Shown here one piece after another: positions 1 through 64,000 of a DNA stretch of 64,000 bases. The translations under genes were made by a program, and so were the position numbers. Within the stretch, counting starts at the first letter, position 1. Each line of letters starts with the position of its first letter. Below the pieces are notes generated by a model. That model searched no databases. It was not told the origin of the DNA and saw only the letters and a program-made list of their open reading frames with translations. Where the stretch lies: positions 1 through 64,000 of IMG/VR virus record IMGVR_UViG_3300035698_023018; one strand, written 5' to 3'. This stretch comes from a virus.

Positions 1-85
1 CCAATGACGATGTTGTCTTAACGGTAAGTTATCTTCTTCACCTTTCCAATGACGATGTTGTCTTAACGGTAAGTTATCTTCTTCA
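1..85 (-). repeat. 45-bp in-frame tandem repeat at the left edge
   Basis: Bases 1-40 are repeated exactly at 46-85, giving a 45-base unit that keeps the reading frame and encodes a 15-residue peptide, GEEDNLPLRQHRHWK, twice. The array may continue beyond the window. It may be a real peptide repeat or an assembly effect at the boundary. Confidence 0.85.
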
Positions 86-2355
86 TCCTTATTAGGACAA
101 GTTTCTGTACGCCTTGGCGGAAGTTTATCCGTTGTTCCCATAGTTCTTCCGGGCGTAAATCCACTACCTTCATCATCCGCTTGATCCATAAAAGGCATAA
201 CTTTACGTTTTGTTCGGTTACGTGGTGTATTTTTTGCATCAAATCCATCACGGTTACCTTGCCAAGGTTGCTGATCATAAGGACTAGTATGCGGACCGTA
301 ATTTCCGCCAGGAGGAGCGCCTTTCTGAAGATCGTGTAAAGTATCATCAGGTGTAGGACTACTTACTGTATTAGCTAATATAGGTTCTAATGCACCGACT
401 AACAATTTCTTCGCACGTTTCACAGAACCAAAACGACGTCTATAGGTAGCACAATCCGCGGCAGTCTTGCCATGTTGAATAACGACGTCGCCTGCACGGA
501 ATTTAGAATACGCTTTCTTGAATAAAGTATATGTCATCCATTGACTATCATTATCGAAAGAAAACGTGGAGAACATATCATTATCTGCGGTCTTTTCCAT
601 CGACTTGATTATACTTGAAAGATAATTCATATCTGACTCTCCTCCCATCGGACCTACTTCAAATAGATTACCTTGTTCGCCGTCACCCGGCGTACGTCCT
701 GATGGCCGATTATGAAAAGGATATCTATGCTTACGTTTCTCTGGCTGTTGTTTAGTAGGAGAATCTCCTGAAGTCCATTCATAGTCCCACTTATCCCCAC
801 CTGGACCAGAAACATCATCTACTGCTTCTTTGCGCATATTCAACTTATTTGCTATATCTGGAGGCATATTTCCCGGTAGATTAGAGTCTTCTGGGGGTTT
901 ATTTAGTTGAATACCTCGTAAATCTTCCATGGAGACAAGTTGGCTCATTACACTATCCGATATATATTTATAAAATCGGTCACCTTTAGGTAAAACGTCA
1001 TCATCTAAAAGACGATATTCCTCAGGTCTTCTCGGTGCGGGAGGACTATCTCCAGGCATAGTAAATAGTGTGGCTAACTCGTCCACACTATACCCATATT
1101 CTATAAGTGAATCATATAATGTATTTAAACGCACACCGATATACTCTTGGAGATTAGAGAAAAAATCTGAATCCCCAAGTTGTGTTCCCCCTAACCATTC
1201 GTCCTGTGGATCCTCCAAAGTTGTAATCGCATCTTCGGTAATTTTATTGATAATATATTCATGGTCAAGCTCTCCTCCACGAACTAAATATGTCGTCACA
1301 TCCCATTCATCGTAGGAATTAGAGTGTTTTGACATATTTAAACGGAAACCACCCTTTTCTCTCTTCGCCCGTTCCTCATCTCGGTATTCTCTCTCAACAC
1401 GTCCTTGAATACCTTCTACAGGAGGATTTGCACGTGCACTGACGGCTTCTGTTGCGGACATCCCTTTACGCTTCGCATCTTCAAACTCTGCGTTAGTAAG
1501 TTTGCCGCTATCGAGTAGTGCTGCTAATTCGTTAAGGCGCTTCTTCTCTGTTTGCTGCTCTTTCGAACTACGCGGATCTCCCTTAGGTTGATCAATAACG
1601 GACTGACCTTCCATCGAAAGAATAGTATTTGAAAGCATACTCATTACTTTACGGGTACGATATAAATCAAATGCCTTATTTCGATATTCTTGACCTTCCG
1701 ACGTATCATTTAACCAGTCTGTCGCTTTTTGGGCTTCTTTACGCGTATTGGCGCCCATAAGATTTAGCGCAAGTTGTTCTGACTTAATTAAATCGTTTCG
1801 TGATCTACTATCCAATAAAGATTGTGCCCGCTCCTTAAGAATATCGGGCAAATCTGCACGCTCGATCATTGATTGCACGGTTGCAATATCTACATTATTT
1901 ATACCTCGCTGAAAAGGTTCAAGATTATCGACCATCCCTTTAATGGCTTCGGGCGGGCCGTACTTTTCTTGCATTGCCTGTTCTTTTTTACCCTCAGGAC
2001 TCTCACTCTTGAGTAAATTCTTCATAATATCGCGGAAAGACGGAGGAACAGGCGCATCAACTAGAGCTTCTTCACTATCCTCGGGTTTTTCTTGTTCCAA
2101 GCGTTTCTGCGCGATTTCTGCAGCAGTCATTGGGGCGTAATCTTCTTCAACCTCTCCTCTTTGACCCTTCGGTGCACCCGGTAATGGTCTTACCGGTGTA
2201 AGTGGTTTTTCACCTTCTGGGAGAACTATATCTGGCTTTTCTTCTTCTGGTATACCCAGCTTTCTCTTTTCGTCATCTGGTACTGAATCTCCGAGGAGAG
2301 CTGCCTTTTTAGTCTTAGGATCGACTGTCCTGGCATCAAAATTGAAACGTTGCAC
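1..2355 (-). CDS. Large virion-region protein with LNM motifs, 3' end beyond window
   Basis: An open frame of 785 codons runs from a GTG at 2355 off the left edge without a stop. The start is set by a perfect GGAGGAG at 2361-2367, 5 bases upstream of the GTG. The product is hydrophilic, rich in Asp, Glu, Lys and Pro, with no signal peptide or membrane segment. It contains the motif R-L-N-M-S-K (DNA 1327-1344) and K-L-N-M-R-K (829-846), also found in other large proteins of this module. Near the left edge it carries a 15-residue tandem repeat. It lies downstream of terL in the packaging block, so a virion or head-assembly role is inferred. No known family was recognised. The frame and start are secure; the function is not. 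Confidence 0.8.
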   Translation of the reverse strand, partial: MQRFNFDARTVDPKTKKAALLGDSVPDDEKRKLGIPEEEKPDIVLPEGEKPLTPVRPLPGAPKGQRGEVEEDYAPMTAAEIAQKRLEQEKPEDSEEALVDAPVPPSFRDIMKNLLKSESPEGKKEQAMQEKYGPPEAIKGMVDNLEPFQRGINNVDIATVQSMIERADLPDILKERAQSLLDSRSRNDLIKSEQLALNLMGANTRKEAQKATDWLNDTSEGQEYRNKAFDLYRTRKVMSMLSNTILSMEGQSVIDQPKGDPRSSKEQQTEKKRLNELAALLDSGKLTNAEFEDAKRKGMSATEAVSARANPPVEGIQGRVEREYRDEERAKREKGGFRLNMSKHSNSYDEWDVTTYLVRGGELDHEYIINKITEDAITTLEDPQDEWLGGTQLGDSDFFSNLQEYIGVRLNTLYDSLIEYGYSVDELATLFTMPGDSPPAPRRPEEYRLLDDDVLPKGDRFYKYISDSVMSQLVSMEDLRGIQLNKPPEDSNLPGNMPPDIANKLNMRKEAVDDVSGPGGDKWDYEWTSGDSPTKQQPEKRKHRYPFHNRPSGRTPGDGEQGNLFEVGPMGGESDMNYLSSIIKSMEKTADNDMFSTFSFDNDSQWMTYTLFKKAYSKFRAGDVVIQHGKTAADCATYRRRFGSVKRAKKLLVGALEPILANTVSSPTPDDTLHDLQKGAPPGGNYGPHTSPYDQQPWQGNRDGFDAKNTPRNRTKRKVMPFMDQADDEGSGFTPGRTMGTTDKLPPRRTETCPNKDEEDNLPLRQHRHWKGEEDNLPLRQHRHW

Positions 2356-2393
2356 TGTTTCTCCTCCTTAACGATCACCGTATAATATAACGT

Positions 2394-3023
2394 TTATTCA
2401 CCAGTTTCGGCAGCCGGCGGTACAGGAATAGCACTATCTCTTACTAGCACCACAACTTCTACCAGCTTAAAATCGTTTTTGGTCACATATTCAAACCGGG
2501 GTGTGTTTAATTGAAAGACCTTACACCCGGCATCAATAAGGACTTTCTCTTTCGCCATTATATCCAATACTGAATTCTGTACAGAGCTCAAATCTTGAAT
2601 GTTAAACGTACCCGACTCAAGCGTATGTGCTTCAAGTATGGTCGTCTCTGTCTTCTCACCCTTGTTTTCGTCTTTTCTAAAAAGACTCAACATTTCGAAT
2701 GACTCTAGATCATCCCCTTGTAACTTAAATTTGTCCGCCAAATCAGGGGTCGCTACTGCATCTGTTTGAGGTACATCATCTGCTATATGTTCTTTATCAT
2801 CCATGAGAACGACATTAAGATGAATAGCACCATCTTCAAGGGTCACCGATACAGATTTGCATTCCAGGGGATCATAATTGTCACCATTCCAATTCACCAA
2901 CAGTTTTGTAGCACTCACAAGAGCTTCTCCTTTCGGGGGTTTGTCAAATACAATATGACTTGCACTTACACCGAACTTTACTTGTTCAGGATCTTTCAAT
3001 AATGTAGAATATAAATCCACCAT
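2394..3023 (-). CDS. Hypothetical protein, virion region
   Basis: A 209-residue soluble protein with an acidic middle section and no recognised domain. Its ATG overlaps the stop of the preceding gene by one base (TAATG), so translation is probably coupled to the WYL-like protein upstream. It shows alternating hydrophobic strands (for example around SVTLEDGAIHLNVVLMDD), which suggests a beta-rich fold, and ends in a Pro/Ala tail. It sits between a WYL-like gene and the large left-edge protein. A structural or assembly role is inferred from position only. Confidence 0.6.
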   Translation of the reverse strand: MVDLYSTLLKDPEQVKFGVSASHIVFDKPPKGEALVSATKLLVNWNGDNYDPLECKSVSVTLEDGAIHLNVVLMDDKEHIADDVPQTDAVATPDLADKFKLQGDDLESFEMLSLFRKDENKGEKTETTILEAHTLESGTFNIQDLSSVQNSVLDIMAKEKVLIDAGCKVFQLNTPRFEYVTKNDFKLVEVVVLVRDSAIPVPPAAETGE

Positions 3024-3430
3024 TAGTATCGAGGAACAAAAAATGTTTCTAACAGTTGTACGTCCATTATATTCGAGAGAAAGAATGATTTAATGGTATC
3101 TGCATTAATGTCGTGCATCCACAGATATCCTGCCGGATGACTTCCTGCACCGCCAATTTCATATGGTTCTCCCACATATAGTTTAATCTCACCACGTCTG
3201 TTCATATATTCAATCTGAATATGCTGACTATTTGCAATTGCAATAGGAATCAACTCTAACGGACTACTTACCCCGACTTCTTCAGGAAGTATTTGCTCTT
3301 CGGGCGGGATAATTTCTTCAGCATTCCCTAATGCGTCTAATTTCCCTATCTCTTCAGGAGTAAGAGCAATATCCTCGCCTTCGGCAAAAGTTTCCTCAAA
3401 GAATGGTTCGTTGTATTCGTCTTCAGACAT
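3023..3430 (-). CDS. Small protein with WYL-like domain
   Basis: A 135-residue protein in two parts. The first 65 residues are strongly acidic and look disordered. The C-terminal part, from about residue 68, reads I-E-Y-x-N-R-x-G-E, then E-P-Y, then G-Y-L-W, and ends with a stretch like T-I-K-S-F-F-L-S-N-I-M-D-V. This matches the order of conserved positions in WYL domains, SH3-like folds that bind ligands or nucleic acid in many bacterial regulators. No DNA-binding HTH is present, so it is a bare WYL-like module. The homology call is by eye. It is coupled by one base to the downstream gene and separated from the metalloprotease gene by a homing endonuclease. Confidence 0.55.
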   Translation of the reverse strand: MSEDEYNEPFFEETFAEGEDIALTPEEIGKLDALGNAEEIIPPEEQILPEEVGVSSPLELIPIAIANSQHIQIEYMNRRGEIKLYVGEPYEIGGAGSHPAGYLWMHDINADTIKSFFLSNIMDVQLLETFFVPRY

Positions 3431-3448
3431 CTTATCTATAATACCCGG

Positions 3449-4144
3449 TTATACGAAGTTTCGTGCTTTTCTACGTTTCCACGCATCCCGCAATTTTTGT
3501 TTATGTTCTATGGAATGACTAATACCTTTATTCCAAGGTACTTGGCCTTTATTAGCTTTACTCATCTTTTGTAAAATTTCCGAAGAGGGTGTAATCCCTT
3601 TATTCCGGGGAATGCGCCCCTTCATCCCAGAAGATTTACCTTTTCGTACATCACTTAACTTTTGGCAAGTTTCTTTAGATCTCTTCTTACCCTTATTAGC
3701 TTTACTTATTTTCTGGCGAGTTTCTATAGAAACTGTGTGGCCTTCCTTGATTTCCCGTAGTTTTCTTTTTGTACTTTCTGAATGTTGAAAACCTTTCAAA
3801 GCTTTACTTATTTTACGTTTAGATATAACGGAAAGTTTCCTACCACTATTCCCCTCGCCTCCTTCTGTTAAATTACATAAAGTACCCATCTCCAAGTCTC
3901 TACGGCCATAATACTTAATCCAATACTTTTCTTGCCTAAAAACTTCTTCTTCAGAAAGATTTGTGTGGAGAAAAATAACTCCTACATTATCTACACCCAC
4001 TTTACGGATTTTGTTCTTCAGTAGATTATTAGAAGTATTTCTATATAAATGTCTACCCACTTTATATCGGTCATTCTTTCCTTTCCCAATATAAAAAGGA
4101 ATGCCCAATTTATCAGTATACATGTAAATATAGAATTTATTCAT
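3449..4144 (-). CDS. GIY-YIG homing endonuclease with NUMOD3 repeats
   Basis: A 231-residue free-standing homing endonuclease. The N-terminus has the GIY-YIG catalytic signature (F-Y-I-Y-M-Y near residue 4, then F-Y-I-G-K-G-K), followed by the conserved region ending in L-T-E-G-G-E-G-N. The C-terminal half is made of short Lys-rich NUMOD3 DNA-binding repeats of the form S-x-E-T-x-x-K-[IL]-S-x-A-x-K-G. It sits between two complete genes with 10-18 base gaps, so it is not intron-encoded. This family cuts related genomes at a specific site and spreads by recombination. It is one of three such genes in the window. Confidence 0.93.
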   Translation of the reverse strand: MNKFYIYMYTDKLGIPFYIGKGKNDRYKVGRHLYRNTSNNLLKNKIRKVGVDNVGVIFLHTNLSEEEVFRQEKYWIKYYGRRDLEMGTLCNLTEGGEGNSGRKLSVISKRKISKALKGFQHSESTKRKLREIKEGHTVSIETRQKISKANKGKKRSKETCQKLSDVRKGKSSGMKGRIPRNKGITPSSEILQKMSKANKGQVPWNKGISHSIEHKQKLRDAWKRRKARNFV

Positions 4145-4154
4145 AATTCAATAG

Positions 4155-4619
4155 TTAAAATTGTAGCGCCGCCGTATATTGACATTTACGTGCTGCTTTA
4201 TAAAAGCTTTTATTCCATAAACCTAAAAGTTTTGCTAGTCGCTTCGTCGCACGCCACGTACGTTGTTCATCAGCACGTTTCGCTTTCAAATTACTAGTAT
4301 ATCCATCAATATTCTCTGCGCGTTCTTCTTTCGTCATCTTTATTGCATCAAGATAATGGCAATATTCATGTATGAGCATGCAAGTAATCTCGATCTTATT
4401 CTTCCTATTAAGTACGTAATCATGAGGTACATCCAGTTCAATATATGTAGACATACTTCTACGAGATAAAGCTGTTGAACCTCCGATTAAATCATCCTGG
4501 TTAATACGCAAAAATATCTTTGGACGTATTCGACATACTTTATTCAAGTGCTCGCTTAATTCTTCAACATAGTTCACTAATGTCCAATATAGACGATCTC
4601 GAATACTACCCACGACCAT
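4155..4619 (-). CDS. Putative zinc metalloprotease (HExxH)
   Basis: A 154-residue protein with H-E-Y-C-H in the context M-L-I-H-E-Y-C-H-Y-L-D near residue 87. This is the HExxH zinc-binding signature of small metallopeptidases (SprT-like or minigluzincin-like). The C-terminal part is Lys/Arg rich. No signal peptide is present, so it acts in the cytoplasm or in the particle. Its start overlaps the end of terL by 14 bases, which places it in the packaging operon. A role in processing virion proteins is an inference from this position; a housekeeping or DNA-protein crosslink protease is the alternative. Confidence 0.6.
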   Translation of the reverse strand: MVVGSIRDRLYWTLVNYVEELSEHLNKVCRIRPKIFLRINQDDLIGGSTALSRRSMSTYIELDVPHDYVLNRKNKIEITCMLIHEYCHYLDAIKMTKEERAENIDGYTSNLKAKRADEQRTWRATKRLAKLLGLWNKSFYKAARKCQYTAALQF

Positions 4620-7600
4620 GTCTCCCTATACGATCACCAACTTGACGCATAGCTACTTGTACTGGACTACGTGCGTTACCGCCTTGAAATAGGCTTGGCA
4701 TTTGTCTACCCTGTTGACCTTTACCTACGGTCTGATGCTTCACAGGCTTACCGGTTTGCTTCATGATATCTTTATATATTTGATGATCACCAGATTGATA
4801 CAAACCATGGCGATATACCAAGTTTGCAAGAATATCTGCAAAGTCATCAGTTTGTACCGGGCCACTATCGGCGTGACCGTATTTAACAATATTACCAGTA
4901 GTAGTCTTTGTCAAGTATTTCAACTCTAGTTTCATCTGCTCTATCCATCCTTCCATGTATGGTGGAGCATTCTCAAAAGTAATTTCAGGCGGCTCACTGA
5001 AACAGTGTACCAAGCCTAAATTCAACTTCTCAAGAAAATTGGTATACATCATGTTCTTGTACTTATTCGTAAAGAAGGTTTCTAATGCAGTATAACCCGC
5101 GTTACGGAGTAATCTAATACTTTCCTGACTATTCCATTGGTCAAATACGATTTCTAACAATACGCCTTGATAACTTAATCTAGCCGCTAACGCTCTGAGG
5201 AATTTTGATACCGCTCCGGCATCAACGGGTACTTGGATGACCTTACCCGTGACTTTATTATGGACCGCTTTCGGACGAAATCCGTGTAAACCATCAATCA
5301 CCACAATGTCGCTTTCACAATGCCCCCAACCTACTGCATATGTATCACTTGAAGAAGCAGGGTCAACGGAAATAATATATTGTCGTTGCCACATGCCTAT
5401 ATAAGTCATCTTCAACCCAGGCTTAACCATAAGATCGATCTTCTCGGAATCAATGAATGAAGTACTAGGTTCACCGAAATGCGCGCCATACTCCATGTTT
5501 GCGCCAATAGGATCCTTCTTAAAGTCACTATCAAATACTTTCCGCGGATACTTTGGATTACATTCCCACGTGGCTAATTGCATAAATAGATAATTATCAT
5601 TCTTTTCAATAATCCCACCAGTTTGTTCACAACCTCCAGCAAGACAATAGTTCCGGTAGAATTCTCCGCCCTTTTCTCTGGGCGAACTGATCATAATGAC
5701 CTTTCCATCAAAGATCATCTTATCCGCCATGATAAAGTCTTTGGTAGAAGGTGACAACGCTTTAAGCATAGCATAGTCAGTTTGGGGCATTTCTGCCAAG
5801 ATATCTTCTTCAGTGGCGCCACCACCTACTGTTTTAGTACGCTCAAAGTGAGCAAACTCATCAAGAATCAAACATATAACAGCCTTACCACGTTTTGATG
5901 CAGCAGACGTAGTAAACGCCGCTACCATGATAGAGCCTTCTAACAAATTCTTCTTCGTTATACCTTTTGTACGGGCATCATTATATTTTCGTATTTGAGC
6001 GTTCTCGTACAAATCGGCAGGAGTGAATAAACGTAATTCTTCAGAGTTATCCTTACTCCAATCTACATACTTTTCAAAGAACGGAATACGCCGAATATTA
6101 TCCTTACATAATCTGAAAGGATCCTGCGCTTGAGATCCATCCTTGGCGCAATTATGTACAAAAATACCATCAGCAAAAAAATTATGAGTTTCTATAACTT
6201 CGATATCATAAGTTTTTTGAATACCTAATGCAGAAATTTCTCGAATGCGAGTCCACTTAAGCCCATCGCAAATTGGATGATTTTTAAATTCTTTATTAGT
6301 CCCATTTTTTGACATTGTAAACCGCCAAATTGGGCCTTCCCCGTAATTCGTACGCATATAAAATGTTGTTACGTTCGAAACATTCCAGCCAACAGAAATG
6401 CATAAATCTCTTAAAGACCGGATTAATTCTTCATTTGATAAAGAAATTGTAGTAATTCCATTCGTTCCTTGATGTCCATCACTATGAATTACTCCTTTTA
6501 AAAGAGCAATTTTTAAAACATCCTGTAACCCGAAAACCCATGAAGGTAATTTTTTAGTTTTAGCTCCCTTATCAAAGCCCCATTGTAAAATATTATTACA
6601 CGCAACTGTAGAATGTACACGGTAAAAATAATTATGGGTGCCAACACCTATAAAATTAGGATCTTGAAATTTTACTGGCGAAAACCATGCGATTTTTGCT
6701 TGATCCATATATTTCTGCTTTTCGGTATCCGTATCTGGAAGGGCAATAGTTAACACCCCACTTGTAGGATTTTCAGCCCTCCCGCAGAAACAAATACTCC
6801 CATCGCCTAAATATAGTCCTAATTGTTCCATAATTTCTAAAGTTGCTGGTGCGCCATTAGGGAGAGTACTCCCAGATTGTTCAGGAACATCAGTTAAAAT
6901 CCCAATATAATCACCTACACATAACTCAGATGCCTCAACCCATTCAGGTTTGCGAGGATTTGCAGGATTGACGCCTTTAGAAAGTCTATAAAATCTATGT
7001 TTCCAACTAGACTCAATTGTACGATTGCCTGTTTTAATTTCAAGGATTTCTTTTTCCCCTGATTCCCAAATATGCTTAATTGTAGAAGTTTGAAGACCTT
7101 TCTCTCCTTTAGAAAGAATAGAGTTGCCCGATTCCAATTCACATATTCTTTTAGTGTTTCCAGCAGGTAAAGTTACTCGAGAATTCGCCGATAAACAGTT
7201 AACAATCCAAATTGGATGCCGTCTACGAATATTGTAATAGGCTTGAGGATCACCCTTACATATAAGTCGATACGCTTCGTATGTCTGAATGAAGGAAATA
7301 AGTGAGGATTTTCCGCTTCGACGACCAAGAACAAGAATAAGAATCTCAACAAATTTTGCAGGATCACGTTTCGTTAGTTCCCAATCAATTTGCCATACAT
7401 TCTTCATAATATCTAGAACAGTTTGTTCTTCTTCAGAGACGGGATACTTTTCCCACAGACCATAGATCACTTTGATTAAAAGCGACTGGAATGGGAATAG
7501 CCGTTCACCTAAATATTTAGAGGAAGTACAGAAAATATACGCGTCGACTTCCTTGATCGGTGCCGTTGCCTTTACCCTGGAGGTATATTGAGTATCAACT

Positions 7601-7626
7601 ACTTTTTTGAAACTAAAGTCGCTCAA
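4606..7626 (-). CDS. terL: Terminase large subunit with intein
   Basis: A 1006-residue precursor of the ATPase-nuclease that packages DNA into the prohead. Walker A is G-R-R-S-G-K-S-S at residues 101-108. Walker B is L-I-L-D-E-F-A-H at about 586-593. The RNase H-like nuclease has V-D-P-A (Asp755), F-D-Q-W (Asp829) and T-D-D-F-A-D (Asp927/928). Residues 144-492 are an intein inserted between the ATPase motifs; removing it leaves about 657 residues, a normal TerL size. The extein junction reads I-W-I-V-N / C-A-K-D-G. The gene abuts the modular 699-residue protein upstream and overlaps the metalloprotease downstream. Confidence 0.95.
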   Translation of the reverse strand: MSDFSFKKVVDTQYTSRVKATAPIKEVDAYIFCTSSKYLGERLFPFQSLLIKVIYGLWEKYPVSEEEQTVLDIMKNVWQIDWELTKRDPAKFVEILILVLGRRSGKSSLISFIQTYEAYRLICKGDPQAYYNIRRRHPIWIVNCLSANSRVTLPAGNTKRICELESGNSILSKGEKGLQTSTIKHIWESGEKEILEIKTGNRTIESSWKHRFYRLSKGVNPANPRKPEWVEASELCVGDYIGILTDVPEQSGSTLPNGAPATLEIMEQLGLYLGDGSICFCGRAENPTSGVLTIALPDTDTEKQKYMDQAKIAWFSPVKFQDPNFIGVGTHNYFYRVHSTVACNNILQWGFDKGAKTKKLPSWVFGLQDVLKIALLKGVIHSDGHQGTNGITTISLSNEELIRSLRDLCISVGWNVSNVTTFYMRTNYGEGPIWRFTMSKNGTNKEFKNHPICDGLKWTRIREISALGIQKTYDIEVIETHNFFADGIFVHNCAKDGSQAQDPFRLCKDNIRRIPFFEKYVDWSKDNSEELRLFTPADLYENAQIRKYNDARTKGITKKNLLEGSIMVAAFTTSAASKRGKAVICLILDEFAHFERTKTVGGGATEEDILAEMPQTDYAMLKALSPSTKDFIMADKMIFDGKVIMISSPREKGGEFYRNYCLAGGCEQTGGIIEKNDNYLFMQLATWECNPKYPRKVFDSDFKKDPIGANMEYGAHFGEPSTSFIDSEKIDLMVKPGLKMTYIGMWQRQYIISVDPASSSDTYAVGWGHCESDIVVIDGLHGFRPKAVHNKVTGKVIQVPVDAGAVSKFLRALAARLSYQGVLLEIVFDQWNSQESIRLLRNAGYTALETFFTNKYKNMMYTNFLEKLNLGLVHCFSEPPEITFENAPPYMEGWIEQMKLELKYLTKTTTGNIVKYGHADSGPVQTDDFADILANLVYRHGLYQSGDHQIYKDIMKQTGKPVKHQTVGKGQQGRQMPSLFQGGNARSPVQVAMRQVGDRIGRHGRG
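6151..7197 (-). other. Intein in TerL with LAGLIDADG endonuclease
   Basis: A 349-residue protein-splicing element, residues 144-492 of TerL. It starts with Cys144 (C-L-S-A-N-S-R-V) and ends with F-V-H-N, followed by Cys as the first downstream extein residue, all typical of a class 1 intein. Two LAGLIDADG-type motifs are present: L-G-L-Y-L-G-D-G-S at about 269-277 and L-L-K-G-V-I-H-S-D-G at about 375-384. The homing endonuclease is therefore probably still intact. The insertion lies in the ATPase domain just after the P-loop region, a conserved site. Confidence 0.93.
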
Positions 7627-9726
7627 TTACACTTCGCCCTCAAAGAAAATAGCGGTTTTGATAGCATTGTACAAAGCTTGCCGCATATTCGCACTTTCTT
7701 GTAACACTGGATTCGTTGATTGGTTTAAGTATGCAGTGAAACCTTCATCTAATAACTGATTGACTAAAGTAGAAGCATCACTGAAGCGAATTTTGTCCGC
7801 ATCCTCTTGAATCACATTTGCGCCATCTGGACCAGTAACACCTTGTTCGTATAAACCACTCCATATATAATTAATTATAAATGATTCCGCCGTCTTATAT
7901 ACTTCCGAAGCCTGGGATTCACCATAAGTTTCATCGGGAAATTCTACGCCCCCAATATTGAGCGCAGTCTTTTTCATGTTCAACTTACGTCCACTATACA
8001 TAAATTCTCTAGACCATTTCTGAGGCAATTCTGAATTGTTACTTAACCATGTTAACCATTTTTCACTATCCGCGCCAAGGATATAATCTGTAGTAAAGCC
8101 TGAAAAATGTACAGAGTTCAATATCTTATGAAACGCCTGAATTTTTATATCTATATCTGGCGTAGATATCCCCTCTGGTATTAAAGTGTCATACAATACA
8201 ATAGCTGCCCCTCCGGGCTTATCAGGAAGGTCAAATCCTACTCCACTAGTTTCTGTAATATCCTGAATTTGTGTAAGTAATTTTTCGAGAAGAAGGGTTA
8301 ATTCATTTTCAATTTCAATACCCTTTTCAGGTTGTTGGTACTGTTGCGATAACCATCGTTTATATTCCAATTCATATACTTTAAGTATCTCCATTGGATC
8401 AACGCGCGGGGCGGCCCCCATATCACTTGTATATTCTCTATACTTTTGAGCACTTTCGTAAAACTTGTCAATTTTATCCGGGTTATCTATAAACTCTTCT
8501 AAATTTTCGGTATATTCCGTTCCAGTTTCATCACGCCAAAAGTTTAAGGTAGATTCATCCACTATAGGCGCAGGAAATTTATACGAGATCTTTCGCATGT
8601 TCAACTTACGTGCGTTAGATATCCCAGGTGGTGGGCCTTCGGGACCCCAAGGAGAACCTTCTGCTTGAGTATCAATAGGAGGCTCTTTCGGAGTATTAAT
8701 AGGCACAACTGCAATATGATAATGCTGCGGTTCGTTTACTCCTTCAGGTTGGAAATTTACTACAGCCTCGGCCCCGTCAACCGTATAGTTGGCGGATATT
8801 CTCTCAAGACCTTCAGTTATTTTCTGAAGTAAATCCGTAGTAAAAGTTGCAGCATGTTTTCGCATATTCAATTTAGACATGCCATAAAGATCAAACTCCT
8901 CTGTACTTTCTGGCATAACGGGACGTTCAATACCTCCCCCGTCACCGGTCGTAAGAAGTCCTTGTCTATGTGCTTCATGAATCAACTCAAGCATACCTAT
9001 AGGATCAGGTGGATTAAGGCGCTCAAGAAGTTCTTCTAGAGTTAGTGCCACATTATCCGCCCCAAATATACTGAGTAATTGATACATTTCCGGGGATCCT
9101 TCCCCTGCACCCTGTATAAAGTCAAACCCTTTCGGGGTTAAAGATGTTGCGGCCCTCTTTTTCATATTCAATTTACTCGCAAGGCCATCTGGCATATTTT
9201 CAGGTAAGTCGAGGGGTGGTTGAGTTATTTCCCCCTCAAAAGGATCCCCCTGGACAACTTCAATAAGACCGTCACGTAGTGCCTGATCATATTTATCGTG
9301 TAACATGAGCCTTTCTTGATCATATTGCGCATCAGTTTCATATTCTCCCTCGCTCATTACATGATCCACGAAACTTTCAGGAGTGTTTGTTCTATATTGA
9401 TTTAATATGACTGAGGGTTGATTCATACTAGAAAATTCAGTATAACGCTCTTCGAGATACTTTACCGTAGATAATAAGAGATACATGGGCTCATCAAATT
9501 TTAAATAATCAGCGAGTTCATATGAAGGAGAATTAACTATATCACCCGTAGAAAGATCTTGTTCCTGCACAAAATGTGCTATATTACTGCGGACCCATTT
9601 ATTCCATTCATCATAAAGGTATAGACCCTTTGCAGTCAACTTAACATACGACGATTGTTCTTGCGCATCTTCCGCGAGCTTCTTCATGTTCAAATGACTC
9701 ACCATTTTACGAAGATTTAGGGACAT
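7627..9726 (-). CDS. Modular virion-region protein with repeated KLNM[RK]K motifs
   Basis: A 699-residue protein built of several unlike modules, each introduced by almost the same motif: H-L-N-M-K-K (residues 11-16), K-L-N-M-K-K (185-190), K-L-N-M-R-K (285-290 and 374-379) and K-L-N-M-K-K (581-586). The first two modules both continue with L-T-x-K-G, hinting at a shared small fold. The start at 9726 has GAGGAAG six bases upstream. A second ATG at 9705 directly follows the upstream stop and is an alternative. The gene abuts terL. No family was recognised. The layout suggests a fusion or polyprotein of small units; motif function is unknown. Confidence 0.75.
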   Translation of the reverse strand: MSLNLRKMVSHLNMKKLAEDAQEQSSYVKLTAKGLYLYDEWNKWVRSNIAHFVQEQDLSTGDIVNSPSYELADYLKFDEPMYLLLSTVKYLEERYTEFSSMNQPSVILNQYRTNTPESFVDHVMSEGEYETDAQYDQERLMLHDKYDQALRDGLIEVVQGDPFEGEITQPPLDLPENMPDGLASKLNMKKRAATSLTPKGFDFIQGAGEGSPEMYQLLSIFGADNVALTLEELLERLNPPDPIGMLELIHEAHRQGLLTTGDGGGIERPVMPESTEEFDLYGMSKLNMRKHAATFTTDLLQKITEGLERISANYTVDGAEAVVNFQPEGVNEPQHYHIAVVPINTPKEPPIDTQAEGSPWGPEGPPPGISNARKLNMRKISYKFPAPIVDESTLNFWRDETGTEYTENLEEFIDNPDKIDKFYESAQKYREYTSDMGAAPRVDPMEILKVYELEYKRWLSQQYQQPEKGIEIENELTLLLEKLLTQIQDITETSGVGFDLPDKPGGAAIVLYDTLIPEGISTPDIDIKIQAFHKILNSVHFSGFTTDYILGADSEKWLTWLSNNSELPQKWSREFMYSGRKLNMKKTALNIGGVEFPDETYGESQASEVYKTAESFIINYIWSGLYEQGVTGPDGANVIQEDADKIRFSDASTLVNQLLDEGFTAYLNQSTNPVLQESANMRQALYNAIKTAIFFEGEV

Positions 9727-10507
9727 TTCCTACTTCCTCATACTCAGCATCTACTGCTTTCACAGGATCAAGTACCGGTGCAATTTCAGCATCAAGTAAA
9801 TCACCTAATTGCTCCTTTACTCTTTCACGTGTCAAGTTATCGGGAATTTCTTTAACCAGTACGTCCATAAATTTCGCAGTGAATGTGAGGAATGAACGTT
9901 TTAGGCTCTCAATATACTGAATACTTACCTGTTTCACATATAGATCAGCATCTACTTGAATGTGTTTCAACAAATCTTGCTGAAATCCCCTATATGCTAT
10001 CTCTAAATCACTAATCAACTTTCTACGAACAGCTAAATCGGCCTCATCTAATATGCCACCATCCATCACCTCACGAGCATTATACCTTTCGATTTCAGAC
10101 TGTAAATGGAACAGATTTTGTAGTCTCTGCTTATACAACGTATCTGCAGCAGACATCTTATCAAAATCTTTGTCAAACTCTTTTTTATAGAGCGCCTTAG
10201 TTACAGTATTATAATCATCTTCAGGTATAGCAGCTAAGACAACATCTCTGCCTGCATTAACCGCAGCAGCCGGAGAAACATGCTGCTTATGTGAATGTAT
10301 ATTAGTAGGTGTCAGTGGTGGTTCAAATAAATGTCCCCAGTTCGCAATGATCTGAGAACTCGTCATCTTTTTAAAAATGGCTTGAGTAATCTCATTCCTT
10401 GCCGTAGACTTACAAATTTTGCAAGTCGCAGATACGACCATCTTACCATCTTTCATCAAATCTACATTTGACGGTCTTCCCACTTTTCTACTAGTATCCG
10501 TGGACAT
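9707..10507 (-). CDS. Possible small terminase subunit (HTH plus helical protein)
   Basis: A 266-residue protein with a clear AAGGAG ribosome-binding site. The N-terminal 80 residues have a basic G-R-P-S motif, C-K-I-C at about residues 30-33, a helix-turn-helix-like stretch (S-S-Q-I-I-A-N-W-G-H-L-F) and H-S-H-K-Q-H, possibly a zinc-stabilised DNA-binding head. The remainder is largely helical and charged, as expected for an oligomerising coiled-coil region. The gene lies two positions before terL in the same transcript, which together with the HTH makes a small terminase subunit plausible. This is an inference from architecture and context, not a family match. Confidence 0.5.
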   Translation of the reverse strand: MSTDTSRKVGRPSNVDLMKDGKMVVSATCKICKSTARNEITQAIFKKMTSSQIIANWGHLFEPPLTPTNIHSHKQHVSPAAAVNAGRDVVLAAIPEDDYNTVTKALYKKEFDKDFDKMSAADTLYKQRLQNLFHLQSEIERYNAREVMDGGILDEADLAVRRKLISDLEIAYRGFQQDLLKHIQVDADLYVKQVSIQYIESLKRSFLTFTAKFMDVLVKEIPDNLTRERVKEQLGDLLDAEIAPVLDPVKAVDAEYEEVGNVPKSS

Positions 10508-10528
10508 TCACGTACTCCTTATCTTTAC

Positions 10529-13500
10529 TTATGCCGCGAGCGCAAAATTCAGCTCTTGTACATCATCTAACAATCCCGCAATGGTATTGTATGCATTCTG
10601 ATACAAGCTTGCCAGGTATTGATCATCTCCATCAACTGCGGATGTTTTTGCTGGCCACTGTCTATATTTACCGACAGTTACTTGGCTAATTTCATCTAAG
10701 TTCTTCTGTGCTTCAGCAATAGCTTGCGCGGCTTTAGGACCAAACCTTTCTAAGAGGATTTTTACCTGTGCAGAAGGAGTCAACTTACCACTTTTAACTG
10801 CCTCTGCGTAATATCCTATTTGATCATCTGCCTGAATAAGCCTCTGATCCAATTCAGCCATCAATGCAGCAAGCGCTTTCGTTGCACGTAACTGATTTTG
10901 GCCTTCTTCACCGATTTGTGTCGTAATCGGAGCGAGCTTTTCTTGAAGTTCAAGTTGTGCTTGCTGTACCTGTGAACGTAACTGATCTACAGTAGCTTTA
11001 CTCGCGGCAAGGCCTTGCATCAATTCTGCTTGATCAGGAGTAGCTTCTACAGGTTCACCTTCAGGAACTTGGGGCGACTTACGTGATAAAAAAGATGGGG
11101 GTTCAATGCGCACCGTAGGGTCCACAGCTTCACCCTCATCCGGAACCGTAAGGTCCTCCGATTTACTCCATGGCCAATCGATTGCCGTCTTCGTCAAATT
11201 CAACTTAGCCGTCCGTTGCAACTCACGTTGATTACGTACTTCATCCATCTTTGCCTGTTGTATAGCATTACAAGCACTACACATACCATGTGACTGAACA
11301 GTTGCGTATTCTTCAGGAGTTAACTGCCTAATAGGCTTACCAGTAACATCGTCATACACACTTTGACACCACGCGCACACACTATCCATACCTTCAGGAT
11401 TCATTCCCATGGCTTTACGATCTTGGCGTGCATTAGATTGCAAAGATGCAAACAATGAATCAGTATCAGTCACTTCATCTTGATTCATCTCAGCCTTTGC
11501 CTCTTCTTCCATCTTACGCAAGCGTGTATAGTAATCAGGAATTTCTTTCAGATGATCTTTAGCAATCTCTTCGGCTAATTCCTTATCAACAGTGTGCTCC
11601 TTTTCAATTTCAACGCCCATAGAAAGTTCTTCGGGATCAAAATCTGATAATGGATCACCATCAGCTAATCCCCCAGGCAACTTATCTTCGGTTTCGGTAG
11701 CTTCCTCTTTAACAGGGGAAGGTGTACCCGCCCCCTCAGCTTTTCCCTCGGCGCCCCTTGATGGGGAAGTAATGATTTCCTTCTCTAATGGCATTTGTTT
11801 GAAAAGATCACTAAGTTTCTCTTCAGCCTGCTTCCGAATAATCTGAGGATCAACAGCAGCATGAGCGGTAGGGAAGAAAGTATCACGATCAACTTTAAAT
11901 GTATCGATTAAAGACTGTAATTCCTCAAGAGAGTATATGCCATCTTTCAGTTTTTGCATATCAACTTTCGTAGGCGGAATATTGCCTGCTCTCAAATAAT
12001 CCTGTACCATGCCTTTTAGACGACTGTAATTAATAGGATTCTGACCTACTTCTTTACTATCTAAATCAATCCCGGTTGATTCAGCCTCTTTTTGCATCGC
12101 ATCAACTTCCGCATTCTTACCCTTAAACATGGTTGAATACTCACGCTCTTCCATCGGTAGAATACCACCATCAGTCTCGTTATACTTCATGTCGAATTCA
12201 GCTTCAAACTCATCAGTCGTCGCAATACTCTCGCCCGAATCCGGATCAACGATCGGTACGTAAGTATCTTTGTCTCTGAGAGCGTGCTTAACCTGACTTT
12301 CAGTAAGCGCAACAACTGCAATTGCCTGTGCCTTATTCGATGCAGTACTTATATCACAACCACTATCAAGAGCAGTGTTATACTCGGCTACATACGAACT
12401 AATCCACTGAGTAGCTTGATCAGCTGTCATATTATCGAAGTTAAACTCAGCACGAACCATTTCAGCAGTTTTATGTAAACGCGGAATCATATCAGCTTCA
12501 GCTTGCTTAATTAATTCAGCGGCTTTATCTGCAAACATCGTTGCTTGAGGAACATCCCCTACAAGAAGTGAGCCCGCTTGGTCATATTCGGCTTGCGTAA
12601 GTAATCGTTGTCCACGAGTCGCTTGACGTACTTCTTCGTACGCTTCAGGAAACGCTAATCCCGCCTCAATGGCTTGAAAAAGAGTATCGTCACCAAACAT
12701 CTCCATCATAGCGGCAGATTTCATATTCAAATTGCCGCTAGTAACACCGAGATCGGCTGTGAAACTTCCTGCATTAGTCGGTGTGACTAATGGAGGGTTA
12801 GTGCCAGTTCCAGTATCAGTAGTAGCCGCATTAGGTTGTTGCTTAACTACCTGCTTCACTTGTTCAATAGCAGCCGGATCAGTTACGCCCATTCCTTCAA
12901 TCGCAGCATTTAGTTGAGTATCATCAACTGCGGTCTTATTCATCTTCTTATTAGCTGCAGAAATTTCGCGGAATCGCGTAGGATCTGGATAGCGATAAGT
13001 CAATGAAGGAATCTTATGATCAGGCATTGCAGCATCATACAACTTACCGGAAGTAAGATCCTCAATAGCATGAACCGTTAAAGGATACTCTGTTCCTGAA
13101 AGAGTTCGGAATGTACGCGGATAAATAAGTTTACCGTCAATATCTACGCCGGCTTGGATGATTATCCGATTTCGGGTATTGTTATAATCCATGAATTCAA
13201 CAGTAAATTCCGCACCTTTAGCACTTCTCGGCTGGCCGGGAAATTTTTGCGCACGAATACCCCGTTGAAACTTCAACTGCGGATTATCAATACCGAATTG
13301 CTGAATATACTCACCGGTTTGTTGAACAATTCTACCATAGATAGCTTTGTCAACCCAAGTATCGATACCTCTATTAGGTGCCCGGTTAATATCGACAAAC
13401 CTTTCAGAGCGGTTAACGATATGTGTGAGATCTTTAACAACTGCAGTTCGACCTGTTCGAAGAATTCCTGCACATTTCGGACATTCAATATAACTATTGC

Positions 13501-13705
13501 CAGATCTTGCAGCTTTCTTTACCTGAACTTCAACATCGCTCGAAGTAAACTGCAGGTGACATTGAGGACAGTCATATGTCGCAACTACTGAGTGAGAATT
13601 CACGGGTAAATTGACGTGGAGCAACCCTTGCTGCTCTGCCTCTTTGCCCGCCTCACTTTTAAGCTTTGTGACATCCAACCATTTTGGATGATTTGAGTTA
13701 GTCAT
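10529..13705 (-). CDS. Large zinc-finger virion-region protein
   Basis: A 1058-residue protein with a strong start (GAGGG then ATG). It contains a C-P-Q-C / C-P-K-C zinc finger at about residues 45-80 and a second cluster, C-A-W-C and C-S-A-C, in the last third. Between them are long acidic, Pro/Glu-rich and coiled-coil stretches. It carries N-L-N-M-K-S (DNA 12718-12735) and K-L-N-L-T-K followed by T-A (11189-11206), plus other x-K-T-A sites such as M-N-K-T-A-V-D-D. This links it to the other motif-bearing proteins of the module. No portal, capsid or tail family was recognised. A structural or internal head role is inferred from size and position. Confidence 0.7.
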   Translation of the reverse strand: MTNSNHPKWLDVTKLKSEAGKEAEQQGLLHVNLPVNSHSVVATYDCPQCHLQFTSSDVEVQVKKAARSGNSYIECPKCAGILRTGRTAVVKDLTHIVNRSERFVDINRAPNRGIDTWVDKAIYGRIVQQTGEYIQQFGIDNPQLKFQRGIRAQKFPGQPRSAKGAEFTVEFMDYNNTRNRIIIQAGVDIDGKLIYPRTFRTLSGTEYPLTVHAIEDLTSGKLYDAAMPDHKIPSLTYRYPDPTRFREISAANKKMNKTAVDDTQLNAAIEGMGVTDPAAIEQVKQVVKQQPNAATTDTGTGTNPPLVTPTNAGSFTADLGVTSGNLNMKSAAMMEMFGDDTLFQAIEAGLAFPEAYEEVRQATRGQRLLTQAEYDQAGSLLVGDVPQATMFADKAAELIKQAEADMIPRLHKTAEMVRAEFNFDNMTADQATQWISSYVAEYNTALDSGCDISTASNKAQAIAVVALTESQVKHALRDKDTYVPIVDPDSGESIATTDEFEAEFDMKYNETDGGILPMEEREYSTMFKGKNAEVDAMQKEAESTGIDLDSKEVGQNPINYSRLKGMVQDYLRAGNIPPTKVDMQKLKDGIYSLEELQSLIDTFKVDRDTFFPTAHAAVDPQIIRKQAEEKLSDLFKQMPLEKEIITSPSRGAEGKAEGAGTPSPVKEEATETEDKLPGGLADGDPLSDFDPEELSMGVEIEKEHTVDKELAEEIAKDHLKEIPDYYTRLRKMEEEAKAEMNQDEVTDTDSLFASLQSNARQDRKAMGMNPEGMDSVCAWCQSVYDDVTGKPIRQLTPEEYATVQSHGMCSACNAIQQAKMDEVRNQRELQRTAKLNLTKTAIDWPWSKSEDLTVPDEGEAVDPTVRIEPPSFLSRKSPQVPEGEPVEATPDQAELMQGLAASKATVDQLRSQVQQAQLELQEKLAPITTQIGEEGQNQLRATKALAALMAELDQRLIQADDQIGYYAEAVKSGKLTPSAQVKILLERFGPKAAQAIAEAQKNLDEISQVTVGKYRQWPAKTSAVDGDDQYLASLYQNAYNTIAGLLDDVQELNFALAA

Positions 13706-13712
13706 TATACCC

Positions 13713-14357
13713 TCATTTATCCTTAATATTTGTTCTTTTAACTTGATTATATTTTCGAAGACCTTCTGCGATTTTCCGCTTAGTCTCTTCGGGCATTTTT
13801 CTACCCTTAGCCCAGGATATCTGGTCCTTGTGGGCGATACTCATCCGTTTTCGTGCGTCAGCTGAAAAAACTCTCCCACGATTAGATCCCGGTTTACCTT
13901 TCAATGCTTTACTTAATTTCTGCTTAGTTTTAGCCGACATTTTCTTACCTATATTCCACGCAACTTGACCTTTATGCGCTTTACTCATCTTCTGTTTAGC
14001 TTCTTTAGAATGTTTACGCCCAGTATGTCCCGCGTCACCATTACCACCTGCAGCAATATTGGTAAGTTTATGTCCCTGCGTCCGTAGAAAATTTATCCAA
14101 TGTATTTCCCTAGCTTCCCACGAACTTTCATCAGTTTTCTCTAAAATTATTAAACCTGATCGAATTCCTTGAGACATTAAAGATTTAATCCAATACCGCC
14201 TGTATGGTCCCTTCATATTATAATCCGAGGGACGTGTATGTTGAAGATATCGTGCACGCGGATTTTTAGATTTTCCGACATAACGTACTTGCATAGTTAT
14301 AGGACAAAGTAACCCATATATACAGATATTACTGAGTGTTTGTGTAACTTGTTGCAT
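13713..14357 (-). CDS. GIY-YIG homing endonuclease with NUMOD3 repeats
   Basis: A free-standing homing endonuclease of about 214 residues from the chosen ATG at 14357. The catalytic signature is C-I-Y-G-L near residue 12 and V-R-Y-V-G-K-S about a dozen residues later. The conserved L-T-N-I-A-A-G-G-N-G-D segment follows. The rest is NUMOD3-type repeats (for example T-K-Q-K-L-S-K-A-L-K-G-K). The frame stays open to 14498, but that region overlaps the end of the upstream protein. Starts at 14387 or 14357 leave the GIY domain complete, and neither has a strong Shine-Dalgarno. It was inserted between two virion-region genes that both look complete. Confidence 0.9.
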   Translation of the reverse strand: MQQVTQTLSNICIYGLLCPITMQVRYVGKSKNPRARYLQHTRPSDYNMKGPYRRYWIKSLMSQGIRSGLIILEKTDESSWEAREIHWINFLRTQGHKLTNIAAGGNGDAGHTGRKHSKEAKQKMSKAHKGQVAWNIGKKMSAKTKQKLSKALKGKPGSNRGRVFSADARKRMSIAHKDQISWAKGRKMPEETKRKIAEGLRKYNQVKRTNIKDK

Positions 14358-14367
14358 ATCAACGGGT

Positions 14368-16713
14368 TCAGAAATTTGTCGGTACATCCATTCCACTAAG
14401 ATCAGCAGCACCACCATCTGGCGCCTGTGGACTACCGCCCACTTGACCCGGTTGAGGACCCGGTCCTGGGGGGGATTGACCTGGATTAGGACCACCATCT
14501 AAACCAGGTTCTGCACCTGCAAGTTCAATCGGCGGAGCCTCTTCTTGATCATAGTCGATAGTGATCTTTTTATTCTCCGGATCAAGTTCAATATTGATCT
14601 TTGGAGCAGCTTCTTCAAATGGTATGGACTGATCAGCTAAATTCTCTTGCAATGCATTTTGCAACATATTCGGATCTGCATCGCCTGCACCAGGATTCTT
14701 AACTTCCCAGCCCATCGGATCTACATCCATTCCACCTGGATATCCACCTCCACCACCGCGGAGAGTTTCCATACCTGGTAAATCTAAAGCGAATTTTTGA
14801 CCCGTCGCAGTTTCAAATACTGTGAAGGCAAAAACATCACCTGCAGTCTCTAATAGTTGCTCAACGTGCTTATATCCCAACTTGGCTAATCCTCTACGGA
14901 GAATGTTCCAATTGATCTTCGGGAATGATGTAGTATGGTCGGCAATAAGATGTGCAGCCACAATCGGCATACCACATTTACGGGCCATTGTGTTTACCGC
15001 GTCATGGATAAACTTCTGTTTATCTCTCAAAATTCCGAATTCCGTAGGTTTCATTGATACGATCGGGATATGCTCATTTAGGGCATAAGAAAGTTTCTCT
15101 ACTGCCATAGAATGTACATCTGCTTGGGTAAGTGCATGATTACCTTGGAGATCCCACGGATCCGCTTCAGGCTTAGGTTCAACTATCGCGAAATCCTCGG
15201 TAGTTGGAGCTTCCGCAGCTTCATCAGCGGCAGTAGTATACAACCACTCACTCAATTCATTCTTATCCTCAGATGATAATGCTTGACGCATTTCTACGGG
15301 TAAATATTTACCCATGAACAGAGTAATTGCCTGCTTCACTATAGTATTTTCAAGTTCTGCAGCAACCGCAACTCCTGGTGACTCTGTTTCATGATTACGC
15401 AACGCTTGTGAAACCATCCCTTCTACAAAATCAAGAGCCGAAGCTTTAACGCTATCAAATTCCGGACCAAGCACAGCAGTTTTTTGCGGACCACTATCAG
15501 ATGACTGTCTCACTGGAGATGCATCCATAGGTAACGCTGAAACAGGTGCTTCAAATCCTTGACCAGGTTTCATTTTCATAATATCTGTATCATATAAAAG
15601 CGCAGGATCTTGAGCACCGAAATCAATCATGTAAAACTTGCCCAATTTCCGATCGAAACTAACGTCAATGATTGTACCTTGTTCGCCAGTACTCTTTTTC
15701 TGTACTTGATCACCAATATTCAACTGACGACCACGTTTTACAAAACCAATAAATTCAGCATTCGCAAATTGACTTGCCGGCATTGAAGTACCTGCAGACA
15801 TTTCAGCAGATGATGGATTAGCCTTAATTGATGGTGGGAAAGCATCAGGCATTCCACGCATACCTGAAGGAGAATCCATTCCCATTCCAGCAGACGACGG
15901 AGTAGCTTCGCCCATACCTGAAGGATCAGGCATATCCATCGGAGGTACAGGATATGCGCCCTTCATATAGTCCTTGAACATCTTGGCATCACCCGGATCA
16001 TTGGGATCAGTAGTGATGTTTTGAATAGTTATACCCATCTTGGTAACTTTACAGATATCCGTAATACGCGCAGTTAATTGTTGCCCACCTGCGCCTTCAA
16101 AATGTACGTAGGCATTGTTATGACTAAATCGGGTAACTTTACCCCCAGTATTTTTACGGGAGAACATTCTTACGTTATCACCGACGGAAAGCTCTTTAGC
16201 ATCTTTGACTGTAGTAAGATCAGTATTCTCAATCCAGAATGAAGTACCATCATCGAAAGTCAATTGTGACTTTACAGGATCAGCAGCGGTTACTTCACCA
16301 CGCTTACCTTTATACTTATTATGAACGGACTCTCTATGTCGTGGCGTGACTTCAACTAAATCACCAGCATTCATGACGATTGCTTCTTTTTCAATCGATG
16401 CAGTTTTAGTCAGACCCATTGCAGCAGCTTTTAGTCCCCGCAGGATATTATCCTGTTGATCAGTATAACAAACTAACCAATCTTCACCACCAATATTCTC
16501 AACAGACCAAATATTGCCTGCATCTTTATCTTCATTACGCTGAAAGACATCAAAACCAATTTTCTTAAAACCTTGGTCCTTCGCTTCTGCGAATAAAACA
16601 TGTCCTGCGCCACGTAACGCTACTCTTCGTTTATCAACCTTTGCTTGATTGACCTTACTTAGAATCGTCTGATTCTGTTGAACTATCTCCTGCCGCGAAT
16701 TCGGCTGTCTCAT
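14368..16713 (-). CDS. Virion-region protein with KOW/SH3-like segments
   Basis: A 781-residue protein. The ATG at 16713 is chosen because GGAGGG lies 7 bases before it; an ATG at 16728 contains that ribosome-binding site and is unlikely. Two segments, after Y-K-G-K-R-G-E-V and after S-T-G-E-Q-G-T-I-I-D-V, resemble KOW/SH3-like beta barrels. A long Met/Pro/Gly-rich stretch follows. A helical region then ends in an acidic, Pro/Gly-rich tail. Two x-K-T-A sites (L-T-K-T-A-S, P-Q-K-T-A-V) recall those in neighbouring large proteins. No known family was recognised. It is the first big gene after the promoter candidate at 16.92 kb. Confidence 0.7.
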   Translation of the reverse strand: MRQPNSRQEIVQQNQTILSKVNQAKVDKRRVALRGAGHVLFAEAKDQGFKKIGFDVFQRNEDKDAGNIWSVENIGGEDWLVCYTDQQDNILRGLKAAAMGLTKTASIEKEAIVMNAGDLVEVTPRHRESVHNKYKGKRGEVTAADPVKSQLTFDDGTSFWIENTDLTTVKDAKELSVGDNVRMFSRKNTGGKVTRFSHNNAYVHFEGAGGQQLTARITDICKVTKMGITIQNITTDPNDPGDAKMFKDYMKGAYPVPPMDMPDPSGMGEATPSSAGMGMDSPSGMRGMPDAFPPSIKANPSSAEMSAGTSMPASQFANAEFIGFVKRGRQLNIGDQVQKKSTGEQGTIIDVSFDRKLGKFYMIDFGAQDPALLYDTDIMKMKPGQGFEAPVSALPMDASPVRQSSDSGPQKTAVLGPEFDSVKASALDFVEGMVSQALRNHETESPGVAVAAELENTIVKQAITLFMGKYLPVEMRQALSSEDKNELSEWLYTTAADEAAEAPTTEDFAIVEPKPEADPWDLQGNHALTQADVHSMAVEKLSYALNEHIPIVSMKPTEFGILRDKQKFIHDAVNTMARKCGMPIVAAHLIADHTTSFPKINWNILRRGLAKLGYKHVEQLLETAGDVFAFTVFETATGQKFALDLPGMETLRGGGGGYPGGMDVDPMGWEVKNPGAGDADPNMLQNALQENLADQSIPFEEAAPKINIELDPENKKITIDYDQEEAPPIELAGAEPGLDGGPNPGQSPPGPGPQPGQVGGSPQAPDGGAADLSGMDVPTNF

Positions 16714-16885
16714 GAGTAGTCCCTCCATTTATAGTATCAGCATCATTTTTTACATCATGAACAATAACTTCACCACATTTACAGATAGTTTCACCATCTG
16801 TTACTGCAAGAATTACAGTCGCACCACATTTACTACATAACCGCGTTGCAGCAGTTATTATAGCGGCAACTTTTTTAGTAAGCAT
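16655..16885 (-). CDS. Small zinc-ribbon protein
   Basis: A 76-residue protein whose start at 16885 has AAGGAAA seven bases upstream. The N-terminal half carries C-S-K-C and C-K-C, with V-I-L-A-V-T-D-G between them, a compact zinc-ribbon arrangement. The C-terminal half is acidic and Ser/Thr-rich. It is the first gene after the promoter candidate at 16918-16946 and overlaps the next gene by 59 bases. No specific family can be named. An alternative upstream ATG at 16906 lacks a ribosome-binding site. Confidence 0.65.
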   Translation of the reverse strand: MLTKKVAAIITAATRLCSKCGATVILAVTDGETICKCGEVIVHDVKNDADTINGGTTHETAEFAAGDSSTESDDSK

Positions 16886-16917
16886 AGTATATTTCCTTTC
16901 GTTCATTCATTGCTATT

Positions 16918-16946
16918 AGTATAGTTAGATATTGACGAAAATGCAA
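16918..16946 (-). promoter_or_regulatory. Sigma70-like promoter candidate for packaging module
   Basis: On the minus strand TTGCAT (16946-16941) is followed after 17 bases by TATACT (16923-16918). The -10 element matches the consensus at 5 of 6 positions and the -35 at only 3 of 6. Transcription would start about 25 bases before the ATG at 16885. Its -35 overlaps the T-run of the terminator just upstream. Confidence 0.45.
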
Positions 16947-16962
16947 AAGGGGGTTGTCCCCC
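16945..16962 (-). terminator. Intrinsic terminator
   Basis: The minus strand reads GGGGG-ACAA-CCCCC followed by TTTT and, after GCA, another TTTT. This perfect 5-bp GC stem with a short loop and T-run is a standard factor-independent terminator. It lies 29 bases after the stop of the HTH regulator gene and ends the DNA-metabolism transcript before the packaging genes. Confidence 0.75.
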
Positions 16963-16991
16963 TATTTACAATATTGTAAGGATTTACACGA

Positions 16992-17240
16992 TTATTTTGA
17001 AGAGTCTAGACCAAGGAGTTCGTCAGCAGAAATTTGAAGGTATAAGCACAGCTTTTTGAAATTCAATAAGCTGGGTGCACGTTTCCCCTCAAGGAAGTCA
17101 TTCATCTGTTGCGGATTGATATTCATCTCAGCACGGATGGTCTTAAATTTGCGCTTATGAGGAGGTAATTGCTCGAAAGCTTCTCGCAATCGCTCATGAT
17201 TTATTACGAGCCATCCGTCAAAACGGTCTGTTATGGCCAT
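16992..17240 (-). CDS. Cro/C1-type helix-turn-helix regulator
   Basis: An 82-residue protein with an XRE-family HTH. The segment T-I-R-A-E-M-N-I-N-P-Q-Q-M-N-D-F-L-E-G-K-R-A-P (about residues 35-57) is the recognition region, followed by L-C-L-Y-L-Q-I-S-A-D-E-L-L-G-L, the typical closing helix. The N-terminal half adds a helix before the HTH. It is the last gene before the terminator at 16.95 kb and lies next to the promoter of the packaging module, so a role in controlling that switch is plausible but inferred. Its start follows 3 bases after the stop of the membrane protein gene. Confidence 0.8.
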   Translation of the reverse strand: MAITDRFDGWLVINHERLREAFEQLPPHKRKFKTIRAEMNINPQQMNDFLEGKRAPSLLNFKKLCLYLQISADELLGLDSSK

Positions 17241-17243
17241 AGT

Positions 17244-17696
17244 TTATATTGTCCAAATAATACCACCGGCCACAAAGATAGGGGCGTCAGTTAATTCTGC
17301 AGACACATACATAGGGAGAATACCGAGATGACCTACAGGCATATTTAACCGTAAAAGTGCATCAGCCGCCGAGTCAATTTGTGCAGTATCTTCAGTATTT
17401 AACGTGTTACTTAACAATCCTTTAAACGTATTTACGGCCATAAATATTGCAACAGGTTTACGATCTTGCTTATGGAGGACTATGCGCTGTTTTGCAATAG
17501 CATCAAAGAGCTGTGGTTCATTGTTAAGTAATTGTGCTACAATAGCTTCTCGGATATTTACAAGAACTTCTTCCGTCTCTTTTAACTTATTCGGCGGAGA
17601 ATTTTTCGCATTACGGTTATACAATAATGTGCCTAATACGCCCAAAGCGAGCCCTAAAAGCCCAGCCAATAGACTATATAGTACTGCATCTGACAT
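17244..17696 (-). CDS. Membrane-anchored hypothetical protein
   Basis: A 150-residue protein with one N-terminal transmembrane helix (about residues 6-25, Leu/Gly/Ala rich) followed by a charged linker and a soluble domain of about 110 residues that probably faces the cytoplasm. The family was not recognised. It does not look like a holin or endolysin. It lies directly downstream of the leftover tail of the nuclease gene at 17701-17784, its former upstream neighbour before a homing endonuclease was inserted. The start follows GGTTAAGATT with a weak AAAGG site. Confidence 0.65.
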   Translation of the reverse strand: MSDAVLYSLLAGLLGLALGVLGTLLYNRNAKNSPPNKLKETEEVLVNIREAIVAQLLNNEPQLFDAIAKQRIVLHKQDRKPVAIFMAVNTFKGLLSNTLNTEDTAQIDSAADALLRLNMPVGHLGILPMYVSAELTDAPIFVAGGIIWTI

Positions 17697-17700
17697 AATC

Positions 17701-17784
17701 TTAACCTTTCGCTAACGTGCGACGTTTTATTTCTTCCAACAATTCGTCAGTGTTTATTTGACTTAAATCAACAATGTTCTTATC
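17701..17784 (-). pseudogene. Orphan 3' end of a PD-(D/E)XK nuclease gene
   Basis: Between the stop of the homing endonuclease and the next gene, a 27-codon frame reads D-K-N-I-V-D-L-S-Q-I-N-T-D-E-L-L-E-E-I and ends in TAA at 17701. It matches the C-terminus of the intact nuclease at 18548-19105 (T-I-D-L-S-Q-I-G-T-D-E-L-L-K-E-L), with the DNA differing at many third positions. It has no start codon. It is best read as the original 3' end of the nuclease gene, displaced when the endonuclease gene arrived together with a replacement 3' end. Confidence 0.75.
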
Positions 17785-17786
17785 TT

Positions 17787-18548
17787 TTATACCCTTCTTT
17801 TCTTCGTTGCTTTCAAACTTTCACTAATTTTTCGCTTAGTTTCATCAGAATGTTTCTTACCCATCCAATAAGTAGTGGGATGTTTCTTATGAGATTCACT
17901 CATTTTCTTTTTAGATTCTTTAGTATGCGCCTTACCTGTACGGTAAGTATTTCCAATATTTGCACGTTTTGCGGCATCAAACGTCACTTTCGCGGGGCGT
18001 CTTCCTTTATTTGCTGTTGATATTTTTTGACGCGTTTCTATAGTAACTACTCTGCCTAAATTTCCTTGGCTGATGGCAACTTTATGTTCATTAGATAAAG
18101 GACCACTTTTCTTGCCTTTATGTGCATCACTTATACGCTTTTTCCATGCATCATCTAATTTTCTTCCTTTAAATCTATCTTTCATCTTTCGACGATGTTC
18201 AGCAGACCAAGGAATTCCTTTCATCGGACCTACGCCTCCGGGAGCAATATTTGTTAGTTTATTACCCAAGCTTTTATAATAAGTAATCCACTCCTTTTCT
18301 TTTTCTTGCCACATAAAAACATTTACCATCTCTAAAATATGCAAGAGAGGTTTAAGTCCTGTTTTAGCAAGCTTACGTATCCAACACTGTGTATACGTTT
18401 TACCTTTTGAGTAATTTTTTGGTGATGTATGTACGTTGAATCGAGTTTGAGGATTATTTGCTTTTCCTACATAACGTACTTCACCGGTACGTGGGTCGAT
18501 CAAAACATAGATATATGTCATCTCCGAAACTATATTACCTATAGACAT
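17787..18548 (-). CDS. GIY-YIG homing endonuclease inserted in nuclease 3' end
   Basis: A 253-residue homing endonuclease. M-T-Y-I-Y-V-L-I-D near residue 10 and V-R-Y-V-G-K-A form the GIY-YIG signature. L-T-N-I-A-P-G-G follows, then at least five NUMOD3 repeats ending with K-K-H-S-D-E-T-K-R-K-I-S-E-S-L-K. Its ATG overlaps the stop of the PD-(D/E)XK nuclease by one base (TAATG); a second ATG at 18521 is possible but its GGAG is too close. Downstream lies a displaced copy of the nuclease C-terminus, showing the gene is a recent arrival at this spot. Confidence 0.93.
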   Translation of the reverse strand: MSIGNIVSEMTYIYVLIDPRTGEVRYVGKANNPQTRFNVHTSPKNYSKGKTYTQCWIRKLAKTGLKPLLHILEMVNVFMWQEKEKEWITYYKSLGNKLTNIAPGGVGPMKGIPWSAEHRRKMKDRFKGRKLDDAWKKRISDAHKGKKSGPLSNEHKVAISQGNLGRVVTIETRQKISTANKGRRPAKVTFDAAKRANIGNTYRTGKAHTKESKKKMSESHKKHPTTYWMGKKHSDETKRKISESLKATKKRRV

Positions 18549-19105
18549 TACTTAAGTCTTTTTCGCAATTCTTTAAGAAGTTCATCTGTTCCTATCTGGC
18601 TCAAATCTATAGTAGTTCGGTTTTTCAATGATTGTATAAAATGCATAAGTTCCAAAAAATGATGTCTTGGAATAATATAATGAATTGAATTACCGAAATG
18701 GCCATCAGCCCAGCAATACTTCTTCAATCCGACTTCATTTGGACGAACTCCCTTAAATTTGATCGCTACAATAGAGAGTCGCCCGTTTCTCTCAGCTTCG
18801 TGAAGAGCCTGATCTACCCACTCTTTCTTGACCGAGAAACTTTTCATTGGTCGACCCGTGTCAGCCGCTTTTCTGCTGGCAGTCTTGTAATGCTTGCATT
18901 CGACGAGCACGTCTTTCGGCAATATACCGGCTTTTTCGAGCTCTAACGATACGTCGCCTTCTAACATAGATTGAGAGCCAGTTTTTGTGGCGTTCTTTGA
19001 TCGACCGGATCCCTCTACACGGAATATAAACTCTTCGTCGACATCGGGAAACTCTGCGCGCCAAAATTCCACCTCCCCAATTTCAAAACCATAACCCCGG
19101 TTCAT
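18548..19105 (-). CDS. PD-(D/E)XK nuclease, Holliday-resolvase-like
   Basis: A 185-residue nuclease. The active-site core is E-G-D-V-S-L-E (Asp51) followed by V-L-V-E-C-K-H-Y-K (Glu69-x-Lys71), the PD-(D/E)XK signature of resolvase-type and repair nucleases. A basic N-terminal stretch (G-R-S-K-N-A-T-K) precedes it. Position next to recombination genes suggests work on branched recombination or replication intermediates, but a Holliday-junction specificity is inferred. The last 25 residues have a diverged second copy downstream at 17701-17784. The gene overlaps the upstream gene by 4 bases. Confidence 0.7.
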   Translation of the reverse strand: MNRGYGFEIGEVEFWRAEFPDVDEEFIFRVEGSGRSKNATKTGSQSMLEGDVSLELEKAGILPKDVLVECKHYKTASRKAADTGRPMKSFSVKKEWVDQALHEAERNGRLSIVAIKFKGVRPNEVGLKKYCWADGHFGNSIHYIIPRHHFLELMHFIQSLKNRTTIDLSQIGTDELLKELRKRLK

Positions 19106-19584
19106 CCTTTATCCGCCTTACGTGCCACATCAATAGCTTTATCCAACGCTTCTATCAGGGTGGCTGCTCTTATGTGCTGAGAGCCTATTGTGAATATTGT
19201 ATACGGTACATCTCTATGTTCGCGGGATTCGACGTGCTCATATCCATCACAATTGAACATTTTAGACCCCTCGTCATATACAAGCTCAAAGCAGCCCCGT
19301 TCTTGTTCGATAAAAGATAAATAGCTCTCGGCTTTCTCGGCACGTCGTTGATGCTTAGCACATTCAATATTGAGATCCATTATTTTAACGCCTTGTTCGT
19401 CAAACTTATCTAACGCTGAGTTCACCACTGGATTGAGGGCTTTACACAAGGCATCAGTGAGGCCAGTACTGTTTAACTCCGGGAGTTCCTGGTGGGCAAC
19501 GGGATCCTCAACGTAATCGACCCAACTATCGTCCATAAGTACTTTTAGCACCGCCCCTCTGAGTTGGTCGTACAAATTACTCAT
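19102..19584 (-). CDS. Hypothetical protein
   Basis: A 160-residue acidic, soluble protein with no recognised family. The first half is helical (including a possible coiled coil around A-K-H-Q-R-R-A-E-K-A-E-S-Y-L). The second half has beta-like segments and ends in a helix that contains A-L-D-K-A-I-D-V-A. It is tightly embedded in the operon, overlapping the nuclease gene by 4 bases and the deoxyribosyltransferase-like gene by 1 base, which argues for a real gene. No function is proposed. Confidence 0.6.
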   Translation of the reverse strand: MSNLYDQLRGAVLKVLMDDSWVDYVEDPVAHQELPELNSTGLTDALCKALNPVVNSALDKFDEQGVKIMDLNIECAKHQRRAEKAESYLSFIEQERGCFELVYDEGSKMFNCDGYEHVESREHRDVPYTIFTIGSQHIRAATLIEALDKAIDVARKADKG

Positions 19585-20057
19585 TAGATTTCCTGATCGA
19601 ATAACTTCTGCATATACTTAAGTGCTGAGTATTCTTCAGTAAAGATCACACTAGCCGCTTCCCGTACAAAGGCATGATCATGAAGATTTTTATCTTCCAT
19701 TACAACAACTACATATTTTCCAAGTAGTGCTGCCCATGCTAACTCCATCATACATCCGATTGAAACAGCTTTTGCACCAGTAAGATCCACGTAAGTAATA
19801 TCGCTATGTTGGACCATCCACTTATCTCGTGCAAAGATTGAATGTGGCGAAGCCACACCGTCATAGTTACCGCGTTTCTCAAATTTCTCAGCACCTGCAA
19901 CAGACTTGTGCAATTCACTCTTACCTGTCATAGGTTGAAGTACTTCAAAACCTATATTCTCTAGAGTAGCCTTAATACCGTTGTAATACATAGCAACCTC
20001 ATCCCATGAAAGTCCACTAATTGGATGAGAGCAATATACTCTAAACTTTTGCTGCAT
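19584..20057 (-). CDS. Nucleoside 2-deoxyribosyltransferase-like protein
   Basis: A 157-residue protein of the deoxyribosyltransferase-like superfamily. The N-terminus Y-C-S-H-P-I-S-G-L begins the fold, and the core D-I-T-Y-V-D-L-T-G-A-K-A-V-S-I-G-C-M-M-E-L-A-W-A includes the Glu of the G-x-x-x-E-L-x-x-A motif typical of these enzymes. Members exchange or cleave bases on deoxynucleosides or bind nucleotides. In this context, near dNMP kinase and dUTPase genes, a nucleotide-salvage role is plausible. The substrate cannot be told from the sequence. Confidence 0.7.
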   Translation of the reverse strand: MQQKFRVYCSHPISGLSWDEVAMYYNGIKATLENIGFEVLQPMTGKSELHKSVAGAEKFEKRGNYDGVASPHSIFARDKWMVQHSDITYVDLTGAKAVSIGCMMELAWAALLGKYVVVVMEDKNLHDHAFVREAASVIFTEEYSALKYMQKLFDQEI

Positions 20058-20060
20058 GAC

Positions 20061-20282
20061 TTACCTTTCGTATGCTCTAATAGCATCCTTTACGTATTGT
20101 TGGATATCTTCAAGCGTATCATACTCTATGACTTCATCCAACATGATTTGTCTGTCTTCCACATTAATACTTGCCGTGGATATACATCGTATTACTTGGA
20201 TACGGGCTTCATCCACATTTTGTGATTTGAGTACCTTTTTATCTATTTTACGCAGGATAGATACCCGCTTCTTATTACTCAC
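20061..20282 (-). CDS. Small hypothetical protein
   Basis: A 73-residue charged, helical protein with a Lys/Arg-rich N-terminus and acidic middle. No family or motif was recognised. It fits exactly between the dNMP kinase gene (6-base gap) and the deoxyribosyltransferase-like gene (3-base gap) on the same strand, which supports it as a real gene. Confidence 0.6.
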   Translation of the reverse strand: MSNKKRVSILRKIDKKVLKSQNVDEARIQVIRCISTASINVEDRQIMLDEVIEYDTLEDIQQYVKDAIRAYER

Positions 20283-20288
20283 CTTCTT

Positions 20289-20858
20289 CTACTCCAATTT
20301 CAGTATTTCAGTAAAGATTTTGTTTACCATATCATCAATAGAATCTTTTGGATCGGTTTCAAGATCAAAGAATCCTACACCTTCACATTCATCAAGAGCA
20401 AGCTCAGACGGATGATCTAGATTAACTGTACCCTTAGCCCCCTCCGCATCCCGTGATAATTGCAACTCTCTCGTAGTTACCAGTCGAACGACTTGAAATT
20501 CCGCCACCCTTAATCGTTCGACTTCATTAGGAAATCTGCAATCATCACAAATGAAAAAATCAAACTCCCCACTTTCCTGCCAATCTTTTACATCAGCTAA
20601 CATGAGATTAATCCAAAATTCTTCAGTACCGAAATATGTTCCGGCAAACTTCCGCATAATCTCCGTGCCCATATATTGCATCGCAGGCCGATCATGCCGA
20701 TCATATCCTCGTGCAAGAAGGAATTTCAACCAGTATGCAAGGCTAATCTGCTTTACCTTATACCCGCGCTCTTCCATCTTCGCAATTATTGCTCGAGTAG
20801 TATAAGTTTTTCCTGATCGCATCTTTCCTGAAATCATGAGATTAGGTATCTTTTTCAT
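20289..20858 (-). CDS. Deoxynucleoside monophosphate kinase
   Basis: A 189-residue P-loop kinase. The chosen ATG at 20858 is followed 7 residues later by I-S-G-K-M-R-S-G-K-T-Y, the P-loop; AGGG lies about 9 bases upstream. The segment I-C-D-D-C-R-F-P-N-E-V-E matches the D-x-R-F-P-N-E signature of T4 gp1-like dNMP kinases, which phosphorylate dNMPs, including modified ones in some phages. The frame stays open upstream to a TTG at 20924 without a good start. The first 17 bases overlap the end of a small membrane-protein gene. Confidence 0.8.
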   Translation of the reverse strand: MKKIPNLMISGKMRSGKTYTTRAIIAKMEERGYKVKQISLAYWLKFLLARGYDRHDRPAMQYMGTEIMRKFAGTYFGTEEFWINLMLADVKDWQESGEFDFFICDDCRFPNEVERLRVAEFQVVRLVTTRELQLSRDAEGAKGTVNLDHPSELALDECEGVGFFDLETDPKDSIDDMVNKIFTEILKLE

Positions 20859-20967
20859 GTCCGTTTTCCCTATCCTTTTTAATCTTGTGTGCAGTCCAAT
20901 AAACAGTTGCGTCCGCACGTACAATATCCCACAGAATCATTCCGATTAATATGTATACCCAGTCCAT
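20842..20967 (-). CDS. 41-residue single-span membrane peptide
   Basis: A short frame starting M-D-W-V-Y-I-L-I-G-M-I-L-W and ending with a Lys-rich tail (H-K-I-K-K-D-R-E-N-G-H-E-K-D-T). The first about 15 residues are hydrophobic and could form a membrane helix. AGGT lies about 7 bases upstream of the ATG. The gene exactly fills the space between the Rad50-like C-half gene and dNMP kinase, overlapping the latter by 17 bases. Function is unknown. Confidence 0.5.
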   Translation of the reverse strand: MDWVYILIGMILWDIVRADATVYWTAHKIKKDRENGHEKDT

Positions 20968-20972
20968 AATTC

Positions 20973-21611
20973 TTACCTAACATGGGATATACCACGTATC
21001 TGATACACTTCTATAGTGTTATTTGAAAATTCTACTAACTTACTATTATGAGTAACGATAATTATCTGCCGTTCGAACGTATTAGAGACTTCAGTCAAGA
21101 ATTTACCAAATGCTCCAACATATTGCGCAGATATATTCTTACCCGGTTCATCTAAAATCAAAGGACCTTTGATCTTCATCAACTGCATAACGATTATACG
21201 CAAAGAAATACTAATCACGTCCACGACACCCCCGCCATACGTAGATAAAATGTCGCCTTGAATTGGATTTTCTTCTCCTTCACGGGACAGTGAAAAGTCA
21301 GCTTCTATTTGATTTCGACGAGAAGTAAAGTCAATACTAAATTTGACAGAAGGATCACCGAAAATACTGCGCAACCCTTGCGTCACTAATTGTTCGATCT
21401 CTACTTTAACAAAATCCCTTGCAGCAATATTACACTGCTCAAGTAATCCGAGGGAAGCCATTAACTCAGTATTTGATTGAGTTAACTGTTCACACTCTTG
21501 AGTAACCTCAGCCAAATATTCAAGGTTTTCTGTTTTACGTGCGTCTATCGAGGCCAATCTTCGCTTCGCCTCTTCACGATGAATTTGAAGTTGTTCTAAT
21601 GTATCGTACAT
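20973..21611 (-). CDS. Rad50/SbcC-like ATPase, C-terminal half
   Basis: A 212-residue protein starting at the ATG at 21611, one base after the stop of the preceding gene. It begins with a coiled coil and continues with the C-terminal ATP-binding cassette of Rad50/SMC proteins. The signature segment is I-L-S-T-Y-G-G-G-V-V-D-V, Walker B is P-L-I-L-D-E-P-G-K-N-I-S, and the H-loop is I-I-I-V-T-H-N-S. It lacks a Walker A. The matching N-half with Walker A is encoded at 23718-24818. The two should join to form a gp46/SbcC-type ATPase that works with the Mre11-like nuclease at 22512. Confidence 0.85.
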   Translation of the reverse strand: MYDTLEQLQIHREEAKRRLASIDARKTENLEYLAEVTQECEQLTQSNTELMASLGLLEQCNIAARDFVKVEIEQLVTQGLRSIFGDPSVKFSIDFTSRRNQIEADFSLSREGEENPIQGDILSTYGGGVVDVISISLRIIVMQLMKIKGPLILDEPGKNISAQYVGAFGKFLTEVSNTFERQIIIVTHNSKLVEFSNNTIEVYQIRGISHVR

Positions 21612-21612
21612 A

Positions 21613-21855
21613 TTATTGTGCAGGAGGAAGTTTATCTTTGATTGCAGCCATTTTAGCCTCAATCGTCTCCGCTGCCTGAGTAATCGCCTCTTCAAGCGCG
21701 GCAGTAGTAGGCGTAATACCGAGCGCAGTTATTTCCGCGATGATTGTATCCTTCTGTTGACGTAAAGAAGTCAACTTCGTCTCAGTACGGATTTTTTCTT
21801 CCTTAAGCGAAGTTACCCTCGCCTCTAATTGATTTAACTCTGCTTCATTGGCCAC
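21613..21855 (-). CDS. Small coiled-coil protein of the Rad50 cluster
   Basis: An 80-residue protein that is almost entirely coiled coil (L-E-A-R-V-T-S-L-K-E-E-K followed by T-K-L-T-S-L-R-Q-Q-K-D-T) with a break at G-I-T-P-T. It overlaps the TOPRIM gene upstream by 11 bases and is followed immediately by the Rad50 C-half. It could supply arm segments to the split Rad50 complex or act as an adaptor; this is inference from composition and position. Confidence 0.6.
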   Translation of the reverse strand: MANEAELNQLEARVTSLKEEKIRTETKLTSLRQQKDTIIAEITALGITPTTAALEEAITQAAETIEAKMAAIKDKLPPAQ

Positions 21856-22522
21856 GATTACTACTCCTTAATAATGCTATAAACGCATCTTTTCCAACTT
21901 TAAGCATATAACTCGCCGGATCTTCCCCTGTAGGAAGATTCACGGCAACGACTTGTACTTGTATATCATCTGGATATATCTCTTCAAGATATTTTCGTAC
22001 TTTCAATTGCGCCTTCTGCCCCGCATCATCGGCATCGAATACAACATACACTTTTTGCGCATACCTCGACAAAATTCTAGCCACTGCAGGTTTAAATGCG
22101 ACGCCTGAAGATGCTACCGCATTAAGTATCCCGTACTGCTGGAGAATTAACGCATCCATTTGTCCTTCAACAAGAACAGCAACGCCAGTTTTAATGATTG
22201 CCATTTTTGCGAAATGATACAAATATAACAATCTACCTTTTTGGAATTCAGCAGATTCCTTTACATTGACATACTTCGCGGGAGCATTAATTAACGTACG
22301 CCCGGTCCATCCCGCAGGATCACCAAAAGGGAAGTGAATGGGGAATATTAACCGATCATGAAACCTATAACCTATCGTAGGATGAGAAGGAGCATACCCT
22401 AACTGGTACGTAAGAACAGACTCTTTAGATATCCCACGAGATTTCACATATGCTTTTACTTCAGGCGCAATTTTTAGTTGCTCATGATAGTAATCGATAG
22501 CCCGTTGAAGTTTACTCGACAT
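21845..22522 (-). CDS. DnaG-type primase, TOPRIM catalytic half
   Basis: A 225-residue protein that is the catalytic part of a DnaG primase. The N-terminus (Y-Y-H-E-Q-L...R-G-I-S-K-E-S-V-L-T-Y-Q-L-G-Y-A-P) is the TOPRIM N-terminal subdomain. V-L-V-E-G-Q-M-D (Glu119, Asp123) and V-F-D-A-D-D-A-G (Asp163, Asp165) are the metal-binding TOPRIM motifs. The usual CHC2 zinc domain is missing and is encoded separately at 38701-39390. It would make RNA primers with the DnaB helicase. The gene overlaps the Mre11-like gene by 11 bases. Confidence 0.88.
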   Translation of the reverse strand: MSSKLQRAIDYYHEQLKIAPEVKAYVKSRGISKESVLTYQLGYAPSHPTIGYRFHDRLIFPIHFPFGDPAGWTGRTLINAPAKYVNVKESAEFQKGRLLYLYHFAKMAIIKTGVAVLVEGQMDALILQQYGILNAVASSGVAFKPAVARILSRYAQKVYVVFDADDAGQKAQLKVRKYLEEIYPDDIQVQVVAVNLPTGEDPASYMLKVGKDAFIALLRSSNRGQ

Positions 22523-23429
22523 ACTCCAAAGCCTTCATAATAACGTTCTCTGGATACTTACCTTTCTGGCCCATCATAGTGACTAATTCTTTGATATTCC
22601 CATATTCAATATCTCCTGACTTATCCTTCAACAATTGAATAAATACATCAAGATCACCAAATACTTCTTCAGCCTTAACTTCTCTTGTTCCAAAAACATC
22701 GTCAGGTACATTAAGAGGAATAAATTCCCACGTTTCTTTACCTTGAAGACTAGTATCTACTATGATTATACCTGGAGGATACACACGTTGCACATTTTCA
22801 GTGCGACCTAATGCTCCTACATTGACAATAGTAGTATTTCCTACTTGTACCGGTTTAAATCCAGGATGATAATGACCACAAATAAGAAGGTCTGCTTCTG
22901 TTCTGATATCATTCACATTTGTATGTTTACCAAAACCCCACGGACCATCTACAGTCATCCCATGGACAACTTCAACGAGATATGCAGTAGGATCTATTTT
23001 ACCTCGATAATAATCCACTTCAGAATTTTCATCAAGATCATATGAATGCGATATTCCAGCAATCTGCGTATTACGTCCAATTACAGTGGTTGCACCTAAC
23101 AATGTCACAGTACTCGATGCAATTAACGTTCCTAATGCCGTACGATATAGAGTATCATCATTATAACCAAATTTATCATGTGAACCTACAATACTATAAA
23201 TAGGTATCTGCCAATACGTAAACATGTTCAGGTAACTATTAACTACACTAGTTGAAGGGTCTGGTGAATCAAATAAATCACCGCCCATTAAAACTGTATC
23301 AATCCCACGATCTTCGATGATCTTAGAAATCTGTAAAAACTTCTCCCACATTGCTACAGGATAATCATCTATTCTACTACGTGGCGTAGATGCTCGAATA
23401 TGGGCATCAGTAAAGATTAACAGTTTCAT
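22512..23429 (-). CDS. Mre11/SbcD-like nuclease subunit
   Basis: A 305-residue metallophosphoesterase. Motifs in order are F-T-D-A-H-I (residues 5-10), M-G-G-D-L-F-D-S, V-G-S-H-D-K, I-C-G-H-Y-H-P-G and the closing N-V-G-A-L-G-R. These are the metal ligands of Mre11/SbcD/T4 gp47 nucleases. It would form the end-processing complex with the split Rad50-like ATPase encoded on both sides, generating substrates for recombination by the phage RecA. Overlaps of 4 and 11 bases with its neighbours show tight operon structure. Confidence 0.92.
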   Translation of the reverse strand: MKLLIFTDAHIRASTPRSRIDDYPVAMWEKFLQISKIIEDRGIDTVLMGGDLFDSPDPSTSVVNSYLNMFTYWQIPIYSIVGSHDKFGYNDDTLYRTALGTLIASSTVTLLGATTVIGRNTQIAGISHSYDLDENSEVDYYRGKIDPTAYLVEVVHGMTVDGPWGFGKHTNVNDIRTEADLLICGHYHPGFKPVQVGNTTIVNVGALGRTENVQRVYPPGIIIVDTSLQGKETWEFIPLNVPDDVFGTREVKAEEVFGDLDVFIQLLKDKSGDIEYGNIKELVTMMGQKGKYPENVIMKALEYVE

Positions 23430-23716
23430 AATTTCTTACGGGTGGCTACAGCCTTCGGAGAAAGACGCTTTATCGATTTTTCATGTGCAACGAATTCCTC
23501 TACAAGCGCAGGAAATTTGTGCTGTTCAAGTTTATTACGAATAATAATGGACTGTTCTTCAAGAGTACTTACACGTGATTCTATATCAGACAAATCTGAG
23601 AGTATTCCTATTCGAGTTGAAGCAAATTTTGTAACTTCTACGTCTAATTCAGTCATCTTGGCTACGAGGCGAACAATAATTTCGGGTGTATAAGGATTAT
23701 CTGTGGAATCACTCAC
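23426..23716 (-). CDS. Small coiled-coil protein of the Rad50 cluster
   Basis: A 96-residue protein that is mainly a coiled coil (L-S-D-I-E-S-R-V-S-T-L-E-E-Q-S-I-I-I-R-N-K-L) with a basic C-terminus (S-P-K-A-V-A-T-R-K-K-L). It starts one base after the stop of the Rad50-like N-half and overlaps the Mre11-like gene by 4 bases. Like the 80-residue protein at 21613, it may be a separated arm piece or an accessory factor of this complex. No family was recognised. Confidence 0.6.
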   Translation of the reverse strand: MSDSTDNPYTPEIIVRLVAKMTELDVEVTKFASTRIGILSDLSDIESRVSTLEEQSIIIRNKLEQHKFPALVEEFVAHEKSIKRLSPKAVATRKKL

Positions 23717-23717
23717 A

Positions 23718-24818
23718 CTATTCTCCCATGTGATGTGTAGATTGTTTACATAACGGACAAATCTGCATTGCGACTAACGTATCTGTCCACAATTTTTGAG
23801 CATTTGCAATATCAGGATCAACATCGACCATTTCTAACGTACTTATTTGAGTAGTAGTACTATCCAGCGCACCTTGCAACGCCTTTAGCTTATCTAATCT
23901 TTGAATATTTTCACGTAACGGACTATAATCAATATCTGTATCTATATCAATTATCGGTATACTAACAATTTTCTGATCTACCTTAGTTAATCCTTCAGAA
24001 AGTGCCTTCAATTTTTCTGCTCGTTGAATACTTGCACGTATTTCTGGGAAGTCTGCCTCAATTTCCGGGAGACTATCTAGTATCTTACGTAAGTCTTGAC
24101 CTTTCTTAACGGTTGACGTAAGTTGCGCATATACAACCTTCAATGCTTCTAGCGCAATTAGATCCTTTTCGACTACTTTCAATTCAGCGGCACACTCATC
24201 ACATAACTTATGATCATTAGATGTATCTTCGGCACAATCAACTTTTCCTTGTAAGTCGTCTCTTTGGGCGTCTTTAGCAGTTAACTCGTGTCTTCCTGCG
24301 CGTATGTCTTTATTCACTGCAATAATACCGCGATCTAACACGTGTAACCCTGAAATTCTTCCAAGTAACTTTGACCGAGTTCCAGCTGAACCTTTTGCCA
24401 CCATAAAAGGTGTATCATGTTGATCAAAAAAATGAAGATCAATCTTTTCGCTGTTTTCGAGTTCAACTATAAACATTTCCAATGCCTGTTGAACTTCTTC
24501 AGGAATTTCTCGTCCAAATCCGCCAAACTCTTGATCATCTAAATAGTACAGATTCTTTGACGGTGTAACTTGACGTACAATAACAGATTGTTGTCCTTCA
24601 TCATCGATAATCGTTAAAGATATCTTCATTACTGAAGCGTCTTTATTGATAAAGTCTTTACCTGCTGGAATATCTCGTACTAGTTTACGGAGAGCACGTA
24701 GTATAGAAGACTTCCCTACATCAGATTCACCAATAATGGTGTTAAGACCATCCGTGAATGTGACCGTAGTATCTTTATGCGCCTGAAAATTTTCTAAATG
24801 TAATTTATGAAATTTCAT
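23718..24818 (-). CDS. Rad50/SbcC-like ATPase, N-terminal half ending at zinc hook
   Basis: A 366-residue protein from the ATG at 24818. The N-terminus L-H-L-E-N-F-Q-A-H and the P-loop I-I-G-E-S-D-V-G-K-S-S are those of Rad50/SMC ATPases, with a Q-loop-like F-F-D-Q-H-D-T-P. A long coiled coil follows. The protein ends with I-C-P-L-C-K, the CxxC of a Rad50 zinc hook, only about ten residues before the stop. Walker B and signature motifs are absent and are supplied by the separate protein at 20973. A hairpin lies just before the start. The frame is open up to a GTG at 24866, but this would translate the hairpin. Confidence 0.85.
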   Translation of the reverse strand: MKFHKLHLENFQAHKDTTVTFTDGLNTIIGESDVGKSSILRALRKLVRDIPAGKDFINKDASVMKISLTIIDDEGQQSVIVRQVTPSKNLYYLDDQEFGGFGREIPEEVQQALEMFIVELENSEKIDLHFFDQHDTPFMVAKGSAGTRSKLLGRISGLHVLDRGIIAVNKDIRAGRHELTAKDAQRDDLQGKVDCAEDTSNDHKLCDECAAELKVVEKDLIALEALKVVYAQLTSTVKKGQDLRKILDSLPEIEADFPEIRASIQRAEKLKALSEGLTKVDQKIVSIPIIDIDTDIDYSPLRENIQRLDKLKALQGALDSTTTQISTLEMVDVDPDIANAQKLWTDTLVAMQICPLCKQSTHHMGE

Positions 24819-24825
24819 AATTAAT

Positions 24826-24852
24826 GGGAAGGGAGCTTTTAAACTCCCTCCC
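24826..24852 (-). promoter_or_regulatory. Stem-loop before the Rad50-like N-half start
   Basis: On the minus strand GGGAGGGAG (24852-24844), an 8-base loop and CTCCCTTCCC (24835-24826) form a strong stem with one bulge. It ends 7 bases before the ATG at 24818. The 5' arm is also the only good Shine-Dalgarno-like sequence here, so the stem could block translation, or it could weaken read-through after the SSB gene. No T-run follows, so it is a poor intrinsic terminator. Confidence 0.5.
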
Positions 24853-24881
24853 TTCAATGAGCCCACTACCGTTAAGGGGTG

Positions 24882-25433
24882 TTAAAAGTCGAACTCCTCT
24901 CCAGCGTCCAGATCTTGAGGTGGTACAGTAGTGGCCGCGGCAGTAACGGCAGGGGGTGCTGCTGCTGGCGGAGTCTGAACAATCGCCGTGGCCGCGGCAG
25001 GAACCGGAGCAGCTGTTGGAGGAGCGGCAGCAGGCTGTTGTAGGGAAGCATTATACGCAGCCAATGCCTTAACATTGGAATAGGTAATTTCATGATCCCG
25101 CCCATCCACAACAGACTTCTTAGTAGTATTCTCAACTTTGAGCTTCACGCGCTGACCTAGCAAAGTATCCATTTCGAATTCTTCGCTCTCGCCCATGATG
25201 ACTCCAAAGGCTTGCAGCCAAGCGAACATCTTGCTCTTCGGGGATACTTTCGTACTAGTCATCCCAGTAATAGTGGAACCCACTACTTCCGGATGCTCAC
25301 GTGATTCGATAATCGTGAAAGACCACTTAATGTTATCACCGTATTGCGCGTGAACGGTCGGTTCAAGACCATCTAATTGGCCAAGGTAAAAACCTTCGGG
25401 GACTGGTTTGTTGTCTTGGTACTTTACTTTCAT
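24882..25433 (-). CDS. Single-stranded DNA-binding protein
   Basis: A 183-residue protein with three parts. The first about 130 residues look like an OB-fold (G-F-Y-L-G-Q-L-D-G-L, then I-K-W-S-F-T-I, then V-K-L-K-V-E-N). An Ala/Pro-rich flexible linker of about 40 residues follows. The last ten residues are D-L-D-A-G-E-E-F-D-F, an acidic tail ending in Phe, the hallmark of SSB proteins and T7 gp2.5. It would coat single strands and recruit partners through the tail. Its neighbours are recombination and replication genes. The family is assigned from architecture. AAGGAA lies upstream of the ATG. Confidence 0.75.
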   Translation of the reverse strand: MKVKYQDNKPVPEGFYLGQLDGLEPTVHAQYGDNIKWSFTIIESREHPEVVGSTITGMTSTKVSPKSKMFAWLQAFGVIMGESEEFEMDTLLGQRVKLKVENTTKKSVVDGRDHEITYSNVKALAAYNASLQQPAAAPPTAAPVPAAATAIVQTPPAAAPPAVTAAATTVPPQDLDAGEEFDF

Positions 25434-25452
25434 CTTTCAATTCCTTCTTTAA

Positions 25453-25508
25453 CGTTTACGTTTGTGTTTGCGTGTCTCGTTTGCATTTTTCGTTTTCGTT
25501 TTGCGTTT
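25453..25508 (-). promoter_or_regulatory. AAACG-repeat leader of the SSB gene
   Basis: Six copies of AAACG (minus strand) occur within 56 bases, with many further A-runs, between the stop of the preceding gene and the SSB start. The stretch is rich in A and poor in secondary structure. It could be a protein-binding site, for example for autoregulation by SSB, but this is inference. Confidence 0.4.
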
Positions 25509-25528
25509 TCTCCTTCATATTGTTATTG

Positions 25529-26179
25529 CTAGAACCCGGGATCTTTAAATGTATAACTATCTTCGTTACCATTTGATCCAACAGTTACGGATGGTCCCGT
25601 TCTTGTAGGTCTATCCGCGCGCTGAATCTCACCAATCTCAAGTTGTGTCTGGAACACAGTTATTTGTCTCGAAATATTTTTATTCGTACTATCAAGTTTC
25701 TCGAACTCATTACGCACAACTTTAGTAAACGTCTTCGCTTGTGAAAGCGATCCCTCAATAGCCGCTACAGCCATCTTCAGGTTGGCTAATAGTGAGTTAC
25801 ATGCACCTTCACGGAGTTCCTTGTTAGAAAAGTCCTTGACAGGTGATACAGGTAACCTTCTATCAAACTCCGCCTTATACAACGCAACGATCTTTTTATA
25901 TAGTACATTAAGACCATCTTCATTAACGATTGCATTACTGTAGACCGAGGCCGCCCGGGTTTTTTGTGCATCCACTTTAGCAATTTGAACATTCAACATA
26001 GCAAGTGGCACCGTACCTGGATCGGGAGTTAACGGCACATGTTGTGCATTCAACTCAGTGATCAATTTATCATACTCTAAAAGAGAATAGTTCGTATACG
26101 CTTCTAGGATACCTTCAGCTCCAGCTATCTCAGAAAGCTCAACTGGCGTTAAATCAACAGTTGTAGTCACTGTGGCCAT
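25529..26179 (-). CDS. Hypothetical protein near ssb
   Basis: A 216-residue, mainly helical protein with mixed charge. Long helices occur around Y-K-K-I-V-A-L-Y-K-A-E-F and T-F-T-K-V-V-R-N-E-F-E-K-L, followed by a Gly/Ser/Thr-rich, likely flexible C-terminus. No motif or family was recognised. It overlaps the upstream 99-residue gene by one base and lies between the recA and ssb genes, so a part in recombination is possible but not shown. Confidence 0.6.
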   Translation of the reverse strand: MATVTTTVDLTPVELSEIAGAEGILEAYTNYSLLEYDKLITELNAQHVPLTPDPGTVPLAMLNVQIAKVDAQKTRAASVYSNAIVNEDGLNVLYKKIVALYKAEFDRRLPVSPVKDFSNKELREGACNSLLANLKMAVAAIEGSLSQAKTFTKVVRNEFEKLDSTNKNISRQITVFQTQLEIGEIQRADRPTRTGPSVTVGSNGNEDSYTFKDPGF

Positions 26180-26478
26180 TAATCTTCCTCCGTATTCATA
26201 ACTAATTCACGTTGTGTGAGTGACTTAATTAATTCTGTACTTTGCTTGCATGCCAAAGCAACGTCGTCATTCAAAGCAGTCAAAGTCATCTTACTGAGAC
26301 CCGCACTTAACTTTTGAGCTACTTCTCGACCTTCAGGAGTTGTGATATCGATCGGAGGGTCTACCTCAACCTCAATAGCCGTTGGACTAAACGTCCAACT
26401 ACCGAATCCAAACGCAGATCCTACAGTCTTGCCGAATCCACCTTTAGTCATTTTAGTAATCAAAACTTTTCTACTCAT
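26179..26478 (-). CDS. Hypothetical protein
   Basis: A 99-residue protein with a basic, Gly-rich N-terminal part (K-M-T-K-G-G-F-G-K-T-V-G-S-A-F-G-F-G) and a helical C-terminal half. No family was recognised. An AAGGAAAG site precedes the ATG. It follows recA by 52 bases, a gap with a weak promoter candidate, and overlaps the next gene by one base. Confidence 0.6.
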   Translation of the reverse strand: MSRKVLITKMTKGGFGKTVGSAFGFGSWTFSPTAIEVEVDPPIDITTPEGREVAQKLSAGLSKMTLTALNDDVALACKQSTELIKSLTQRELVMNTEED

Positions 26479-26499
26479 AAGTTCTTTCCTTAGTTACTT

Positions 26500-26530
26500 A
26501 TTATACACATATAATATCAAATCTGTGCAA
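26500..26530 (-). promoter_or_regulatory. Weak sigma70-like promoter candidate
   Basis: In the 52-base gap downstream of recA the minus strand has TTGCAC (26530-26525) and a perfect TATAAT (26505-26500). The 19-base spacing is longer than ideal. AT-rich sequence here could produce such a match by chance. Confidence 0.3.
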
Positions 26531-27661
26531 TTATTCTGTTACGTCAAGAACCGCATCTTTATCCTCGCCAGCAAACGTCGGAAAATCTTCAGGTTCTGGA
26601 TCACTTCCATCTGCAGTAGACTCGCCTGCGGCAGTACCTACATACTTTTCAAGTAGAGACTTGTATACTTCTGTCTGAAACTCTTCATCCGCTAAAGCTT
26701 CCTTAATCGCGGCAACTGTATCAAATTCTAACTCTTTCTCGTCCAAGGTAAGTACATACTTCTGACCCTTCTTAATATACGCCTTTTGCGCTTTAAGAAT
26801 GGTCATGATAGACTTTACGGTGTCCAACCCTTGAGTATAGTTAATGAAGAATTCGCCTTCACGTAATGGTGGTCCTAATTTGTTCTTCTTATTCTTTACC
26901 TGAACGGAATGTCCTACGACGTCACCATGCTCAGTTACCTGAGATTGCGGTTTCTTGTTCGCCCTAAATCTTAAGGCCGCATAAAATTTTAATGCCCGCC
27001 CACCAGGAGTACTTTCTGGCGAACCGAACAATACTCCAGGCTTCTCCCTAATCTGATTAATAAAAATGCAACACGGACCATCTTCAGGCAATGAACCCAA
27101 AGTAGCTACAATCTTTTGAATTCCTTTACTAGATGCCCGAGCTGCTTCAGCCATATACGATTTATCGATCGTTCCTTCAAGCTGTGCCCGTGGAACCATT
27201 GCCGCAAGAGAATCAACGATGATATAAGTATACGCGCCAGACCTAATTGCCTCAACGATTACATCATAATTTTGCTCTGCAGTTAATCCCGCACTTACAA
27301 TATCAAAGGTATCGAGGTCTACTCCAAGAGTCTTCAACCACTCTGTGGGTGTCCCTCCTTCAACATCGAAGTATAACGCAGTCGCGCCAAACATCTTTTG
27401 AGCATACGCAACTGCACATAAGGATAATAAAGATTTACCACTTGATTCGGGGCCATATAGCTCAACTACCCTACCCCTCGGGAAACCTCCACATCCTGTA
27501 GCTGCGTCGAAAGAGAAAATTCCTGTAGGAATAGCTTGTACTGCAGATACTTCGGATGCTACTTTAACGGCGACGCCTTCTTTCTTATACTTCTCCTGAA
27601 AAGCGTCCTTAAATGCTTGACGACCTTTTATAATAACTGGAATCTTGTGTTCTTTTGCCAT
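26531..27661 (-). CDS. recA: RecA-type recombinase
   Basis: A 376-residue RecA-family protein that coats single strands and drives strand exchange. Walker A is G-P-E-S-S-G-K-S at residues 70-77. The core includes L-Y-F-D-V-E-G-G, Walker B I-I-V-D-S-L-A-A-M-V-P, and F-I-N-Q-I-R-E-K-P-G-V with the L2 region G-S-P-E-S-T-P-G-G-R-A-L-K-F, all characteristic of bacterial-type RecA rather than T4 UvsX. The C-terminus is acidic, as in RecA. The start overlaps the stop of the preceding gene by one base (TAATG). Confidence 0.95.
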   Translation of the reverse strand: MAKEHKIPVIIKGRQAFKDAFQEKYKKEGVAVKVASEVSAVQAIPTGIFSFDAATGCGGFPRGRVVELYGPESSGKSLLSLCAVAYAQKMFGATALYFDVEGGTPTEWLKTLGVDLDTFDIVSAGLTAEQNYDVIVEAIRSGAYTYIIVDSLAAMVPRAQLEGTIDKSYMAEAARASSKGIQKIVATLGSLPEDGPCCIFINQIREKPGVLFGSPESTPGGRALKFYAALRFRANKKPQSQVTEHGDVVGHSVQVKNKKNKLGPPLREGEFFINYTQGLDTVKSIMTILKAQKAYIKKGQKYVLTLDEKELEFDTVAAIKEALADEEFQTEVYKSLLEKYVGTAAGESTADGSDPEPEDFPTFAGEDKDAVLDVTE

Positions 27662-28191
27662 TATTTTACCTCAGTAATCTGTACAGTTTTGCCACCATCT
27701 CCGTCGCTAACGATCACATTATATTTATTCATCATCGCGATTCTATCTATTGCATACCTTACTTGTTGATACTTTTTCCCCAATTTTCGTGCCAGCGCAG
27801 CAATTGTTTGAGGAGTACTGCAAAATGTAATCAAACCTTCTTCTACACTTTCAGGAATTACTACTTCTTCCGGTGTCGCACATTCTACACAAATACCTTG
27901 ATCTAACGCGGCATCAAATAATATCGCTTCTTTAGATATATGTGTAGTGAGAAGTTTAAATTCTTTACGTACTTCAACTTCTTGCGTCGCCGATAAAGGA
28001 TAATCACTCGCAAGGGCACATAATGTTCCCCATGGCGTCTCTACAACTACTTTTACACCATTCTTATGCACTACTCTAACTCGTTCGTACCCCCAACCAG
28101 TAGACGTATCATCTTGAACGATTGTTGCGAGACCGCCACGCGTAACGTAAATTTTACCTACCTCGATATCGTCAAATTTAACTACTGGCAT
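27661..28191 (-). CDS. Hypothetical protein with C-terminal winged-helix-like region
   Basis: A 176-residue protein. The N-terminal part is beta-rich (V-G-K-I-Y-V-T-R-G-G, K-V-V-V-E-T-P-W-G) and may be SH3-like. The C-terminal segment T-P-Q-T-I-A-A-L-A-R-K-L-G-K-K-Y-Q-Q-V-R-Y-A-I-D-R looks like a winged helix-turn-helix. C-V-E-C occurs in the middle. It is coupled to recA by a one-base overlap. A DNA-binding role is inferred from the HTH-like segment only. Confidence 0.55.
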   Translation of the reverse strand: MPVVKFDDIEVGKIYVTRGGLATIVQDDTSTGWGYERVRVVHKNGVKVVVETPWGTLCALASDYPLSATQEVEVRKEFKLLTTHISKEAILFDAALDQGICVECATPEEVVIPESVEEGLITFCSTPQTIAALARKLGKKYQQVRYAIDRIAMMNKYNVIVSDGDGGKTVQITEVK

Positions 28192-28196
28192 ATTAA

Positions 28197-28703
28197 TTAT
28201 ACCTTAATTACCTTAGGTGCGGGCGGAATAACGATATATCTATTGATATACGACGTAGGTACCCATACAAATAGATCCTTCTTACCATTAATATCTAGGA
28301 TCTCTTCTTTAAATGGTTCGATAGGCTCAAGAAGAACCGAAAATTTTAACGTCGCAGCACGCGTACAAGGTACATTCAAAACTACAAGATATGCGATGTC
28401 GGCCCTATTAATATTTGCAGTAGGCACATCATGTACTTGTTTATAGAATGTGTCCCATTTACGTTTGGGAATATGAATATACGGTTCAGGATATTCAGAT
28501 TGTACAGTCCAGCACGCATTGCATGTTAATTCTAATCCAATATGCTGGCCATCGGTCGGACGATAGGCAAACATATCAATTGGGTCATACCTATCACCAA
28601 ACTTATATTCTAAACCACATTGCACGCAATAACGCGCCACCGCGTCACGAGCTACGCCATCGTCAAAATATGAGTCCGCTGTTCGTCGCACTACCAGAGA
28701 CAT
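28197..28703 (-). CDS. Hypothetical protein with zinc-finger-like cysteines
   Basis: A 168-residue protein with C-V-Q-C (about residues 27-30) and C-N-A-C (about 61-64), which could bind zinc. The rest contains beta-rich segments and no recognised domain. GAGG lies 6 bases before the ATG at 28703, which supports this start despite a 41-base overlap with the upstream gene. Function is unknown. Confidence 0.6.
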   Translation of the reverse strand: MSLVVRRTADSYFDDGVARDAVARYCVQCGLEYKFGDRYDPIDMFAYRPTDGQHIGLELTCNACWTVQSEYPEPYIHIPKRKWDTFYKQVHDVPTANINRADIAYLVVLNVPCTRAATLKFSVLLEPIEPFKEEILDINGKKDLFVWVPTSYINRYIVIPPAPKVIKV

Positions 28704-29052
28704 CTAAATCCTCATCTTCTGTAACTTCGTCGATTAAACTACTCATTTCAAAGAAATGCGTCATCTGTGTACTTATCTTCGTAGTATCCACAGTAAGATT
28801 CACTAAAGTTGTATCCATCTCGGCAGTCTTCAACAAGATTGATTGAAGTAGTCGTGTAAGAGATAGGAAATTATAATTAACCACCCTTAAAAATTGGAGG
28901 ACATCTTCATTAGTAGCCGGCTCGGTATTTTCCCCGGTAATTTTTTTATGCACTTTTCGCATATGATCGCGTAATTCTTTAGCCTCTCTTCCAATATCGT
29001 CATTGGTAGGAATATCGTCGTCATCTCCAAACGGAAACTTATCATTACTCAT
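28663..29052 (-). CDS. Hypothetical helical protein
   Basis: A 129-residue acidic protein, mainly helical, with a likely coiled-coil section (L-T-R-L-L-Q-S-I-L-L-K-T-A-E-M). No family was recognised. It starts inside the end of a 47-residue zinc protein gene (8-base overlap) and overlaps the next gene by 41 bases. Confidence 0.55.
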   Translation of the reverse strand: MSNDKFPFGDDDDIPTNDDIGREAKELRDHMRKVHKKITGENTEPATNEDVLQFLRVVNYNFLSLTRLLQSILLKTAEMDTTLVNLTVDTTKISTQMTHFFEMSSLIDEVTEDEDLDVSGSATNSGLIF

Positions 29053-29188
29053 TTTCTAACTCCTTCACTTTAGCCTTAAGCTCTACATTCATCTGACTCA
29101 TACGAGTCGCATAAATCTTCCAACAAACAATGCAACCCGTCTTAGGTGGATATATCGCCTTATATTTCTTATGACTAGTACACATCAT
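29045..29188 (-). CDS. 47-residue zinc-binding small protein
   Basis: A short frame downstream of the DNA polymerase gene, starting M-M-C-T-S-H-K-K-Y-K-A with C-x-x-H near the N-terminus and C-I-V-C-W at residues 19-23. The C-terminal part is a charged helix. The C-x2-H...C-x2-C-W arrangement suggests one zinc ion. It fits between the polymerase stop (13 bases away) and the next gene (8-base overlap). No strong ribosome-binding site is visible. Confidence 0.6.
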   Translation of the reverse strand: MMCTSHKKYKAIYPPKTGCIVCWKIYATRMSQMNVELKAKVKELENE

Positions 29189-29201
29189 AATTACTACGGG
29201 A

Positions 29202-32048
29202 TCAGTCTTTTTTGTCATCGGCTAAAAACTCCTCAAGAATTTCAAAAAGTGAATCAACATTCTTTATAGGAATCTCGACTAATTTACCCCAATTCGGACC
29301 AACTTCAATCTCAGCTGCCATAGGTACTAACATACCATCAACGACTTCAGTCATCTTTTGATGGCACATTTTTATAACCGGCTTCATACAACTAGGATCA
29401 GCTTCAAGAATGATTGAATCATGTACGGTTAGAATAAGGTGGGCTTTCCATTCAGGATGAGCTTGTAGTTCTCTATGAATCTTAATCATAGCTACACCAG
29501 TAAGATCAGCTGCCCCACCTTGAATAGGTGCATTAACAGATTGACGAATTGCCATCGCAAACTTCTCTTTGTCAGCAAATTTCATCTGAGCATAAGGAAG
29601 TCTACGAACACGCCCAAAGTAACCTGGAGAATAACCTGTAGATTCAGTAAAGTGCTTAGTAATGTTCAACCACCTACGTGCAATAGGATATTTTGCAAAA
29701 AACTGTTCAATAATAGCTTCTGCGGCTTCTTTAGTAATCTTTACCTGCTTCGCAACAGATTCAGCACCACGTCCATACATCAAGCCAAACACTACAAACT
29801 TTGCAGCAGACCTCTGCTCTTTCGTGACATCCGCTTCAGGAATACTCCAGAATTGAGCAGCCGTAGCTCTATGGATATCCAAACCACTCTTAATATCATT
29901 AATCATGTCCATATCTTTAGATAACTCTGCCCACATTCTAAATTCAGCTTGAGCATAGTCCATCTGAATGATAAACCATTCAGGATATGTAGGAATGAAC
30001 GCTTTTTTGATATCTTTATTGGCTCGCGGAATATTCTGCAAGTTAGGTTGACTGGATGACAATCTACCAGTAACCGTGATGTGCTGGTTAAAGCTCGTAT
30101 GTATTCGGTCACCTGCGTCTGCCCGTTTTATCTGGCCAAGTACATAAGTCTTATGTAACTTACTCAATTTACGGTTTTCCTGAAGAAGCTTTACACAGGG
30201 ATGACTATTTTCTAAGGCCTCAAGAACTTCCTTATCCGTAGATAATTTATTACCCGCCTTTCCAGCCTTTTTAGGGAAAGGATGTTTAAGTTTAAGTACT
30301 GTGAACAATAATAATCTAAGATGATCATGAGAGTTCATATTAAAGGGTATAGGTTTACCATAATGTATCCCATACTCCTTCTGTGTATACTTCGGAGGTT
30401 TAGTATTAGTGGGATCAATCAAGTAATCTATCGTAGTCTTAAGACCCGCCCAACGTTCTTCCACCTTCTTCTGATTCTTTTTAAGAAGAAGTCCACAAAC
30501 TTTAGTTACTTCAGGCATAGCAAGAAGACCTTGCTCGAGTTCTTCTAATTTTGCCGCATATACTTTATCTAGTTCATGAAGATACGCTACATTTACCTTT
30601 GCACCACGATACTCCATAGTATCCAATACTCTACGTTGTTTCATCACAAGCGCATGGTAGTATCGAACCATATCAGGAATCTTACCGCCTAGCTGAGAGT
30701 AATCATAAGCTTGCGCTTCGTCATGTAATCTATTAGTAAGTACACGATGAACTCGGATAACAGCATCTGCATCCATTGCAGCATATGGCCAAAGAATCTC
30801 TGAGGGAATATCAGCATAAGTAATATCTTTATTCTCATCAGCTATGTCAACTAATTCACCTTCAAGACCTGTAATATCCCAATTAATTTCAGTTGTTTCA
30901 GGAGGATCAGCTTTCAGAAGCATTTTTTTGAGCTCTTTGATTCTATCCTTTCGAACTTTTTGAGCTGCTTGTAATCCTTTACGTCGATCTATCTTAAGTT
31001 GTTGTTTACACTTATCAAGCCCATCATCATAATTGCCCATATCAGTATAAAGGGCCGCCATTGCTTTCAAACCTTTTAGATCTAAGGCATTCTCATCACA
31101 TAAGGATTGTATCAACATAGTATCTTCGATAAGTCCAGCAATCATAATACCTGCAGTCATCAAAAACTTATGATCGAATGATATATTCTGAGCTATCCAA
31201 GTAATACTAGAATCAGCATAAATTGTTTTAAGCGCAGTATTAATTTCTTCAAGTTCATTAACAGACCAAATCGTAGTCTCTTTATATCCCAACAATGGAA
31301 GGACTACTGCAGTGTTTGTTTTCCATGAAAATGAATAACATAGAATACGATCATTTTGAAAATCAAAACCAGTTGTTTCCGTATCAAATGCGATAAGTTT
31401 TTGTTCCCGCATCTTCGCCATAAATTTTCTAAACTGATCTATATTCCGAATAGTCACATAACGAACTGCGGAGCGTATAGGAGCTTCGCCGCGAATAATT
31501 TGCCCAAACTCTTTAAAGTGTTTCCGGACACGTTCATTATAATTTGGATTTCGACTAACATACGATGGATGAGCACTTACTAAAATCTGCCGTGTAATAT
31601 CATTCTTAGTATAATCAACAGATTTACCAGCACGTGCCAATATCTTTACGTCTTTTTCCCCTGTAAGTGTCTCGTATACTTCCTTACCTAAAGTAATAAT
31701 TACTCGCGGATTAACTGTAGCAATTTCTTGATCCAAATACGTTCTACATGCGGCAAATTCTTGATCAGTTGGTGGGCGATTCTCCGGAGTTCTACATTTA
31801 CATGCATTACTTATATACACGTTTGCCCTATTAAGTCCTGCTTCTTGTAACCACATGTTAAGCAACTTAGTAAACTCTACATCTGATATAGGGCGGCCAT
31901 GTCTATCATCACTTGCGCTAGGTTCTCGACCTAAAATCATAATATCACACGGTTGAGGACCCTCCCCCCAAAGACAAACATTATTTACATTCACGTGTAG
32001 TTCACAACTTGAACAATTAACATTTCTCATGGCTTCACGTGCCTCCAT
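29202..32048 (-). CDS. DNA polymerase I with fused uracil-DNA glycosylase domain
   Basis: A 948-residue replicative polymerase. Residues 1-190 are a family-4-like uracil-DNA glycosylase with four Cys for an iron-sulphur cluster (C12, C15, C85, C101) and the motif K-C-R-T-P-E-N-R-P. A 3'-5' exonuclease follows with F-D-T-E-T-T (Asp222, Glu224). The polymerase has motif A Q-M-D-Y-A-Q-A-E-F-R, the O-helix K-F-V-V-F-G-L-M-Y-G-R and motif C L-T-V-H-D-S. Tyr in the O-helix predicts easy dideoxynucleotide use. Similar fusions are known in SPO1-like phages. ATG at 32048 is used; GGAGG before the ATG at 32030 makes that an alternative. Confidence 0.93.
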   Translation of the reverse strand: MEAREAMRNVNCSSCELHVNVNNVCLWGEGPQPCDIMILGREPSASDDRHGRPISDVEFTKLLNMWLQEAGLNRANVYISNACKCRTPENRPPTDQEFAACRTYLDQEIATVNPRVIITLGKEVYETLTGEKDVKILARAGKSVDYTKNDITRQILVSAHPSYVSRNPNYNERVRKHFKEFGQIIRGEAPIRSAVRYVTIRNIDQFRKFMAKMREQKLIAFDTETTGFDFQNDRILCYSFSWKTNTAVVLPLLGYKETTIWSVNELEEINTALKTIYADSSITWIAQNISFDHKFLMTAGIMIAGLIEDTMLIQSLCDENALDLKGLKAMAALYTDMGNYDDGLDKCKQQLKIDRRKGLQAAQKVRKDRIKELKKMLLKADPPETTEINWDITGLEGELVDIADENKDITYADIPSEILWPYAAMDADAVIRVHRVLTNRLHDEAQAYDYSQLGGKIPDMVRYYHALVMKQRRVLDTMEYRGAKVNVAYLHELDKVYAAKLEELEQGLLAMPEVTKVCGLLLKKNQKKVEERWAGLKTTIDYLIDPTNTKPPKYTQKEYGIHYGKPIPFNMNSHDHLRLLLFTVLKLKHPFPKKAGKAGNKLSTDKEVLEALENSHPCVKLLQENRKLSKLHKTYVLGQIKRADAGDRIHTSFNQHITVTGRLSSSQPNLQNIPRANKDIKKAFIPTYPEWFIIQMDYAQAEFRMWAELSKDMDMINDIKSGLDIHRATAAQFWSIPEADVTKEQRSAAKFVVFGLMYGRGAESVAKQVKITKEAAEAIIEQFFAKYPIARRWLNITKHFTESTGYSPGYFGRVRRLPYAQMKFADKEKFAMAIRQSVNAPIQGGAADLTGVAMIKIHRELQAHPEWKAHLILTVHDSIILEADPSCMKPVIKMCHQKMTEVVDGMLVPMAAEIEVGPNWGKLVEIPIKNVDSLFEILEEFLADDKKD

Positions 32049-32331
32049 CTTTTTTAAGATCTTCCCGCTGCTTTACATCGTGAAGCTTTTCCATCTGTTC
32101 TGCATCTGCGTCAGCTCCACGGTTCACCCTATTTGTATGGTCAGGAAAATCATGTAACCTCTTATTCATATGCCTTCCAGTAAATTGAAAGCCCGTTCCA
32201 CCAAGTGCTAAATTCTCACAAACTGCGTTACATTCAGAACACTCTGCAGTATGTTCAGCACTACCAGAGGACAGAGCTTGACGCTCTGTCCACTGATTAC
32301 CACATGTACATTGAAACTTATACGTGGGCAC
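32035..32331 (-). CDS. FmdB-like zinc-ribbon protein
   Basis: A 98-residue protein from a GTG at 32331, chosen because GAGGTG lies 6 bases upstream. It starts P-T-Y-K-F-Q-C-T-C-G and has C-S-E-C about 20 residues later, then T-G-F-Q-F-T-G, as in FmdB-family zinc ribbons. The C-terminal half is charged and rich in Asp and Lys. The frame stays open to an ATG at 32370, which has no ribosome-binding site and lies in the upstream gene. Function of this family is poorly known; a nucleic-acid or transcription role is usually suggested. Confidence 0.65.
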   Translation of the reverse strand: MPTYKFQCTCGNQWTERQALSSGSAEHTAECSECNAVCENLALGGTGFQFTGRHMNKRLHDFPDHTNRVNRGADADAEQMEKLHDVKQREDLKKDGGT

Positions 32332-32590
32332 TCGTAGCACCTCGAGCTCTGTAAACCTTATACATATCACGTACTTCTTTACAAAAGCCTACCGCTCGAG
32401 TCATCGGCATATATTGCGTATCTTGATTATCACCGGATTCAATACATCCTTGATTAGCTAAAAACACCAAGAACTTTTCACTGAGTCCAAATAAATCTAC
32501 CTTGACATTGTCCGTGAGCTTACACGGAATAAACGACATCTCCAATTCCGGTAAAAGTTCATCACTAATACTAGCGACCTGTACTACCAT
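32318..32590 (-). CDS. Hypothetical protein
   Basis: A 90-residue protein with no recognised domain. It is largely helical, with a central hydrophobic stretch (F-L-V-F-L-A-N-Q-G) too short for a membrane span. It overlaps the dUTPase gene by 20 bases and the zinc-ribbon gene by 14 bases. This dense packing on the same strand supports it as real. Confidence 0.55.
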   Translation of the reverse strand: MVVQVASISDELLPELEMSFIPCKLTDNVKVDLFGLSEKFLVFLANQGCIESGDNQDTQYMPMTRAVGFCKEVRDMYKVYRARGATSAHV

Positions 32591-33131
32591 GTCCCTTGTC
32601 TCCTCTTTCCTTTACAGGAAGATCTCGAATCTGTTCAATTCGTGGACGTTCTGCCTTATGGAAAAGCAACTGGCCAATCTTGTCCCCCTTCCTAATCTCG
32701 AAAGAGGTAGACAATTGTACGCCTGTAATCTCATCGACAGGACGCGCAAGATTCATCGCCCATACACTAATCTCTCCAGTATACCCGCAATCGATTACGC
32801 CGTGGTGAAGGATTACTCCACGCTTACCGTAACTACTACGAGTATTCACTTGAGCAAACATCGTATCAGGTAAATCAAGATGAATTCCGGTACGTACAAG
32901 ACTCATACATCCATGACGAATTAATACATCTTCAATAGCGCAAATATCATACCCTACGTCATTTGGATATGCAAGCGAGGGGAGTACTGCACCTGAATGA
33001 GGTTCTAGGAAAACTCCTACCCTTTCAGGTTCATCCTCTTTAATAACTACGGTAATCGGTTCCTTTTCAACCGCTATCGTCACAGTTGCTTCTGACGGTA
33101 CTTCTTCTTCTTTTTCTTTTTCTGTCAACAT
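32571..33131 (-). CDS. dut: dUTPase
   Basis: A 186-residue trimeric-type dUTP pyrophosphatase, which converts dUTP to dUMP and PPi and keeps uracil out of DNA. All five motifs are visible: D-V-G-Y-D-I, R-S-S-Y-G-K-R-G-V, G-V-I-D-C-G-Y-T-G-E-I, K-G-D-K-I-G-Q-L-L and the C-terminal R-G-D-K-G-H-G-S-T-G-R. An extra charged N-terminal extension of about 45 residues precedes the fold. Together with the uracil glycosylase domain on the polymerase it points to active exclusion of uracil. It follows groEL by one base. Confidence 0.95.
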   Translation of the reverse strand: MLTEKEKEEEVPSEATVTIAVEKEPITVVIKEDEPERVGVFLEPHSGAVLPSLAYPNDVGYDICAIEDVLIRHGCMSLVRTGIHLDLPDTMFAQVNTRSSYGKRGVILHHGVIDCGYTGEISVWAMNLARPVDEITGVQLSTSFEIRKGDKIGQLLFHKAERPRIEQIRDLPVKERGDKGHGSTGR

Positions 33132-33132
33132 A

Positions 33133-34794
33133 CTACATCATTCCCGGAGGCATACCCGCCATCGACATCGGAGGGCCACCCGCATTTTGAGGGTTATCTT
33201 CTGTCGGTTCATCCACGACAACGGCATCCAAAGTCAATACCATACCTGCCACTGACGCAGCATTCTGTAATGCGTGAACCGCAACCTTGGTCGGATCAGT
33301 TACGCCCATCTCAAGGAGATCACCATATTCATCGGTTACGATATCGTAACCGTAAGGATATCCTTTCGCGGCTGTCACTATTTTCTCCATAATGATTTCA
33401 GGAGTTAGACCCGCATTAGTACAAATCTGGAATAAGGGAGCAAGCAATGCAGTCTTAACAATCCTATAGCCAGCCTCAATAGATTCACTCTGTTTTGAAT
33501 CGTTTTTGAGCCCATCTACTGAACGCACCGCGCCCAAGTAGGTTACACCTCCACCTGGAACAATCCCCTCCTCGACTGCCGCACGAGTAGCGTGCAGCGC
33601 GTCCTCTACGCGGGCTTTCTTTTCCTTCATCTCAATATCAGTAGCAGCACCAACACTCAAGACAATTACACCGCCAGATAATCGCGCCAACCGCTCTTGT
33701 GTCTTTTCCTTTTCAAAGTCACTATCAGTCGATTCAAGTTGTTGCTTCGTATAATCAATACGTTGCTGGATCTTCGCTTCTTCGCCTGTGCCTCCAATAA
33801 GAGTGCATACGTCCTTCGTCACCACTACATGGTCGACTGTTCCAAGATCTGCAGGAATAACCTCTTCCAAGCGCATCGAAAGATCTTTCGATATAAACTT
33901 ACCCCCAGTGACGACTGCCAGATCCTCAAGGGTTTCTCGTTGGTTATCTCCGAAATACGGTGCTTTGACCGCACAACACTTAAGCGTACCGCCCATCTTA
34001 TTCTGAATTAACGTCACTAGTGCATTACCTTCAACGTTCGCAGCGATGAAGAGAATAGGCTTACCTAACTGCGCTACCTTTTCAAGGAGAGGAACAATGA
34101 GTTTAACATTCCCAATTGTTTGATCTGTAACCAAAACGAAACAATCATCCAATGTACACGTCAAATTCGGGTTATTCATGAAGTATGGTGAAAGATATCC
34201 TCGAGGAATCTCCATACCTTCGACACCTTCTTTAGTAGTATCAAAGGTTTTCGACTCTTCGACTGTAATAACCCCGTCCATCCCAGCTTCCTTCATAGCA
34301 TCTGCAATAAGTTTACCCAAAATGGCGTCATTGTTCGCCGAGATCGTAGCAACTGCCTGTAAATCATCAGAGGTGATATTCTTTGATATCCCTCGGATTG
34401 AATTTACTGCCGCTTTTGTTGCCTCTTCAATACCAGTCTTGACAAACATAGGATTTGCACCCGCACTGATCAACTTCATTCCTTCAGTAATCATCGCTTG
34501 CGCTAAAATCGTAGCCGTAGTAGTACCATCACCTGCGGTGTCGGCAGTCTTCTGCGCAACCTCACGAATAAGTTGAGCACCTGCATTCTCAAACGGATCT
34601 GAGAATATAATTTCACGTGCCACAGATACCCCATCCTTCGTAATAGTGGGTGCACCACCAAACGGGTTACTCAACGCAACATTGCGACCCTTCGGACCTA
34701 AGGTGATTTTCACAGCATCCGCGAGTTTATCTATGCCCTTCTTGATGTGCGCCGTAGATTCATCACCAAATTTAATCTGTTTTCCCGGAGTCAT
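33133..34794 (-). CDS. groEL: GroEL-type chaperonin
   Basis: A 553-residue group I chaperonin subunit of normal length. The ATP site is clear (I-T-L-G-P-K-G-R-N-V near residue 30 and A-G-D-G-T-T-T-A-T near 85), as are G-V-I-T-V-E-E-S-K in the middle and G-G-G-V-T-Y-L-G near residue 410. The last residues are G-G-P-P-M-S-M-A-G-M-P-P-G-M-M, a Met/Gly/Pro tail like the host GGM tail. No GroES-like gene is next to it, so it may work with host GroES or alone. It probably folds a phage protein such as the capsid protein. Confidence 0.96.
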   Translation of the reverse strand: MTPGKQIKFGDESTAHIKKGIDKLADAVKITLGPKGRNVALSNPFGGAPTITKDGVSVAREIIFSDPFENAGAQLIREVAQKTADTAGDGTTTATILAQAMITEGMKLISAGANPMFVKTGIEEATKAAVNSIRGISKNITSDDLQAVATISANNDAILGKLIADAMKEAGMDGVITVEESKTFDTTKEGVEGMEIPRGYLSPYFMNNPNLTCTLDDCFVLVTDQTIGNVKLIVPLLEKVAQLGKPILFIAANVEGNALVTLIQNKMGGTLKCCAVKAPYFGDNQRETLEDLAVVTGGKFISKDLSMRLEEVIPADLGTVDHVVVTKDVCTLIGGTGEEAKIQQRIDYTKQQLESTDSDFEKEKTQERLARLSGGVIVLSVGAATDIEMKEKKARVEDALHATRAAVEEGIVPGGGVTYLGAVRSVDGLKNDSKQSESIEAGYRIVKTALLAPLFQICTNAGLTPEIIMEKIVTAAKGYPYGYDIVTDEYGDLLEMGVTDPTKVAVHALQNAASVAGMVLTLDAVVVDEPTEDNPQNAGGPPMSMAGMPPGMM

Positions 34795-35164
34795 TTTCTA
34801 CACCTTTCTGTTCATCTTCTAATACTTTTAATTTCGCTTTAAATACATCAAAATCTTTGACAAGTTTTATCCCAAAATACCCGCCTTTATGTGTCATATG
34901 CATCAACGTATCGATTACCAGCATTTTAGCGGGTCCATCATCTATCTTCAGCGCATTACTACATTTATCTGCCCATACCTGATAATGACCTCTCACCTTT
35001 GCATTAATTGTAGGATCACTATGAAAGTGCTCACGAGTAGCGTAATGTTCAAATCTTACAACGAATCCAGATAAAACATCGTCTAATTTCGCCGAATCAT
35101 AGATACCTTCTAATTCCTCTTTGTAAATTAAATATACTTCGTCCCATTTAACTAGTTCACTCAT
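34772..35164 (-). CDS. Hypothetical protein upstream of groEL
   Basis: A 130-residue protein, mainly helical with several His and aromatic residues (F-E-H-Y-A-T-R-E-H-F-H-S). No family was recognised. It was checked as a possible GroES because it overlaps groEL by 23 bases, but it lacks the mobile-loop and beta-barrel features. It overlaps queC by 8 bases on the other side. Confidence 0.6.
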   Translation of the reverse strand: MSELVKWDEVYLIYKEELEGIYDSAKLDDVLSGFVVRFEHYATREHFHSDPTINAKVRGHYQVWADKCSNALKIDDGPAKMLVIDTLMHMTHKGGYFGIKLVKDFDVFKAKLKVLEDEQKGVENDSGKTD

Positions 35165-35846
35165 TGAAACCTTTCATATACTTAGTCCAATTCGCATCAG
35201 ACAATATTGGGTCGTTCATGCCGTTAAGTCTAAACGCTTCCATTCTTTCAATACATGAGTCACATGTCATACAGGGTTCGTCTTCTCCTTTATAGCATGT
35301 CCATGTATGTTGATAGGGCACACCTAACATTTGCCCCATTCTTATGATTTCATCCTTTGTTGTTGTTATAAATGGTGTTAAAAGTTCAAGATCGTGAATT
35401 GTTCCAGCAAGTAAGAGGAGTTGCTGAAGCGATTCAAAGAATACCGGGCGGCAATCTTCATAATTCGCAAGATCCTCATGAGTAGGGCCCATATAAATAG
35501 TATTTAGCCCATTTGCCTTACAATACGCTGCAGCAATCACAGCAACGAATGTATTTCGGTAAGGAACTACCGTAGATGCCTGCTTTCCTTCATTTTGGGC
35601 AGGTACATCCATTGTAGAATCAGTTAATGGTGACCCTCCGAAGATAGATAAGTCGAATGGGATGATAGTATGTGGGATATCATTCAAGTCACAAAGCTTT
35701 TTAGCGCAATCCAACTCTTTTACATGGCGTTGTCCATAGTTAATGGAGATTGCGTGTACATCAGGACCTCGTTGCATAGCTAAATATAACATGGTAGCGC
35801 TATCTGCGCCGCCGCTAAGTGTCACTACTGCTCTACTCTTCCTCAT
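35157..35846 (-). CDS. queC: 7-cyano-7-deazaguanine synthase QueC
   Basis: A 229-residue enzyme that makes preQ0 from 7-carboxy-7-deazaguanine with ATP and ammonia. The PP-loop S-G-G-A-D-S is near the N-terminus, and the zinc-binding Cys cluster is T-C-Y-K-G-E-D-E-P-C-M-T-C-D-S-C. G-P-T-H-E-D and V-V-P-Y-R-N-T are also conserved in the family. ATG at 35846 has GAGG six bases upstream and is preferred to a TTG at 35852. It overlaps the phosphoribosyltransferase gene by 14 bases. With FolE2 and QueD it covers part of the preQ0 pathway. Confidence 0.93.
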   Translation of the reverse strand: MRKSRAVVTLSGGADSATMLYLAMQRGPDVHAISINYGQRHVKELDCAKKLCDLNDIPHTIIPFDLSIFGGSPLTDSTMDVPAQNEGKQASTVVPYRNTFVAVIAAAYCKANGLNTIYMGPTHEDLANYEDCRPVFFESLQQLLLLAGTIHDLELLTPFITTTKDEIIRMGQMLGVPYQHTWTCYKGEDEPCMTCDSCIERMEAFRLNGMNDPILSDANWTKYMKGFNE

Positions 35847-36285
35847 CTTCAACCTCTTCGTAGGGAAATACTACCCATTGCCCACCATTACCGTGGGTAG
35901 TGCAATCTGGGATAAATTTCGTCTTATTCTCATTAATATATACCGAAGCAGTCGTTATTTTAAACCCTCTTTCTTTAAAAAAGTGTACGCATTTGGTAAA
36001 CGTTATACCAGTATCCGCAATATCGTCAACAATTAAAAGGCGTTTACTTACCACCGGAGATATCGGAAGCCTAATATGGCACCGCTCAATCCCATCTGGC
36101 CTAAGAGAATGAGGGTCAAAGGGCAACATTGGAGTATTCAATAAATGCGATAAACGTACTCCCGGGACTAATCCGCCCCGCGTAAGTCCAACAATTGCAT
36201 CGAATCGAGTGTCTATAAAATGTGCCGCGATTTCATCGAGGGCATCAGTATACTCGCCCCAAGACATGTGTATTTTATCTGCCAT
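35833..36285 (-). CDS. Phosphoribosyltransferase
   Basis: A 150-residue type I phosphoribosyltransferase. The PRPP-binding motif is R-L-L-I-V-D-D-I-A-D-T-G-I-T-F, preceded by G-L-T-R-G-G-L-V-P-G-V, the phosphate/pyrophosphate loop. The size and sequence are closest to bacterial xanthine/guanine phosphoribosyltransferases, which link a purine base to PRPP. It lies within the deazaguanine genes, so a purine or deazapurine base substrate is plausible, but this is inferred. Confidence 0.8.
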   Translation of the reverse strand: MADKIHMSWGEYTDALDEIAAHFIDTRFDAIVGLTRGGLVPGVRLSHLLNTPMLPFDPHSLRPDGIERCHIRLPISPVVSKRLLIVDDIADTGITFTKCVHFFKERGFKITTASVYINENKTKFIPDCTTHGNGGQWVVFPYEEVEDEEE

Positions 36286-36287
36286 TT

Positions 36288-36659
36288 CTACTTTGTTCCA
36301 TTATTCACCGCGCGGCGGTCACTTCTTACCTGTTGAGAATTACGAAGATAATACGCATCATAAGGCTCCCTAATAGTGGCAATTTTCTTACCTACGGCCT
36401 TTTCGAATTTCCCCTGAAACTTCTGTAACGTTACATTACCTAATGCAGCATATATACTACAAAAATGATCAAAATCTTCAATATTGGGATCATTGTGCGA
36501 TAATTTACGTACCCCTTTACCGCTACTCACAGAGGGGCGTATATACCCGTTAACCTTGCCGTCTGTACGAATGTGTCCATACTCTTGCGAAAAAGGAAAC
36601 AAAATACGTACACCTTTTTGTTGCCTTACAATTGTAAATTCCGTAATTTTCTTCTTCAT
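36288..36659 (-). CDS. Hypothetical protein
   Basis: A 123-residue basic protein. The ATG at 36659 has AGGAAAG just upstream and directly follows the stop of folE2; the earlier ATG at 36683 lies within folE2. The central part (R-T-D-G-K-V-N-G-Y-I-R-P-S-V-S-S-G-K-G-V-R) is basic and Gly-rich. No family was recognised. It sits between folE2 and the phosphoribosyltransferase gene in the deazaguanine cluster. Confidence 0.6.
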   Translation of the reverse strand: MKKKITEFTIVRQQKGVRILFPFSQEYGHIRTDGKVNGYIRPSVSSGKGVRKLSHNDPNIEDFDHFCSIYAALGNVTLQKFQGKFEKAVGKKIATIREPYDAYYLRNSQQVRSDRRAVNNGTK

Positions 36660-36667
36660 AATCTTTC

Positions 36668-37480
36668 CTATTCTAATACCCATTCCTTCTTAATTGTTGC
36701 GGTTGCGTTATGAAAATGTATACTCTCTTCAGCAGTACTCCTAATATGATAGTGTTCCACCCCCTTCTCATCGAGCATGACTGCGACGTCGCGTGTAAGA
36801 TCTTCCACAAACTTCGGATTTTCATACGCTGTTTCAGTTACAAACTTCTCGTCCTCTCGTTTTAACACTGGATAAATAGGAGAACTCATTTGACTTTCAA
36901 TGGCATCGACAATATCCTCGATCCAATAGAAGTCGTCCGTAGGAACAAGACGTAGTCTAACAGTATTTCTCTGGTTATGTGCGCCGTGTTTTGAAATCTC
37001 CTTCGAACATGGGCAAAGATTAGTACCCATCGCACTAACTTCCATAACGAACGTATATACCCCCGCCACTTTCTTGCCGATAAATGCAACGTTATATCCC
37101 TGTTTTCCTCTACTTTTCGATACTGGTGCGAGCCGTTCCATAAAGTATGTAAAACTCATACTGATATAGCCGTCTTCAGACTCTAATCGTGCTAACATGT
37201 CTTCAATGATTTGCTCAATCCCCGTAGAGGTCATTTGTGCCGACTCATATGCCATCAATGTCTCCAAAAAGCGGCTCATATTCGCGCCTTTAGCCTCCTC
37301 GGAAACGGAGACATACATAGAAACATTCGCCTGCACTGGTTGTGCTAACACATTATCTTTTTGAGAAATTTGCAGAGGAATCTTAACATTAGTAACCCCT
37401 GCTCTTCCAATGAACTTTCCACGAGTATCTCTAATATTCTGAATATCTGGAAGTTCTGCTCGATCTACTTTGTCTGCCAT
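36668..37480 (-). CDS. folE2: GTP cyclohydrolase IB (FolE2)
   Basis: A 270-residue GTP cyclohydrolase of the zinc-independent type IB family, converting GTP to dihydroneopterin triphosphate. The strongly conserved segment G-T-N-L-C-P-C-S-K-E-I-S-K-H-G-A-H-N-Q-R is present, as are P-D-I-Q-N near the N-terminus and V-S-M-Y-V-S-V in the first beta strands. It supplies the first step of the 7-deazaguanine pathway, followed by QueD, encoded just upstream in the same operon. Use of FolE2 rather than FolE1 may help under zinc-poor conditions. Confidence 0.93.
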   Translation of the reverse strand: MADKVDRAELPDIQNIRDTRGKFIGRAGVTNVKIPLQISQKDNVLAQPVQANVSMYVSVSEEAKGANMSRFLETLMAYESAQMTSTGIEQIIEDMLARLESEDGYISMSFTYFMERLAPVSKSRGKQGYNVAFIGKKVAGVYTFVMEVSAMGTNLCPCSKEISKHGAHNQRNTVRLRLVPTDDFYWIEDIVDAIESQMSSPIYPVLKREDEKFVTETAYENPKFVEDLTRDVAVMLDEKGVEHYHIRSTAEESIHFHNATATIKKEWVLE

Positions 37481-37493
37481 TAATATCGTCTCC

Positions 37494-38060
37494 TTAACGT
37501 TTTACGGATTTTGCAAAGTTATCACCAAGAGAATAGTCCGTCCCTATAAGACTAGGTACGTGACCACCCATTTTAACGGGAACTTCTTCCTTAATCCCCG
37601 CTAGCTCTTTAGTAAGTATTCCAAAAGAATTGGGAGTTTCCCATACCTTAACTTGTTGTAACCAAGCCAATCCCGGACGAAGCTCATCAATTTGCATACA
37701 TATTTCGCCCCAAATGTAATGCAAGATGTTCTCAACAGTCGGTGACTTCTTCGTCTTTTGGAAGTATTCAATATTATTAAGTAGTCTATGATCCATCCGC
37801 TTAACTATACCATCTTCAAGAATACGTTTCAGGTCTTTAAAATCGATAACAAAGCCAGTACCTTCATCGATTTCACCACGTACGGTTACTTCAAGATGAT
37901 AAGTATGCCCATGCGGCTCTTGTATCGTACCTTCATCGTCTTTATATAGACTACACGCATGAAATGCTGCGCGGTTTTTCGCAACGTCCCACTCGTGATT
38001 CACGAGAAAATGCGCTGCACCAAATTGAAGGTGCTTGGTTACTTCAGCAATAGGGTTCAT
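37494..38060 (-). CDS. queD: 6-carboxy-tetrahydropterin synthase QueD
   Basis: A 188-residue enzyme that converts dihydroneopterin triphosphate to 6-carboxytetrahydropterin. Zinc ligands are His17 (A-A-H-F) and H-G-H at residues 50-52; Cys36 in F-H-A-C-S is at the catalytic position. F-V-I-D-F-K-D-L and D-H-R-L-L-N are also family hallmarks, and P-T-V-E-N follows. It overlaps the sigma-like factor gene by 4 bases (ATGA). QueE, the next enzyme of the pathway, was not found in this window. Confidence 0.93.
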   Translation of the reverse strand: MNPIAEVTKHLQFGAAHFLVNHEWDVAKNRAAFHACSLYKDDEGTIQEPHGHTYHLEVTVRGEIDEGTGFVIDFKDLKRILEDGIVKRMDHRLLNNIEYFQKTKKSPTVENILHYIWGEICMQIDELRPGLAWLQQVKVWETPNSFGILTKELAGIKEEVPVKMGGHVPSLIGTDYSLGDNFAKSVKR

Positions 38061-38716
38061 GAATTCTCCAACATTAATGTTATAATACCTCTACACTTTT
38101 TAATACGATTGTTCATCGCATTTTGTGCAAGTTTGATCTCCCTACTAATCTCATTCTTAGAATATCCCTCCAACATTAACTGAAGAATTTGATGAGTCTT
38201 CGGGTCTGTATCTTTAACACGTGCCAATAGTTTTGACACGAGCTGTTTATTTGCAATGATTGTTAAATAGTCTGGACAAGAAGCACTATACATTGATTCA
38301 AACGTTCCCGAAACAATGATATCCGATAGTCTAAGGGGCGCGCCGCAATGCGTACACATTGATACATCCGTGGTTCGTTTGGCCTGTTTAGTACCACACG
38401 TATTACATATACGATGAGGTCTACCTCTTACCTGGTGCACATGGTTAATAATCTTATTTTTGAGTTGTCTCAATACCAACCAATGAAACTTCTTACCCTC
38501 TTCAGGTTCCCACCGATTAAACAACCGCCACATGTCAGCTAACAGAATAGCAAAGAGATCATCCACATCCCATGAAGAATCTCTACACGCCTTATAAGCC
38601 ATCTGCTTAATAATTGGGGTAACATGTCCTGCAAATTCGTTGAAATACTTTACGTCCCCAGTATCATGGAACTGGTACGCCATCGAATCGATTGATTCCA
38701 TCACATCTTGATACAT
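38057..38716 (-). CDS. Sigma-like transcription factor with inserted zinc ribbon
   Basis: A 219-residue protein shaped like a small (ECF-type) sigma factor. D-L-F-A-I-L-L-A-D-M-W-R-L-F-N-R-W-E-P-E-E-G (about residues 53-74) matches region 2. I-L-Q-L-M-L-E-G-Y-S-K-N-E-I-S-R-E-I (about 177-194) looks like region 4. Between them is a zinc ribbon C-N-T-C...C-T-H-C (C104, C107, C121, C124), which is unusual. It could direct RNA polymerase to phage middle or late promoters. No known subfamily was recognised. It overlaps the primase zinc-domain gene by 16 bases. Confidence 0.65.
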   Translation of the reverse strand: MYQDVMESIDSMAYQFHDTGDVKYFNEFAGHVTPIIKQMAYKACRDSSWDVDDLFAILLADMWRLFNRWEPEEGKKFHWLVLRQLKNKIINHVHQVRGRPHRICNTCGTKQAKRTTDVSMCTHCGAPLRLSDIIVSGTFESMYSASCPDYLTIIANKQLVSKLLARVKDTDPKTHQILQLMLEGYSKNEISREIKLAQNAMNNRIKKCRGIITLMLENS

Positions 38717-39390
38717 GCGCTCTCCGTCACAGCTAATCTTTTTAGGAACTCTTCATGGAATTTATATAATTTACGCTGTAAAAGCAAGTGAGAAATGCCT
38801 GCAAATACCTTTTTATCAAAAATATATTGGGTACGGTCGTACCACCCCCAAAGAGATTCGAAATTCTGGTACAATATATCAAAAGGTACACCACTATTTC
38901 GCAAATTTGTATAAGTCTGTTTTGCCTTACGGTGGACCTCTGTTTCTATCTTTTCACGTACAGTAGCAAAACGTTCATCAGTCACTGGAATATTAACTTC
39001 TCTCAAGGTATATGTCCCTTTATACCCCACGCGTTCCGCTAATTTGTTTAACGCTGCAGGAAACTGAATATCGTCCATACGCATAACAAATTCAAATACA
39101 CTAGCACCTGCTTGGCAGCCAAAACAGTGGAATGTATTTGTCTCAACATAGAAACGCAAACTAGGCGTTTCACTGTCATCGTGAAACGGACAGAGACAAA
39201 CATAGTCTCCATTATTCTGAGGGACTAAATCTAAGCCATATTCCCACGCAAGGGAGACTAGATCTACTTTCGAAGCAACATCCGCGACATTAATAGTCGA
39301 CGGCGTTTGCTGCTGAGGTACTGCCCCCTGAATTGGATACTTCCGTTGTGGTTGATGATGCGGCTGATCCGCTGACATTCTGACTTTCAC
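38701..39390 (-). CDS. DnaG-type primase, CHC2 zinc-domain half
   Basis: A 229-residue protein that holds the DNA-recognition part of a DnaG primase. The CHC2 zinc site is C-P-F-H (C67, H70) plus F-H-C-F-G-C (C89, C92), followed by G-A-S-V-F-E-F-V-M and the family's A-L-N-K-L-A-E-R-V-G-Y. No TOPRIM domain is present; it is encoded 16 kb away at 21845. The GTG start at 39390 has AAGGA five bases upstream. The first 101 bases overlap the end of dnaB. The C-terminal half, about 100 residues, is helical and unassigned. Confidence 0.88.
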   Translation of the reverse strand: MKVRMSADQPHHQPQRKYPIQGAVPQQQTPSTINVADVASKVDLVSLAWEYGLDLVPQNNGDYVCLCPFHDDSETPSLRFYVETNTFHCFGCQAGASVFEFVMRMDDIQFPAALNKLAERVGYKGTYTLREVNIPVTDERFATVREKIETEVHRKAKQTYTNLRNSGVPFDILYQNFESLWGWYDRTQYIFDKKVFAGISHLLLQRKLYKFHEEFLKRLAVTESACIKM

Positions 39391-42037
39391 TTTGGTCCTT
39401 ACTTAGAGTCCTTACCATATTACTCCAACTACCTATCCAATTAATATCTCTCTTCCAACATAAATCTATACATGATCCCTGATGATATCTTCCTTTGATC
39501 ACTTCAAAGTGTACTTCGTGATTAACTTCATCTTTCTCATCTGCAAAAATACGGAAAATCGAATCACAATGATAAGAACTTGCATCCGAAAATGCAATAT
39601 GTTCAGTTCCCTGTTTCGTCGCCTTTAAAGACTCCCTGTTCATCTGTGCTGCAGTATAATAAATAGTCTTGTGCGCACGTGAACCTTCTTTTAATTCTCT
39701 AAACACGTGATCATACATTTCGGCTCGATCTTTAAATTTAGACATCGGTCGAATCAAATTGGCATAGTCAATTAGCACAAGATCAGGTACTTGACCGTGA
39801 AGTTTTTCAAATGCCAGCACTTCGGATTCAATTATTCCTGTAGTACATCCCTGAGGAATATCAATCAAGTACAACGGGTGCTGTACTTTTTTCTGATGCT
39901 GTAAAAATGCCATATATTTACGACGATTATACCCGACTAATTCGGTCCGCATAATCTCAGTCAATGGAATCTTAGCTTCCCGAGACTCCCACATATACTG
40001 TAAAATCTGCGCATCCATCTCAATTGTACAATACATTACCATCTTACCTGCTTTAGCTGCATTACAACCGATATTAAATAACGATCGGCTATTGTGCACA
40101 ATTATATCATTAGTCACAAAATTATGTGTTGAAGATATTTCTAAATCATATGTGTCCGCTAATCCCGTACATTCAATACTTTTAACTGTATCCCAAAAAA
40201 TATCGGCTGTTGCAAGCTTTTTAAGAGATTGACTATTTAATACATCTGCTAACTCTTCAACTTTATCACGGCATATACCATATTTATTCCAATCGTGAGA
40301 ATAATTAAATTCAAATTTACATCCAGCGTTAGCTATCTTTTTACGATCAATTTTATCTATTCGCGTAATAGGTAAATATGGTTTGATTAAATTCATTGGA
40401 ATTGTATCAACATTAGTATTTTGTTGCGTCCCGTATAAAAATTTCAACGCTTTGGTTACTCTTGCACATTTTTTACCCACAAAATATGGACCAATTTCAT
40501 TAAGAAATTTTGCACGACAACTACCTATAACTTCGAGACTCCCCACTATAAACTTTTTACCATTACACGTTGTGCAATGCTCCCAATATCGAGTAAGGAT
40601 ACCGAACCGCAATAATAAATGGCCAACCTGTCGAGTTAATTTAGGAGAACCTGTCTCAAATGTAATACGTGATAATGTCTCACCATAAATACTTCCATCA
40701 CAACTCCAGAGAACGGCTAAAAATACTGCTAACTTTTCTTTCGGAAGTTTAAAAATTTCATCCGGAATTGTTTTTTGTACCGATTTTTTACCTAATAATC
40801 CAAACTCCTTTAACCACCCTTTAATAGGATTAACAGTCAATCGACGATATTTATTTTTACCGTAACGTACTTTATCTGGAGTCAATTCCTTCCCTACAAT
40901 TACTAAAGTACGTTTATATTCGGGTAACGTTGTACCATGAACGGTTACCTTTAAATCCGCAATATTACTATCTTCGATAACTCTACAGAAATCCGCGCGG
41001 ATGTCTAAATCATAATTAGTGAACCCAATAGATTGAGTAGATAAATTCCCTTCAGCAATTAAGTATGCTAATAAACGTACTTGGTTTGAAGGTAATTTAC
41101 TTTTACCGAATATAGGAATTTCGCGAGGAACTGCAATACGATCACCAATAGCAACAGATTGTAAGGGTTGCCATCCCTCTACGGTAAGTAGTGGATGGGT
41201 ATGAGTAACTTCAATAGTACGTCCAGATTTAGTCGTAACTTTAAATACTTCCTGTTCTCCCGAATACATATAATTGACAGGTTGTACAGTACGTAATTTG
41301 TTCCAATTATTAGATAAAGTCAAAACTTTACCTTCTTGGGAATTGACGACGTCTTGAATTGGACGCAACGTGCCGTCAGCCATTACTAATTGACTATCAA
41401 ATTTTATGCATTTACCACTGCCCGTGCGGCCGATAACAAGATACAGCTGTCCGGGGAACATTCCACCCGTTAACTTATCGATCTCTTTAATACCATAAGG
41501 TACACCACGATATTTCTCTGGATGTTCCTCCCTGTCAATATAATTCTGAATGCGTTCATCAGGATCTGCAAATACTGAAGTACGTTCAACAATAGATGTA
41601 GTACTCGTCGTCAAAATCTGTTGAGCAATACTTGACGCAATCTTTGCAGGATCAGTACCTGTTTCAAGACCCTCCACAATTTCCGCATTTACTGAACGAA
41701 GTGCACGATTAGCAGCACATTCCTTAAGCTCATCTATGTAAAACTTTACATACTTGTCACATCCAAGAGAATGCAACTCCCCATATAACAAAAGAATGTC
41801 AGTCTTATTATCAGGATCATGTTTTGATAACCACTTGTCCAAAATATTCCGATCAAGTGACTTGTAATATTTTCGATAGAAGCGGTCTAGAATTTCAAAC
41901 ATATATTGATGACGCGCGTCGTTAAAATCAGCCAGACCAAGATTATTAATCTGCTGATTCAATACGTTGTCATCAATCAGAAGAGCAGCGAGTACACGTT
42001 TTTCGGCTGTAGGATTATTAAATATATTCTCAGCCAC
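39290..42037 (-). CDS. dnaB: DnaB-type replicative helicase with intein
   Basis: A 915-residue precursor of the hexameric helicase. A GTG at 42037 is chosen because AGAAGGA lies 5 bases before it and the frame then begins A-E-N-I-F-N-N-P-T-A-E-K-R-V-L-A-A-L, typical of DnaB N-termini. The frame is open to 42124 but overlaps the upstream gene. The P-loop G-R-T-G-S-G-K / S is interrupted by a 440-residue intein. Walker B is V-L-I-D-Y-A-N-L-I, and later motifs include A-A-Q-M-N-R-E-S. After splicing about 475 residues remain. The C-terminal tail is Ser/Thr rich. Confidence 0.93.
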   Translation of the reverse strand: MAENIFNNPTAEKRVLAALLIDDNVLNQQINNLGLADFNDARHQYMFEILDRFYRKYYKSLDRNILDKWLSKHDPDNKTDILLLYGELHSLGCDKYVKFYIDELKECAANRALRSVNAEIVEGLETGTDPAKIASSIAQQILTTSTTSIVERTSVFADPDERIQNYIDREEHPEKYRGVPYGIKEIDKLTGGMFPGQLYLVIGRTGSGKCIKFDSQLVMADGTLRPIQDVVNSQEGKVLTLSNNWNKLRTVQPVNYMYSGEQEVFKVTTKSGRTIEVTHTHPLLTVEGWQPLQSVAIGDRIAVPREIPIFGKSKLPSNQVRLLAYLIAEGNLSTQSIGFTNYDLDIRADFCRVIEDSNIADLKVTVHGTTLPEYKRTLVIVGKELTPDKVRYGKNKYRRLTVNPIKGWLKEFGLLGKKSVQKTIPDEIFKLPKEKLAVFLAVLWSCDGSIYGETLSRITFETGSPKLTRQVGHLLLRFGILTRYWEHCTTCNGKKFIVGSLEVIGSCRAKFLNEIGPYFVGKKCARVTKALKFLYGTQQNTNVDTIPMNLIKPYLPITRIDKIDRKKIANAGCKFEFNYSHDWNKYGICRDKVEELADVLNSQSLKKLATADIFWDTVKSIECTGLADTYDLEISSTHNFVTNDIIVHNSRSLFNIGCNAAKAGKMVMYCTIEMDAQILQYMWESREAKIPLTEIMRTELVGYNRRKYMAFLQHQKKVQHPLYLIDIPQGCTTGIIESEVLAFEKLHGQVPDLVLIDYANLIRPMSKFKDRAEMYDHVFRELKEGSRAHKTIYYTAAQMNRESLKATKQGTEHIAFSDASSYHCDSIFRIFADEKDEVNHEVHFEVIKGRYHQGSCIDLCWKRDINWIGSWSNMVRTLSKDQSESQNVSGSAASSTTTEVSNSGGSTSAANAVDY
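40091..41410 (-). other. Intein in the DnaB P-loop with LAGLIDADG endonuclease
   Basis: A 440-residue intein starting with C-I-K-F-D-S-Q-L-V and ending I-I-V-H-N before Ser of the extein. It splits the Walker A motif between Lys and Ser, so no ATPase can form before splicing. The block B-like T-H-T-H-P-L-L and the LAGLIDADG-type motifs L-L-A-Y-L-I-A-E-G-N and L-A-V-L-W-S-C-D-G-S show an intact splicing and homing design. A C-x2-C pair (H-C-T-T-C-N) lies in the endonuclease region. Confidence 0.93.
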
Positions 42038-42341
42038 GCGGTTCCTTCTCCCACCGTTCCAATGCAACATCCCAGGTGACGTCATCTGGACAATCATTGT
42101 GCCCCGCGGTGCACGTAGTTGCATGCGCCCATACTCGTATTACCATATGATACGCAAGTATTTTAGGTAACCTAAACGCAATTTTTTGCCAAATCACATG
42201 CTTATCCAAATGTTTGCACATATTTAAACGAATCATCCATGTATACCATATCCATCCACGTATACGCTGAGGAATGGTAGGAGGTATATCATCTTTAAGA
42301 CCTAGTGCTTCTTGTACTTTTCGTTCTCTTCTACTAATCAT
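42030..42341 (-). CDS. Small protein with EXXVQEALG N-terminal motif
   Basis: A 103-residue protein starting M-I-S-R-R-E-R-K-V-Q-E-A-L-G-L, followed by an unrelated region with W-I-W-Y-T-W-M, H-x-x-H-like residues and C-T-A-G-H-N-D-C near the end. The first 15 residues match the N-termini of at least four other small proteins in the window (at 42347, 45441, 45521 and 49251). Beyond that point the proteins differ. The gene overlaps dnaB by 8 bases. Function is unknown. Confidence 0.65.
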   Translation of the reverse strand: MISRRERKVQEALGLKDDIPPTIPQRIRGWIWYTWMIRLNMCKHLDKHVIWQKIAFRLPKILAYHMVIRVWAHATTCTAGHNDCPDDVTWDVALERWEKEPRG

Positions 42342-42346
42342 ATATT

Positions 42347-42634
42347 TTAGACACTCAGTTCCTTCTCCTGCCTTCGTTTCAACGCCATTCGAGTATCACA
42401 AAGTCGCTGCTCATCGATTACTAAATTCGAATGTATTCGACCAGCAAACTCAGGATGCTTTGCATTTATTGTAGCATCCAATTTTACCTGAGCATCGTCA
42501 TGATCCATAGCATAAATATCAAAGTGATCCTCAAAAACCTGCCCAGTATCAAGATTCTCAGTACGCGCATGAATTGAATAAAGTTGAGGTAACGTCCCTA
42601 AAGCTCTTTGAATTGCAAACTCTTGATCAATCAT
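42347..42634 (-). CDS. Small protein with EXXIQRALG N-terminal motif
   Basis: A 95-residue protein beginning M-I-D-Q-E-F-A-I-Q-R-A-L-G-T-L-P. The rest, with beta-like segments (Y-S-I-H-A-R-T-E-N, F-D-I-Y-A-M-D) and a basic C-terminus, was not recognised. ATG at 42634 overlaps the stop of the helicase-loader gene by 8 bases; a GTG at 42646 is an alternative. It belongs to the set of small proteins that share the N-terminal motif and lies next to another member. Confidence 0.6.
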   Translation of the reverse strand: MIDQEFAIQRALGTLPQLYSIHARTENLDTGQVFEDHFDIYAMDHDDAQVKLDATINAKHPEFAGRIHSNLVIDEQRLCDTRMALKRRQEKELSV

Positions 42635-43406
42635 CAAAAAACTCACTTTCTAATTGCCCAAGAATTTGGGGTCTATAATTTCCGGTGAACGTAATTTCAG
42701 CGAGCCTCTCAGAAAACATTGCGGCAATCGTTTTACCTACAGTATGTGCGATATCGGATTTCATAACATTCGATGTTACGATTAAAGGCTTCTTAAGATA
42801 ATCACACCGTTTCTTAAACAACGGCAATAATATCCTCTGTACATTATCATGTTGATCTTGAAAACCTTTATCAATCTCATCGACCACTAAAAAGTCTGTC
42901 TCTTGAATTACTTTCTCTAAATCTCGTTTGACTTCAGGATCTCTCAAGGCAGCAAATGACGCATCTACTAAATCAGACATTAATACAAAATATCCTGAAT
43001 AACCATCTTCCAACGCCCGCTTTAATATAAGCGTAGCAATGAAACTTTTACCTGTACCATTACCGCCCTGTATGAATAATCCAAAACCTGTCTCAAGAGC
43101 TTTAGCGTGTTGCTTAGTATATTGAGCTACCCGATTAAGATTTTCCGCGTTCTCTTGCTGAAAGCCGGGATCAATATTTTGTTTTGTCAAGTCTCTGAAA
43201 GCTGGAGGGATATGCGCATGTGCCAACGCATACGCGTTATTAAATCTAATTAAACATATACACTTAACGAATTCCTCTTCGCCAAGAATACCTGTACCAT
43301 TGCAGACTGTACAGTCAACACAATATTTCTGTTGCATTGCATGAATATCGTCTATTGAAACCTTAAACCGATCAGATTCGAAACGTAGAGGAATTTTCTT
43401 AATCAT
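42627..43406 (-). CDS. DnaC-like helicase loader (AAA+ ATPase)
   Basis: A 259-residue AAA+ protein of the DnaC/DnaI/IstB type. A Cys-rich N-terminal zinc site (C29, C32, C35, C49, C51) is followed by I-P-P-A-F-R-D, then Walker A G-G-N-G-T-G-K-S at residues 114-121 and Walker B F-L-V-V-D-E-I-D. Sensor-1 V-T-S-N and the E-R-L-A-E arginine-finger region are also present. It would load the phage DnaB helicase, encoded nearby, onto single-stranded DNA. It overlaps the gene on either side by 1 and 8 bases. Confidence 0.9.
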   Translation of the reverse strand: MIKKIPLRFESDRFKVSIDDIHAMQQKYCVDCTVCNGTGILGEEEFVKCICLIRFNNAYALAHAHIPPAFRDLTKQNIDPGFQQENAENLNRVAQYTKQHAKALETGFGLFIQGGNGTGKSFIATLILKRALEDGYSGYFVLMSDLVDASFAALRDPEVKRDLEKVIQETDFLVVDEIDKGFQDQHDNVQRILLPLFKKRCDYLKKPLIVTSNVMKSDIAHTVGKTIAAMFSERLAEITFTGNYRPQILGQLESEFFDD

Positions 43407-43996
43407 TAAAATGCGTCCTCCAACGCTTTGGCAAGATCTTTAGTACTCTTTGGAGTTTGAGCTGCAAGTTGTTTGAATTTCTCCGGATCGGTTTGACTTT
43501 GCGATTTTGTAGATGCTAACCATTGATATAACATCGTATCACTTGAAATCAAAGGAATAGTCGCAATGAATTTTTTATTGAACTTCTTCGCGAACAACCA
43601 TTCAATCATCTCTTTATACACTGAGTTACTCTTGATCTCTTCATGCGCATTGCGGAATTGGCTAATTCTTATTGAAAATACTTCCCAATGTTTTCCACCA
43701 ATATTGAAATTTTGCTCATATTTATCATTATATAACTCTTGGAAAAGCCTAAGGAAATGATGAGTATTCCATTTCTCAACAGGCATATCCATATTGATCT
43801 TACCTTTAGTCCGCTTTACTACTAATCCCTTCTTCGGTGGATCGTATACAGTATCAGGTCTATTCTTAAGCTGCTTGTTCTCTTGCTCTACATCTTTATG
43901 CATTGCAGAAAGTTGTGCAATACGGTAACGCATAAAGTATATAGCTTTGTCTACTTGGACCTCATCGTCTCTAATCAAAAATCTATCAACATTCAT
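43406..43996 (-). CDS. Hypothetical replication-cluster protein
   Basis: A 196-residue protein with a short coiled coil near the N-terminus (K-D-V-E-Q-E-N-K-Q-L-K) and a helical, aromatic-rich domain in the middle (H-H-F-L-R-L-F-Q-E-L-Y-N-D-K-Y). The last 40 residues are likely flexible. It overlaps the helicase-loader gene by 1 base and the SF2 helicase gene by 4 bases. The place directly before a DnaC-like gene suggests an initiator or loader partner, but no family was recognised. Confidence 0.6.
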   Translation of the reverse strand: MNVDRFLIRDDEVQVDKAIYFMRYRIAQLSAMHKDVEQENKQLKNRPDTVYDPPKKGLVVKRTKGKINMDMPVEKWNTHHFLRLFQELYNDKYEQNFNIGGKHWEVFSIRISQFRNAHEEIKSNSVYKEMIEWLFAKKFNKKFIATIPLISSDTMLYQWLASTKSQSQTDPEKFKQLAAQTPKSTKDLAKALEDAF

Positions 43997-45465
43997 ACTA
44001 TAACTTCCTTATACGTGATACGAAAACTAGCTTCACTCTTATACAATCGTTCTCGCTTCTTTGAATGTCGTCGTAAATACTTATATGGATCAAGGAAGTC
44101 CACTACAATCGCATATTCTTTTCCTTCGGCGGGAGTCAGACATCTTAACCGTTGAAACACTTTGATAGCCGATTCACCCCCTGATGCAATAATAGTAGCG
44201 CCGAGTGATGGAATATCAATACCTTCGTCACCAAGCGTAGTTATCAAAATAGGAAGTTTTCCTATTCGTAACTGATGCCAAAGAGAAGCACGATCAGCGG
44301 ATTTACTATATGAAAATTTCGCGCTGGGGATTAAAGAGGCAAGAGCTTTACCGTGCTTAATTTTCGTTACTAAAATCATACATGTTTTCCCACGGTCTTT
44401 CAAACTGTGAGCAATCTTTGCTATCGCGTCATTACGTAACTTGTTGTCGACAATTGCCTGCTTATAAATCGTGGCATAAACAGTCTTATCTTCAAATGGA
44501 ATGACTTTGGGCATCTTGATCAAGTGTACGGTAGGTCGTACTAGATATCCAGAATCAATCAGTTTGCTGTAATCGATCTCATATATAATAGGTCCTAGTA
44601 AGCCTTCCAGTAACATATTTGTGTTATCTTCTCGAAAAGGAGTACCCGAACAACCCAAGATATATTCTGCGGAGTAAACTTTATTCTGAAGAATATATTT
44701 GTGGGTAGCACTCACCGCGTGATGGCATTCGTCAACCCATACAAACTTCGCGGTTTCGACCAATCGTTGTATGTCCAATTTTCGGGCGAGCGCTGGAATC
44801 TGCTCCATTTGCTTTTTCGGAATCTTCTCTTTAATGTCATACGCAGCACTTACCGATTGAATGGTCGCAACCGTTATTGGCTGTATATCACATTCGCCAT
44901 CACCTATAAGGCCGACTTTTACACTGGGCAGGAATTGACTAAACTTTTCTATAGTCTGTTTTGCAATATCAATACTTTGACAAAGACTCAGTACCGGTAG
45001 AATGCCCAGCCGCTGTACTAACATAATTTCCATAATCGTCTTACCGCTTCGCGGCCGAGCCCAAATAATACCACGTTTCAACTTTTGGGATATCTGTACA
45101 GCGTCTTCTTGATATGGTCGAGATTCAAGAATTAAACCGGGAATAGGTTGAGGAACATATTCCATTCTATCATCCTCGATATTATATGGAATACTGTATT
45201 GTTTGAGCGCTTCCTCAACGTATGGCAGTAATCCTGTAAGAAATTTACCTGTCTTGACACTGAACAAATGATTATGCCCGTCCCATTGTTCTTGGATAAA
45301 CCTCTTGTTGCTCATAGCCTTGATAAAGTGACTATTGTGCACTTCATAGGATAGGAGAGCGTCGAGATAACTCCACACTTCAGTCATACCTGGATAGTTA
45401 GTATCGACGGGAGTTAACTGGCTAAATATAGTTTTGACTTTTAGGGTTGCTGCGAATTGTTCCAT
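43993..45465 (-). CDS. SF2 DNA helicase, UvsW-like
   Basis: A 490-residue helicase. In order it has a Q-like region R-P-Y-Q-E-D-A, Walker A A-R-P-R-S-G-K-T (residues 136-143), motif II V-D-E-C-H-H-A, motif III C-S-G-T-P-F, motif V G-D-E-G-I-D-I-P-S and motif VI K-V-F-Q-R-L-R-C-L. This is the DEAD/DEAH-type layout of phage UvsW, RecG-like remodelling helicases that unwind branched DNA and R-loops. An N-terminal domain of about 110 residues precedes the core. It overlaps the next gene upstream by 25 bases. Confidence 0.88.
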   Translation of the reverse strand: MEQFAATLKVKTIFSQLTPVDTNYPGMTEVWSYLDALLSYEVHNSHFIKAMSNKRFIQEQWDGHNHLFSVKTGKFLTGLLPYVEEALKQYSIPYNIEDDRMEYVPQPIPGLILESRPYQEDAVQISQKLKRGIIWARPRSGKTIMEIMLVQRLGILPVLSLCQSIDIAKQTIEKFSQFLPSVKVGLIGDGECDIQPITVATIQSVSAAYDIKEKIPKKQMEQIPALARKLDIQRLVETAKFVWVDECHHAVSATHKYILQNKVYSAEYILGCSGTPFREDNTNMLLEGLLGPIIYEIDYSKLIDSGYLVRPTVHLIKMPKVIPFEDKTVYATIYKQAIVDNKLRNDAIAKIAHSLKDRGKTCMILVTKIKHGKALASLIPSAKFSYSKSADRASLWHQLRIGKLPILITTLGDEGIDIPSLGATIIASGGESAIKVFQRLRCLTPAEGKEYAIVVDFLDPYKYLRRHSKKRERLYKSEASFRITYKEVIV

Positions 45466-45665
45466 ACAACCTCATTACTAGTCTCATCTACGATAAATTT
45501 TAGCGTACCGTCAAACTTACTTAAACATTTTTGAGCGGCTTCAGGAGACACTGCACGAATTGTCCGTACGTCATAGTGAGTTGCGCGTGTCTCTGGTTTA
45601 AAATACCCTGCATACTTTCTGAGCAATCCGAGAGCTTTTTGAATTTTCTTTTCTTTTTTATCCAT
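45441..45665 (-). CDS. Small protein with EXXIQKALG N-terminal motif
   Basis: A 74-residue protein starting M-D-K-K-E-K-K-I-Q-K-A-L-G-L-L. The rest is charged and includes V-R-T-I-R-A-V-S-P-E-A-A-Q-K-C-L, with no recognised family. ATG at 45665 puts the shared motif at residues 8-13, as in its relatives; a GTG at 45704 is an alternative. The first 145 bases overlap the end of the gene at 45521-45883 in a different frame, and it overlaps the helicase gene by 25 bases. Confidence 0.6.
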   Translation of the reverse strand: MDKKEKKIQKALGLLRKYAGYFKPETRATHYDVRTIRAVSPEAAQKCLSKFDGTLKFIVDETSNEVVWNNSQQP

Positions 45666-45883
45666 TGTAATGTGGTCGAGTGAATATACCTTGTGCCTTC
45701 CCACATAATCTGTCCGCTACAAATTGGGCTGTTGCGCACATCGTGCAGATAACCCTCTTCCTCCCGCCCCCAGGGTGTTGATATCCACTTCTCGTCAACA
45801 GGAAAATCTTTGTGGCAGAGACTGCAGGTAAATTCGGGTAACGACCCTACAGCTTTTTGAACCCGTATTTCTTGTTCATCCAT
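45521..45883 (-). CDS. Small zinc-finger protein with EXXVQKAVG N-terminal motif
   Basis: A 120-residue protein starting M-D-E-Q-E-I-R-V-Q-K-A-V-G-S-L-P. C-S-L-C (about residues 18-21) and a downstream H-D-V and C-S-G could bind zinc. ATG at 45883 overlaps the stop of the acetyltransferase gene by 8 bases, a common spacing here. The last 48 residues are translated from DNA that also encodes the small gene at 45441-45665, so the C-terminus may be an over-run caused by a lost stop. Confidence 0.55.
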   Translation of the reverse strand: MDEQEIRVQKAVGSLPEFTCSLCHKDFPVDEKWISTPWGREEEGYLHDVRNSPICSGQIMWEGTRYIHSTTLQWIKKKRKFKKLSDCSESMQGILNQRHAQLTMTYGQFVQCLLKPLKNV

Positions 45884-46478
45884 TATCGGGGTGGAAGGTG
45901 TCGAGCGAATATTTATAAAGCCGCTTTGCGGGCGCGCCCCCATACACCTGACCCGGTGTAGTATCGAGGTTTACAACGGATTGACTAAATATCACACAAT
46001 CTTCCCCAATAGTCACACCAGGGTTAATTGTAATTAGTCCCCCTTGCAACCATACTCTATCTTTAAGTACCGTCTTTGCATATCTATTTGGAAATAAATT
46101 ATTCACTACTTGAGGAACTCGACATACATGTGACCAAATCTGACAACTAAATCCAATGCAACAATCTTTACCTATCTCAAGATCTCCCGTTGCATCGAGT
46201 GCCGTATATTGAGCTACCCACGAGTTTTCACCAATAGTACAATCACCTTTCCCGTGAATTGTCACATGATTATGTAAGGTAACATTGTCTCCGAGAACAA
46301 CTGTGCCGCCTACGGCAATTTTTACGTCATCTTCAATACGTACGTTATCTCCAATAATTAATATTAGAGGTTTTCCAGAATGTCCCGAGAATTTTATCTT
46401 TTGACCGCCCCGACATCCTACAAAATCTGCGTCACGTGTATGCGCCATAGTTATAGTGTATGTATCCGTACTACTCAT
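45876..46478 (-). CDS. Hexapeptide-repeat acetyltransferase
   Basis: A 200-residue left-handed beta-helix acyltransferase. Repeats of the form [LIV]-G-x-x-x-x run through the middle (I-G-D-N-V-R-I-E-D-D, L-G-D-N-V-T-L-H-N-H, I-G-E-N-S-W, I-G-K-D-C-C-I-G), with N-P-G-V-T-I-G-E-D-C-V and the closing Y-G-G-A-P-A-K-R. It would transfer an acetyl group, most likely to a sugar. It begins the block of nucleotide-sugar genes and overlaps the aminotransferase gene by 8 bases. The exact substrate is unknown. Confidence 0.8.
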   Translation of the reverse strand: MSSTDTYTITMAHTRDADFVGCRGGQKIKFSGHSGKPLILIIGDNVRIEDDVKIAVGGTVVLGDNVTLHNHVTIHGKGDCTIGENSWVAQYTALDATGDLEIGKDCCIGFSCQIWSHVCRVPQVVNNLFPNRYAKTVLKDRVWLQGGLITINPGVTIGEDCVIFSQSVVNLDTTPGQVYGGAPAKRLYKYSLDTFHPDNG

Positions 46479-47610
46479 AAAATCCCTTTATACAATCTGC
46501 CATATATTGAACATCTTCATCAGTTACCCACCAGCCACACGGTAAAGAAATATGTTTTTCCATAAACGCTTTTACACCTGGCAACTCTATTGGATCAGCA
46601 TGGAAGCCACTATACACATCATTATTGACGTGCATCTGTGACGCATGAATATCTTTAGCTCGTAAAAAGTCTAGTAATTCCGGAATATTATCACCAATGA
46701 ATGTTGAAACCCATGCAGCTGTAGGTCCTCGCCAAGATCTCTGCATCACATCAACAAGCGCTTTAGTGAGATGTAAATCATTCATAATGTACGTAGACAG
46801 CCGCGCGGACAAACCGGGATCTTTCATCTGCGCAGTACCAATGCAACCCGCTACGTTATTCATATGCATTTTAAAACCAATTTCAGGCACATCCGAACGC
46901 CAATCGATTTCACCATTAGTTGTGCGGAATCCATCTCTATCAAGACCGAACCATTTTAATCTATTCGCACGTGCCATATCATCGCCATTTCTAAATGCAA
47001 TAGCGCCACCGTCAGCAGTAGTTATTTGTTTAATCGCTTGAAAGGAGAAACAGATATAGTCACCATAAGTACCATCACCTAATATGCCCCTGTGCGCATA
47101 AGTGCCGAATGCCTGAGCCGCGTCAACAATAAGTTTAATACCATGCTCTAAACAAATTCCATTAACTTCACGTAATGGGCCAAGATCGCCTCCCCAACAT
47201 ACGTAAATAAGAACTTTGATATATGGATTAGCTTTTATACTTGATATCAATGCGTCAGGTGTAATCATTCCATGTATCGGATCTACATCGACCCACACTG
47301 GTGTAGCGCTAAGAGTTTCAATAGGTGCATTCGTAGCCAGACAAGTCATTGACGATGAGAACACTTTATCTCCGGCTTTAACCCCAGCCAATCTAAGGGC
47401 TATTTGTAAACTACTCGTACACGAATTCGTAGTCAAGACATTTTTATTATGTAAATATTCACGAAGATATTTTTCGAATTCCTTAACATTCTCACCTTCC
47501 GCAATATATCCCGAGGCTAAAACATCTCCGAGCGCTTCACCGAGATGACATTCATTACCCATTTTATCTGTAGCATTTTGAGCAACATAAACTTTAAATA
47601 ATGGAATCAT
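46471..47610 (-). CDS. DegT-family sugar aminotransferase
   Basis: A 379-residue PLP enzyme. ATG at 47610 is preceded by GAGGAG six bases upstream. The internal aldimine Lys lies in C-F-S-F-Q-A-I-K-Q-I-T-T-A-D-G-G-A, preceded by the D-A-A-Q-A-F-G PLP-contact motif. The first part has T-N-S-C-T-S-S-L-Q-I-A-L. Members convert 4-keto (or 3-keto) nucleotide sugars to amino sugars. With the CapD/PseB-like dehydratase and acetyltransferases nearby it could make an N-acetylated 4-amino-4,6-dideoxy sugar, which is an inference. Confidence 0.88.
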   Translation of the reverse strand: MIPLFKVYVAQNATDKMGNECHLGEALGDVLASGYIAEGENVKEFEKYLREYLHNKNVLTTNSCTSSLQIALRLAGVKAGDKVFSSSMTCLATNAPIETLSATPVWVDVDPIHGMITPDALISSIKANPYIKVLIYVCWGGDLGPLREVNGICLEHGIKLIVDAAQAFGTYAHRGILGDGTYGDYICFSFQAIKQITTADGGAIAFRNGDDMARANRLKWFGLDRDGFRTTNGEIDWRSDVPEIGFKMHMNNVAGCIGTAQMKDPGLSARLSTYIMNDLHLTKALVDVMQRSWRGPTAAWVSTFIGDNIPELLDFLRAKDIHASQMHVNNDVYSGFHADPIELPGVKAFMEKHISLPCGWWVTDEDVQYMADCIKGFYE

Positions 47611-47620
47611 TGTATTCTCC

Positions 47621-48562
47621 TCAATAACTCTCTTCAATACCCATTTGAATATTACATACCTGCAGTCTTAGATTTTCTTCCGCATTGACGTTGTACGCAA
47701 TCATCTGCACAGCTTCGTCAGTTTGAGTAAATCCCATACCCTGAATTAGTGCGCCATTACTTTGATTATAAGCGCACCAAATATTCAACTTACTCCATCC
47801 ATGTTGTTTACATAAAGACTTGGCTGCCCCAAGAAGTGCAACAGTTCCAGGTCCCTCCAATCCAATTATATGTGCCCAATCCTTGTACTGTTTTAGTACA
47901 GCAAAGCCCCTGGTCGAACCCTTTAATATGATTGGAATGTAGTGGCTCTGTGGATGATAAATCCAACGAGTATGTTGCCATTTATAAAATGCGCCTTCTA
48001 CTTCTTTAATGGAATGTTCATAAAATATATACGAAGAATTTTCTGCGGGACCTAAATAAGTATTAAATTTAGGGCCGTAGTAATCTTCTCGATGTATTGG
48101 AAGTTTTACAGCATCAAATTCATATACAGCAATATTTTGAACCGTATACCATCCTGCTTGAAGATGTCCTCCAACTACGGATCGACCTCGTTGAGGAAAG
48201 CCCACGATATATTCATACTCCTCTAATTCCTTCTCAGCTTGTAAAGCAAATTTACTGAGATCAGTGAATAATCCTATACGTCTGTGATCCTTCTGAATAC
48301 CTACAGCAAAACATCTACCTACGTCAATGACCTTACGATTTAAGCAAAATTGTCGCGGCTCTACTCCCCAAATACCTACTAACACATCACCATCATTCAC
48401 GTATGCACCATATATACGCACCTTTCCCGCATGTACTGTATTGAACCACCAATCAATCCATTCAAACGATATATCGCTTGAAGGAAATAATTCATTATGC
48501 AACGCTTTGTACGCAAAAAAGTCCGTTACTAAGTCGAACTTATACAAGATGTAACCCACCAT
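47621..48562 (-). CDS. GNAT-like N-acetyltransferase
   Basis: A 313-residue protein. The N-terminal half contains a GNAT-type core with V-G-R-C-F-A-V-G-I-Q-K-D-H-R-R-I-G-L-F as the acetyl-CoA-binding motif. The C-terminal half includes a second acyltransferase-like segment (I-W-C-A-Y-N-Q-S-N-G-A-L-I-Q-G-M-G-F). This double arrangement occurs in some sugar and peptidoglycan-related acyltransferases. It overlaps the SDR gene by 23 bases and follows the aminotransferase by 10 bases, so amino-sugar acetylation is the likely role. Confidence 0.65.
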   Translation of the reverse strand: MVGYILYKFDLVTDFFAYKALHNELFPSSDISFEWIDWWFNTVHAGKVRIYGAYVNDGDVLVGIWGVEPRQFCLNRKVIDVGRCFAVGIQKDHRRIGLFTDLSKFALQAEKELEEYEYIVGFPQRGRSVVGGHLQAGWYTVQNIAVYEFDAVKLPIHREDYYGPKFNTYLGPAENSSYIFYEHSIKEVEGAFYKWQHTRWIYHPQSHYIPIILKGSTRGFAVLKQYKDWAHIIGLEGPGTVALLGAAKSLCKQHGWSKLNIWCAYNQSNGALIQGMGFTQTDEAVQMIAYNVNAEENLRLQVCNIQMGIEESY

Positions 48563-49241
48563 TTAAAGGTAGAATTTGTCCCGCCATATAAGGAGTATTG
48601 ATTAAGAAGTCAATGGAATTCATAACCTCTTCAAAATTCCCAAATCGACCCATTGGAATAGTCTTCTTTAATGCCTCTTGATGTGCTTCAGGTACTTGTG
48701 CAATCATTCCGTATTCAGTGTAACCTAAACCAATCCCAAACGGTAAGATGTTGTTCTTAATTCCTTCAGGAAGTAAGCCCCTCACCATTCCTTCCATAGC
48801 AGATTTAGTTATACTATACCCCAGTGCGCCAAAAACAGGGCGATGGGCAACGACGGAACTTACGAAAATAAGTCTACCAAACTGTTTCTCTTTCATCTGG
48901 GGCCATAATTCACGTATAAGATGAAGTACGCCCGAGCAATTTACTTCAAACTGTTGTTGAATGCCTGCAAAAGTAGTCTTACTTATTGATGCATTTATAG
49001 TAATTCCTGCTAAGTGAATTAGATGAATATCTTCATCTTTTATTTGCGGCATTCTTGAAACAAGTTTAGCCATAATATTCGAAGAAGTAGTTAACTCATA
49101 CCGAATATAGAGAGTATCTGTAGGCCATGGCGTACTAGGACAATTAGTACCATACAACCCTACAACACATTGCTCACGACGTACTAGTTCTTCGATTACT
49201 TTTCGCCCTAATCCTCCCGAAGCTCCGGTAACTATGTACAT
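48540..49241 (-). CDS. Short-chain dehydrogenase/reductase
   Basis: A 233-residue classical SDR enzyme. The cofactor loop is V-T-G-A-S-G-G-L-G at the N-terminus, the H-L-A-G-I motif stands in for NNAG, and the catalytic set is S-S (F-V-S-S-V) with Y-S-I-T-K. The C-terminus G-Q-I-L-P-L-N-G-G is typical. AGGAAAAG precedes the ATG. In the glycan block it would reduce or epimerise a keto-sugar. The actual substrate is unknown. Confidence 0.85.
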   Translation of the reverse strand: MYIVTGASGGLGRKVIEELVRREQCVVGLYGTNCPSTPWPTDTLYIRYELTTSSNIMAKLVSRMPQIKDEDIHLIHLAGITINASISKTTFAGIQQQFEVNCSGVLHLIRELWPQMKEKQFGRLIFVSSVVAHRPVFGALGYSITKSAMEGMVRGLLPEGIKNNILPFGIGLGYTEYGMIAQVPEAHQEALKKTIPMGRFGNFEEVMNSIDFLINTPYMAGQILPLNGGLHLV

Positions 49242-49250
49242 AACTTTTCC

Positions 49251-49490
49251 TTACACTACTTCTTTGAGATTTTTTGATTCGCAATAATTACACCGAAATA
49301 TCACAGGTCCCGTAGCTACAATTTCTGATAAGCCCGTATAAATATCGTGAAACATACCATGATCACACTCCCATGAGAGAGTTCTCTTAGCTAAGACCTT
49401 ACCACAATTTCGGCACTCCACATGTTCTAAAGTCCCAAGAGCCCGCTGTATTGCCTGTTCTTTCTTACTTATCTCGATTGCGTTTCCCAA
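49251..49490 (-). CDS. Small zinc-finger protein with EXXIQRALG N-terminal motif
   Basis: A 79-residue protein with I-S-K-K-E-Q-A-I-Q-R-A-L-G-T-L in its first 21 residues, followed by C-R-N-C-G-K-V-L and, near the end, C-N-Y-C, together probably a zinc ribbon. The only start in frame with the shared motif is a TTG at 49490, within the end of the upstream cupin gene (22-base overlap). Function is unknown; it is the most distant member of the motif-sharing set. Confidence 0.55.
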   Translation of the reverse strand: MGNAIEISKKEQAIQRALGTLEHVECRNCGKVLAKRTLSWECDHGMFHDIYTGLSEIVATGPVIFRCNYCESKNLKEVV

Positions 49491-49927
49491 TACTCTGAGT
49501 GATTCACTTTAGGATCCCATCTCTTATCATCCTCTAAACTTGCTTCTACCGTTACATTCGATACGCCAATCATAATAGCATCGTCAGTAAGAGTTTGCCA
49601 TGCATTGGCATAATTTTCAGGAACATACAATGCCCACGGCAAATTTCCCGACAGTGTAAATACTTCAGGCTTCCAACCTGTCGGATTATCAGTCAACATC
49701 ATATCACCAGGAAGTAATACAAACTTAATACCGCCTTTCAAGCAAATAAAAATCTTCGCTTCATGCTTATGATGATGATACCCGCGAACTGTCCCAGTTT
49801 GAAAATTATCACATACATAAACTCGCTTACCTTTAAACTTAAGCTCAGGTAATAGCAGAGGAATATTCGTAAAGTGACCTCTATCATCTACGAACAGATC
49901 TCTTTTAACTAAGTGTGCGGTCTTCAT
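49469..49927 (-). CDS. RmlC-like cupin sugar epimerase
   Basis: A 152-residue cupin of the dTDP-4-dehydrorhamnose 3,5-epimerase family. R-D-L-F-V-D-D-R-G-H-F, V-R-G-Y-H-H-H-K, E-A-K-I-F-I-C-L-K-G-G and the N-terminal strands match the family; the C-terminal part is shorter than in classical RmlC. It would epimerise a 4-keto-6-deoxy nucleotide sugar. It overlaps the epimerase gene by 4 bases, and an RmlD-like protein lies further right at 58057. Confidence 0.75.
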   Translation of the reverse strand: MKTAHLVKRDLFVDDRGHFTNIPLLLPELKFKGKRVYVCDNFQTGTVRGYHHHKHEAKIFICLKGGIKFVLLPGDMMLTDNPTGWKPEVFTLSGNLPWALYVPENYANAWQTLTDDAIMIGVSNVTVEASLEDDKRWDPKVNHSEYWETQSR

Positions 49928-50862
49928 AACTTACCCCTAAACTGGAGAGTTGAGATATTTGAATACTTGATATGTGAAAAGTCTTTAATACGTCCCTCAC
50001 GATAAATGCGGGCAATATCCGTCACTGTATCGCATATGGATGCTTTTGGTGCAAACTTTAACTGCTGTTTCGCCTTTTCTCCCGATGCTTTATAATTCCG
50101 CCGATCTTCAAACTCCATTTCAGTGACTTCAATTTCAACAGTAGGAATCACTTCCTGAACAATATGAGCGAGATCAATAATCTTATAATTACGTTCAAGT
50201 AAATTAAAGACGCCGGGACACATCGCAAAACTTTGGCCCACCATAACTTCTGCTAAATCTCGCACATGTAGCATAGGCCGATACTGTTCTCCGCCAAATA
50301 CTGATATCTTGCCCTCAATAAGCGCACGAATCGACAAAATGTTAACCACTAAATCGTTACGCAGTCTTCCCGTTACACCGTGGACTGTACCTAACCGTGG
50401 AATGAATACTTGGGGCTTATCTTTCAAAATCTCTTCTGCACGTATTTTAGTCTCTGCATATAGTGACAATGGATTGAAAGGAGATTCTTCAGTTACGAGA
50501 TCGTCATTTGCACCATATACTGAACACGATGAGGGGAAAATAAGCTTACCTTCAAAATAGTCGCGTAAAATCTCAACTGATGTAATATTAGCTATCCTAG
50601 TTTCCTGTGGCCGCGCATTACAAGCAGCATCTCCAACAATTCCTGCTAAATGTATCACTACATCCGGTTGAAACTTCTTTAAAAGGGGTATCATAAACTT
50701 CGGATCACCTACATTACCTGCTTGAAAGGGTACATTCCGAAGATAGTTATCTTCGTACAAAAGGTTATCGACTACTAAAAGTTCATGAGTCCTTAAAGTA
50801 TGTAATAAGTCGACGACAGCATGACCAATAAAACCAGCTCCGCCTGTGACCATCATTTTCAT
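49924..50862 (-). CDS. NAD-dependent sugar epimerase/dehydratase
   Basis: A 312-residue extended SDR enzyme. The N-terminal G-G-A-G-F-I-G binds NAD, followed by H-L-A-G-I-V-G and the catalytic S-S-C-S-V-Y-G with Y-A-E-T-K. R-P-M-L-H-V-R-D-L-A-E-V in the C-terminal half is typical of sugar epimerases. GGGGGAGAAG precedes the ATG. It could epimerise or dehydrate a nucleotide-sugar; specificity cannot be told by eye. Confidence 0.88.
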   Translation of the reverse strand: MKMMVTGGAGFIGHAVVDLLHTLRTHELLVVDNLLYEDNYLRNVPFQAGNVGDPKFMIPLLKKFQPDVVIHLAGIVGDAACNARPQETRIANITSVEILRDYFEGKLIFPSSCSVYGANDDLVTEESPFNPLSLYAETKIRAEEILKDKPQVFIPRLGTVHGVTGRLRNDLVVNILSIRALIEGKISVFGGEQYRPMLHVRDLAEVMVGQSFAMCPGVFNLLERNYKIIDLAHIVQEVIPTVEIEVTEMEFEDRRNYKASGEKAKQQLKFAPKASICDTVTDIARIYREGRIKDFSHIKYSNISTLQFRGKL

Positions 50863-50863
50863 G

Positions 50864-51808
50864 TTACTTCTCCCCCGAAGGCAAAAGTCCTTCCGTTATT
50901 AACAACTCTTTTACTTCTTTCTTCGATGCAAATGGACCATCAGCAGAATCATAACCATCTACCATCGACTCACTTAATTTTTCACTTTCAAATGCGCCAA
51001 TTACCTCAACTTCCCCATTTACATGCTCTGCAAATATCTCAGCAATATCCTTAATTTTGATAGAAGGTAACTTCGGAATTCTAAATATTTCCCTATCTAT
51101 CGTATGAATGGGAGGAGAGTTTATTTCAATATTACCGAACACTCGCGGATCCTGATTTATTCCATCTATAATTGAGTGAATAATCAAACCGATGGCTTGA
51201 CTAAATGTAATGAAGAACCGAGTCATCCGTTCATCGGTTACAGGAAAGACGGGATTGGGTTGTTTCATGAGATGTAGATATAAAGGAATCAGTGACCCGG
51301 CAGAATTTAATATGTTGCCATACCGTACACCTACAAATCGAGTATTACTCTTTTTCTTGGATGCATTTGCCCATATATGTTCCGCAATATTTTTAGTCAT
51401 GCCATAAAGCGTACGTGGCGCAATTACTTTATCGGTAGAGACGAAACAGGCCGCCCTAACATCATTCGCTAAACATGCACGAACAACGTGTTTTGTACCG
51501 TGAATATTTGTTAACACAGTCTGCATAGGATTATGTTCACAAATTTTGACGTGTTTCTGTGCAGCCGTGTGCACAACAACGTCAGGTTTATAGTGCGCAA
51601 CCGCATCCGATACACTTTGCTGATCTCGTACATCGCCGAGTACAAAAAAAACTCTAGGATCGTCGGGATATCTCAACGCCATCCTGTACTGTTTCTGCTC
51701 GTCCCTGGAAAATACAACAAAGTTATGGTGCACATCAGCTTTATGTAAAAAGTCGATCAGATACGAACCAAGACTACCAGTTCCGCCTGTCACCATGATT
51801 ACACTCAT
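50864..51808 (-). CDS. CapD/PseB-like nucleotide-sugar 4,6-dehydratase
   Basis: A 314-residue extended SDR of the UDP-N-acetylglucosamine 4,6-dehydratase type. The cofactor motif is G-G-T-G-S-L-G, followed by F-S-R-D-E-Q-K-Q, H-T-A-A-Q-K-H-V and S-T-D-K-V-I-A-P with Y-G-M-T-K. R-Y-G-N-I-L-N-S-A-G-S-L-I-P-L and E-R-M-T-R-F-F-I are the substrate-binding parts. GGGGAGATAG precedes the ATG. The 4-keto sugar it makes could feed the DegT aminotransferase and acetyltransferases. Confidence 0.88.
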   Translation of the reverse strand: MSVIMVTGGTGSLGSYLIDFLHKADVHHNFVVFSRDEQKQYRMALRYPDDPRVFFVLGDVRDQQSVSDAVAHYKPDVVVHTAAQKHVKICEHNPMQTVLTNIHGTKHVVRACLANDVRAACFVSTDKVIAPRTLYGMTKNIAEHIWANASKKKSNTRFVGVRYGNILNSAGSLIPLYLHLMKQPNPVFPVTDERMTRFFITFSQAIGLIIHSIIDGINQDPRVFGNIEINSPPIHTIDREIFRIPKLPSIKIKDIAEIFAEHVNGEVEVIGAFESEKLSESMVDGYDSADGPFASKKEVKELLITEGLLPSGEK

Positions 51809-52146
51809 TCTATCTCCCCATCCGTGATATTGATCCTACTATTAAATACTCTCAATAAATCTTGTTGGGCTCGCATGATCGCCCGAGGAACTGTTGCCGG
51901 ATATAAAATTGAATGCCCATTACTAAGCGCCACGTTACCGATATAATTAAAACACCTTTCAATATATTGAAAAATTTCAATTAACGGGTCAATACTACCG
52001 GGTATTTGATCGTTAACGCGAATTGCGCCTATTAATGTTCTGTCAATATTCCCATCTACAACTGTATGCACTGTATATATGCTCGGTATCGCAGTAACCG
52101 TTAATATACATTGCGGATATGCACATTGGTCCATATCTAATTCCAT
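51805..52146 (-). CDS. Hypothetical protein in the glycan block
   Basis: A 113-residue protein that looks beta-rich in the first half and helical towards the end (I-E-I-F-Q-Y-I-E-R-C-F-N-Y-I). No family was recognised. It overlaps the dehydratase gene by 4 bases and abuts the glycosyltransferase gene upstream, so it belongs to the same transcript. Confidence 0.55.
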   Translation of the reverse strand: MELDMDQCAYPQCILTVTAIPSIYTVHTVVDGNIDRTLIGAIRVNDQIPGSIDPLIEIFQYIERCFNYIGNVALSNGHSILYPATVPRAIMRAQQDLLRVFNSRINITDGEIE

Positions 52147-52983
52147 TTATCGATTTCTCCCACACGGCCGACCCTTTCCGACTTTACCTGCATCAACCAT
52201 CGCCTGCTGAAGTTTAATATGTTCAGCAGTACCAGTCTTATTGAGCCCATTTACACTATATGCGCTATTTGCCCTAAACCAGCCCCAATAGTTTAATAGC
52301 CTTCCACCTCTATACCCCGCAAAAAGGATCCTATCTCCAAACAATCCTTCAGGGTTCTCCGGAGATCTGATACTCCCATGTTTAATATGTTTATCCGTCG
52401 GAAAACCTACACTTTTAGCCACTGCAGTCTTAGATAGCATACCACCCATCGACACAAGTATACCGTATGCATAACAATGTTCGCCGTCATCCACGACACC
52501 TCCGCCATATTTAGGATGTACCCAACCTGGCCAAGCTTCATTAAATTCGGGGCGCTGTAAATTACCCGTCAATCCGTATAGGTTATCCTTCTTTCGTAGA
52601 AGCTTGATTGCCTCAACAAACCATTCATGAGGGTCATAAATAGTAGTCCAATCATCTTCCAAATTGATGAAATAATCTGTATCGGTCGCATCAAGAAGAG
52701 ATTGGGCAACGTTACCCCAATAAGGCCAAGGTTCAATTATTAACTTATGTACATTAGGTACCGTCTTCAAATACTCAATGCACTTATCTGACTGTAATAA
52801 AGGAGTATTATAATGTTGTAACGATTCCTCCGTAGGCACAGACTCGAAAATAATGAATTGCCAATTTGGATAGGTATTATGTTCCATAAACGATTCAATA
52901 TCTTGCTTAACTAGATCGTACCTACCCGTACTAGTAAGCCATACAGATATCTTAGGATAATCAAATCCCTCAATCAGATCCAT
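52147..52983 (-). CDS. Glycosyltransferase, GT-A type
   Basis: A 278-residue enzyme with the N-terminal motif K-I-S-V-W-L-T-S-T-G-R-Y and the acidic metal/donor site N-L-E-D-D-W near residue 111. Two other genes directly upstream (52970 and 54381) share this K-I-S-V-W-x-T-S-T-G-R start and the E-D-D site, showing a tandem paralogous set. It would transfer a sugar from a nucleotide donor; donor and acceptor are unknown. AAAGGA precedes the ATG. Confidence 0.75.
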   Translation of the reverse strand: MDLIEGFDYPKISVWLTSTGRYDLVKQDIESFMEHNTYPNWQFIIFESVPTEESLQHYNTPLLQSDKCIEYLKTVPNVHKLIIEPWPYWGNVAQSLLDATDTDYFINLEDDWTTIYDPHEWFVEAIKLLRKKDNLYGLTGNLQRPEFNEAWPGWVHPKYGGGVVDDGEHCYAYGILVSMGGMLSKTAVAKSVGFPTDKHIKHGSIRSPENPEGLFGDRILFAGYRGGRLLNYWGWFRANSAYSVNGLNKTGTAEHIKLQQAMVDAGKVGKGRPCGRNR

Positions 52984-54394
52984 CTATTTTATCCTTTTTG
53001 ATATGCACAACATAACTATAAATATAATTGTTAACGGTACTAATACCTCTACAAATACGTGTAATTTGTCCTCCTGCATCACTTACTATTTGCTTAATTT
53101 TGTCTTCATTACGCATCATAGCTCCCGCTTCAAGAACATCTATTTCACATTTAGGCTGGAAATCTTTTGGCCAAGGCGCAAGACCATTGCCAGCTACACC
53201 AAGTGCAAATACTCTGTCAGGTTTTAAACTTCGTACAACAGTGCGTATCTGTTTTCTTAACGTATCGTCTGATTGATGACATGATACATTATGTGAAATC
53301 ACCAAGTCAAAATATTGTTCAGGGAGTTCGTCGACTCCATCAAGATATGTGTGTTCAACAATATCTTTTACACATTCAAAAGCTTCAGGAACAATATCCA
53401 TTATAGATACATGAACACCTTTATTCACCGCAGCTACGGTACTATAGCCCAAACCTGGACCAATTTCAAGGATGTGACTTCCTGATACTATTTTATCCGC
53501 TACTTTTAAATGATCCCAAGTAGTCTTTCCTGTATTTCCAGAAAGTACGTGGTGATTATGAATTACATGATGTTTGCGCCAATATGCTTGCAGGAGTGCG
53601 AGTTGATTGGCAATTACATGAAGGTTCGTCCCTTTATCACGTCGACCATAGTGACCATCCGCAGCCATATCCATATAGATCTTCTTACTCCATGCTCGAT
53701 CACGCCCGGTAACTTCTGTATGCCCAATATGTGCGAAAGATCCAAAATATTTCAACATCACGCCCATATACATATCGTGCTTCACCATTGCTTCATTTTG
53801 ATGACATTCGATTCGCCAAAAATCTTTCAATGGATGATCTACTGGATAACCTCCAATTCTCTGCATCTTATCTACATCTACAAATGTAGCACCCCCTGCA
53901 GTAGGCCAGTAGAGATAGTCAGAAATTGGATGACGTTTAACACCAGTGAATCTTTTGTCTGTTTCATCGACTGAAGGATTGGATAAATCATTTCGAAAAC
54001 CTAAAAGGTTAGGATCATCTTTGAGCAGTTCAATACCATCAAGCCACTGTTCTTTCGGATCACATAAACATAAACAATCATCTTCAAGACATATTGCGTA
54101 TTTTGCATCAGTCACTGCCAAAAATTTAGATAAAACATTCCCAAATGGCGGCCAAGGTTCTACCCAAAGACGTTTATTAGGCATATCTAACTCATTAAGA
54201 TATTGTACACATTTTTCAGTATCTATAAGAGTAGTATTGAAATACTTACGACTTTCTCCAGTTGGTACGGATTCAAAAATAAGCCATTCAATATCCGGAT
54301 ACGTATTGTGTTCAAGAAAACTGTCTATAGTCGTTTTCAGGAATTCAAATCTACCCGTACTTGTAATCCATACAGAGATTTTAGGGTAATCCAT
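52970..54394 (-). CDS. Glycosyltransferase-methyltransferase fusion
   Basis: A 474-residue protein with two domains. The first about 280 residues are a GT-A glycosyltransferase with K-I-S-V-W-I-T-S-T-G-R and C-L-E-D-D-C. The C-terminal part is a SAM-dependent methyltransferase with H-I-L-E-I-G-P-G-L-G-Y (SAM-binding motif I), then Y-F-D-L-V-I-S-H-N. Such a protein could add and then methylate a sugar. It overlaps its two paralogous neighbours by 14 bases each. Confidence 0.8.
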   Translation of the reverse strand: MDYPKISVWITSTGRFEFLKTTIDSFLEHNTYPDIEWLIFESVPTGESRKYFNTTLIDTEKCVQYLNELDMPNKRLWVEPWPPFGNVLSKFLAVTDAKYAICLEDDCLCLCDPKEQWLDGIELLKDDPNLLGFRNDLSNPSVDETDKRFTGVKRHPISDYLYWPTAGGATFVDVDKMQRIGGYPVDHPLKDFWRIECHQNEAMVKHDMYMGVMLKYFGSFAHIGHTEVTGRDRAWSKKIYMDMAADGHYGRRDKGTNLHVIANQLALLQAYWRKHHVIHNHHVLSGNTGKTTWDHLKVADKIVSGSHILEIGPGLGYSTVAAVNKGVHVSIMDIVPEAFECVKDIVEHTYLDGVDELPEQYFDLVISHNVSCHQSDDTLRKQIRTVVRSLKPDRVFALGVAGNGLAPWPKDFQPKCEIDVLEAGAMMRNEDKIKQIVSDAGGQITRICRGISTVNNYIYSYVVHIKKDKIDGSD

Positions 54395-55286
54395 TCTCTT
54401 TCCTCTTACCTAAAAAGTGTTCGCGAGGCTTCTTCGCCTGCTTATCCGTCCCATCACCACACCAACCCTTTTCAGCCATTTCAGCATATTGCTCTACAGT
54501 CCATCCACGATCTCCGCCCTGTACGCCATGATGACCTATATGTGCAAGACATCCATAGTATGAAAGGTTAATTCCTGTATACATTCCAGCTTCGCGCATC
54601 TTACGTGATTGGTCATGTTCAGTCTGAATATACTGATCTGGTGCGTGATCCGTAATAAATCCACCAATATCACTTACTTTATACGCATCCATTAGCTGAG
54701 CACCACCGGAACACCATTGTCGCCATATAACGTATTGCGTCCCTTCGATACTAAATGTTTCAGGAAATCTTGGGCATCCTGCGAATACCGTCTCATCGCG
54801 TAAATCCATACGTATGCCAAGTAATCTCGGATCAGCACGAAATAATTTAATATTATCGACTAATTGCGCACACGGATCAGTAACAGTACGCAAATCATCT
54901 TCAATATTGATATAATATCCTTCAGTATTTTCTAAGAGTTTCGTATAAGTCAAACCCAACCGTTCAAAAGGCTGTATGAATAACTTAAAAGTAATTTTAG
55001 GAAATTTCTTTTTTAAGGAATTCAAATACTCTTCAGTAGCATCCCCATCAATGTATTCTAATGCAAAGAATTTCTTCGAAACATCGGTCATTTGAGAATG
55101 TACGATGACAAATTCATAGTTTAAATAGGTACAATGCTCGATCCACGATTCAATTGTGGACACCAATACATCAAGCCTACCTGTCGAAGTTACCCATACA
55201 CTTATTTTGGGAAACTCTTCAGCATTAGTATAATGTGCCTCATAGTCAAAAGAGGGATCATTAATTTTTGGCATAGATCCTGGCAT
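54381..55286 (-). CDS. Glycosyltransferase, GT-A type
   Basis: A 301-residue enzyme, third member of the K-I-S-V-W-V-T-S-T-G-R family in this block, with N-I-E-D-D-L as the acidic site. A short N-terminal extension precedes the fold, and the Lys-rich C-terminus is unlike its relatives. ATG at 55286 overlaps the preceding gene by 26 bases; an ATG at 55274 is an alternative. Acceptor and donor are unknown. Confidence 0.72.
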   Translation of the reverse strand: MPGSMPKINDPSFDYEAHYTNAEEFPKISVWVTSTGRLDVLVSTIESWIEHCTYLNYEFVIVHSQMTDVSKKFFALEYIDGDATEEYLNSLKKKFPKITFKLFIQPFERLGLTYTKLLENTEGYYINIEDDLRTVTDPCAQLVDNIKLFRADPRLLGIRMDLRDETVFAGCPRFPETFSIEGTQYVIWRQWCSGGAQLMDAYKVSDIGGFITDHAPDQYIQTEHDQSRKMREAGMYTGINLSYYGCLAHIGHHGVQGGDRGWTVEQYAEMAEKGWCGDGTDKQAKKPREHFLGKRKENGLP

Positions 55287-56196
55287 AGTCTACCAACTCC
55301 TCATATTCTTTAGGCATGTGCAACTTAAGATAGGTATGGAAAAACGGACTAACTCTATCTTTAGTAGGAAAAGCAAATTGATTACCTACGGTCATGTTCT
55401 TAAACATTACATCAGGCACATGCCAACCTAATGGCGCATCCATATCTTCTTCGTTGAAATCAGAGACCTTATAACCTAGTTGTTGAATCCTATGCGCAAA
55501 CATAAGTTCACCTGCATGTACAGCCCAGTCACGATAACAATTTCCTTGAGTAATCCACTTCTCACCCCAATACTGATCGAATAACTGATAGATATGGCCT
55601 CTAATAAAGGAGAAGAATCCCGATGTATAGTACACTGCAGGAGTAGGTATAACATTACCTTCAATATCAGTATACTCAATGTGATCGGGACACTGGAAAG
55701 GCTTCACAGTCATCCACGCACCAATCAAACCAATCTCGTCATCTTCACACATCTTATCAACGCCATCTTTGTACCACCTATCTTTGATAGGAATACAATC
55801 GGCATCGCACGTAAAGTAGTACCTAAAATTAGGGTATGCGTGGTATAGTGCTTGGCGGGATGAAAAGGGTCCAGGATAGTCTTTCTCAATGATATCAAGA
55901 ACTTTTATAGTTGTTCCGAACTTCGTCTTTGTACCATCAATTTCCTTATAATAAGCTTGAGTCAATTCACAATCCGTAGGTCCCGCATTAAGAATTACGA
56001 AATACTCAAGGAATATACCTGGATCGAACTTGAAATAGTCTTCAATGGATGCCTTAATAAATTCCAGCTTTTCCGCAGGGTCACTTATTTGACCCCCTGC
56101 AGAATCTCTATTGAAAGGTGTATCTACCATATTGAACATAATGATAGATGCTATTGCATAATTTTTCGGCTTCTTATCATATTGACTGTGAATCAT
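55261..56196 (-). CDS. Glycosyltransferase-like protein
   Basis: A 311-residue protein from the ATG at 56196, which has GGGAG upstream and overlaps the stop of the dehydratase gene by one base (TAATG). The GT-A type acidic motif is T-C-D-A-D-C-I near the middle, after F-S-S-R-Q-A-L. This suggests transfer of a sugar from a nucleotide donor. It is unlike the three tandem paralogs downstream. The specificity is unknown. Confidence 0.68.
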   Translation of the reverse strand: MIHSQYDKKPKNYAIASIIMFNMVDTPFNRDSAGGQISDPAEKLEFIKASIEDYFKFDPGIFLEYFVILNAGPTDCELTQAYYKEIDGTKTKFGTTIKVLDIIEKDYPGPFSSRQALYHAYPNFRYYFTCDADCIPIKDRWYKDGVDKMCEDDEIGLIGAWMTVKPFQCPDHIEYTDIEGNVIPTPAVYYTSGFFSFIRGHIYQLFDQYWGEKWITQGNCYRDWAVHAGELMFAHRIQQLGYKVSDFNEEDMDAPLGWHVPDVMFKNMTVGNQFAFPTKDRVSPFFHTYLKLHMPKEYEELVDYARIYAKN

Positions 56197-57320
56197 TAAT
56201 CTTGCTCCCTCACTGCTTGGCACAGCGCATCAAACATATAATCGATATCTTCGGTGGTTAAACCTTGATGACATCCTACAATAAACCCCTGCGAATTAAT
56301 AAACTTCGACGCAGGATACTTATGCTCAATATTTCCATACATTTGACGGAAAATGGGTTGATTAGTTAAAGGAAGCAATACTCTACTATCAATGCCTTTT
56401 GCAAATAATGACTTCAATACCTTTTCACGAGTCAATTCAGCGTCCAATATTATTGGGAAGAACTGGAAGATACATTTAGAGACATAATCCATATCAGGAA
56501 AACGTACTCTATGGCAAAAGTCACTATCTTGCCACAGCTTATACAGATACCTAGCATTTTCCTTACGTTTTTGAATAATACCATCAAGTTTATCTACTTG
56601 TGCAAGACCAAATGCAGCTTCTAATGCATTGCCCCTAAAAGATGTGCCTACTTTATCAAAACAAAAGCGGTCTACCCACATATCGTTGTACTTCGTAAAA
56701 TCACCACCAAATTTCCGGCCATGGGTAATATAACTTCTTGCGTAGTCCGCTAAATGTCTATCATTCAGACACAACATCCCGCCACTACCAGTAGTGATAA
56801 TATGTGCAACATAGAAACTGAGACACACAATATCGCCATAGGTACATTCCAGATTACCCGCGGCTTCACACGCATCTTCGACAGTAAATTTAGTAGCATC
56901 AGGTGGATGTCCAGCAGAGTGCCCACACAAATCCACAGGGAGAGCAATGTCATATTCTTCACCGGACACTTTGGTATAATCGATACAAAAGGTCCTAGGA
57001 TCGATATCACAGAATATGGGAATGTTACCTGTATTTAGAACTGCCCATAAAGTAGCTGCGTATGTTGTTGTAGGTACCAAAACAGTTAGAGGGCGATTGT
57101 GGATACCTAAATATTCTTGAGCTAACACTAACGAAACTTCTAAAGCACTTTGACCCGAATTTACAAATATGCCATACTTCTTCCCATGTCTATCTGCAAT
57201 GCGCTCTTCGAACTCATCAATCGCAGGACCTGCTGACAAGAAACCTGAATCAATCGTCTCAATAACTTTAGCTTTTTCAGACCCATCAATATCTAATGTG
57301 CCTATAGTAATTCGTTTCAC
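56196..57320 (-). CDS. DegT-family 3-dehydratase-like enzyme (His in place of PLP Lys)
   Basis: A 374-residue PLP-type enzyme. A GTG at 57320 overlaps the upstream stop by 4 bases (GTGA) and has AGGGGA about 9 bases before it. The fold is clearly DegT/DnrJ (N-S-G-Q-S-A-L, V-E-D-A-C-E-A-A-G). At the position of the catalytic Lys the sequence is S-F-Y-V-A-H-I-I-T-T-G-S-G-G (His173, codon 56802-56804). This is how ColD and CDP-sugar E1 3-dehydratases differ from aminotransferases. It may therefore remove the 3-OH of a 4-keto-6-deoxy sugar rather than aminate it. Confidence 0.8.
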   Translation of the reverse strand: MKRITIGTLDIDGSEKAKVIETIDSGFLSAGPAIDEFEERIADRHGKKYGIFVNSGQSALEVSLVLAQEYLGIHNRPLTVLVPTTTYAATLWAVLNTGNIPIFCDIDPRTFCIDYTKVSGEEYDIALPVDLCGHSAGHPPDATKFTVEDACEAAGNLECTYGDIVCLSFYVAHIITTGSGGMLCLNDRHLADYARSYITHGRKFGGDFTKYNDMWVDRFCFDKVGTSFRGNALEAAFGLAQVDKLDGIIQKRKENARYLYKLWQDSDFCHRVRFPDMDYVSKCIFQFFPIILDAELTREKVLKSLFAKGIDSRVLLPLTNQPIFRQMYGNIEHKYPASKFINSQGFIVGCHQGLTTEDIDYMFDALCQAVREQD

Positions 57321-58060
57321 GATAATCTGTCCCCTACGTGAAGTATGCCATTGTACAATGCTCCCCAAGGCATCTTCCACTTACGCATAAACGTTTCTTT
57401 TGCCTTTTCCCTATGATGTGCATTATCAGGAATCTTATCAGTAGTAATACATTGAAAATGATATACACAGCAATCGGCTACTGCACGAAACTCATAAGGT
57501 GCAGGTGAGAAAGAATCGGTAGCTGCTGCAAAATAAATCTTCGCGGCAAAATCAGGATCAGTACCAAAGCATGGAAAATACGACTCATCATAGCCACCTA
57601 CGTGATCCCATAGCGCTTTAGTCACAAAAATGGGACAATAAGGCGATACCACATCGTGCATCTTTCGATCTACTTTCCATTTTTGGAGTAATCCTGCCGC
57701 ATCGAAATCTTTAGGAGTTCTACCAAAGTCCCAAGGCGAATTCATACAAGCATTTTCATACTGCGGTTCAATCATTAATGCAGTTAAATATTGATAATAG
57801 ATATCTGGATTGACTGCAGCAAGAAGTGCTTCATCCCAACCGGGGCCTACCCACATATCATCATTCAGGTAGCAAATATAATCACCCGTTGCCTGTCTGC
57901 CTAACATATTAAGAGCTTTAGGCAGGCCAAGATTATTATCTACAGTATTCTGATGAATGAGTACTTCATGGTCAACGACAGTATTTTTCTCGATAGAATC
58001 TACAAGAAACTTTGTATACTCTAAGTTATCTAATGTAGGAATCAGGATCGATATTTTCAT
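57317..58060 (-). CDS. Family 2 glycosyltransferase
   Basis: A 247-residue GT2-type enzyme. It begins I-S-I-L-I-P-T-L-D-N-L-E-Y-T, a typical start of the nucleotide-binding half, and has Y-L-N-D-D-M as the metal-binding site near residue 87. C-F-G-T-D-P-D-F lies in the second half. It overlaps the RmlD-like gene by 4 bases. The sugar and the acceptor are unknown. Confidence 0.85.
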   Translation of the reverse strand: MKISILIPTLDNLEYTKFLVDSIEKNTVVDHEVLIHQNTVDNNLGLPKALNMLGRQATGDYICYLNDDMWVGPGWDEALLAAVNPDIYYQYLTALMIEPQYENACMNSPWDFGRTPKDFDAAGLLQKWKVDRKMHDVVSPYCPIFVTKALWDHVGGYDESYFPCFGTDPDFAAKIYFAAATDSFSPAPYEFRAVADCCVYHFQCITTDKIPDNAHHREKAKETFMRKWKMPWGALYNGILHVGDRLS

Positions 58061-58932
58061 AGTTCATCCAATTGTGTACCAAAATCGGCAATTCGTAACT
58101 TCGCCAATTCTTCAGGATATTCAGTAACCAAAACCTTATTTGCCGTCACGTTATCATCTTGACGTACTTCAACCTCAAGACCATTTTGCACACGATACAT
58201 CTGCAATATACGGTACTTACTTAACGGAGGCGTGGCAATGTGTAAAAGATTTGGACCAATTTCAATACCTTCATCTAAAATACGCCAACACACCTTGCCA
58301 AACTCTACGCCAGTTATTGGGGATATAACCCACTTATTATAACCCTCGACTCTTTCTTGCCGCTTAAACCAAGTGAACATTTGAAACGCATCAGGATCAA
58401 GTTCCTCCCCCAATAAACAACATCTAAATACCTGTGAACGTAATTGTACTACTACATCTGCGAATATCTTCGTATACCCATATAATCCGTAAGAAGGTGC
58501 TGGAGGAGAATTCTCAGTATACGGCCCATTCTTCCCATCAAATACACAATCGGTACTAGGATGTATCAGTTTAGACCCATATGTCATCGATAATGCAATC
58601 GGTAATTCCGTATTAATCATATAGTATTCGTGCGGAGTAGGTATTTGGCCACCACGAAACTTATTCAACACCCCAATACAATTAATGACCATATCGACAT
58701 CGCCAATCTGTTCAGCCAAGTCTTGTACGCGGTGAATAGTGGGAGTCATAGGATGCACTGCATTAAATAACATTCGAGTGTGATCTAAAACTCCACCATA
58801 TACTTTATCAAGCTGATCAAATTTATCCGCAGACCGAGCAGTCAATACTAAATCACATTTATCTTTCAGGGCCCCATAAACTGAACTGCCTAACATACCA
58901 GTGGCGCCGATAATTGCAATACGTTTTCTCAT
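58057..58932 (-). CDS. RmlD-like dTDP-sugar reductase
   Basis: A 291-residue extended SDR protein. A-I-I-G-A-T-G-M-L-G at the N-terminus binds NAD(P)H. C-I-G-V-L, H-P-S-T-D-C-V-F-D-G and Y-G-L-Y-G-Y-T-K are the catalytic region of dTDP-4-dehydrorhamnose reductases. It would reduce a 4-keto sugar. With the RmlC-like cupin at 49469 it forms part of a deoxysugar pathway, although RmlA and RmlB were not seen here. Confidence 0.82.
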   Translation of the reverse strand: MRKRIAIIGATGMLGSSVYGALKDKCDLVLTARSADKFDQLDKVYGGVLDHTRMLFNAVHPMTPTIHRVQDLAEQIGDVDMVINCIGVLNKFRGGQIPTPHEYYMINTELPIALSMTYGSKLIHPSTDCVFDGKNGPYTENSPPAPSYGLYGYTKIFADVVVQLRSQVFRCCLLGEELDPDAFQMFTWFKRQERVEGYNKWVISPITGVEFGKVCWRILDEGIEIGPNLLHIATPPLSKYRILQMYRVQNGLEVEVRQDDNVTANKVLVTEYPEELAKLRIADFGTQLDEL

Positions 58933-58961
58933 CAGTTATCCCTATTTATTAGATTTGACAA

Positions 58962-59867
58962 TTAAAGTCCCTCCACCCTTAAAACGATTTCGCGTAATCT
59001 ATCAGAAAATTTATGATTCGCGTGAACAATCTTCTGGCCATATTCCGCCATACTTTTCCGGCGCTCTTTATTCTTTACGTAATATTTAACCTTCGCGACA
59101 CATTCCTCAGGTGAACTATACGTATCACACATCCTGCCTATTTCAAACCAATCTTCAATTCCTTCAACATGATTAGTTAAAAGAAAACCTCCCGCCCCCA
59201 TAATCCTATAGTCACGAGCGCTCATAGATAAAACTACTTTAGGCCATCCAGAATGGCCGATATTCACTTTAGTGCACTGACACATCTTATTATGATCTCG
59301 ATTGAATACATTCGTCCAATGTTCAAATTCAACCGCAGTTTGCGTCTTAAGCGCAGTAAGAACGGCATTTCGCCCGTCATGTGCACTGAGATCCGACCCT
59401 GCGAACGCGGCATCAGCATCATACATGAAATGATCTTTATGTTCTAACTGTTCTGTACGATGCCAAATAGGAGAAATACCTTCAGATAACCAATGAATAT
59501 TGTCGATTCCCGCTGCGCGATATTTTTCAACATTACTCTTACCTATTGTGAACTTCAAATGGCAGTGTTGAAACATTGGACCATTGGCATTCAGGAAAGT
59601 ATTGATATCATATCGAACATCAAAATTCCACATTACTGTCACCACTTTCTTCGAAAGCTTTTCAATAATGTCATTATATCTAATATCCTTAGCCAACAGC
59701 ACGAAATCGGGTTTGTGCTGTTCCACCATTTCAAAAATACCAACAGCACCGGGAGCTACTCTAGGATCATTCACAGCAACTACTGTGTGACCAAGTTCTT
59801 CCAACCCTTCTTTTACATAATGTCCCGATTGTAAATCTAACATCGGAAAACCAATCACGATATTCAT
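58962..59867 (-). CDS. Glycosyltransferase, GT-B type (CgeB-like)
   Basis: A 301-residue protein resembling CgeB/GT1-like enzymes. It lacks a GT-A D-x-D. The C-terminal half has M-G-A-G-G-F-L-L-T-N-H-V-E-G-I-E-D-W-F, a common GT-B donor-site segment, then C-D-T-Y-S-S-P-E-E. The protein resembles the one at 61270. It overlaps the small membrane protein gene by 4 bases. Function is inferred from the family. Confidence 0.75.
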   Translation of the reverse strand: MNIVIGFPMLDLQSGHYVKEGLEELGHTVVAVNDPRVAPGAVGIFEMVEQHKPDFVLLAKDIRYNDIIEKLSKKVVTVMWNFDVRYDINTFLNANGPMFQHCHLKFTIGKSNVEKYRAAGIDNIHWLSEGISPIWHRTEQLEHKDHFMYDADAAFAGSDLSAHDGRNAVLTALKTQTAVEFEHWTNVFNRDHNKMCQCTKVNIGHSGWPKVVLSMSARDYRIMGAGGFLLTNHVEGIEDWFEIGRMCDTYSSPEECVAKVKYYVKNKERRKSMAEYGQKIVHANHKFSDRLREIVLRVEGL

Positions 59868-60106
59868 TGAGGATTATTTCTCCATTTACAAAAACCATTG
59901 ATAGATAATATTACAAAGAACATATTACTGGCAGCTAACCCCACCGCAGATATAATCCATATACCAAAAAATACGTAGATTGAACTCCCGAGACCGGTAT
60001 ATATCCAACTATCAATTTCTTTAGATCTCATGCGAAAATACCCCACCAAAAGAAACATTGCTGCGAGATAATCTAAATGCTTTAGTATAAAATCAAAATC
60101 GATCAT
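59864..60106 (-). CDS. Small integral membrane protein
   Basis: An 80-residue hydrophobic protein with about three membrane segments (about residues 11-24, 36-52 and 55-70), separated by short charged turns. The size and ending (I-N-G-F-C-K-W-R) recall half-transporters of the PnuC or SemiSWEET type, but the resemblance is weak. It overlaps its neighbours by 4 bases on each side in the glycosyltransferase run, so a role in handling glycans or in the host membrane is possible. Confidence 0.6.
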   Translation of the reverse strand: MIDFDFILKHLDYLAAMFLLVGYFRMRSKEIDSWIYTGLGSSIYVFFGIWIISAVGLAASNMFFVILSINGFCKWRNNPQ

Positions 60107-61269
60107 GTATTCAAAACCTTAAGATACGTATCTTTCAAAACATCCCAAGAAAACTTCTCTTGTATAATAATACGATTAGCTTTGCCAAGTTGATCCATCA
60201 ATGTAGGATTATCATACGCAAATTTCATTTTTTGCATTAAATCATATGCCATAGGTGTATACATTGGAATATCCCCATAAGGTAATTCCGTTTGACTTTG
60301 TACTTGAATTAACAAAGGATAATCATCGGGGAACCAACTATTCATTGGAGGTGCATTAGTAGTAATTACGGGTAAGCCGCACGACATTGCTTCCAATATT
60401 GGTAAGCCTAAACCTTCTCTCCTACTAGGAGCCAAATAAATTCGACCATTACGGTAAAGGTTAATTGCCTCAGGAACATCAACCAATTGAATATATTCTT
60501 CACCTTGAGGAAACCGTAATGGATTATGTTCTAATTCCCCCTTTTGACTATGAATACGAATACTAACTTTACCCTTACACTCAGGGAGAAATTCTAGCTG
60601 CCTAAATGCATTCTGTACAAGATCAGATCCTTTACGTACGCCGGCACCTCCAAATCCTGCACTATGTAAAAAAGTATCTTGTTTATGACGGATTGCTTCG
60701 GCTACATCCTCATCTAACATAGTTTTTGAAGTACTTATAACCCCATCTACAAGAGGCGCTGTAGGCCGATTATCCCGCGACTTTACAGCCTCGAAAGGAT
60801 TAAAATAATTAGTATCAACCGGATAAGGTATATGTACACAATTAACATTTTTACCTGCCCACTTCTCTACGTAGATTGTATGACCGATCTTAGTAACATT
60901 AATAATAAGATCGATATATTCCTCATATAGATAAAATTTTTCTGCCGCAATACTATCGATCATAGGAATTAAAACAACCTTAATCCCTCGATCATATAAA
61001 ATTTTGAAAAATTCAAAATTAAATGGAGTCTCCACGATAATCACGACTTCAGGAATACACTTATCTAAATACGCTATAAATTGGTTCACCGTAGGTTCGA
61101 GATCGCCATATTCGTGAGATATACCAATATTGTACTCCTCACCCGGAGCATCTTTAACGGGGTGCCTTATTATAAATTGACTATCTAATGGAAGGTGTTT
61201 ACGAAAATTCGCCGCCGCCGTACCTAAACCACTATGATTTTTATACCCAATAAAACCTATTCGTGACAT
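60103..61269 (-). CDS. Family 4 glycosyltransferase
   Basis: A 388-residue GT-B enzyme. The N-terminus G-F-I-G-Y-K-N-H-S-G-L-G and the C-terminal donor motif S-R-R-E-G-L-G-L-P-I-L-E-A-M-S-C-G-L-P-V-I identify the GT4 family with the E-x7-E pattern. AAAAGGA precedes the ATG. It is one of several GT-B enzymes encoded in a row. Specificity is unknown. Confidence 0.88.
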   Translation of the reverse strand: MSRIGFIGYKNHSGLGTAAANFRKHLPLDSQFIIRHPVKDAPGEEYNIGISHEYGDLEPTVNQFIAYLDKCIPEVVIIVETPFNFEFFKILYDRGIKVVLIPMIDSIAAEKFYLYEEYIDLIINVTKIGHTIYVEKWAGKNVNCVHIPYPVDTNYFNPFEAVKSRDNRPTAPLVDGVISTSKTMLDEDVAEAIRHKQDTFLHSAGFGGAGVRKGSDLVQNAFRQLEFLPECKGKVSIRIHSQKGELEHNPLRFPQGEEYIQLVDVPEAINLYRNGRIYLAPSRREGLGLPILEAMSCGLPVITTNAPPMNSWFPDDYPLLIQVQSQTELPYGDIPMYTPMAYDLMQKMKFAYDNPTLMDQLGKANRIIIQEKFSWDVLKDTYLKVLNT

Positions 61270-62250
61270 TTACATCCTTTTCTGGATTTCGTCAATAAAT
61301 CCGGCTGTAATCTTATCTATGTTGAAATTCTCAAGTACATGTTGTTGTCCCCGGGTCGCAATTTCCTCTCTTTCACGAGGGTTAAAGAGGAAGAACGAGA
61401 TTTTATCTACCAAGTCGTGATAATCTACAGGGGAATAAGTAACGCAGTGTTTCCCTGAGATTAAGAACTCGTCAAAACAGGGAATTTCCGGTGTAATTAA
61501 GCAACAACCTGATCCGACCGTTTTAAGTACTCTGTTTGAAAAGCCTAACTCATATTGAGGTAATAAATCATTGATAAAATTCAGGCCGATTCGAGCACGA
61601 GAATAAAATTTTGCCATTTCGCCCCCAATCAAGATTCCATTGCTAAAAAAATGAGTATTTGGAATCTGCGCTTGATACTTACCCCAGTGAAAGGACCCCC
61701 CACCTACTTGAATATCATACCCATCGGCGATCAACTGAGATAAATACTTTAACCTAACTGTTGATTGCGTTGGATTAGGTCCGCCAAGAAAACCAACATC
61801 AAAGGCATATTGCCCACGATATTCTATACACTTATGGTAACGGTGATCAAAGAATTGAGAAATCCAGATAACATCTGTAGCGTACCCCTTAAGTAAGGGT
61901 ACAAGGCCACGAGTCTCCAACATCAATAGATCATAAATACCCTTAATCCCCTCAAACCACGCGCCCGGTGGGCCATCGTCGGGCCCGTACTCATCTGGAA
62001 TCCACTGTACTAGGAATATTCCAGCGTCCTTCAACGGCTGTAGGAGAGTATGATCAAAATCTCTGCCCATAGTAACGAGACAGAACTTAGAACGGTGCTT
62101 TAGGATCTTTTCAATGGTCTTTTCGGGTTTTCTAAAGTCCTTAAAGTCCACTGTCTGCACATTATGGCGTTGAATGGTCCACGATTGTGCAATCCGTATA
62201 CCATTTTGAGATGAATCTTCGCCACAGTAACCTATAATAGTTATTCGCAT
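61270..62250 (-). CDS. Glycosyltransferase, GT-B type (CgeB-like)
   Basis: A 326-residue GT-B type protein. V-G-F-L-G-G-P-N-P begins the second Rossmann half, and the donor region has [25 protein letters not shown] lies just before it. It resembles the protein at 58962. It overlaps the glycosyltransferase at 62241 by 10 bases. Confidence 0.75.
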
Positions 62251-63224
62251 ACTTTCTTAAATACCTTACTCCATTCAGCTACGAACCGTGGGGGCGCAAA
62301 TAATTCCCTAACGACTTCTCGCGCACTGTCGGCCATTATCTTTGCAGTTTTAGGCAAACAGAGGGTAGCATAAATACCGCTACGCAATTCTCCTACATCA
62401 TTGCTGAATATACCATGTACACCACTCTCAAAAATATTTCCAGGCTCACAATATTTAGTAGATACAATTGGGGTACCTACCGCTGCGGCCTCTAACAGCG
62501 ACATTGGAATGGGCGACATTATTGAAGGATTAAAATATACTCCAGCATTTACCAATAAGTTCAGGATCTCTTCTCGAGTACGTACACCCTTTGAAGTCTT
62601 CCCAATATTATCGTTACCATAACCATACAGTGAAATATTATCAAAATGTGCTTTATTAGAAACGCCTAATACATTCGCCCAAAGAGTAAAACCGCACGCC
62701 CAGTCTCTAGTAATCATCTCATTCGTAGTGGTCATAATTTCTGTACCACTATAATCAGTCTTCTGTGGAAAATTATCCACATCGAATGAGTGATAAATAT
62801 ATGAAGCATGTTCATCTCTTTCAGCATCCCAAGCTTTCATAGACGTCGGAGTAATGAACACAGTGTGTTTTATATATTGATGGCGTACATTCTTCCACTT
62901 ATTGACTTCACCGAGATAATTATGAAATGGCCAGGTATGCTCGGTAAAGACAGTTGGAAGCGTAGGCCATTTATTACAGAAGGGTTCAATAAGAGGATGC
63001 CAGTGAAGTAACATTAAATCATAGTCATCGGGGTTCACTTCATTGGCGAACACCCCAAAGATATTTGGAGGTTGTTCTTCGCCCATGCCCCAAATGGTCT
63101 TGGGTTTCTCATTTTCTGTAAATACCCTACCATGCGGATCTACCACATGATAGAATTCACAGTCAGGTACCTGGGCTAGAGAGGTTTGATATGAACTATG
63201 AGCAAAATGTGTTAGAATTTTCAT
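62241..63224 (-). CDS. Family 4-like glycosyltransferase
   Basis: A 327-residue GT-B enzyme. [16 protein letters not shown] near residue 240 is the donor-binding E-A-x-x-x-G-x-P motif. The N-terminal half contains H-W-H-P-L-I and T-E-H-T-W-P-F. It is followed by the next glycosyltransferase without a gap. No donor or acceptor can be assigned. Confidence 0.82.
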
Positions 63225-63230
63225 ATGACT

Positions 63231-63443
63231 TTATTCTTCTTTCGGTATTCGCCATGCATAAACTTCAATATACGCAGGATTGGAAATACCACATTCTCCA
63301 CAAATCGTATTATAATGTCCAGAACAATCCGGACATGGACAATCCTGAAAATCTTCTATTTGCTTATCTAACGATGCGCCGCACTTTTCACAGTAAAAAT
63401 AAACCTCTTGTATGATCTCGCCAACAGATCTACGTTTTGCCAC
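63231..63443 (-). CDS. Small zinc-ribbon protein
   Basis: A 70-residue protein with three Cys pairs, C-E-K-C, C-P-C-P-D-C and C-G-E-C, suggesting two zinc sites. GTG at 63443 has GAGG five bases upstream. The short remainder is beta-like (A-Y-I-E-V-Y-A-W-R-I). It lies between two glycosyltransferase genes. No specific family was recognised. Confidence 0.65.
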   Translation of the reverse strand: MAKRRSVGEIIQEVYFYCEKCGASLDKQIEDFQDCPCPDCSGHYNTICGECGISNPAYIEVYAWRIPKEE

Positions 63444-63450
63444 CTTAGCC

Positions 63451-64000
63451 TCATTCAGTAAGATCTATGATAGTATCCGCTAACTGTTTCGCAGCTTTCT
63501 TCCAAGAGAAATCACGTTCAATCAATTCAGCCCGTTGTTTCTCCGCATTTTCCTTTGCAATCTCCGGATGCTTATACAATCTGTGTACCATTCGGGCGAA
63601 CTCTTCCATATTAGGAATAGTAAGCTGTTGATGTGGTTCATATACTCCGGGCCAGTGAATGGCGTGCCCTAAAGGTTTCCATTCATGTTCCAGTAAAATT
63701 GCATAATCTGGATTCAAGAACGCTTCAGCACCAGTACCACCAGTCGTAACAATAGGAAGGCCCATAGCGGCAGCTTCCAACAACGGCATACCCCATGCTT
63801 CACCCGTAGTAGGTAACAAGAATGCATCAGCATTCCTATAAAGCTGGATCATGTGCTCTTCAGACATTGCACCGTGAACCAGATAAATCTTTGGTCCTTG
63901 ATCAGGAGCAAAACCTAACTGATGTCTCAAACCTTGAATCTGAGAATTAATAGTCATCTTATCGATAGTACCTGCACCAACGAGATATGTCTTTAGAATA
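63451..64000 (-). CDS. Family 4 glycosyltransferase, 5' end beyond window
   Basis: The C-terminal 182 residues of a GT-B enzyme whose frame stays open to the right edge. T-G-E-A-W-G-M-P-L-L-E-A-A-A-M-G-L-P-I-V is the GT4 donor site, preceded by A-D-A-F-L-L-P-T. Upstream residues Y-L-V-G-A-G-T-I-D-K are in frame and begin the second domain, so the ATG at 63957 is internal. The N-terminal domain lies outside. Confidence 0.88.
   Translation of the reverse strand, partial: ILKTYLVGAGTIDKMTINSQIQGLRHQLGFAPDQGPKIYLVHGAMSEEHMIQLYRNADAFLLPTTGEAWGMPLLEAAAMGLPIVTTGGTGAEAFLNPDYAILLEHEWKPLGHAIHWPGVYEPHQQLTIPNMEEFARMVHRLYKHPEIAKENAEKQRAELIERDFSWKKAAKQLADTIIDLTE

Follow-up and report, generated by a model that had tools for sequence, protein, structure and literature searches.

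Internal head proteins of bacteriophage T4 carry a capsid targeting sequence (CTS), and the gp21 prohead protease of that phage cuts at the site L/I-x-E (PMC9026906). The prohead protease of SPN3US recognises A-x-E (PMC10052503, PMC5694885) and that of phiKZ a short motif ending in Glu (PMC9026906), and the propeptides of both phages are thought to target proteins (PMC10052503, PMC5694885, PMC9026906). Polyvalent proteins of phages and plasmids are large, join unlike domains, lie near head genes and are proposed to be packaged and injected, and some of them, such as DdrB of P1, are proteolytically processed (PMC5512222). The head of bacteriophage G is built with the capsid protein gp27 and the protease gp19 (PMC5646251, PDB 6wkk); the capsid protein is shortened from 282 to 255 residues (PMC5646251), and its loss of 27 residues indicates a cut after an Ala.

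The window analysed here, 64,000 nucleotides of a virus (IMG/VR record IMGVR_UViG_3300035698_023018, positions 1 to 64,000), belongs to a group of large uncultured phages that appears to mark head-loaded proteins with a tag running into a predicted protease site. The sequence-only reading that pointed to the motif knew no named system for it, but the T4 CTS works alike: both are short N-terminal signals on unrelated head cargo (putative cargo here), found on head proteins only, with docking residues that adjoin a P3-x-P1 protease site, both being predicted here, and would offer a route to new cargo. Unlike the CTS, the tag reads LN[ML][RK]K, has the predicted protease specificity K-x-[A/S], stands also between modules and at C-termini, and is known from sequence alone. 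As in SPN3US and phiKZ, many inner-head proteins bear a short P3-x-P1 motif, with multiple sites per propeptide, processing being predicted here and P1 being Ala or Ser by prediction rather than Glu; the extracts on SPN3US and phiKZ processing do not describe a tag repeated between modules. The combination of unlike modules in large proteins near head genes recalls polyvalent proteins, for which the extract of PMC5512222 describes no common tag at module borders; in contrast to these, the modular proteins of the window have no enzymatic domain recognised by Pfam, and DUF5661 is their only Pfam match above cut-off.

Motif copies and the proteins that carry them

The motif is real and not a product of chance. 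Every copy of K-L-N-M-[RK]-K claimed by the sequence-only reading was found, in frame and on the minus strand, in several large proteins of the packaging region (Table 1); one variant in the 1058-aa protein (NLNMKS) had to be moved from 12718-12735 to 12716-12733, and the five copies attributed to the 699-aa protein were joined by a sixth, SLNLRK, at its very N-terminus. Shuffled versions of this protein contained a mean of 0.0019 strict copies of LN[ML][RK]K (maximum 1) against the six observed. The broader pattern L[NS][MLF][RK]K is missing from the 15,298 aa outside the head region of the window's contig and occurs once in the 23,848 aa outside the head region of a 130-kb relative (G001), which is chance level. 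Counted from the Leu, Lys stands at L+4 in 20 of 22 copies and Ala or Ser at L+6 in 17 of 22, a fixed register that bears out the earlier remark that Ala often follows; the other five copies lack A/S. Identity of synonymous codons between copies is 0.45, where codon usage predicts 0.44 ± 0.04 (16 copies), so that the peptide rather than the DNA is conserved, as had been proposed.

Table 1. Motif copies, K-x-[A/S] sites and their genes in the window (relatives: the 130-kb relative G001 and an outgroup, G002; triplets of sites are given in the order phage of the window (G000), G001, G002)
Feature	Position	Strand	Remarks
785-aa left-edge protein	1-2355	-	truncated by contig end; two motif copies
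K-T-A site MEKTADND (785-aa protein)	586-594	-	kept in G001 as MQKTADND
KLNMRK-E-A (785-aa protein)	829-846	-	aligns with the sole NLNMRK-D-A of G001
RLNMSK-H-S (785-aa protein)	1327-1344	-	motif variant opening an extra module
Terminase large subunit (TerL) with intein	4606-7626	-	marks packaging region
699-aa modular protein	7627-9726	-	between TerS-like gene and TerL; six motif copies, at least five modules
KLNMKK, then T-A (699-aa protein)	7969-7986	-	opens conserved C-terminal module
KLNMRK, then I-S (699-aa protein)	8590-8607	-
KLNMRK, then H-A (699-aa protein)	8857-8874	-
KLNMKK, then R-A (699-aa protein)	9157-9174	-
HLNMKK, then L-A (699-aa protein)	9679-9696	-
SLNLRK (699-aa protein)	9706-9723	-	N-terminal copy, residues 2-7
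TerS-like gene	9707-10507
1058-aa protein	10529-13705	-	zinc-ribbon-like N-terminus; DUF5661 domain (residues 692-735); two motif variants
KLNLTK-T-A (1058-aa protein)	11189-11206	-	motif variant within C-terminal extension absent from G002
K-x-A (1058-aa protein)	11825-11833	-	invariant: KQA/KRA/KGA
K-x-A (1058-aa protein)	12083-12091	-	invariant: KEA/KEA/KLA; adjoins G002 insertion
NLNMKS-A-A (1058-aa protein)	12716-12733	-	motif variant; GKRA in G002
K-x-A (1058-aa protein)	12929-12937	-	invariant, x varies: KTA/KTA/KKA
786-aa head-region protein	14368-16728	-	conserved K-x-[AS] sites; no LN[ML][RK]K motif
K-x-[AS] (786-aa protein)	15475-15483		KTA/KTA/KTS
K-x-[AS] (786-aa protein)	16399-16407		KTA/KVA/KKA

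The modules of the 699-aa protein are mutually unlike, as the sequence-only reading had it (no pair matches at E<0.05). Its counterpart in the 130-kb relative has 341 aa and other modules, sharing the C-terminal module (78% identical) and, in its residues 8-98, the module that starts with the copy at 9157-9174 (41% identity); the outgroup lacks the whole gene. Between the two copies of the 785-aa protein lies a module of about 165 aa, which the 130-kb relative lacks, and where the 1058-aa protein has NLNMKS the relative has KLNMKK twice, a 104-residue module beginning at the first copy. Between relatives, motif-to-motif segments are gained or lost as whole modules. An intein or self-splicing insert was rejected as a reading of the modules, Pfam placing an intein in TerL only and none in the 699-, 785- or 1058-aa proteins.

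A strict scan of IMG/VR for KLNM[RK]KTA (Lys or AGR-Arg codons only) matched only the 130-kb relative, and a wider pattern added 21 unrelated or out-of-frame chance matches. Few or no relatives came from protein scans that used the 1058-aa protein and the terminase, or from two scans of contigs of bacterial genomes; searching with an alignment of capsid proteins yielded at least 545. The modular proteins had no useful match in sequence searches of the PDB, and the models that AlphaFold2 built for the 699-aa and the 1058-aa protein were of too low quality to be used (pLDDT 41 and 43). Repeated tags in DUF5661 proteins of other phages were also considered and discarded: the protein of Flavobacterium phage immuto has a single N-terminal LRQIIKE, and the phage showed no repeated tag.

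K-x-[A/S] as a predicted maturation-protease site

The K-x-[A/S] in which 17 of the 22 copies end is likely, from sequence statistics, to be the recognition site of the head-maturation protease. When about 2000 residue pairs were scanned without bias in head and non-head gene sets, K.A ranked second in the head genes of the window's phage (49 observed, 29 expected) and first in those of the 130-kb relative (69/44), phage G (51/28) and Tunturi_5 (40/20), and it was not significant in the non-head gene sets of these four. The x-K-T-A sites that had been noted near the motif belong to this significant enrichment, and the 1058-aa protein alone holds 15 K-x-A sites where 6.9 are expected. As a positive control, the top pair in T4 gp20-24 was I.E, the known T4 site (PMC9026906); an L/I-x-E-type site is not the enriched pair in the head genes of the window's phage and the 130-kb relative, where K.A is. 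The enrichment is weak in the outgroup (28/22), absent from the phage-G-like contigs L073-L079 and not significant in the packaging cluster of the 130-kb relative taken alone with motif copies removed (32/25, p=0.11).

Conservation points the same way. Of 22 invariant Lys columns, 6 have an invariant Ala at +2, with 0-2 at other offsets. In the capsid-protein propeptides of close relatives, K and A are retained while x varies (KQA-SSYPP, K[TSN]A-P, EK[TKQ]A); more distant relatives keep one K-[VE]-A. The protease-scaffold N-terminus reads [RQ]K[YF]AS, and K-x-[AS] also occurs in a head protein of 144 aa. In the 130-kb relative the capsid protein matches phrog_2522 (3e-51) and the N-terminal part of a 1330-aa protein is a head maturation protease (phrog_18299, E=2e-12); no protease gene was seen in the window, the contig being a fragment. 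Clustering of K-x-A sites at indels was not supported, these sites being no closer to indels than other residues.

Phage G has a homologous capsid protein (38% identity), a homologous protease and K.A-enriched head genes; no LN[ML][RK]K tags were seen in its head region. The Ala at its capsid cut aligns with K-L-A in LR745208 and Tunturi_5, but the cut itself, ALA|Q, has Ala at P3, where the predicted rule has Lys, and at the homologous position the 130-kb relative has ALG.

A probable docking tag, and what else the motif might be

The earlier proposal of a cleavage, packaging or docking signal divides between the two parts of the motif, the K-x-[A/S] site being supported by the pair scan and capsid-protein N-termini and docking by LN[ML][RK]K through enrichment at protein ends. 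From its distribution, L-[N/S]-[M/L]-[R/K]-K probably behaves as a portable docking tag. It stands at N-termini (in excess in the 130-kb relative, p=1.6e-7), between modules and, in relatives, at C-termini (in excess, p=3.2e-7); proteins of 699, 341, 694 and 178 aa start with it, and a protein of the relative L055 ends in the triple repeat GLSLRKKI-KLSLRKKI-GLSLRKKN. The C-terminal copies have no K-x-A downstream, which argues that docking and cutting are separable; at a C-terminus nothing is left to release, so the tag is not only a cleavage signal.

We lean, with somewhat more confidence than doubt, to a two-part head-assembly signal, a docking tag plus a K-x-[A/S] protease site, repeated between swappable modules: by analogy a counterpart of the T4 CTS and its protease site, repeated to give polyprotein-like head cargo. 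The tag would bring the polypeptide into the forming head, probably by binding either the protease-scaffold protein or the capsid protein on its inner face, and K-x-[A/S] would be a P3-x-P1 site at which the head-maturation protease cuts after A/S. The N-terminal pair would act as the CTS does, docking and then being trimmed; internal repeats would allow a single gene to encode several unrelated modules one after another, which the protease would separate inside the head after docking. Because each module has its own tag, it could move as a cassette, motif to motif, being gained, lost or transferred without breaking the remaining protein. Release of separate modules from long precursors is plausible on sequence grounds and fits the module-by-module gains and losses. 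The fuller picture, in which unrelated small head proteins travel in one chain into the prohead, are freed by the protease and are exchanged as cassettes between phages, is held tentatively, at a little under even chances; partner, cutting, free modules and module roles are what we infer.

That the tag might only dock, as a short binding motif in flexible linkers of large head or packaging proteins that are not cut, with K-x-A a separate matter and the modules staying joined, is unlikely though of some weight. C-terminal copies, including the L055 repeat, require no cutting, tandem double copies at N-termini would suit avidity, and some copies lack A/S; against this, the Lys at L+4 and the A/S at L+6 match the register of the site that is enriched in head genes and conserved in propeptides.

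It is improbable that the peptide is functionless, a scar of a DNA repeat that drives in-frame shuffling of modules by homologous recombination. Motif-to-motif segments are clean indels, and the two copies in a 1190-aa protein of the 130-kb relative are identical over about 29 bases, but the motif stands alone at N- and C-termini and is restricted to head genes, and the reading is weakened because the peptide is conserved without conservation of the DNA, codon identity between copies being that expected from codon usage. Recombination at the motif may nevertheless be how the modules move. Slightly less probable still is a repeated fold with the motif as the first turn or strand of every module: the motif does start each module, and a loose LTxKG pattern is common to the first two by eye, but the modules do not match one another and the motif also terminates proteins. 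Internal translation starts at the ATG of LNM, present in frame in most copies and in principle beginning separate small proteins, were rejected as highly improbable, a Shine-Dalgarno-like sequence lying upstream of 2 of 16 strict copies (a 4-base match only; three protein-start copies were unscored) and the LNL, LNF and LSL variants having no ATG there.

Implications for head loading

For the maturation protease of this large uncultured phage group related to Bacillus phage G, the analysis offers a testable K-x-[A/S] rule, of which a literature search found no published statement. It also offers a candidate packaging tag, not that of T4, that occurs at both protein ends as well as between modules; with it, head cargo could be recognised from sequence alone, and proteins might be loaded into heads. 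By gaining and losing modules at the tag, phages would have a direct way to change what they bring into a cell.

Copies of the motif and conservation of the peptide

The contig is 66.6 kb long, of which the window covers bases 1-64000; almost every long gene is on the - strand, and genes were taken as open reading frames, the starts of some being uncertain. The motif positions given by the sequence-only reading were confirmed except for a slip of two bases in one (12716-12733, not 12718-12735), and the 699-aa protein has an additional copy at its N-terminus, which brings LN[ML][RK]K to six occurrences (mean 0.0019 upon shuffling of the same protein). There is no excess of the motif among the genes outside the head region. 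The earlier proposal that the peptide is conserved rather than the DNA also held: among 16 strict copies, same-amino-acid codons agree in 45% of comparisons (44 +- 4% is predicted from codon usage alone), which points to the motif peptide as the target of selection. The sole exception is a pair of copies with nearly identical DNA in a 1190-aa protein of the 130-kb relative, G001.

Gain and loss of modules

The packaging region is common to this contig, G001 (TerL 84% identical, intein left out) and the 35.7-kb outgroup G002 (TerL 67-68% identical). The left-edge protein has two motif copies flanking a 165-aa module in the window, versus one copy and no module in G001; the 1058-aa protein differs in the opposite direction, with two copies in G001, where a 104-residue module extends from the first copy onward, versus one in the window. 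The G001 counterpart of the 699-aa protein is 341 aa long with another module set: the second module of the window protein stands first there, adjoining the N-terminal tag (41% identity), and identity between the last modules is 78%. The 699-aa gene is missing from the interval between the TerS-like gene and TerL in G002. The G002 homologue of the 1058-aa protein has GLGLGKRAF, a K-x-A without the tag, at the place of GLGLSRKLNMKKKA in G001.

Features of the window and of contigs of relatives
Contig	Positions	Feature	Observation
Window	1-80	Left contig end	EEDNLPLRQHRHW encoded twice, probably a contig-end assembly artefact; diverges from G001 just before
Window	1-2355	Left-edge protein, - strand	
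Window	3449-4144; 13713-14498; 17787-18548	GIY-YIG/NUMOD3-like homing endonuclease genes among head and neighbouring genes	Only 17787-18548 tested
Window	4606-7626	TerL	Intein (Pfam Intein_splicing) at IWIVN|C; same intein in G001, none at that site in G002
Window	7627-9726	699-aa protein, - strand	
Window	10529-13705	1058-aa protein, - strand	
Window	11501-11632	DUF5661 domain	In 1058-aa protein
Window	33133-38060; about 46000-64000	Phage GroEL-like gene, queuosine/7-deazaguanine-pathway-like genes	By eye; followed at about 46-64 kb by a long sugar-modification cluster
Window	39290-42124	Replicative-helicase-like protein	Apparent intein-like insert at nucleotide-binding loop, GSGKCIKFDSQ ... 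IIVHNSRS (by eye only)
L054	3-2435	Portal	Seems to contain an intein
L054	10001-10990	Capsid-protein gene	Split
L055	1305-3470	722-aa protein beside portal	Tagged at both ends
L057	8600-10134	Capsid-protein gene region	Gene preceded by an endonuclease-like ORF

The split gene of L054 and the endonuclease-like ORF of L057 suggest a mobile insert or frameshift in the capsid-protein gene. A 694-aa protein of G001 has a weak nucleotidyltransferase match, and a 178-aa protein looks methyltransferase-like from reading of its sequence only. The DUF5661 module is widespread and is often found near head genes: it also adjoins the small terminase in cyanophage S-SRM01, lies within a DUF2213 protein in Vibrio phage VPs20, and in Flavobacterium phage immuto follows an LRQIIKE at the N-terminus.

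A predicted protease site at K-x-A

Lysine stands at L+4 in 20 of 22 motif copies, and alanine or serine at L+6 in 17. In a scan of observed against expected counts for all ordered pairs of residues (offsets 1-5), K.A (offset 2) ranked first of 1985 pairs in the head genes of G001, second of 1970 in those of the window contig, and first in both phage G gp7-gp27 and the Tunturi_5 head genes; its ranks in tail or other genes of these phages fell between 138th and 1193rd. In the control set, T4 gp20-24, the top pair is I.E, which together with L.E is the gp21 site of T4 (PMC9026906). With motif copies masked, K.A falls short of significance in the packaging cluster of G001 on its own but stays significant in the head region of the window (p=0.008) and in the head/neck cluster of G001 (p=0.003). 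No correction for how many pairs or sets were compared enters these p-values; the argument rests on rank across independent phages. The signal is not universal among relatives, being weak in G002 and absent from L073-L079. The top pair in head genes of Gordonia phage RedWattleHog is R.A, replacing K.A, which hints at [RK]-x-A protease specificity among actinobacterial relatives.

A capsid-protein scan with a four-member alignment as query found at least 545 relatives, of which 80 were kept. The closest (G001 and L051-L055) have three N-terminal sites, K-Q-A followed by SSYPPGF, K-[TSN]-A followed by PNAGF, and E-K-[TKQ]-A, in which K and A are fixed and x is free. L056 matches this pattern more loosely; a single K-[VE]-A is left in L059-L062, L068 and L071; L058 has K-T-G, and L063 is without K-[VE]-A. 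The protease-scaffold protein begins with [RQ]K[YF]AS, and an upstream 144-aa protein contains K-x-[AS]. The capsid protein of phage G loses 27 of its 282 residues, leaving 255 (PMC5646251, Table 1), and is therefore cut after A27 (ALA|Q), a position that supports alanine as the predicted P1 residue; P3 at this cut in phage G itself is alanine rather than lysine, and K-L-A in LR745208 and Tunturi_5 aligns with the cut residues. K-x-A is likely the protease site.

Tags at protein ends and a putative docking signal

Four copies of L-x-[LMF]-[RK]-K lie within the first 30 residues of G001 proteins (0.04 expected), and seven within the last 30 residues of L051-L058 proteins (0.42 expected). The clearest case is the 722-aa protein of L055, which starts with MLNLRKISLKLRKTS and ends with GLSLRKKIKLSLRKKIGLSLRKKN; its C-terminus is a triple LSLRKK repeat, and its L054 counterpart, of 392 aa, is another size-variable tagged protein adjoining the portal. 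In four phages of the L051-L058 set, L-[SV]-[LM]-[RK]-K forms the C-terminus of the 144-aa protein. Because a C-terminal tag cannot signal release of a following module, the tag is read as a docking motif, a role that appears reasonably likely. The T4 capsid targeting sequence has about ten residues, of which 4 and 7 matter for targeting and two others, 8 and 10, for its processing (PMC9026906); a similar layout is seen in the motif, with hydrophobic L and M and then K-x-A. Cutting at the internal copies is slightly less likely than not; the proteins would dock first and then be cut at K-x-A, with the internal tag copies separating the modules.

What the first reader, a model, noticed from the sequence alone, without database searches (positions are those of the whole stretch)
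42300..49451. Five otherwise unrelated small proteins share an N-terminal E-x-x-[IV]-Q-x-A-[LV]-G motif
Small genes at 42030, 42347, 45441, 45521 and 49251 start with V-Q-E-A-L-G, I-Q-R-A-L-G, I-Q-K-A-L-G, V-Q-K-A-V-G and I-Q-R-A-L-G. In four the motif begins at residue 8 or 9 of the chosen start. A charged residue set with a conserved Glu precedes it, and T/L/S-L often follows. After it the sequences diverge completely, and only two have zinc-finger Cys. A conserved leader on different bodies suggests a docking helix that recruits different effectors to one partner, or a gene family that swaps C-termini.
Basis: seen in the sequence. Interest (0 to 1): 0.75.

Follow-up and report, generated by a model that had tools for sequence, protein, structure and literature searches.

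The report
Portable docking tag on phage proteins
One lineage of large uncultivated phages has put the same roughly 12-residue peptide onto more than 60 otherwise different proteins, usually at the front but sometimes at the back or in the middle, which looks like a shared address or docking label that plugs many accessory proteins into one unknown partner.

Summary
Confirmed and extended. All five window genes carry K/Q/R-E-x-x-[IV]-Q-x-A-[LV]-G. In five contigs of the same phage lineage, 62 ORFs score as tagged, far above reversed or shuffled proteins. Two contigs (G001, G004) share an exact 127-base end and are probably one ~190-kb phage with about 43 tagged genes. The tag is not only a leader: 46 are N-terminal, 8 C-terminal (three within 2-3 residues of the stop), 8 internal. 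Tag-masked bodies fall into 49 families by phmmer, fewer by profiles: zinc ribbons, alpha-solenoids, two membrane proteins, a NADAR fusion, a DnaG-type primase. The G001 primase is the window's primase plus a 16-residue tag. Synonymous codons inside the tag are scrambled, so selection acts on the peptide, not the DNA. In window/G001 pairs the tag core is kept while bodies drop to 18-47% identity (shared proteins: 72% median). The tag was absent from all more distant relatives tested and not found elsewhere in IMG/VR by exact patterns. Best reading: a short helical docking peptide that recruits fast-evolving accessory proteins to one hub. The hub is unidentified.

The parts
42294..42329 (-). 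Tag RERKVQEALGLK, residues 5-16 of gene 42030-42341
   Evidence: translation
42030..42341 (-). Tagged gene, 103 aa, Trp-rich body, probably helical; ortholog G001 67351-67653 (47% body identity)
42590..42625 (-). Tag QEFAIQRALGTL
42347..42634 (-). Tagged gene, 95 aa from ATG at 42634, small beta-alpha-like body (inferred); positional ortholog G001 67643-67999 (18% body identity)
45621..45656 (-). Tag KEKKIQKALGLL
45441..45665 (-). Tagged gene, 74 aa from ATG at 45665; ortholog G001 70822-71073 (31% body identity)
45839..45874 (-). Tag QEIRVQKAVGSL
45658..45883 (-). Tagged zinc-ribbon gene (ORF listed as 45521-45943); out of frame in its second half relative to G001 71265-71486, real extent probably about 45658-45883
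49428..49463 (-). Tag KEQAIQRALGTL
49251..49490 (-). Tagged zinc-ribbon gene, 79 aa; ortholog G001 74778-75041 (27% body identity)
21845..22522 (-). DnaG/Toprim-type primase without tag; its G001 ortholog (77% identical) carries the tag as an extra 16 N-terminal residues
43993..45465 (-). SF2-type helicase between the tagged genes, used to find the relatives (80% identical in G001, about 51% in untagged G002)

Best explanation
The tag is a short linear docking peptide, about 12 residues and probably a two-to-three-turn helix closed by its Gly. It is grafted onto many small, fast-evolving accessory proteins and at least one replication enzyme, so that all can bind one common receptor (phage or host) in the infected cell. 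Shown: the peptide is selected as protein, occurs at either end or inside many different bodies, is kept while bodies change, and was found only in one phage lineage. Inferred: that it binds a single partner, that this partner is a hub of host take-over or replication rather than a virion part, and that tagging lets new bodies be plugged in quickly. The receptor is unknown.
For: 62 tagged ORFs in five contigs, 46 N-terminal, 8 C-terminal, 8 internal, 49 body families with the tag masked. 54 regex hits against 0 reversed and 0.09 shuffled; the weakest accepted tags score 13-17 by PSSM against a reversed maximum of 11.3. Codons at the invariant Gly are GGT15/GGC14/GGA12/GGG11 and all four Ala codons are used, so the peptide and not the DNA is conserved. 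Information peaks at E 2.9, Q 3.4, A 2.9, G 3.0 bits, with [IV] and L one turn apart, a helical-face pattern. The G001 primase equals the window primase plus an N-terminal tag; the G002 outgroup lacks it. Window/G001 pairs keep 4-5 of 5 core residues while bodies are 18-47% identical, against a 72% median for shared proteins. Two membrane proteins carry the tag after their predicted transmembrane helices. AlphaFold2 draws the tag as a helix ending just before the Gly (primase residues 2-15, pLDDT about 50; solenoid protein residues 4-13, pLDDT about 86).
Against: In the solenoid model the tag helix is predicted as the first helix of the body itself, so in those proteins it may be structural. 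Some bodies are diverged paralogues, so the number of independent acquisitions is below 49. Some internal tags may come from gene fusions or from wrongly chosen starts.
Confidence: 0.6

Rival explanations
1. Capsid-targeting signal: the tag packs proteins into the prohead, so they are injected with the DNA, as the T4 capsid targeting sequence does for internal proteins with diverse bodies.
For: The T-even precedent is close: internal proteins are a highly diverse set sharing only the CTS (PMC3012670). The phage has a head maturation protease. Most tags are at the extreme N-terminus.
Against: C-terminal and internal tags, tags on transmembrane proteins and on a primase. No tag in the late structural block of G001 at 91-130 kb.
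Confidence: 0.12
2. Solenoid cap: the peptide is the first helix of HEAT/LRV-type proteins of this phage. It is used in cis there, and in other proteins it docks in trans onto such a solenoid protein, which is the hub.
For: AlphaFold2 places the tag as a confident first helix of a HEAT-like protein (PDB matches to alphaRep/HEAT proteins at Z 5-6; viral LRV proteins top the BFVD list without significant E-values). Several bodies are LRV or solenoid-like.
Against: G002 solenoid (LRV-like) proteins lack the tag. The model rests on three sequences. Zinc-ribbon and membrane bodies have no solenoid.
Confidence: 0.12
3. Degradation or remodelling tag read by an AAA+ machine, which times the removal of early proteins.
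For: The best-conserved tagged gene (G004 47256, G005 16270, G003 5572) lies directly behind or overlaps an AAA ATPase gene in all three.
Against: The AAA ATPase also exists in tagless G002. Degrons rarely need a helix with four near-invariant residues (own knowledge), and the tag also sits internally.
Confidence: 0.08
4. A mobile DNA repeat inserted in frame into genes (like Rickettsia palindromic elements) or a shared 5' expression element.
For: Many genes, variable position in the ORF.
Against: Synonymous sites are randomised even within one contig, and C-terminal copies cannot be 5' elements.
Confidence: 0.03

Closest known systems
T4 capsid targeting sequence (CTS) of internal proteins
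   Same: A short conserved peptide shared by phage proteins with highly diverse, rapidly changing bodies (PMC3012670).
   Different: The CTS is N-terminal (own knowledge) and serves prohead packaging; this tag also sits C-terminally and internally, on membrane proteins and a primase. No sequence comparison with the CTS was run.
Bacterial microcompartment encapsulation peptides
   Same: Short terminal helices grafted onto unrelated cargo, at the N- or C-terminus (PMC12339742).
   Different: About 18-residue amphipathic helices with a disordered linker. Here about 12 residues with four near-invariant residues (E, Q, A, G); microcompartment genes were not searched for and none was noticed.
Protein import into the phage nucleus (Chimalliviridae)
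   Same: A phage that sorts a subset of its proteins.
   Different: There no conserved signal sequence was found; a recognition surface is used (PMC11087766). No shell protein was looked for or noticed here.
Rickettsia palindromic elements
   Same: One short peptide-coding unit found in many ORFs (own knowledge).
   Different: RPEs are DNA repeats; the tag shows no nucleotide-level conservation beyond the protein.

Membership tests
T4-type capsid targeting sequence | strictly N-terminal | tested here: not met
   8 C-terminal and 8 internal tags of 62
T4-type capsid targeting sequence | carriers packaged in the virion and processed by the head protease | not testable with these tools
   no proteomics; a head maturation protease gene is present
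T4-type capsid targeting sequence | one peptide on diverse, fast-evolving bodies | tested here: met
BMC encapsulation peptide | short helix at a terminus of cargo | tested here: inconclusive
   helix predicted in two models with different confidence; most tags terminal
BMC encapsulation peptide | co-encoded shell proteins | not tested
   no dedicated search was run
Mobile in-frame DNA element (RPE-like) | conservation of the nucleotide sequence | tested here: not met
   codon table
Single diverged protein family | bodies homologous throughout | tested here: not met
   49 clusters with the tag masked; primase, NADAR, LRV, zinc-ribbon and membrane bodies; some paralogy shown
Short linear docking motif | binds a defined partner through the peptide | not testable with these tools
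   no partner known; needs pull-down

The most novel reading that the evidence does not exclude
A lineage-wide protein sorting code: a phage that labels about 15% of its proteins, mainly accessory and perhaps host-take-over factors, with one docking peptide recognised by a dedicated hub, so that any new gene becomes useful by acquiring the tag.
Probability: 0.35. Interest if true: 0.88.

Novelty: new variant of a known kind. Interest (0 to 1): 0.77.

Why it matters
Phage genomes are full of small orphan proteins with no clue to function. A peptide shared by dozens of them in one genome offers a handle: finding its one receptor would place all of them in a pathway at once. If the hub is a host machine, it marks a takeover complex built from plug-in parts; if it is a phage machine, it is a sorting system not described in phages as far as the searches here could show. 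The peptide could also become a compact affinity tag.

Tried and rejected
Pfam, PHROGs, PADLOC and PDB sequence searches of the tagged proteins gave names for only a few bodies and none for the tag. tblastn against cultured phages found nothing convincing for three tagged proteins. A strict codon pattern in 85k prokaryote species gave 3 chance hits. Further codon patterns in IMG/VR returned only the same lineage plus one more contig (G006) and chance ORFs. The search for related loci with the 45521 protein found no relative. A de novo leader search in G002 found no alternative tag above its reversed control. Foldseek with the solenoid model gave no significant match; VIA Z values of 5-6 for helical repeats are only suggestive. 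Paper searches found no report of such a shared tag. DNA-repeat and 5' regulatory-element explanations were rejected on codon and position grounds. Pattern scans are exact-match and codon-limited, so absence elsewhere is not proven.

Full report
Check of the observation. The window lies in a virus record of 66,647 bases. All five proteins carry the motif at the stated places. With tag-proximal ATG starts (42341, 42634, 45665, 45883) the conserved Glu is residue 5-6; the 49251 gene has a TTG start and Glu at residue 11. In shuffled proteins of this contig the strict motif is expected 0.002 times. One listed body is misleading: ORF 45521-45943 is out of frame after the first CxxC compared with G001 71265-71486, and the matching CxxC tail is read in ORF 45658-45798. 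So 45521 and 49251 are both tag plus zinc ribbon.

Relatives. The neighbouring helicase found a 130-kb contig (G001, 80% identical) and a 168-kb contig (G002, about 51%). A codon pattern for the tag in IMG/VR then brought three more contigs: G003, G004 and G005. All six contigs are one phage lineage (window and G001 share 117 ORFs at 72% median identity; G002 is more distant). G001 and G004 come from the same metagenome and share an exact 127-base end. With the gene order of G005, which bridges them, this makes one genome of about 190 kb likely.

Extent. A position-specific score over all ORFs accepts 62 tagged proteins: G004 24, G001 19, G005 12, window 5, G003 2. A six-frame scan adds one clear case (G001 22043, minus) and two weak ones. 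G002 has none (best 9.7; reversed-protein maximum 11.3). A DNA pattern over 28 relatives chosen by capsid protein or helicase found the tag only in G001, G003, G005 and a further contig G006, all with capsid protein at least 83% identical to G001. Records at 73-75% or below had none, and the reversed-pattern control was zero throughout. Several of those records are short structural fragments, so their zeros are weak; G002 (168 kb) is the strong negative.

Position and bodies. Forty-six tags are N-terminal (Glu at residue 5 in 18), 8 are near the C-terminus and 8 internal. G004 5921-6295, G005 10366-10581 and G005 10578-10799 end 2-3 residues after the Gly. Two G001 membrane proteins (7753-8127, 8131-8496) carry the tag behind their predicted transmembrane helices. 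With the tag masked, phmmer gives 49 body clusters. Profiles reduce this: seven tagged genes in tandem at G004 28.6-30.5 kb are largely one diverged helical family. Pfam names a NADAR domain (assigned by sequence to G005 5096-5893, fused to a tag and a helical domain), a DnaG/Toprim primase, an LRV solenoid and zinc ribbons. The bodies are therefore not one family.

Level of selection. Codons for the invariant residues follow no shared nucleotide sequence: Gly GGT15/GGC14/GGA12/GGG11, all four Ala codons, six Leu codons. This excludes a recent DNA repeat; C-terminal copies exclude a 5' expression element. The G001 primase aligns to the window primase (77%) with 16 extra N-terminal residues that are the tag; the G002 ortholog lacks it. 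Parsimony suggests gain in the G001 branch. In five window/G001 pairs the tag core is kept 4-5 of 5 while bodies are 18-47% identical.

Structure. AlphaFold2 draws the tag as a helix in the primase (residues 2-15, low confidence) and in the solenoid protein (residues 4-13, high confidence, helix ending just before Gly). The solenoid model resembles HEAT/alphaRep proteins at middling Z.

Interpretation. The simplest account is a portable docking helix for one receptor. T4 internal proteins show that phages can keep one targeting peptide on a changing set of bodies (PMC3012670), and microcompartment encapsulation peptides show short helices doing this at either terminus (PMC12339742). The tag differs from both in placement and, as far as tested, context. 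Capsid targeting is disfavoured by C-terminal, internal and membrane-protein tags and by the lack of tags in the structural block. A solenoid-capping hub and an AAA-read tag remain possible. The receptor is unknown.

Noticed in passing
window 7627-9726 (-), also 10529-13705 (-): A structural-region protein repeats [SRH][KH]LNM[KR]K about five times, with similar LN[ML] motifs in the next protein: possibly head-protease sites or another repeated short motif.
   Followed up: partly
window 45521-45943 (-): The tagged zinc-ribbon gene reads out of frame in its second half relative to its G001 ortholog; it could be a sequencing error or a real frameshift.
   Followed up: partly
G005 5096-5893 (-): NADAR-domain protein fused through the tag to a helical domain that is a stand-alone tagged gene in G004 (29594-29938).
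   Followed up: partly
G004 28577-30514 (-): Tandem array of seven overlapping tagged genes with diverged helical bodies.
   Followed up: yes
window 4606-7626 and 39290-42124 (-): Large insertions with intein-like sequence in the terminase-like and DnaB-like helicase genes; GIY-YIG-like homing endonuclease genes at 3449, 13713 and 17787 (read from the sequence, not tested).
   Followed up: no
window 33133-34794 (-); G004 44773-45066 (+): The phage lineage encodes GroEL-like and GroES (Cpn10) proteins; no G002 homologue of GroEL was found by blastp.
   Followed up: no
G004 45857-47251 (+): AAA ATPase gene directly upstream of the best-conserved tagged gene in G003, G004 and G005.
   Followed up: partly
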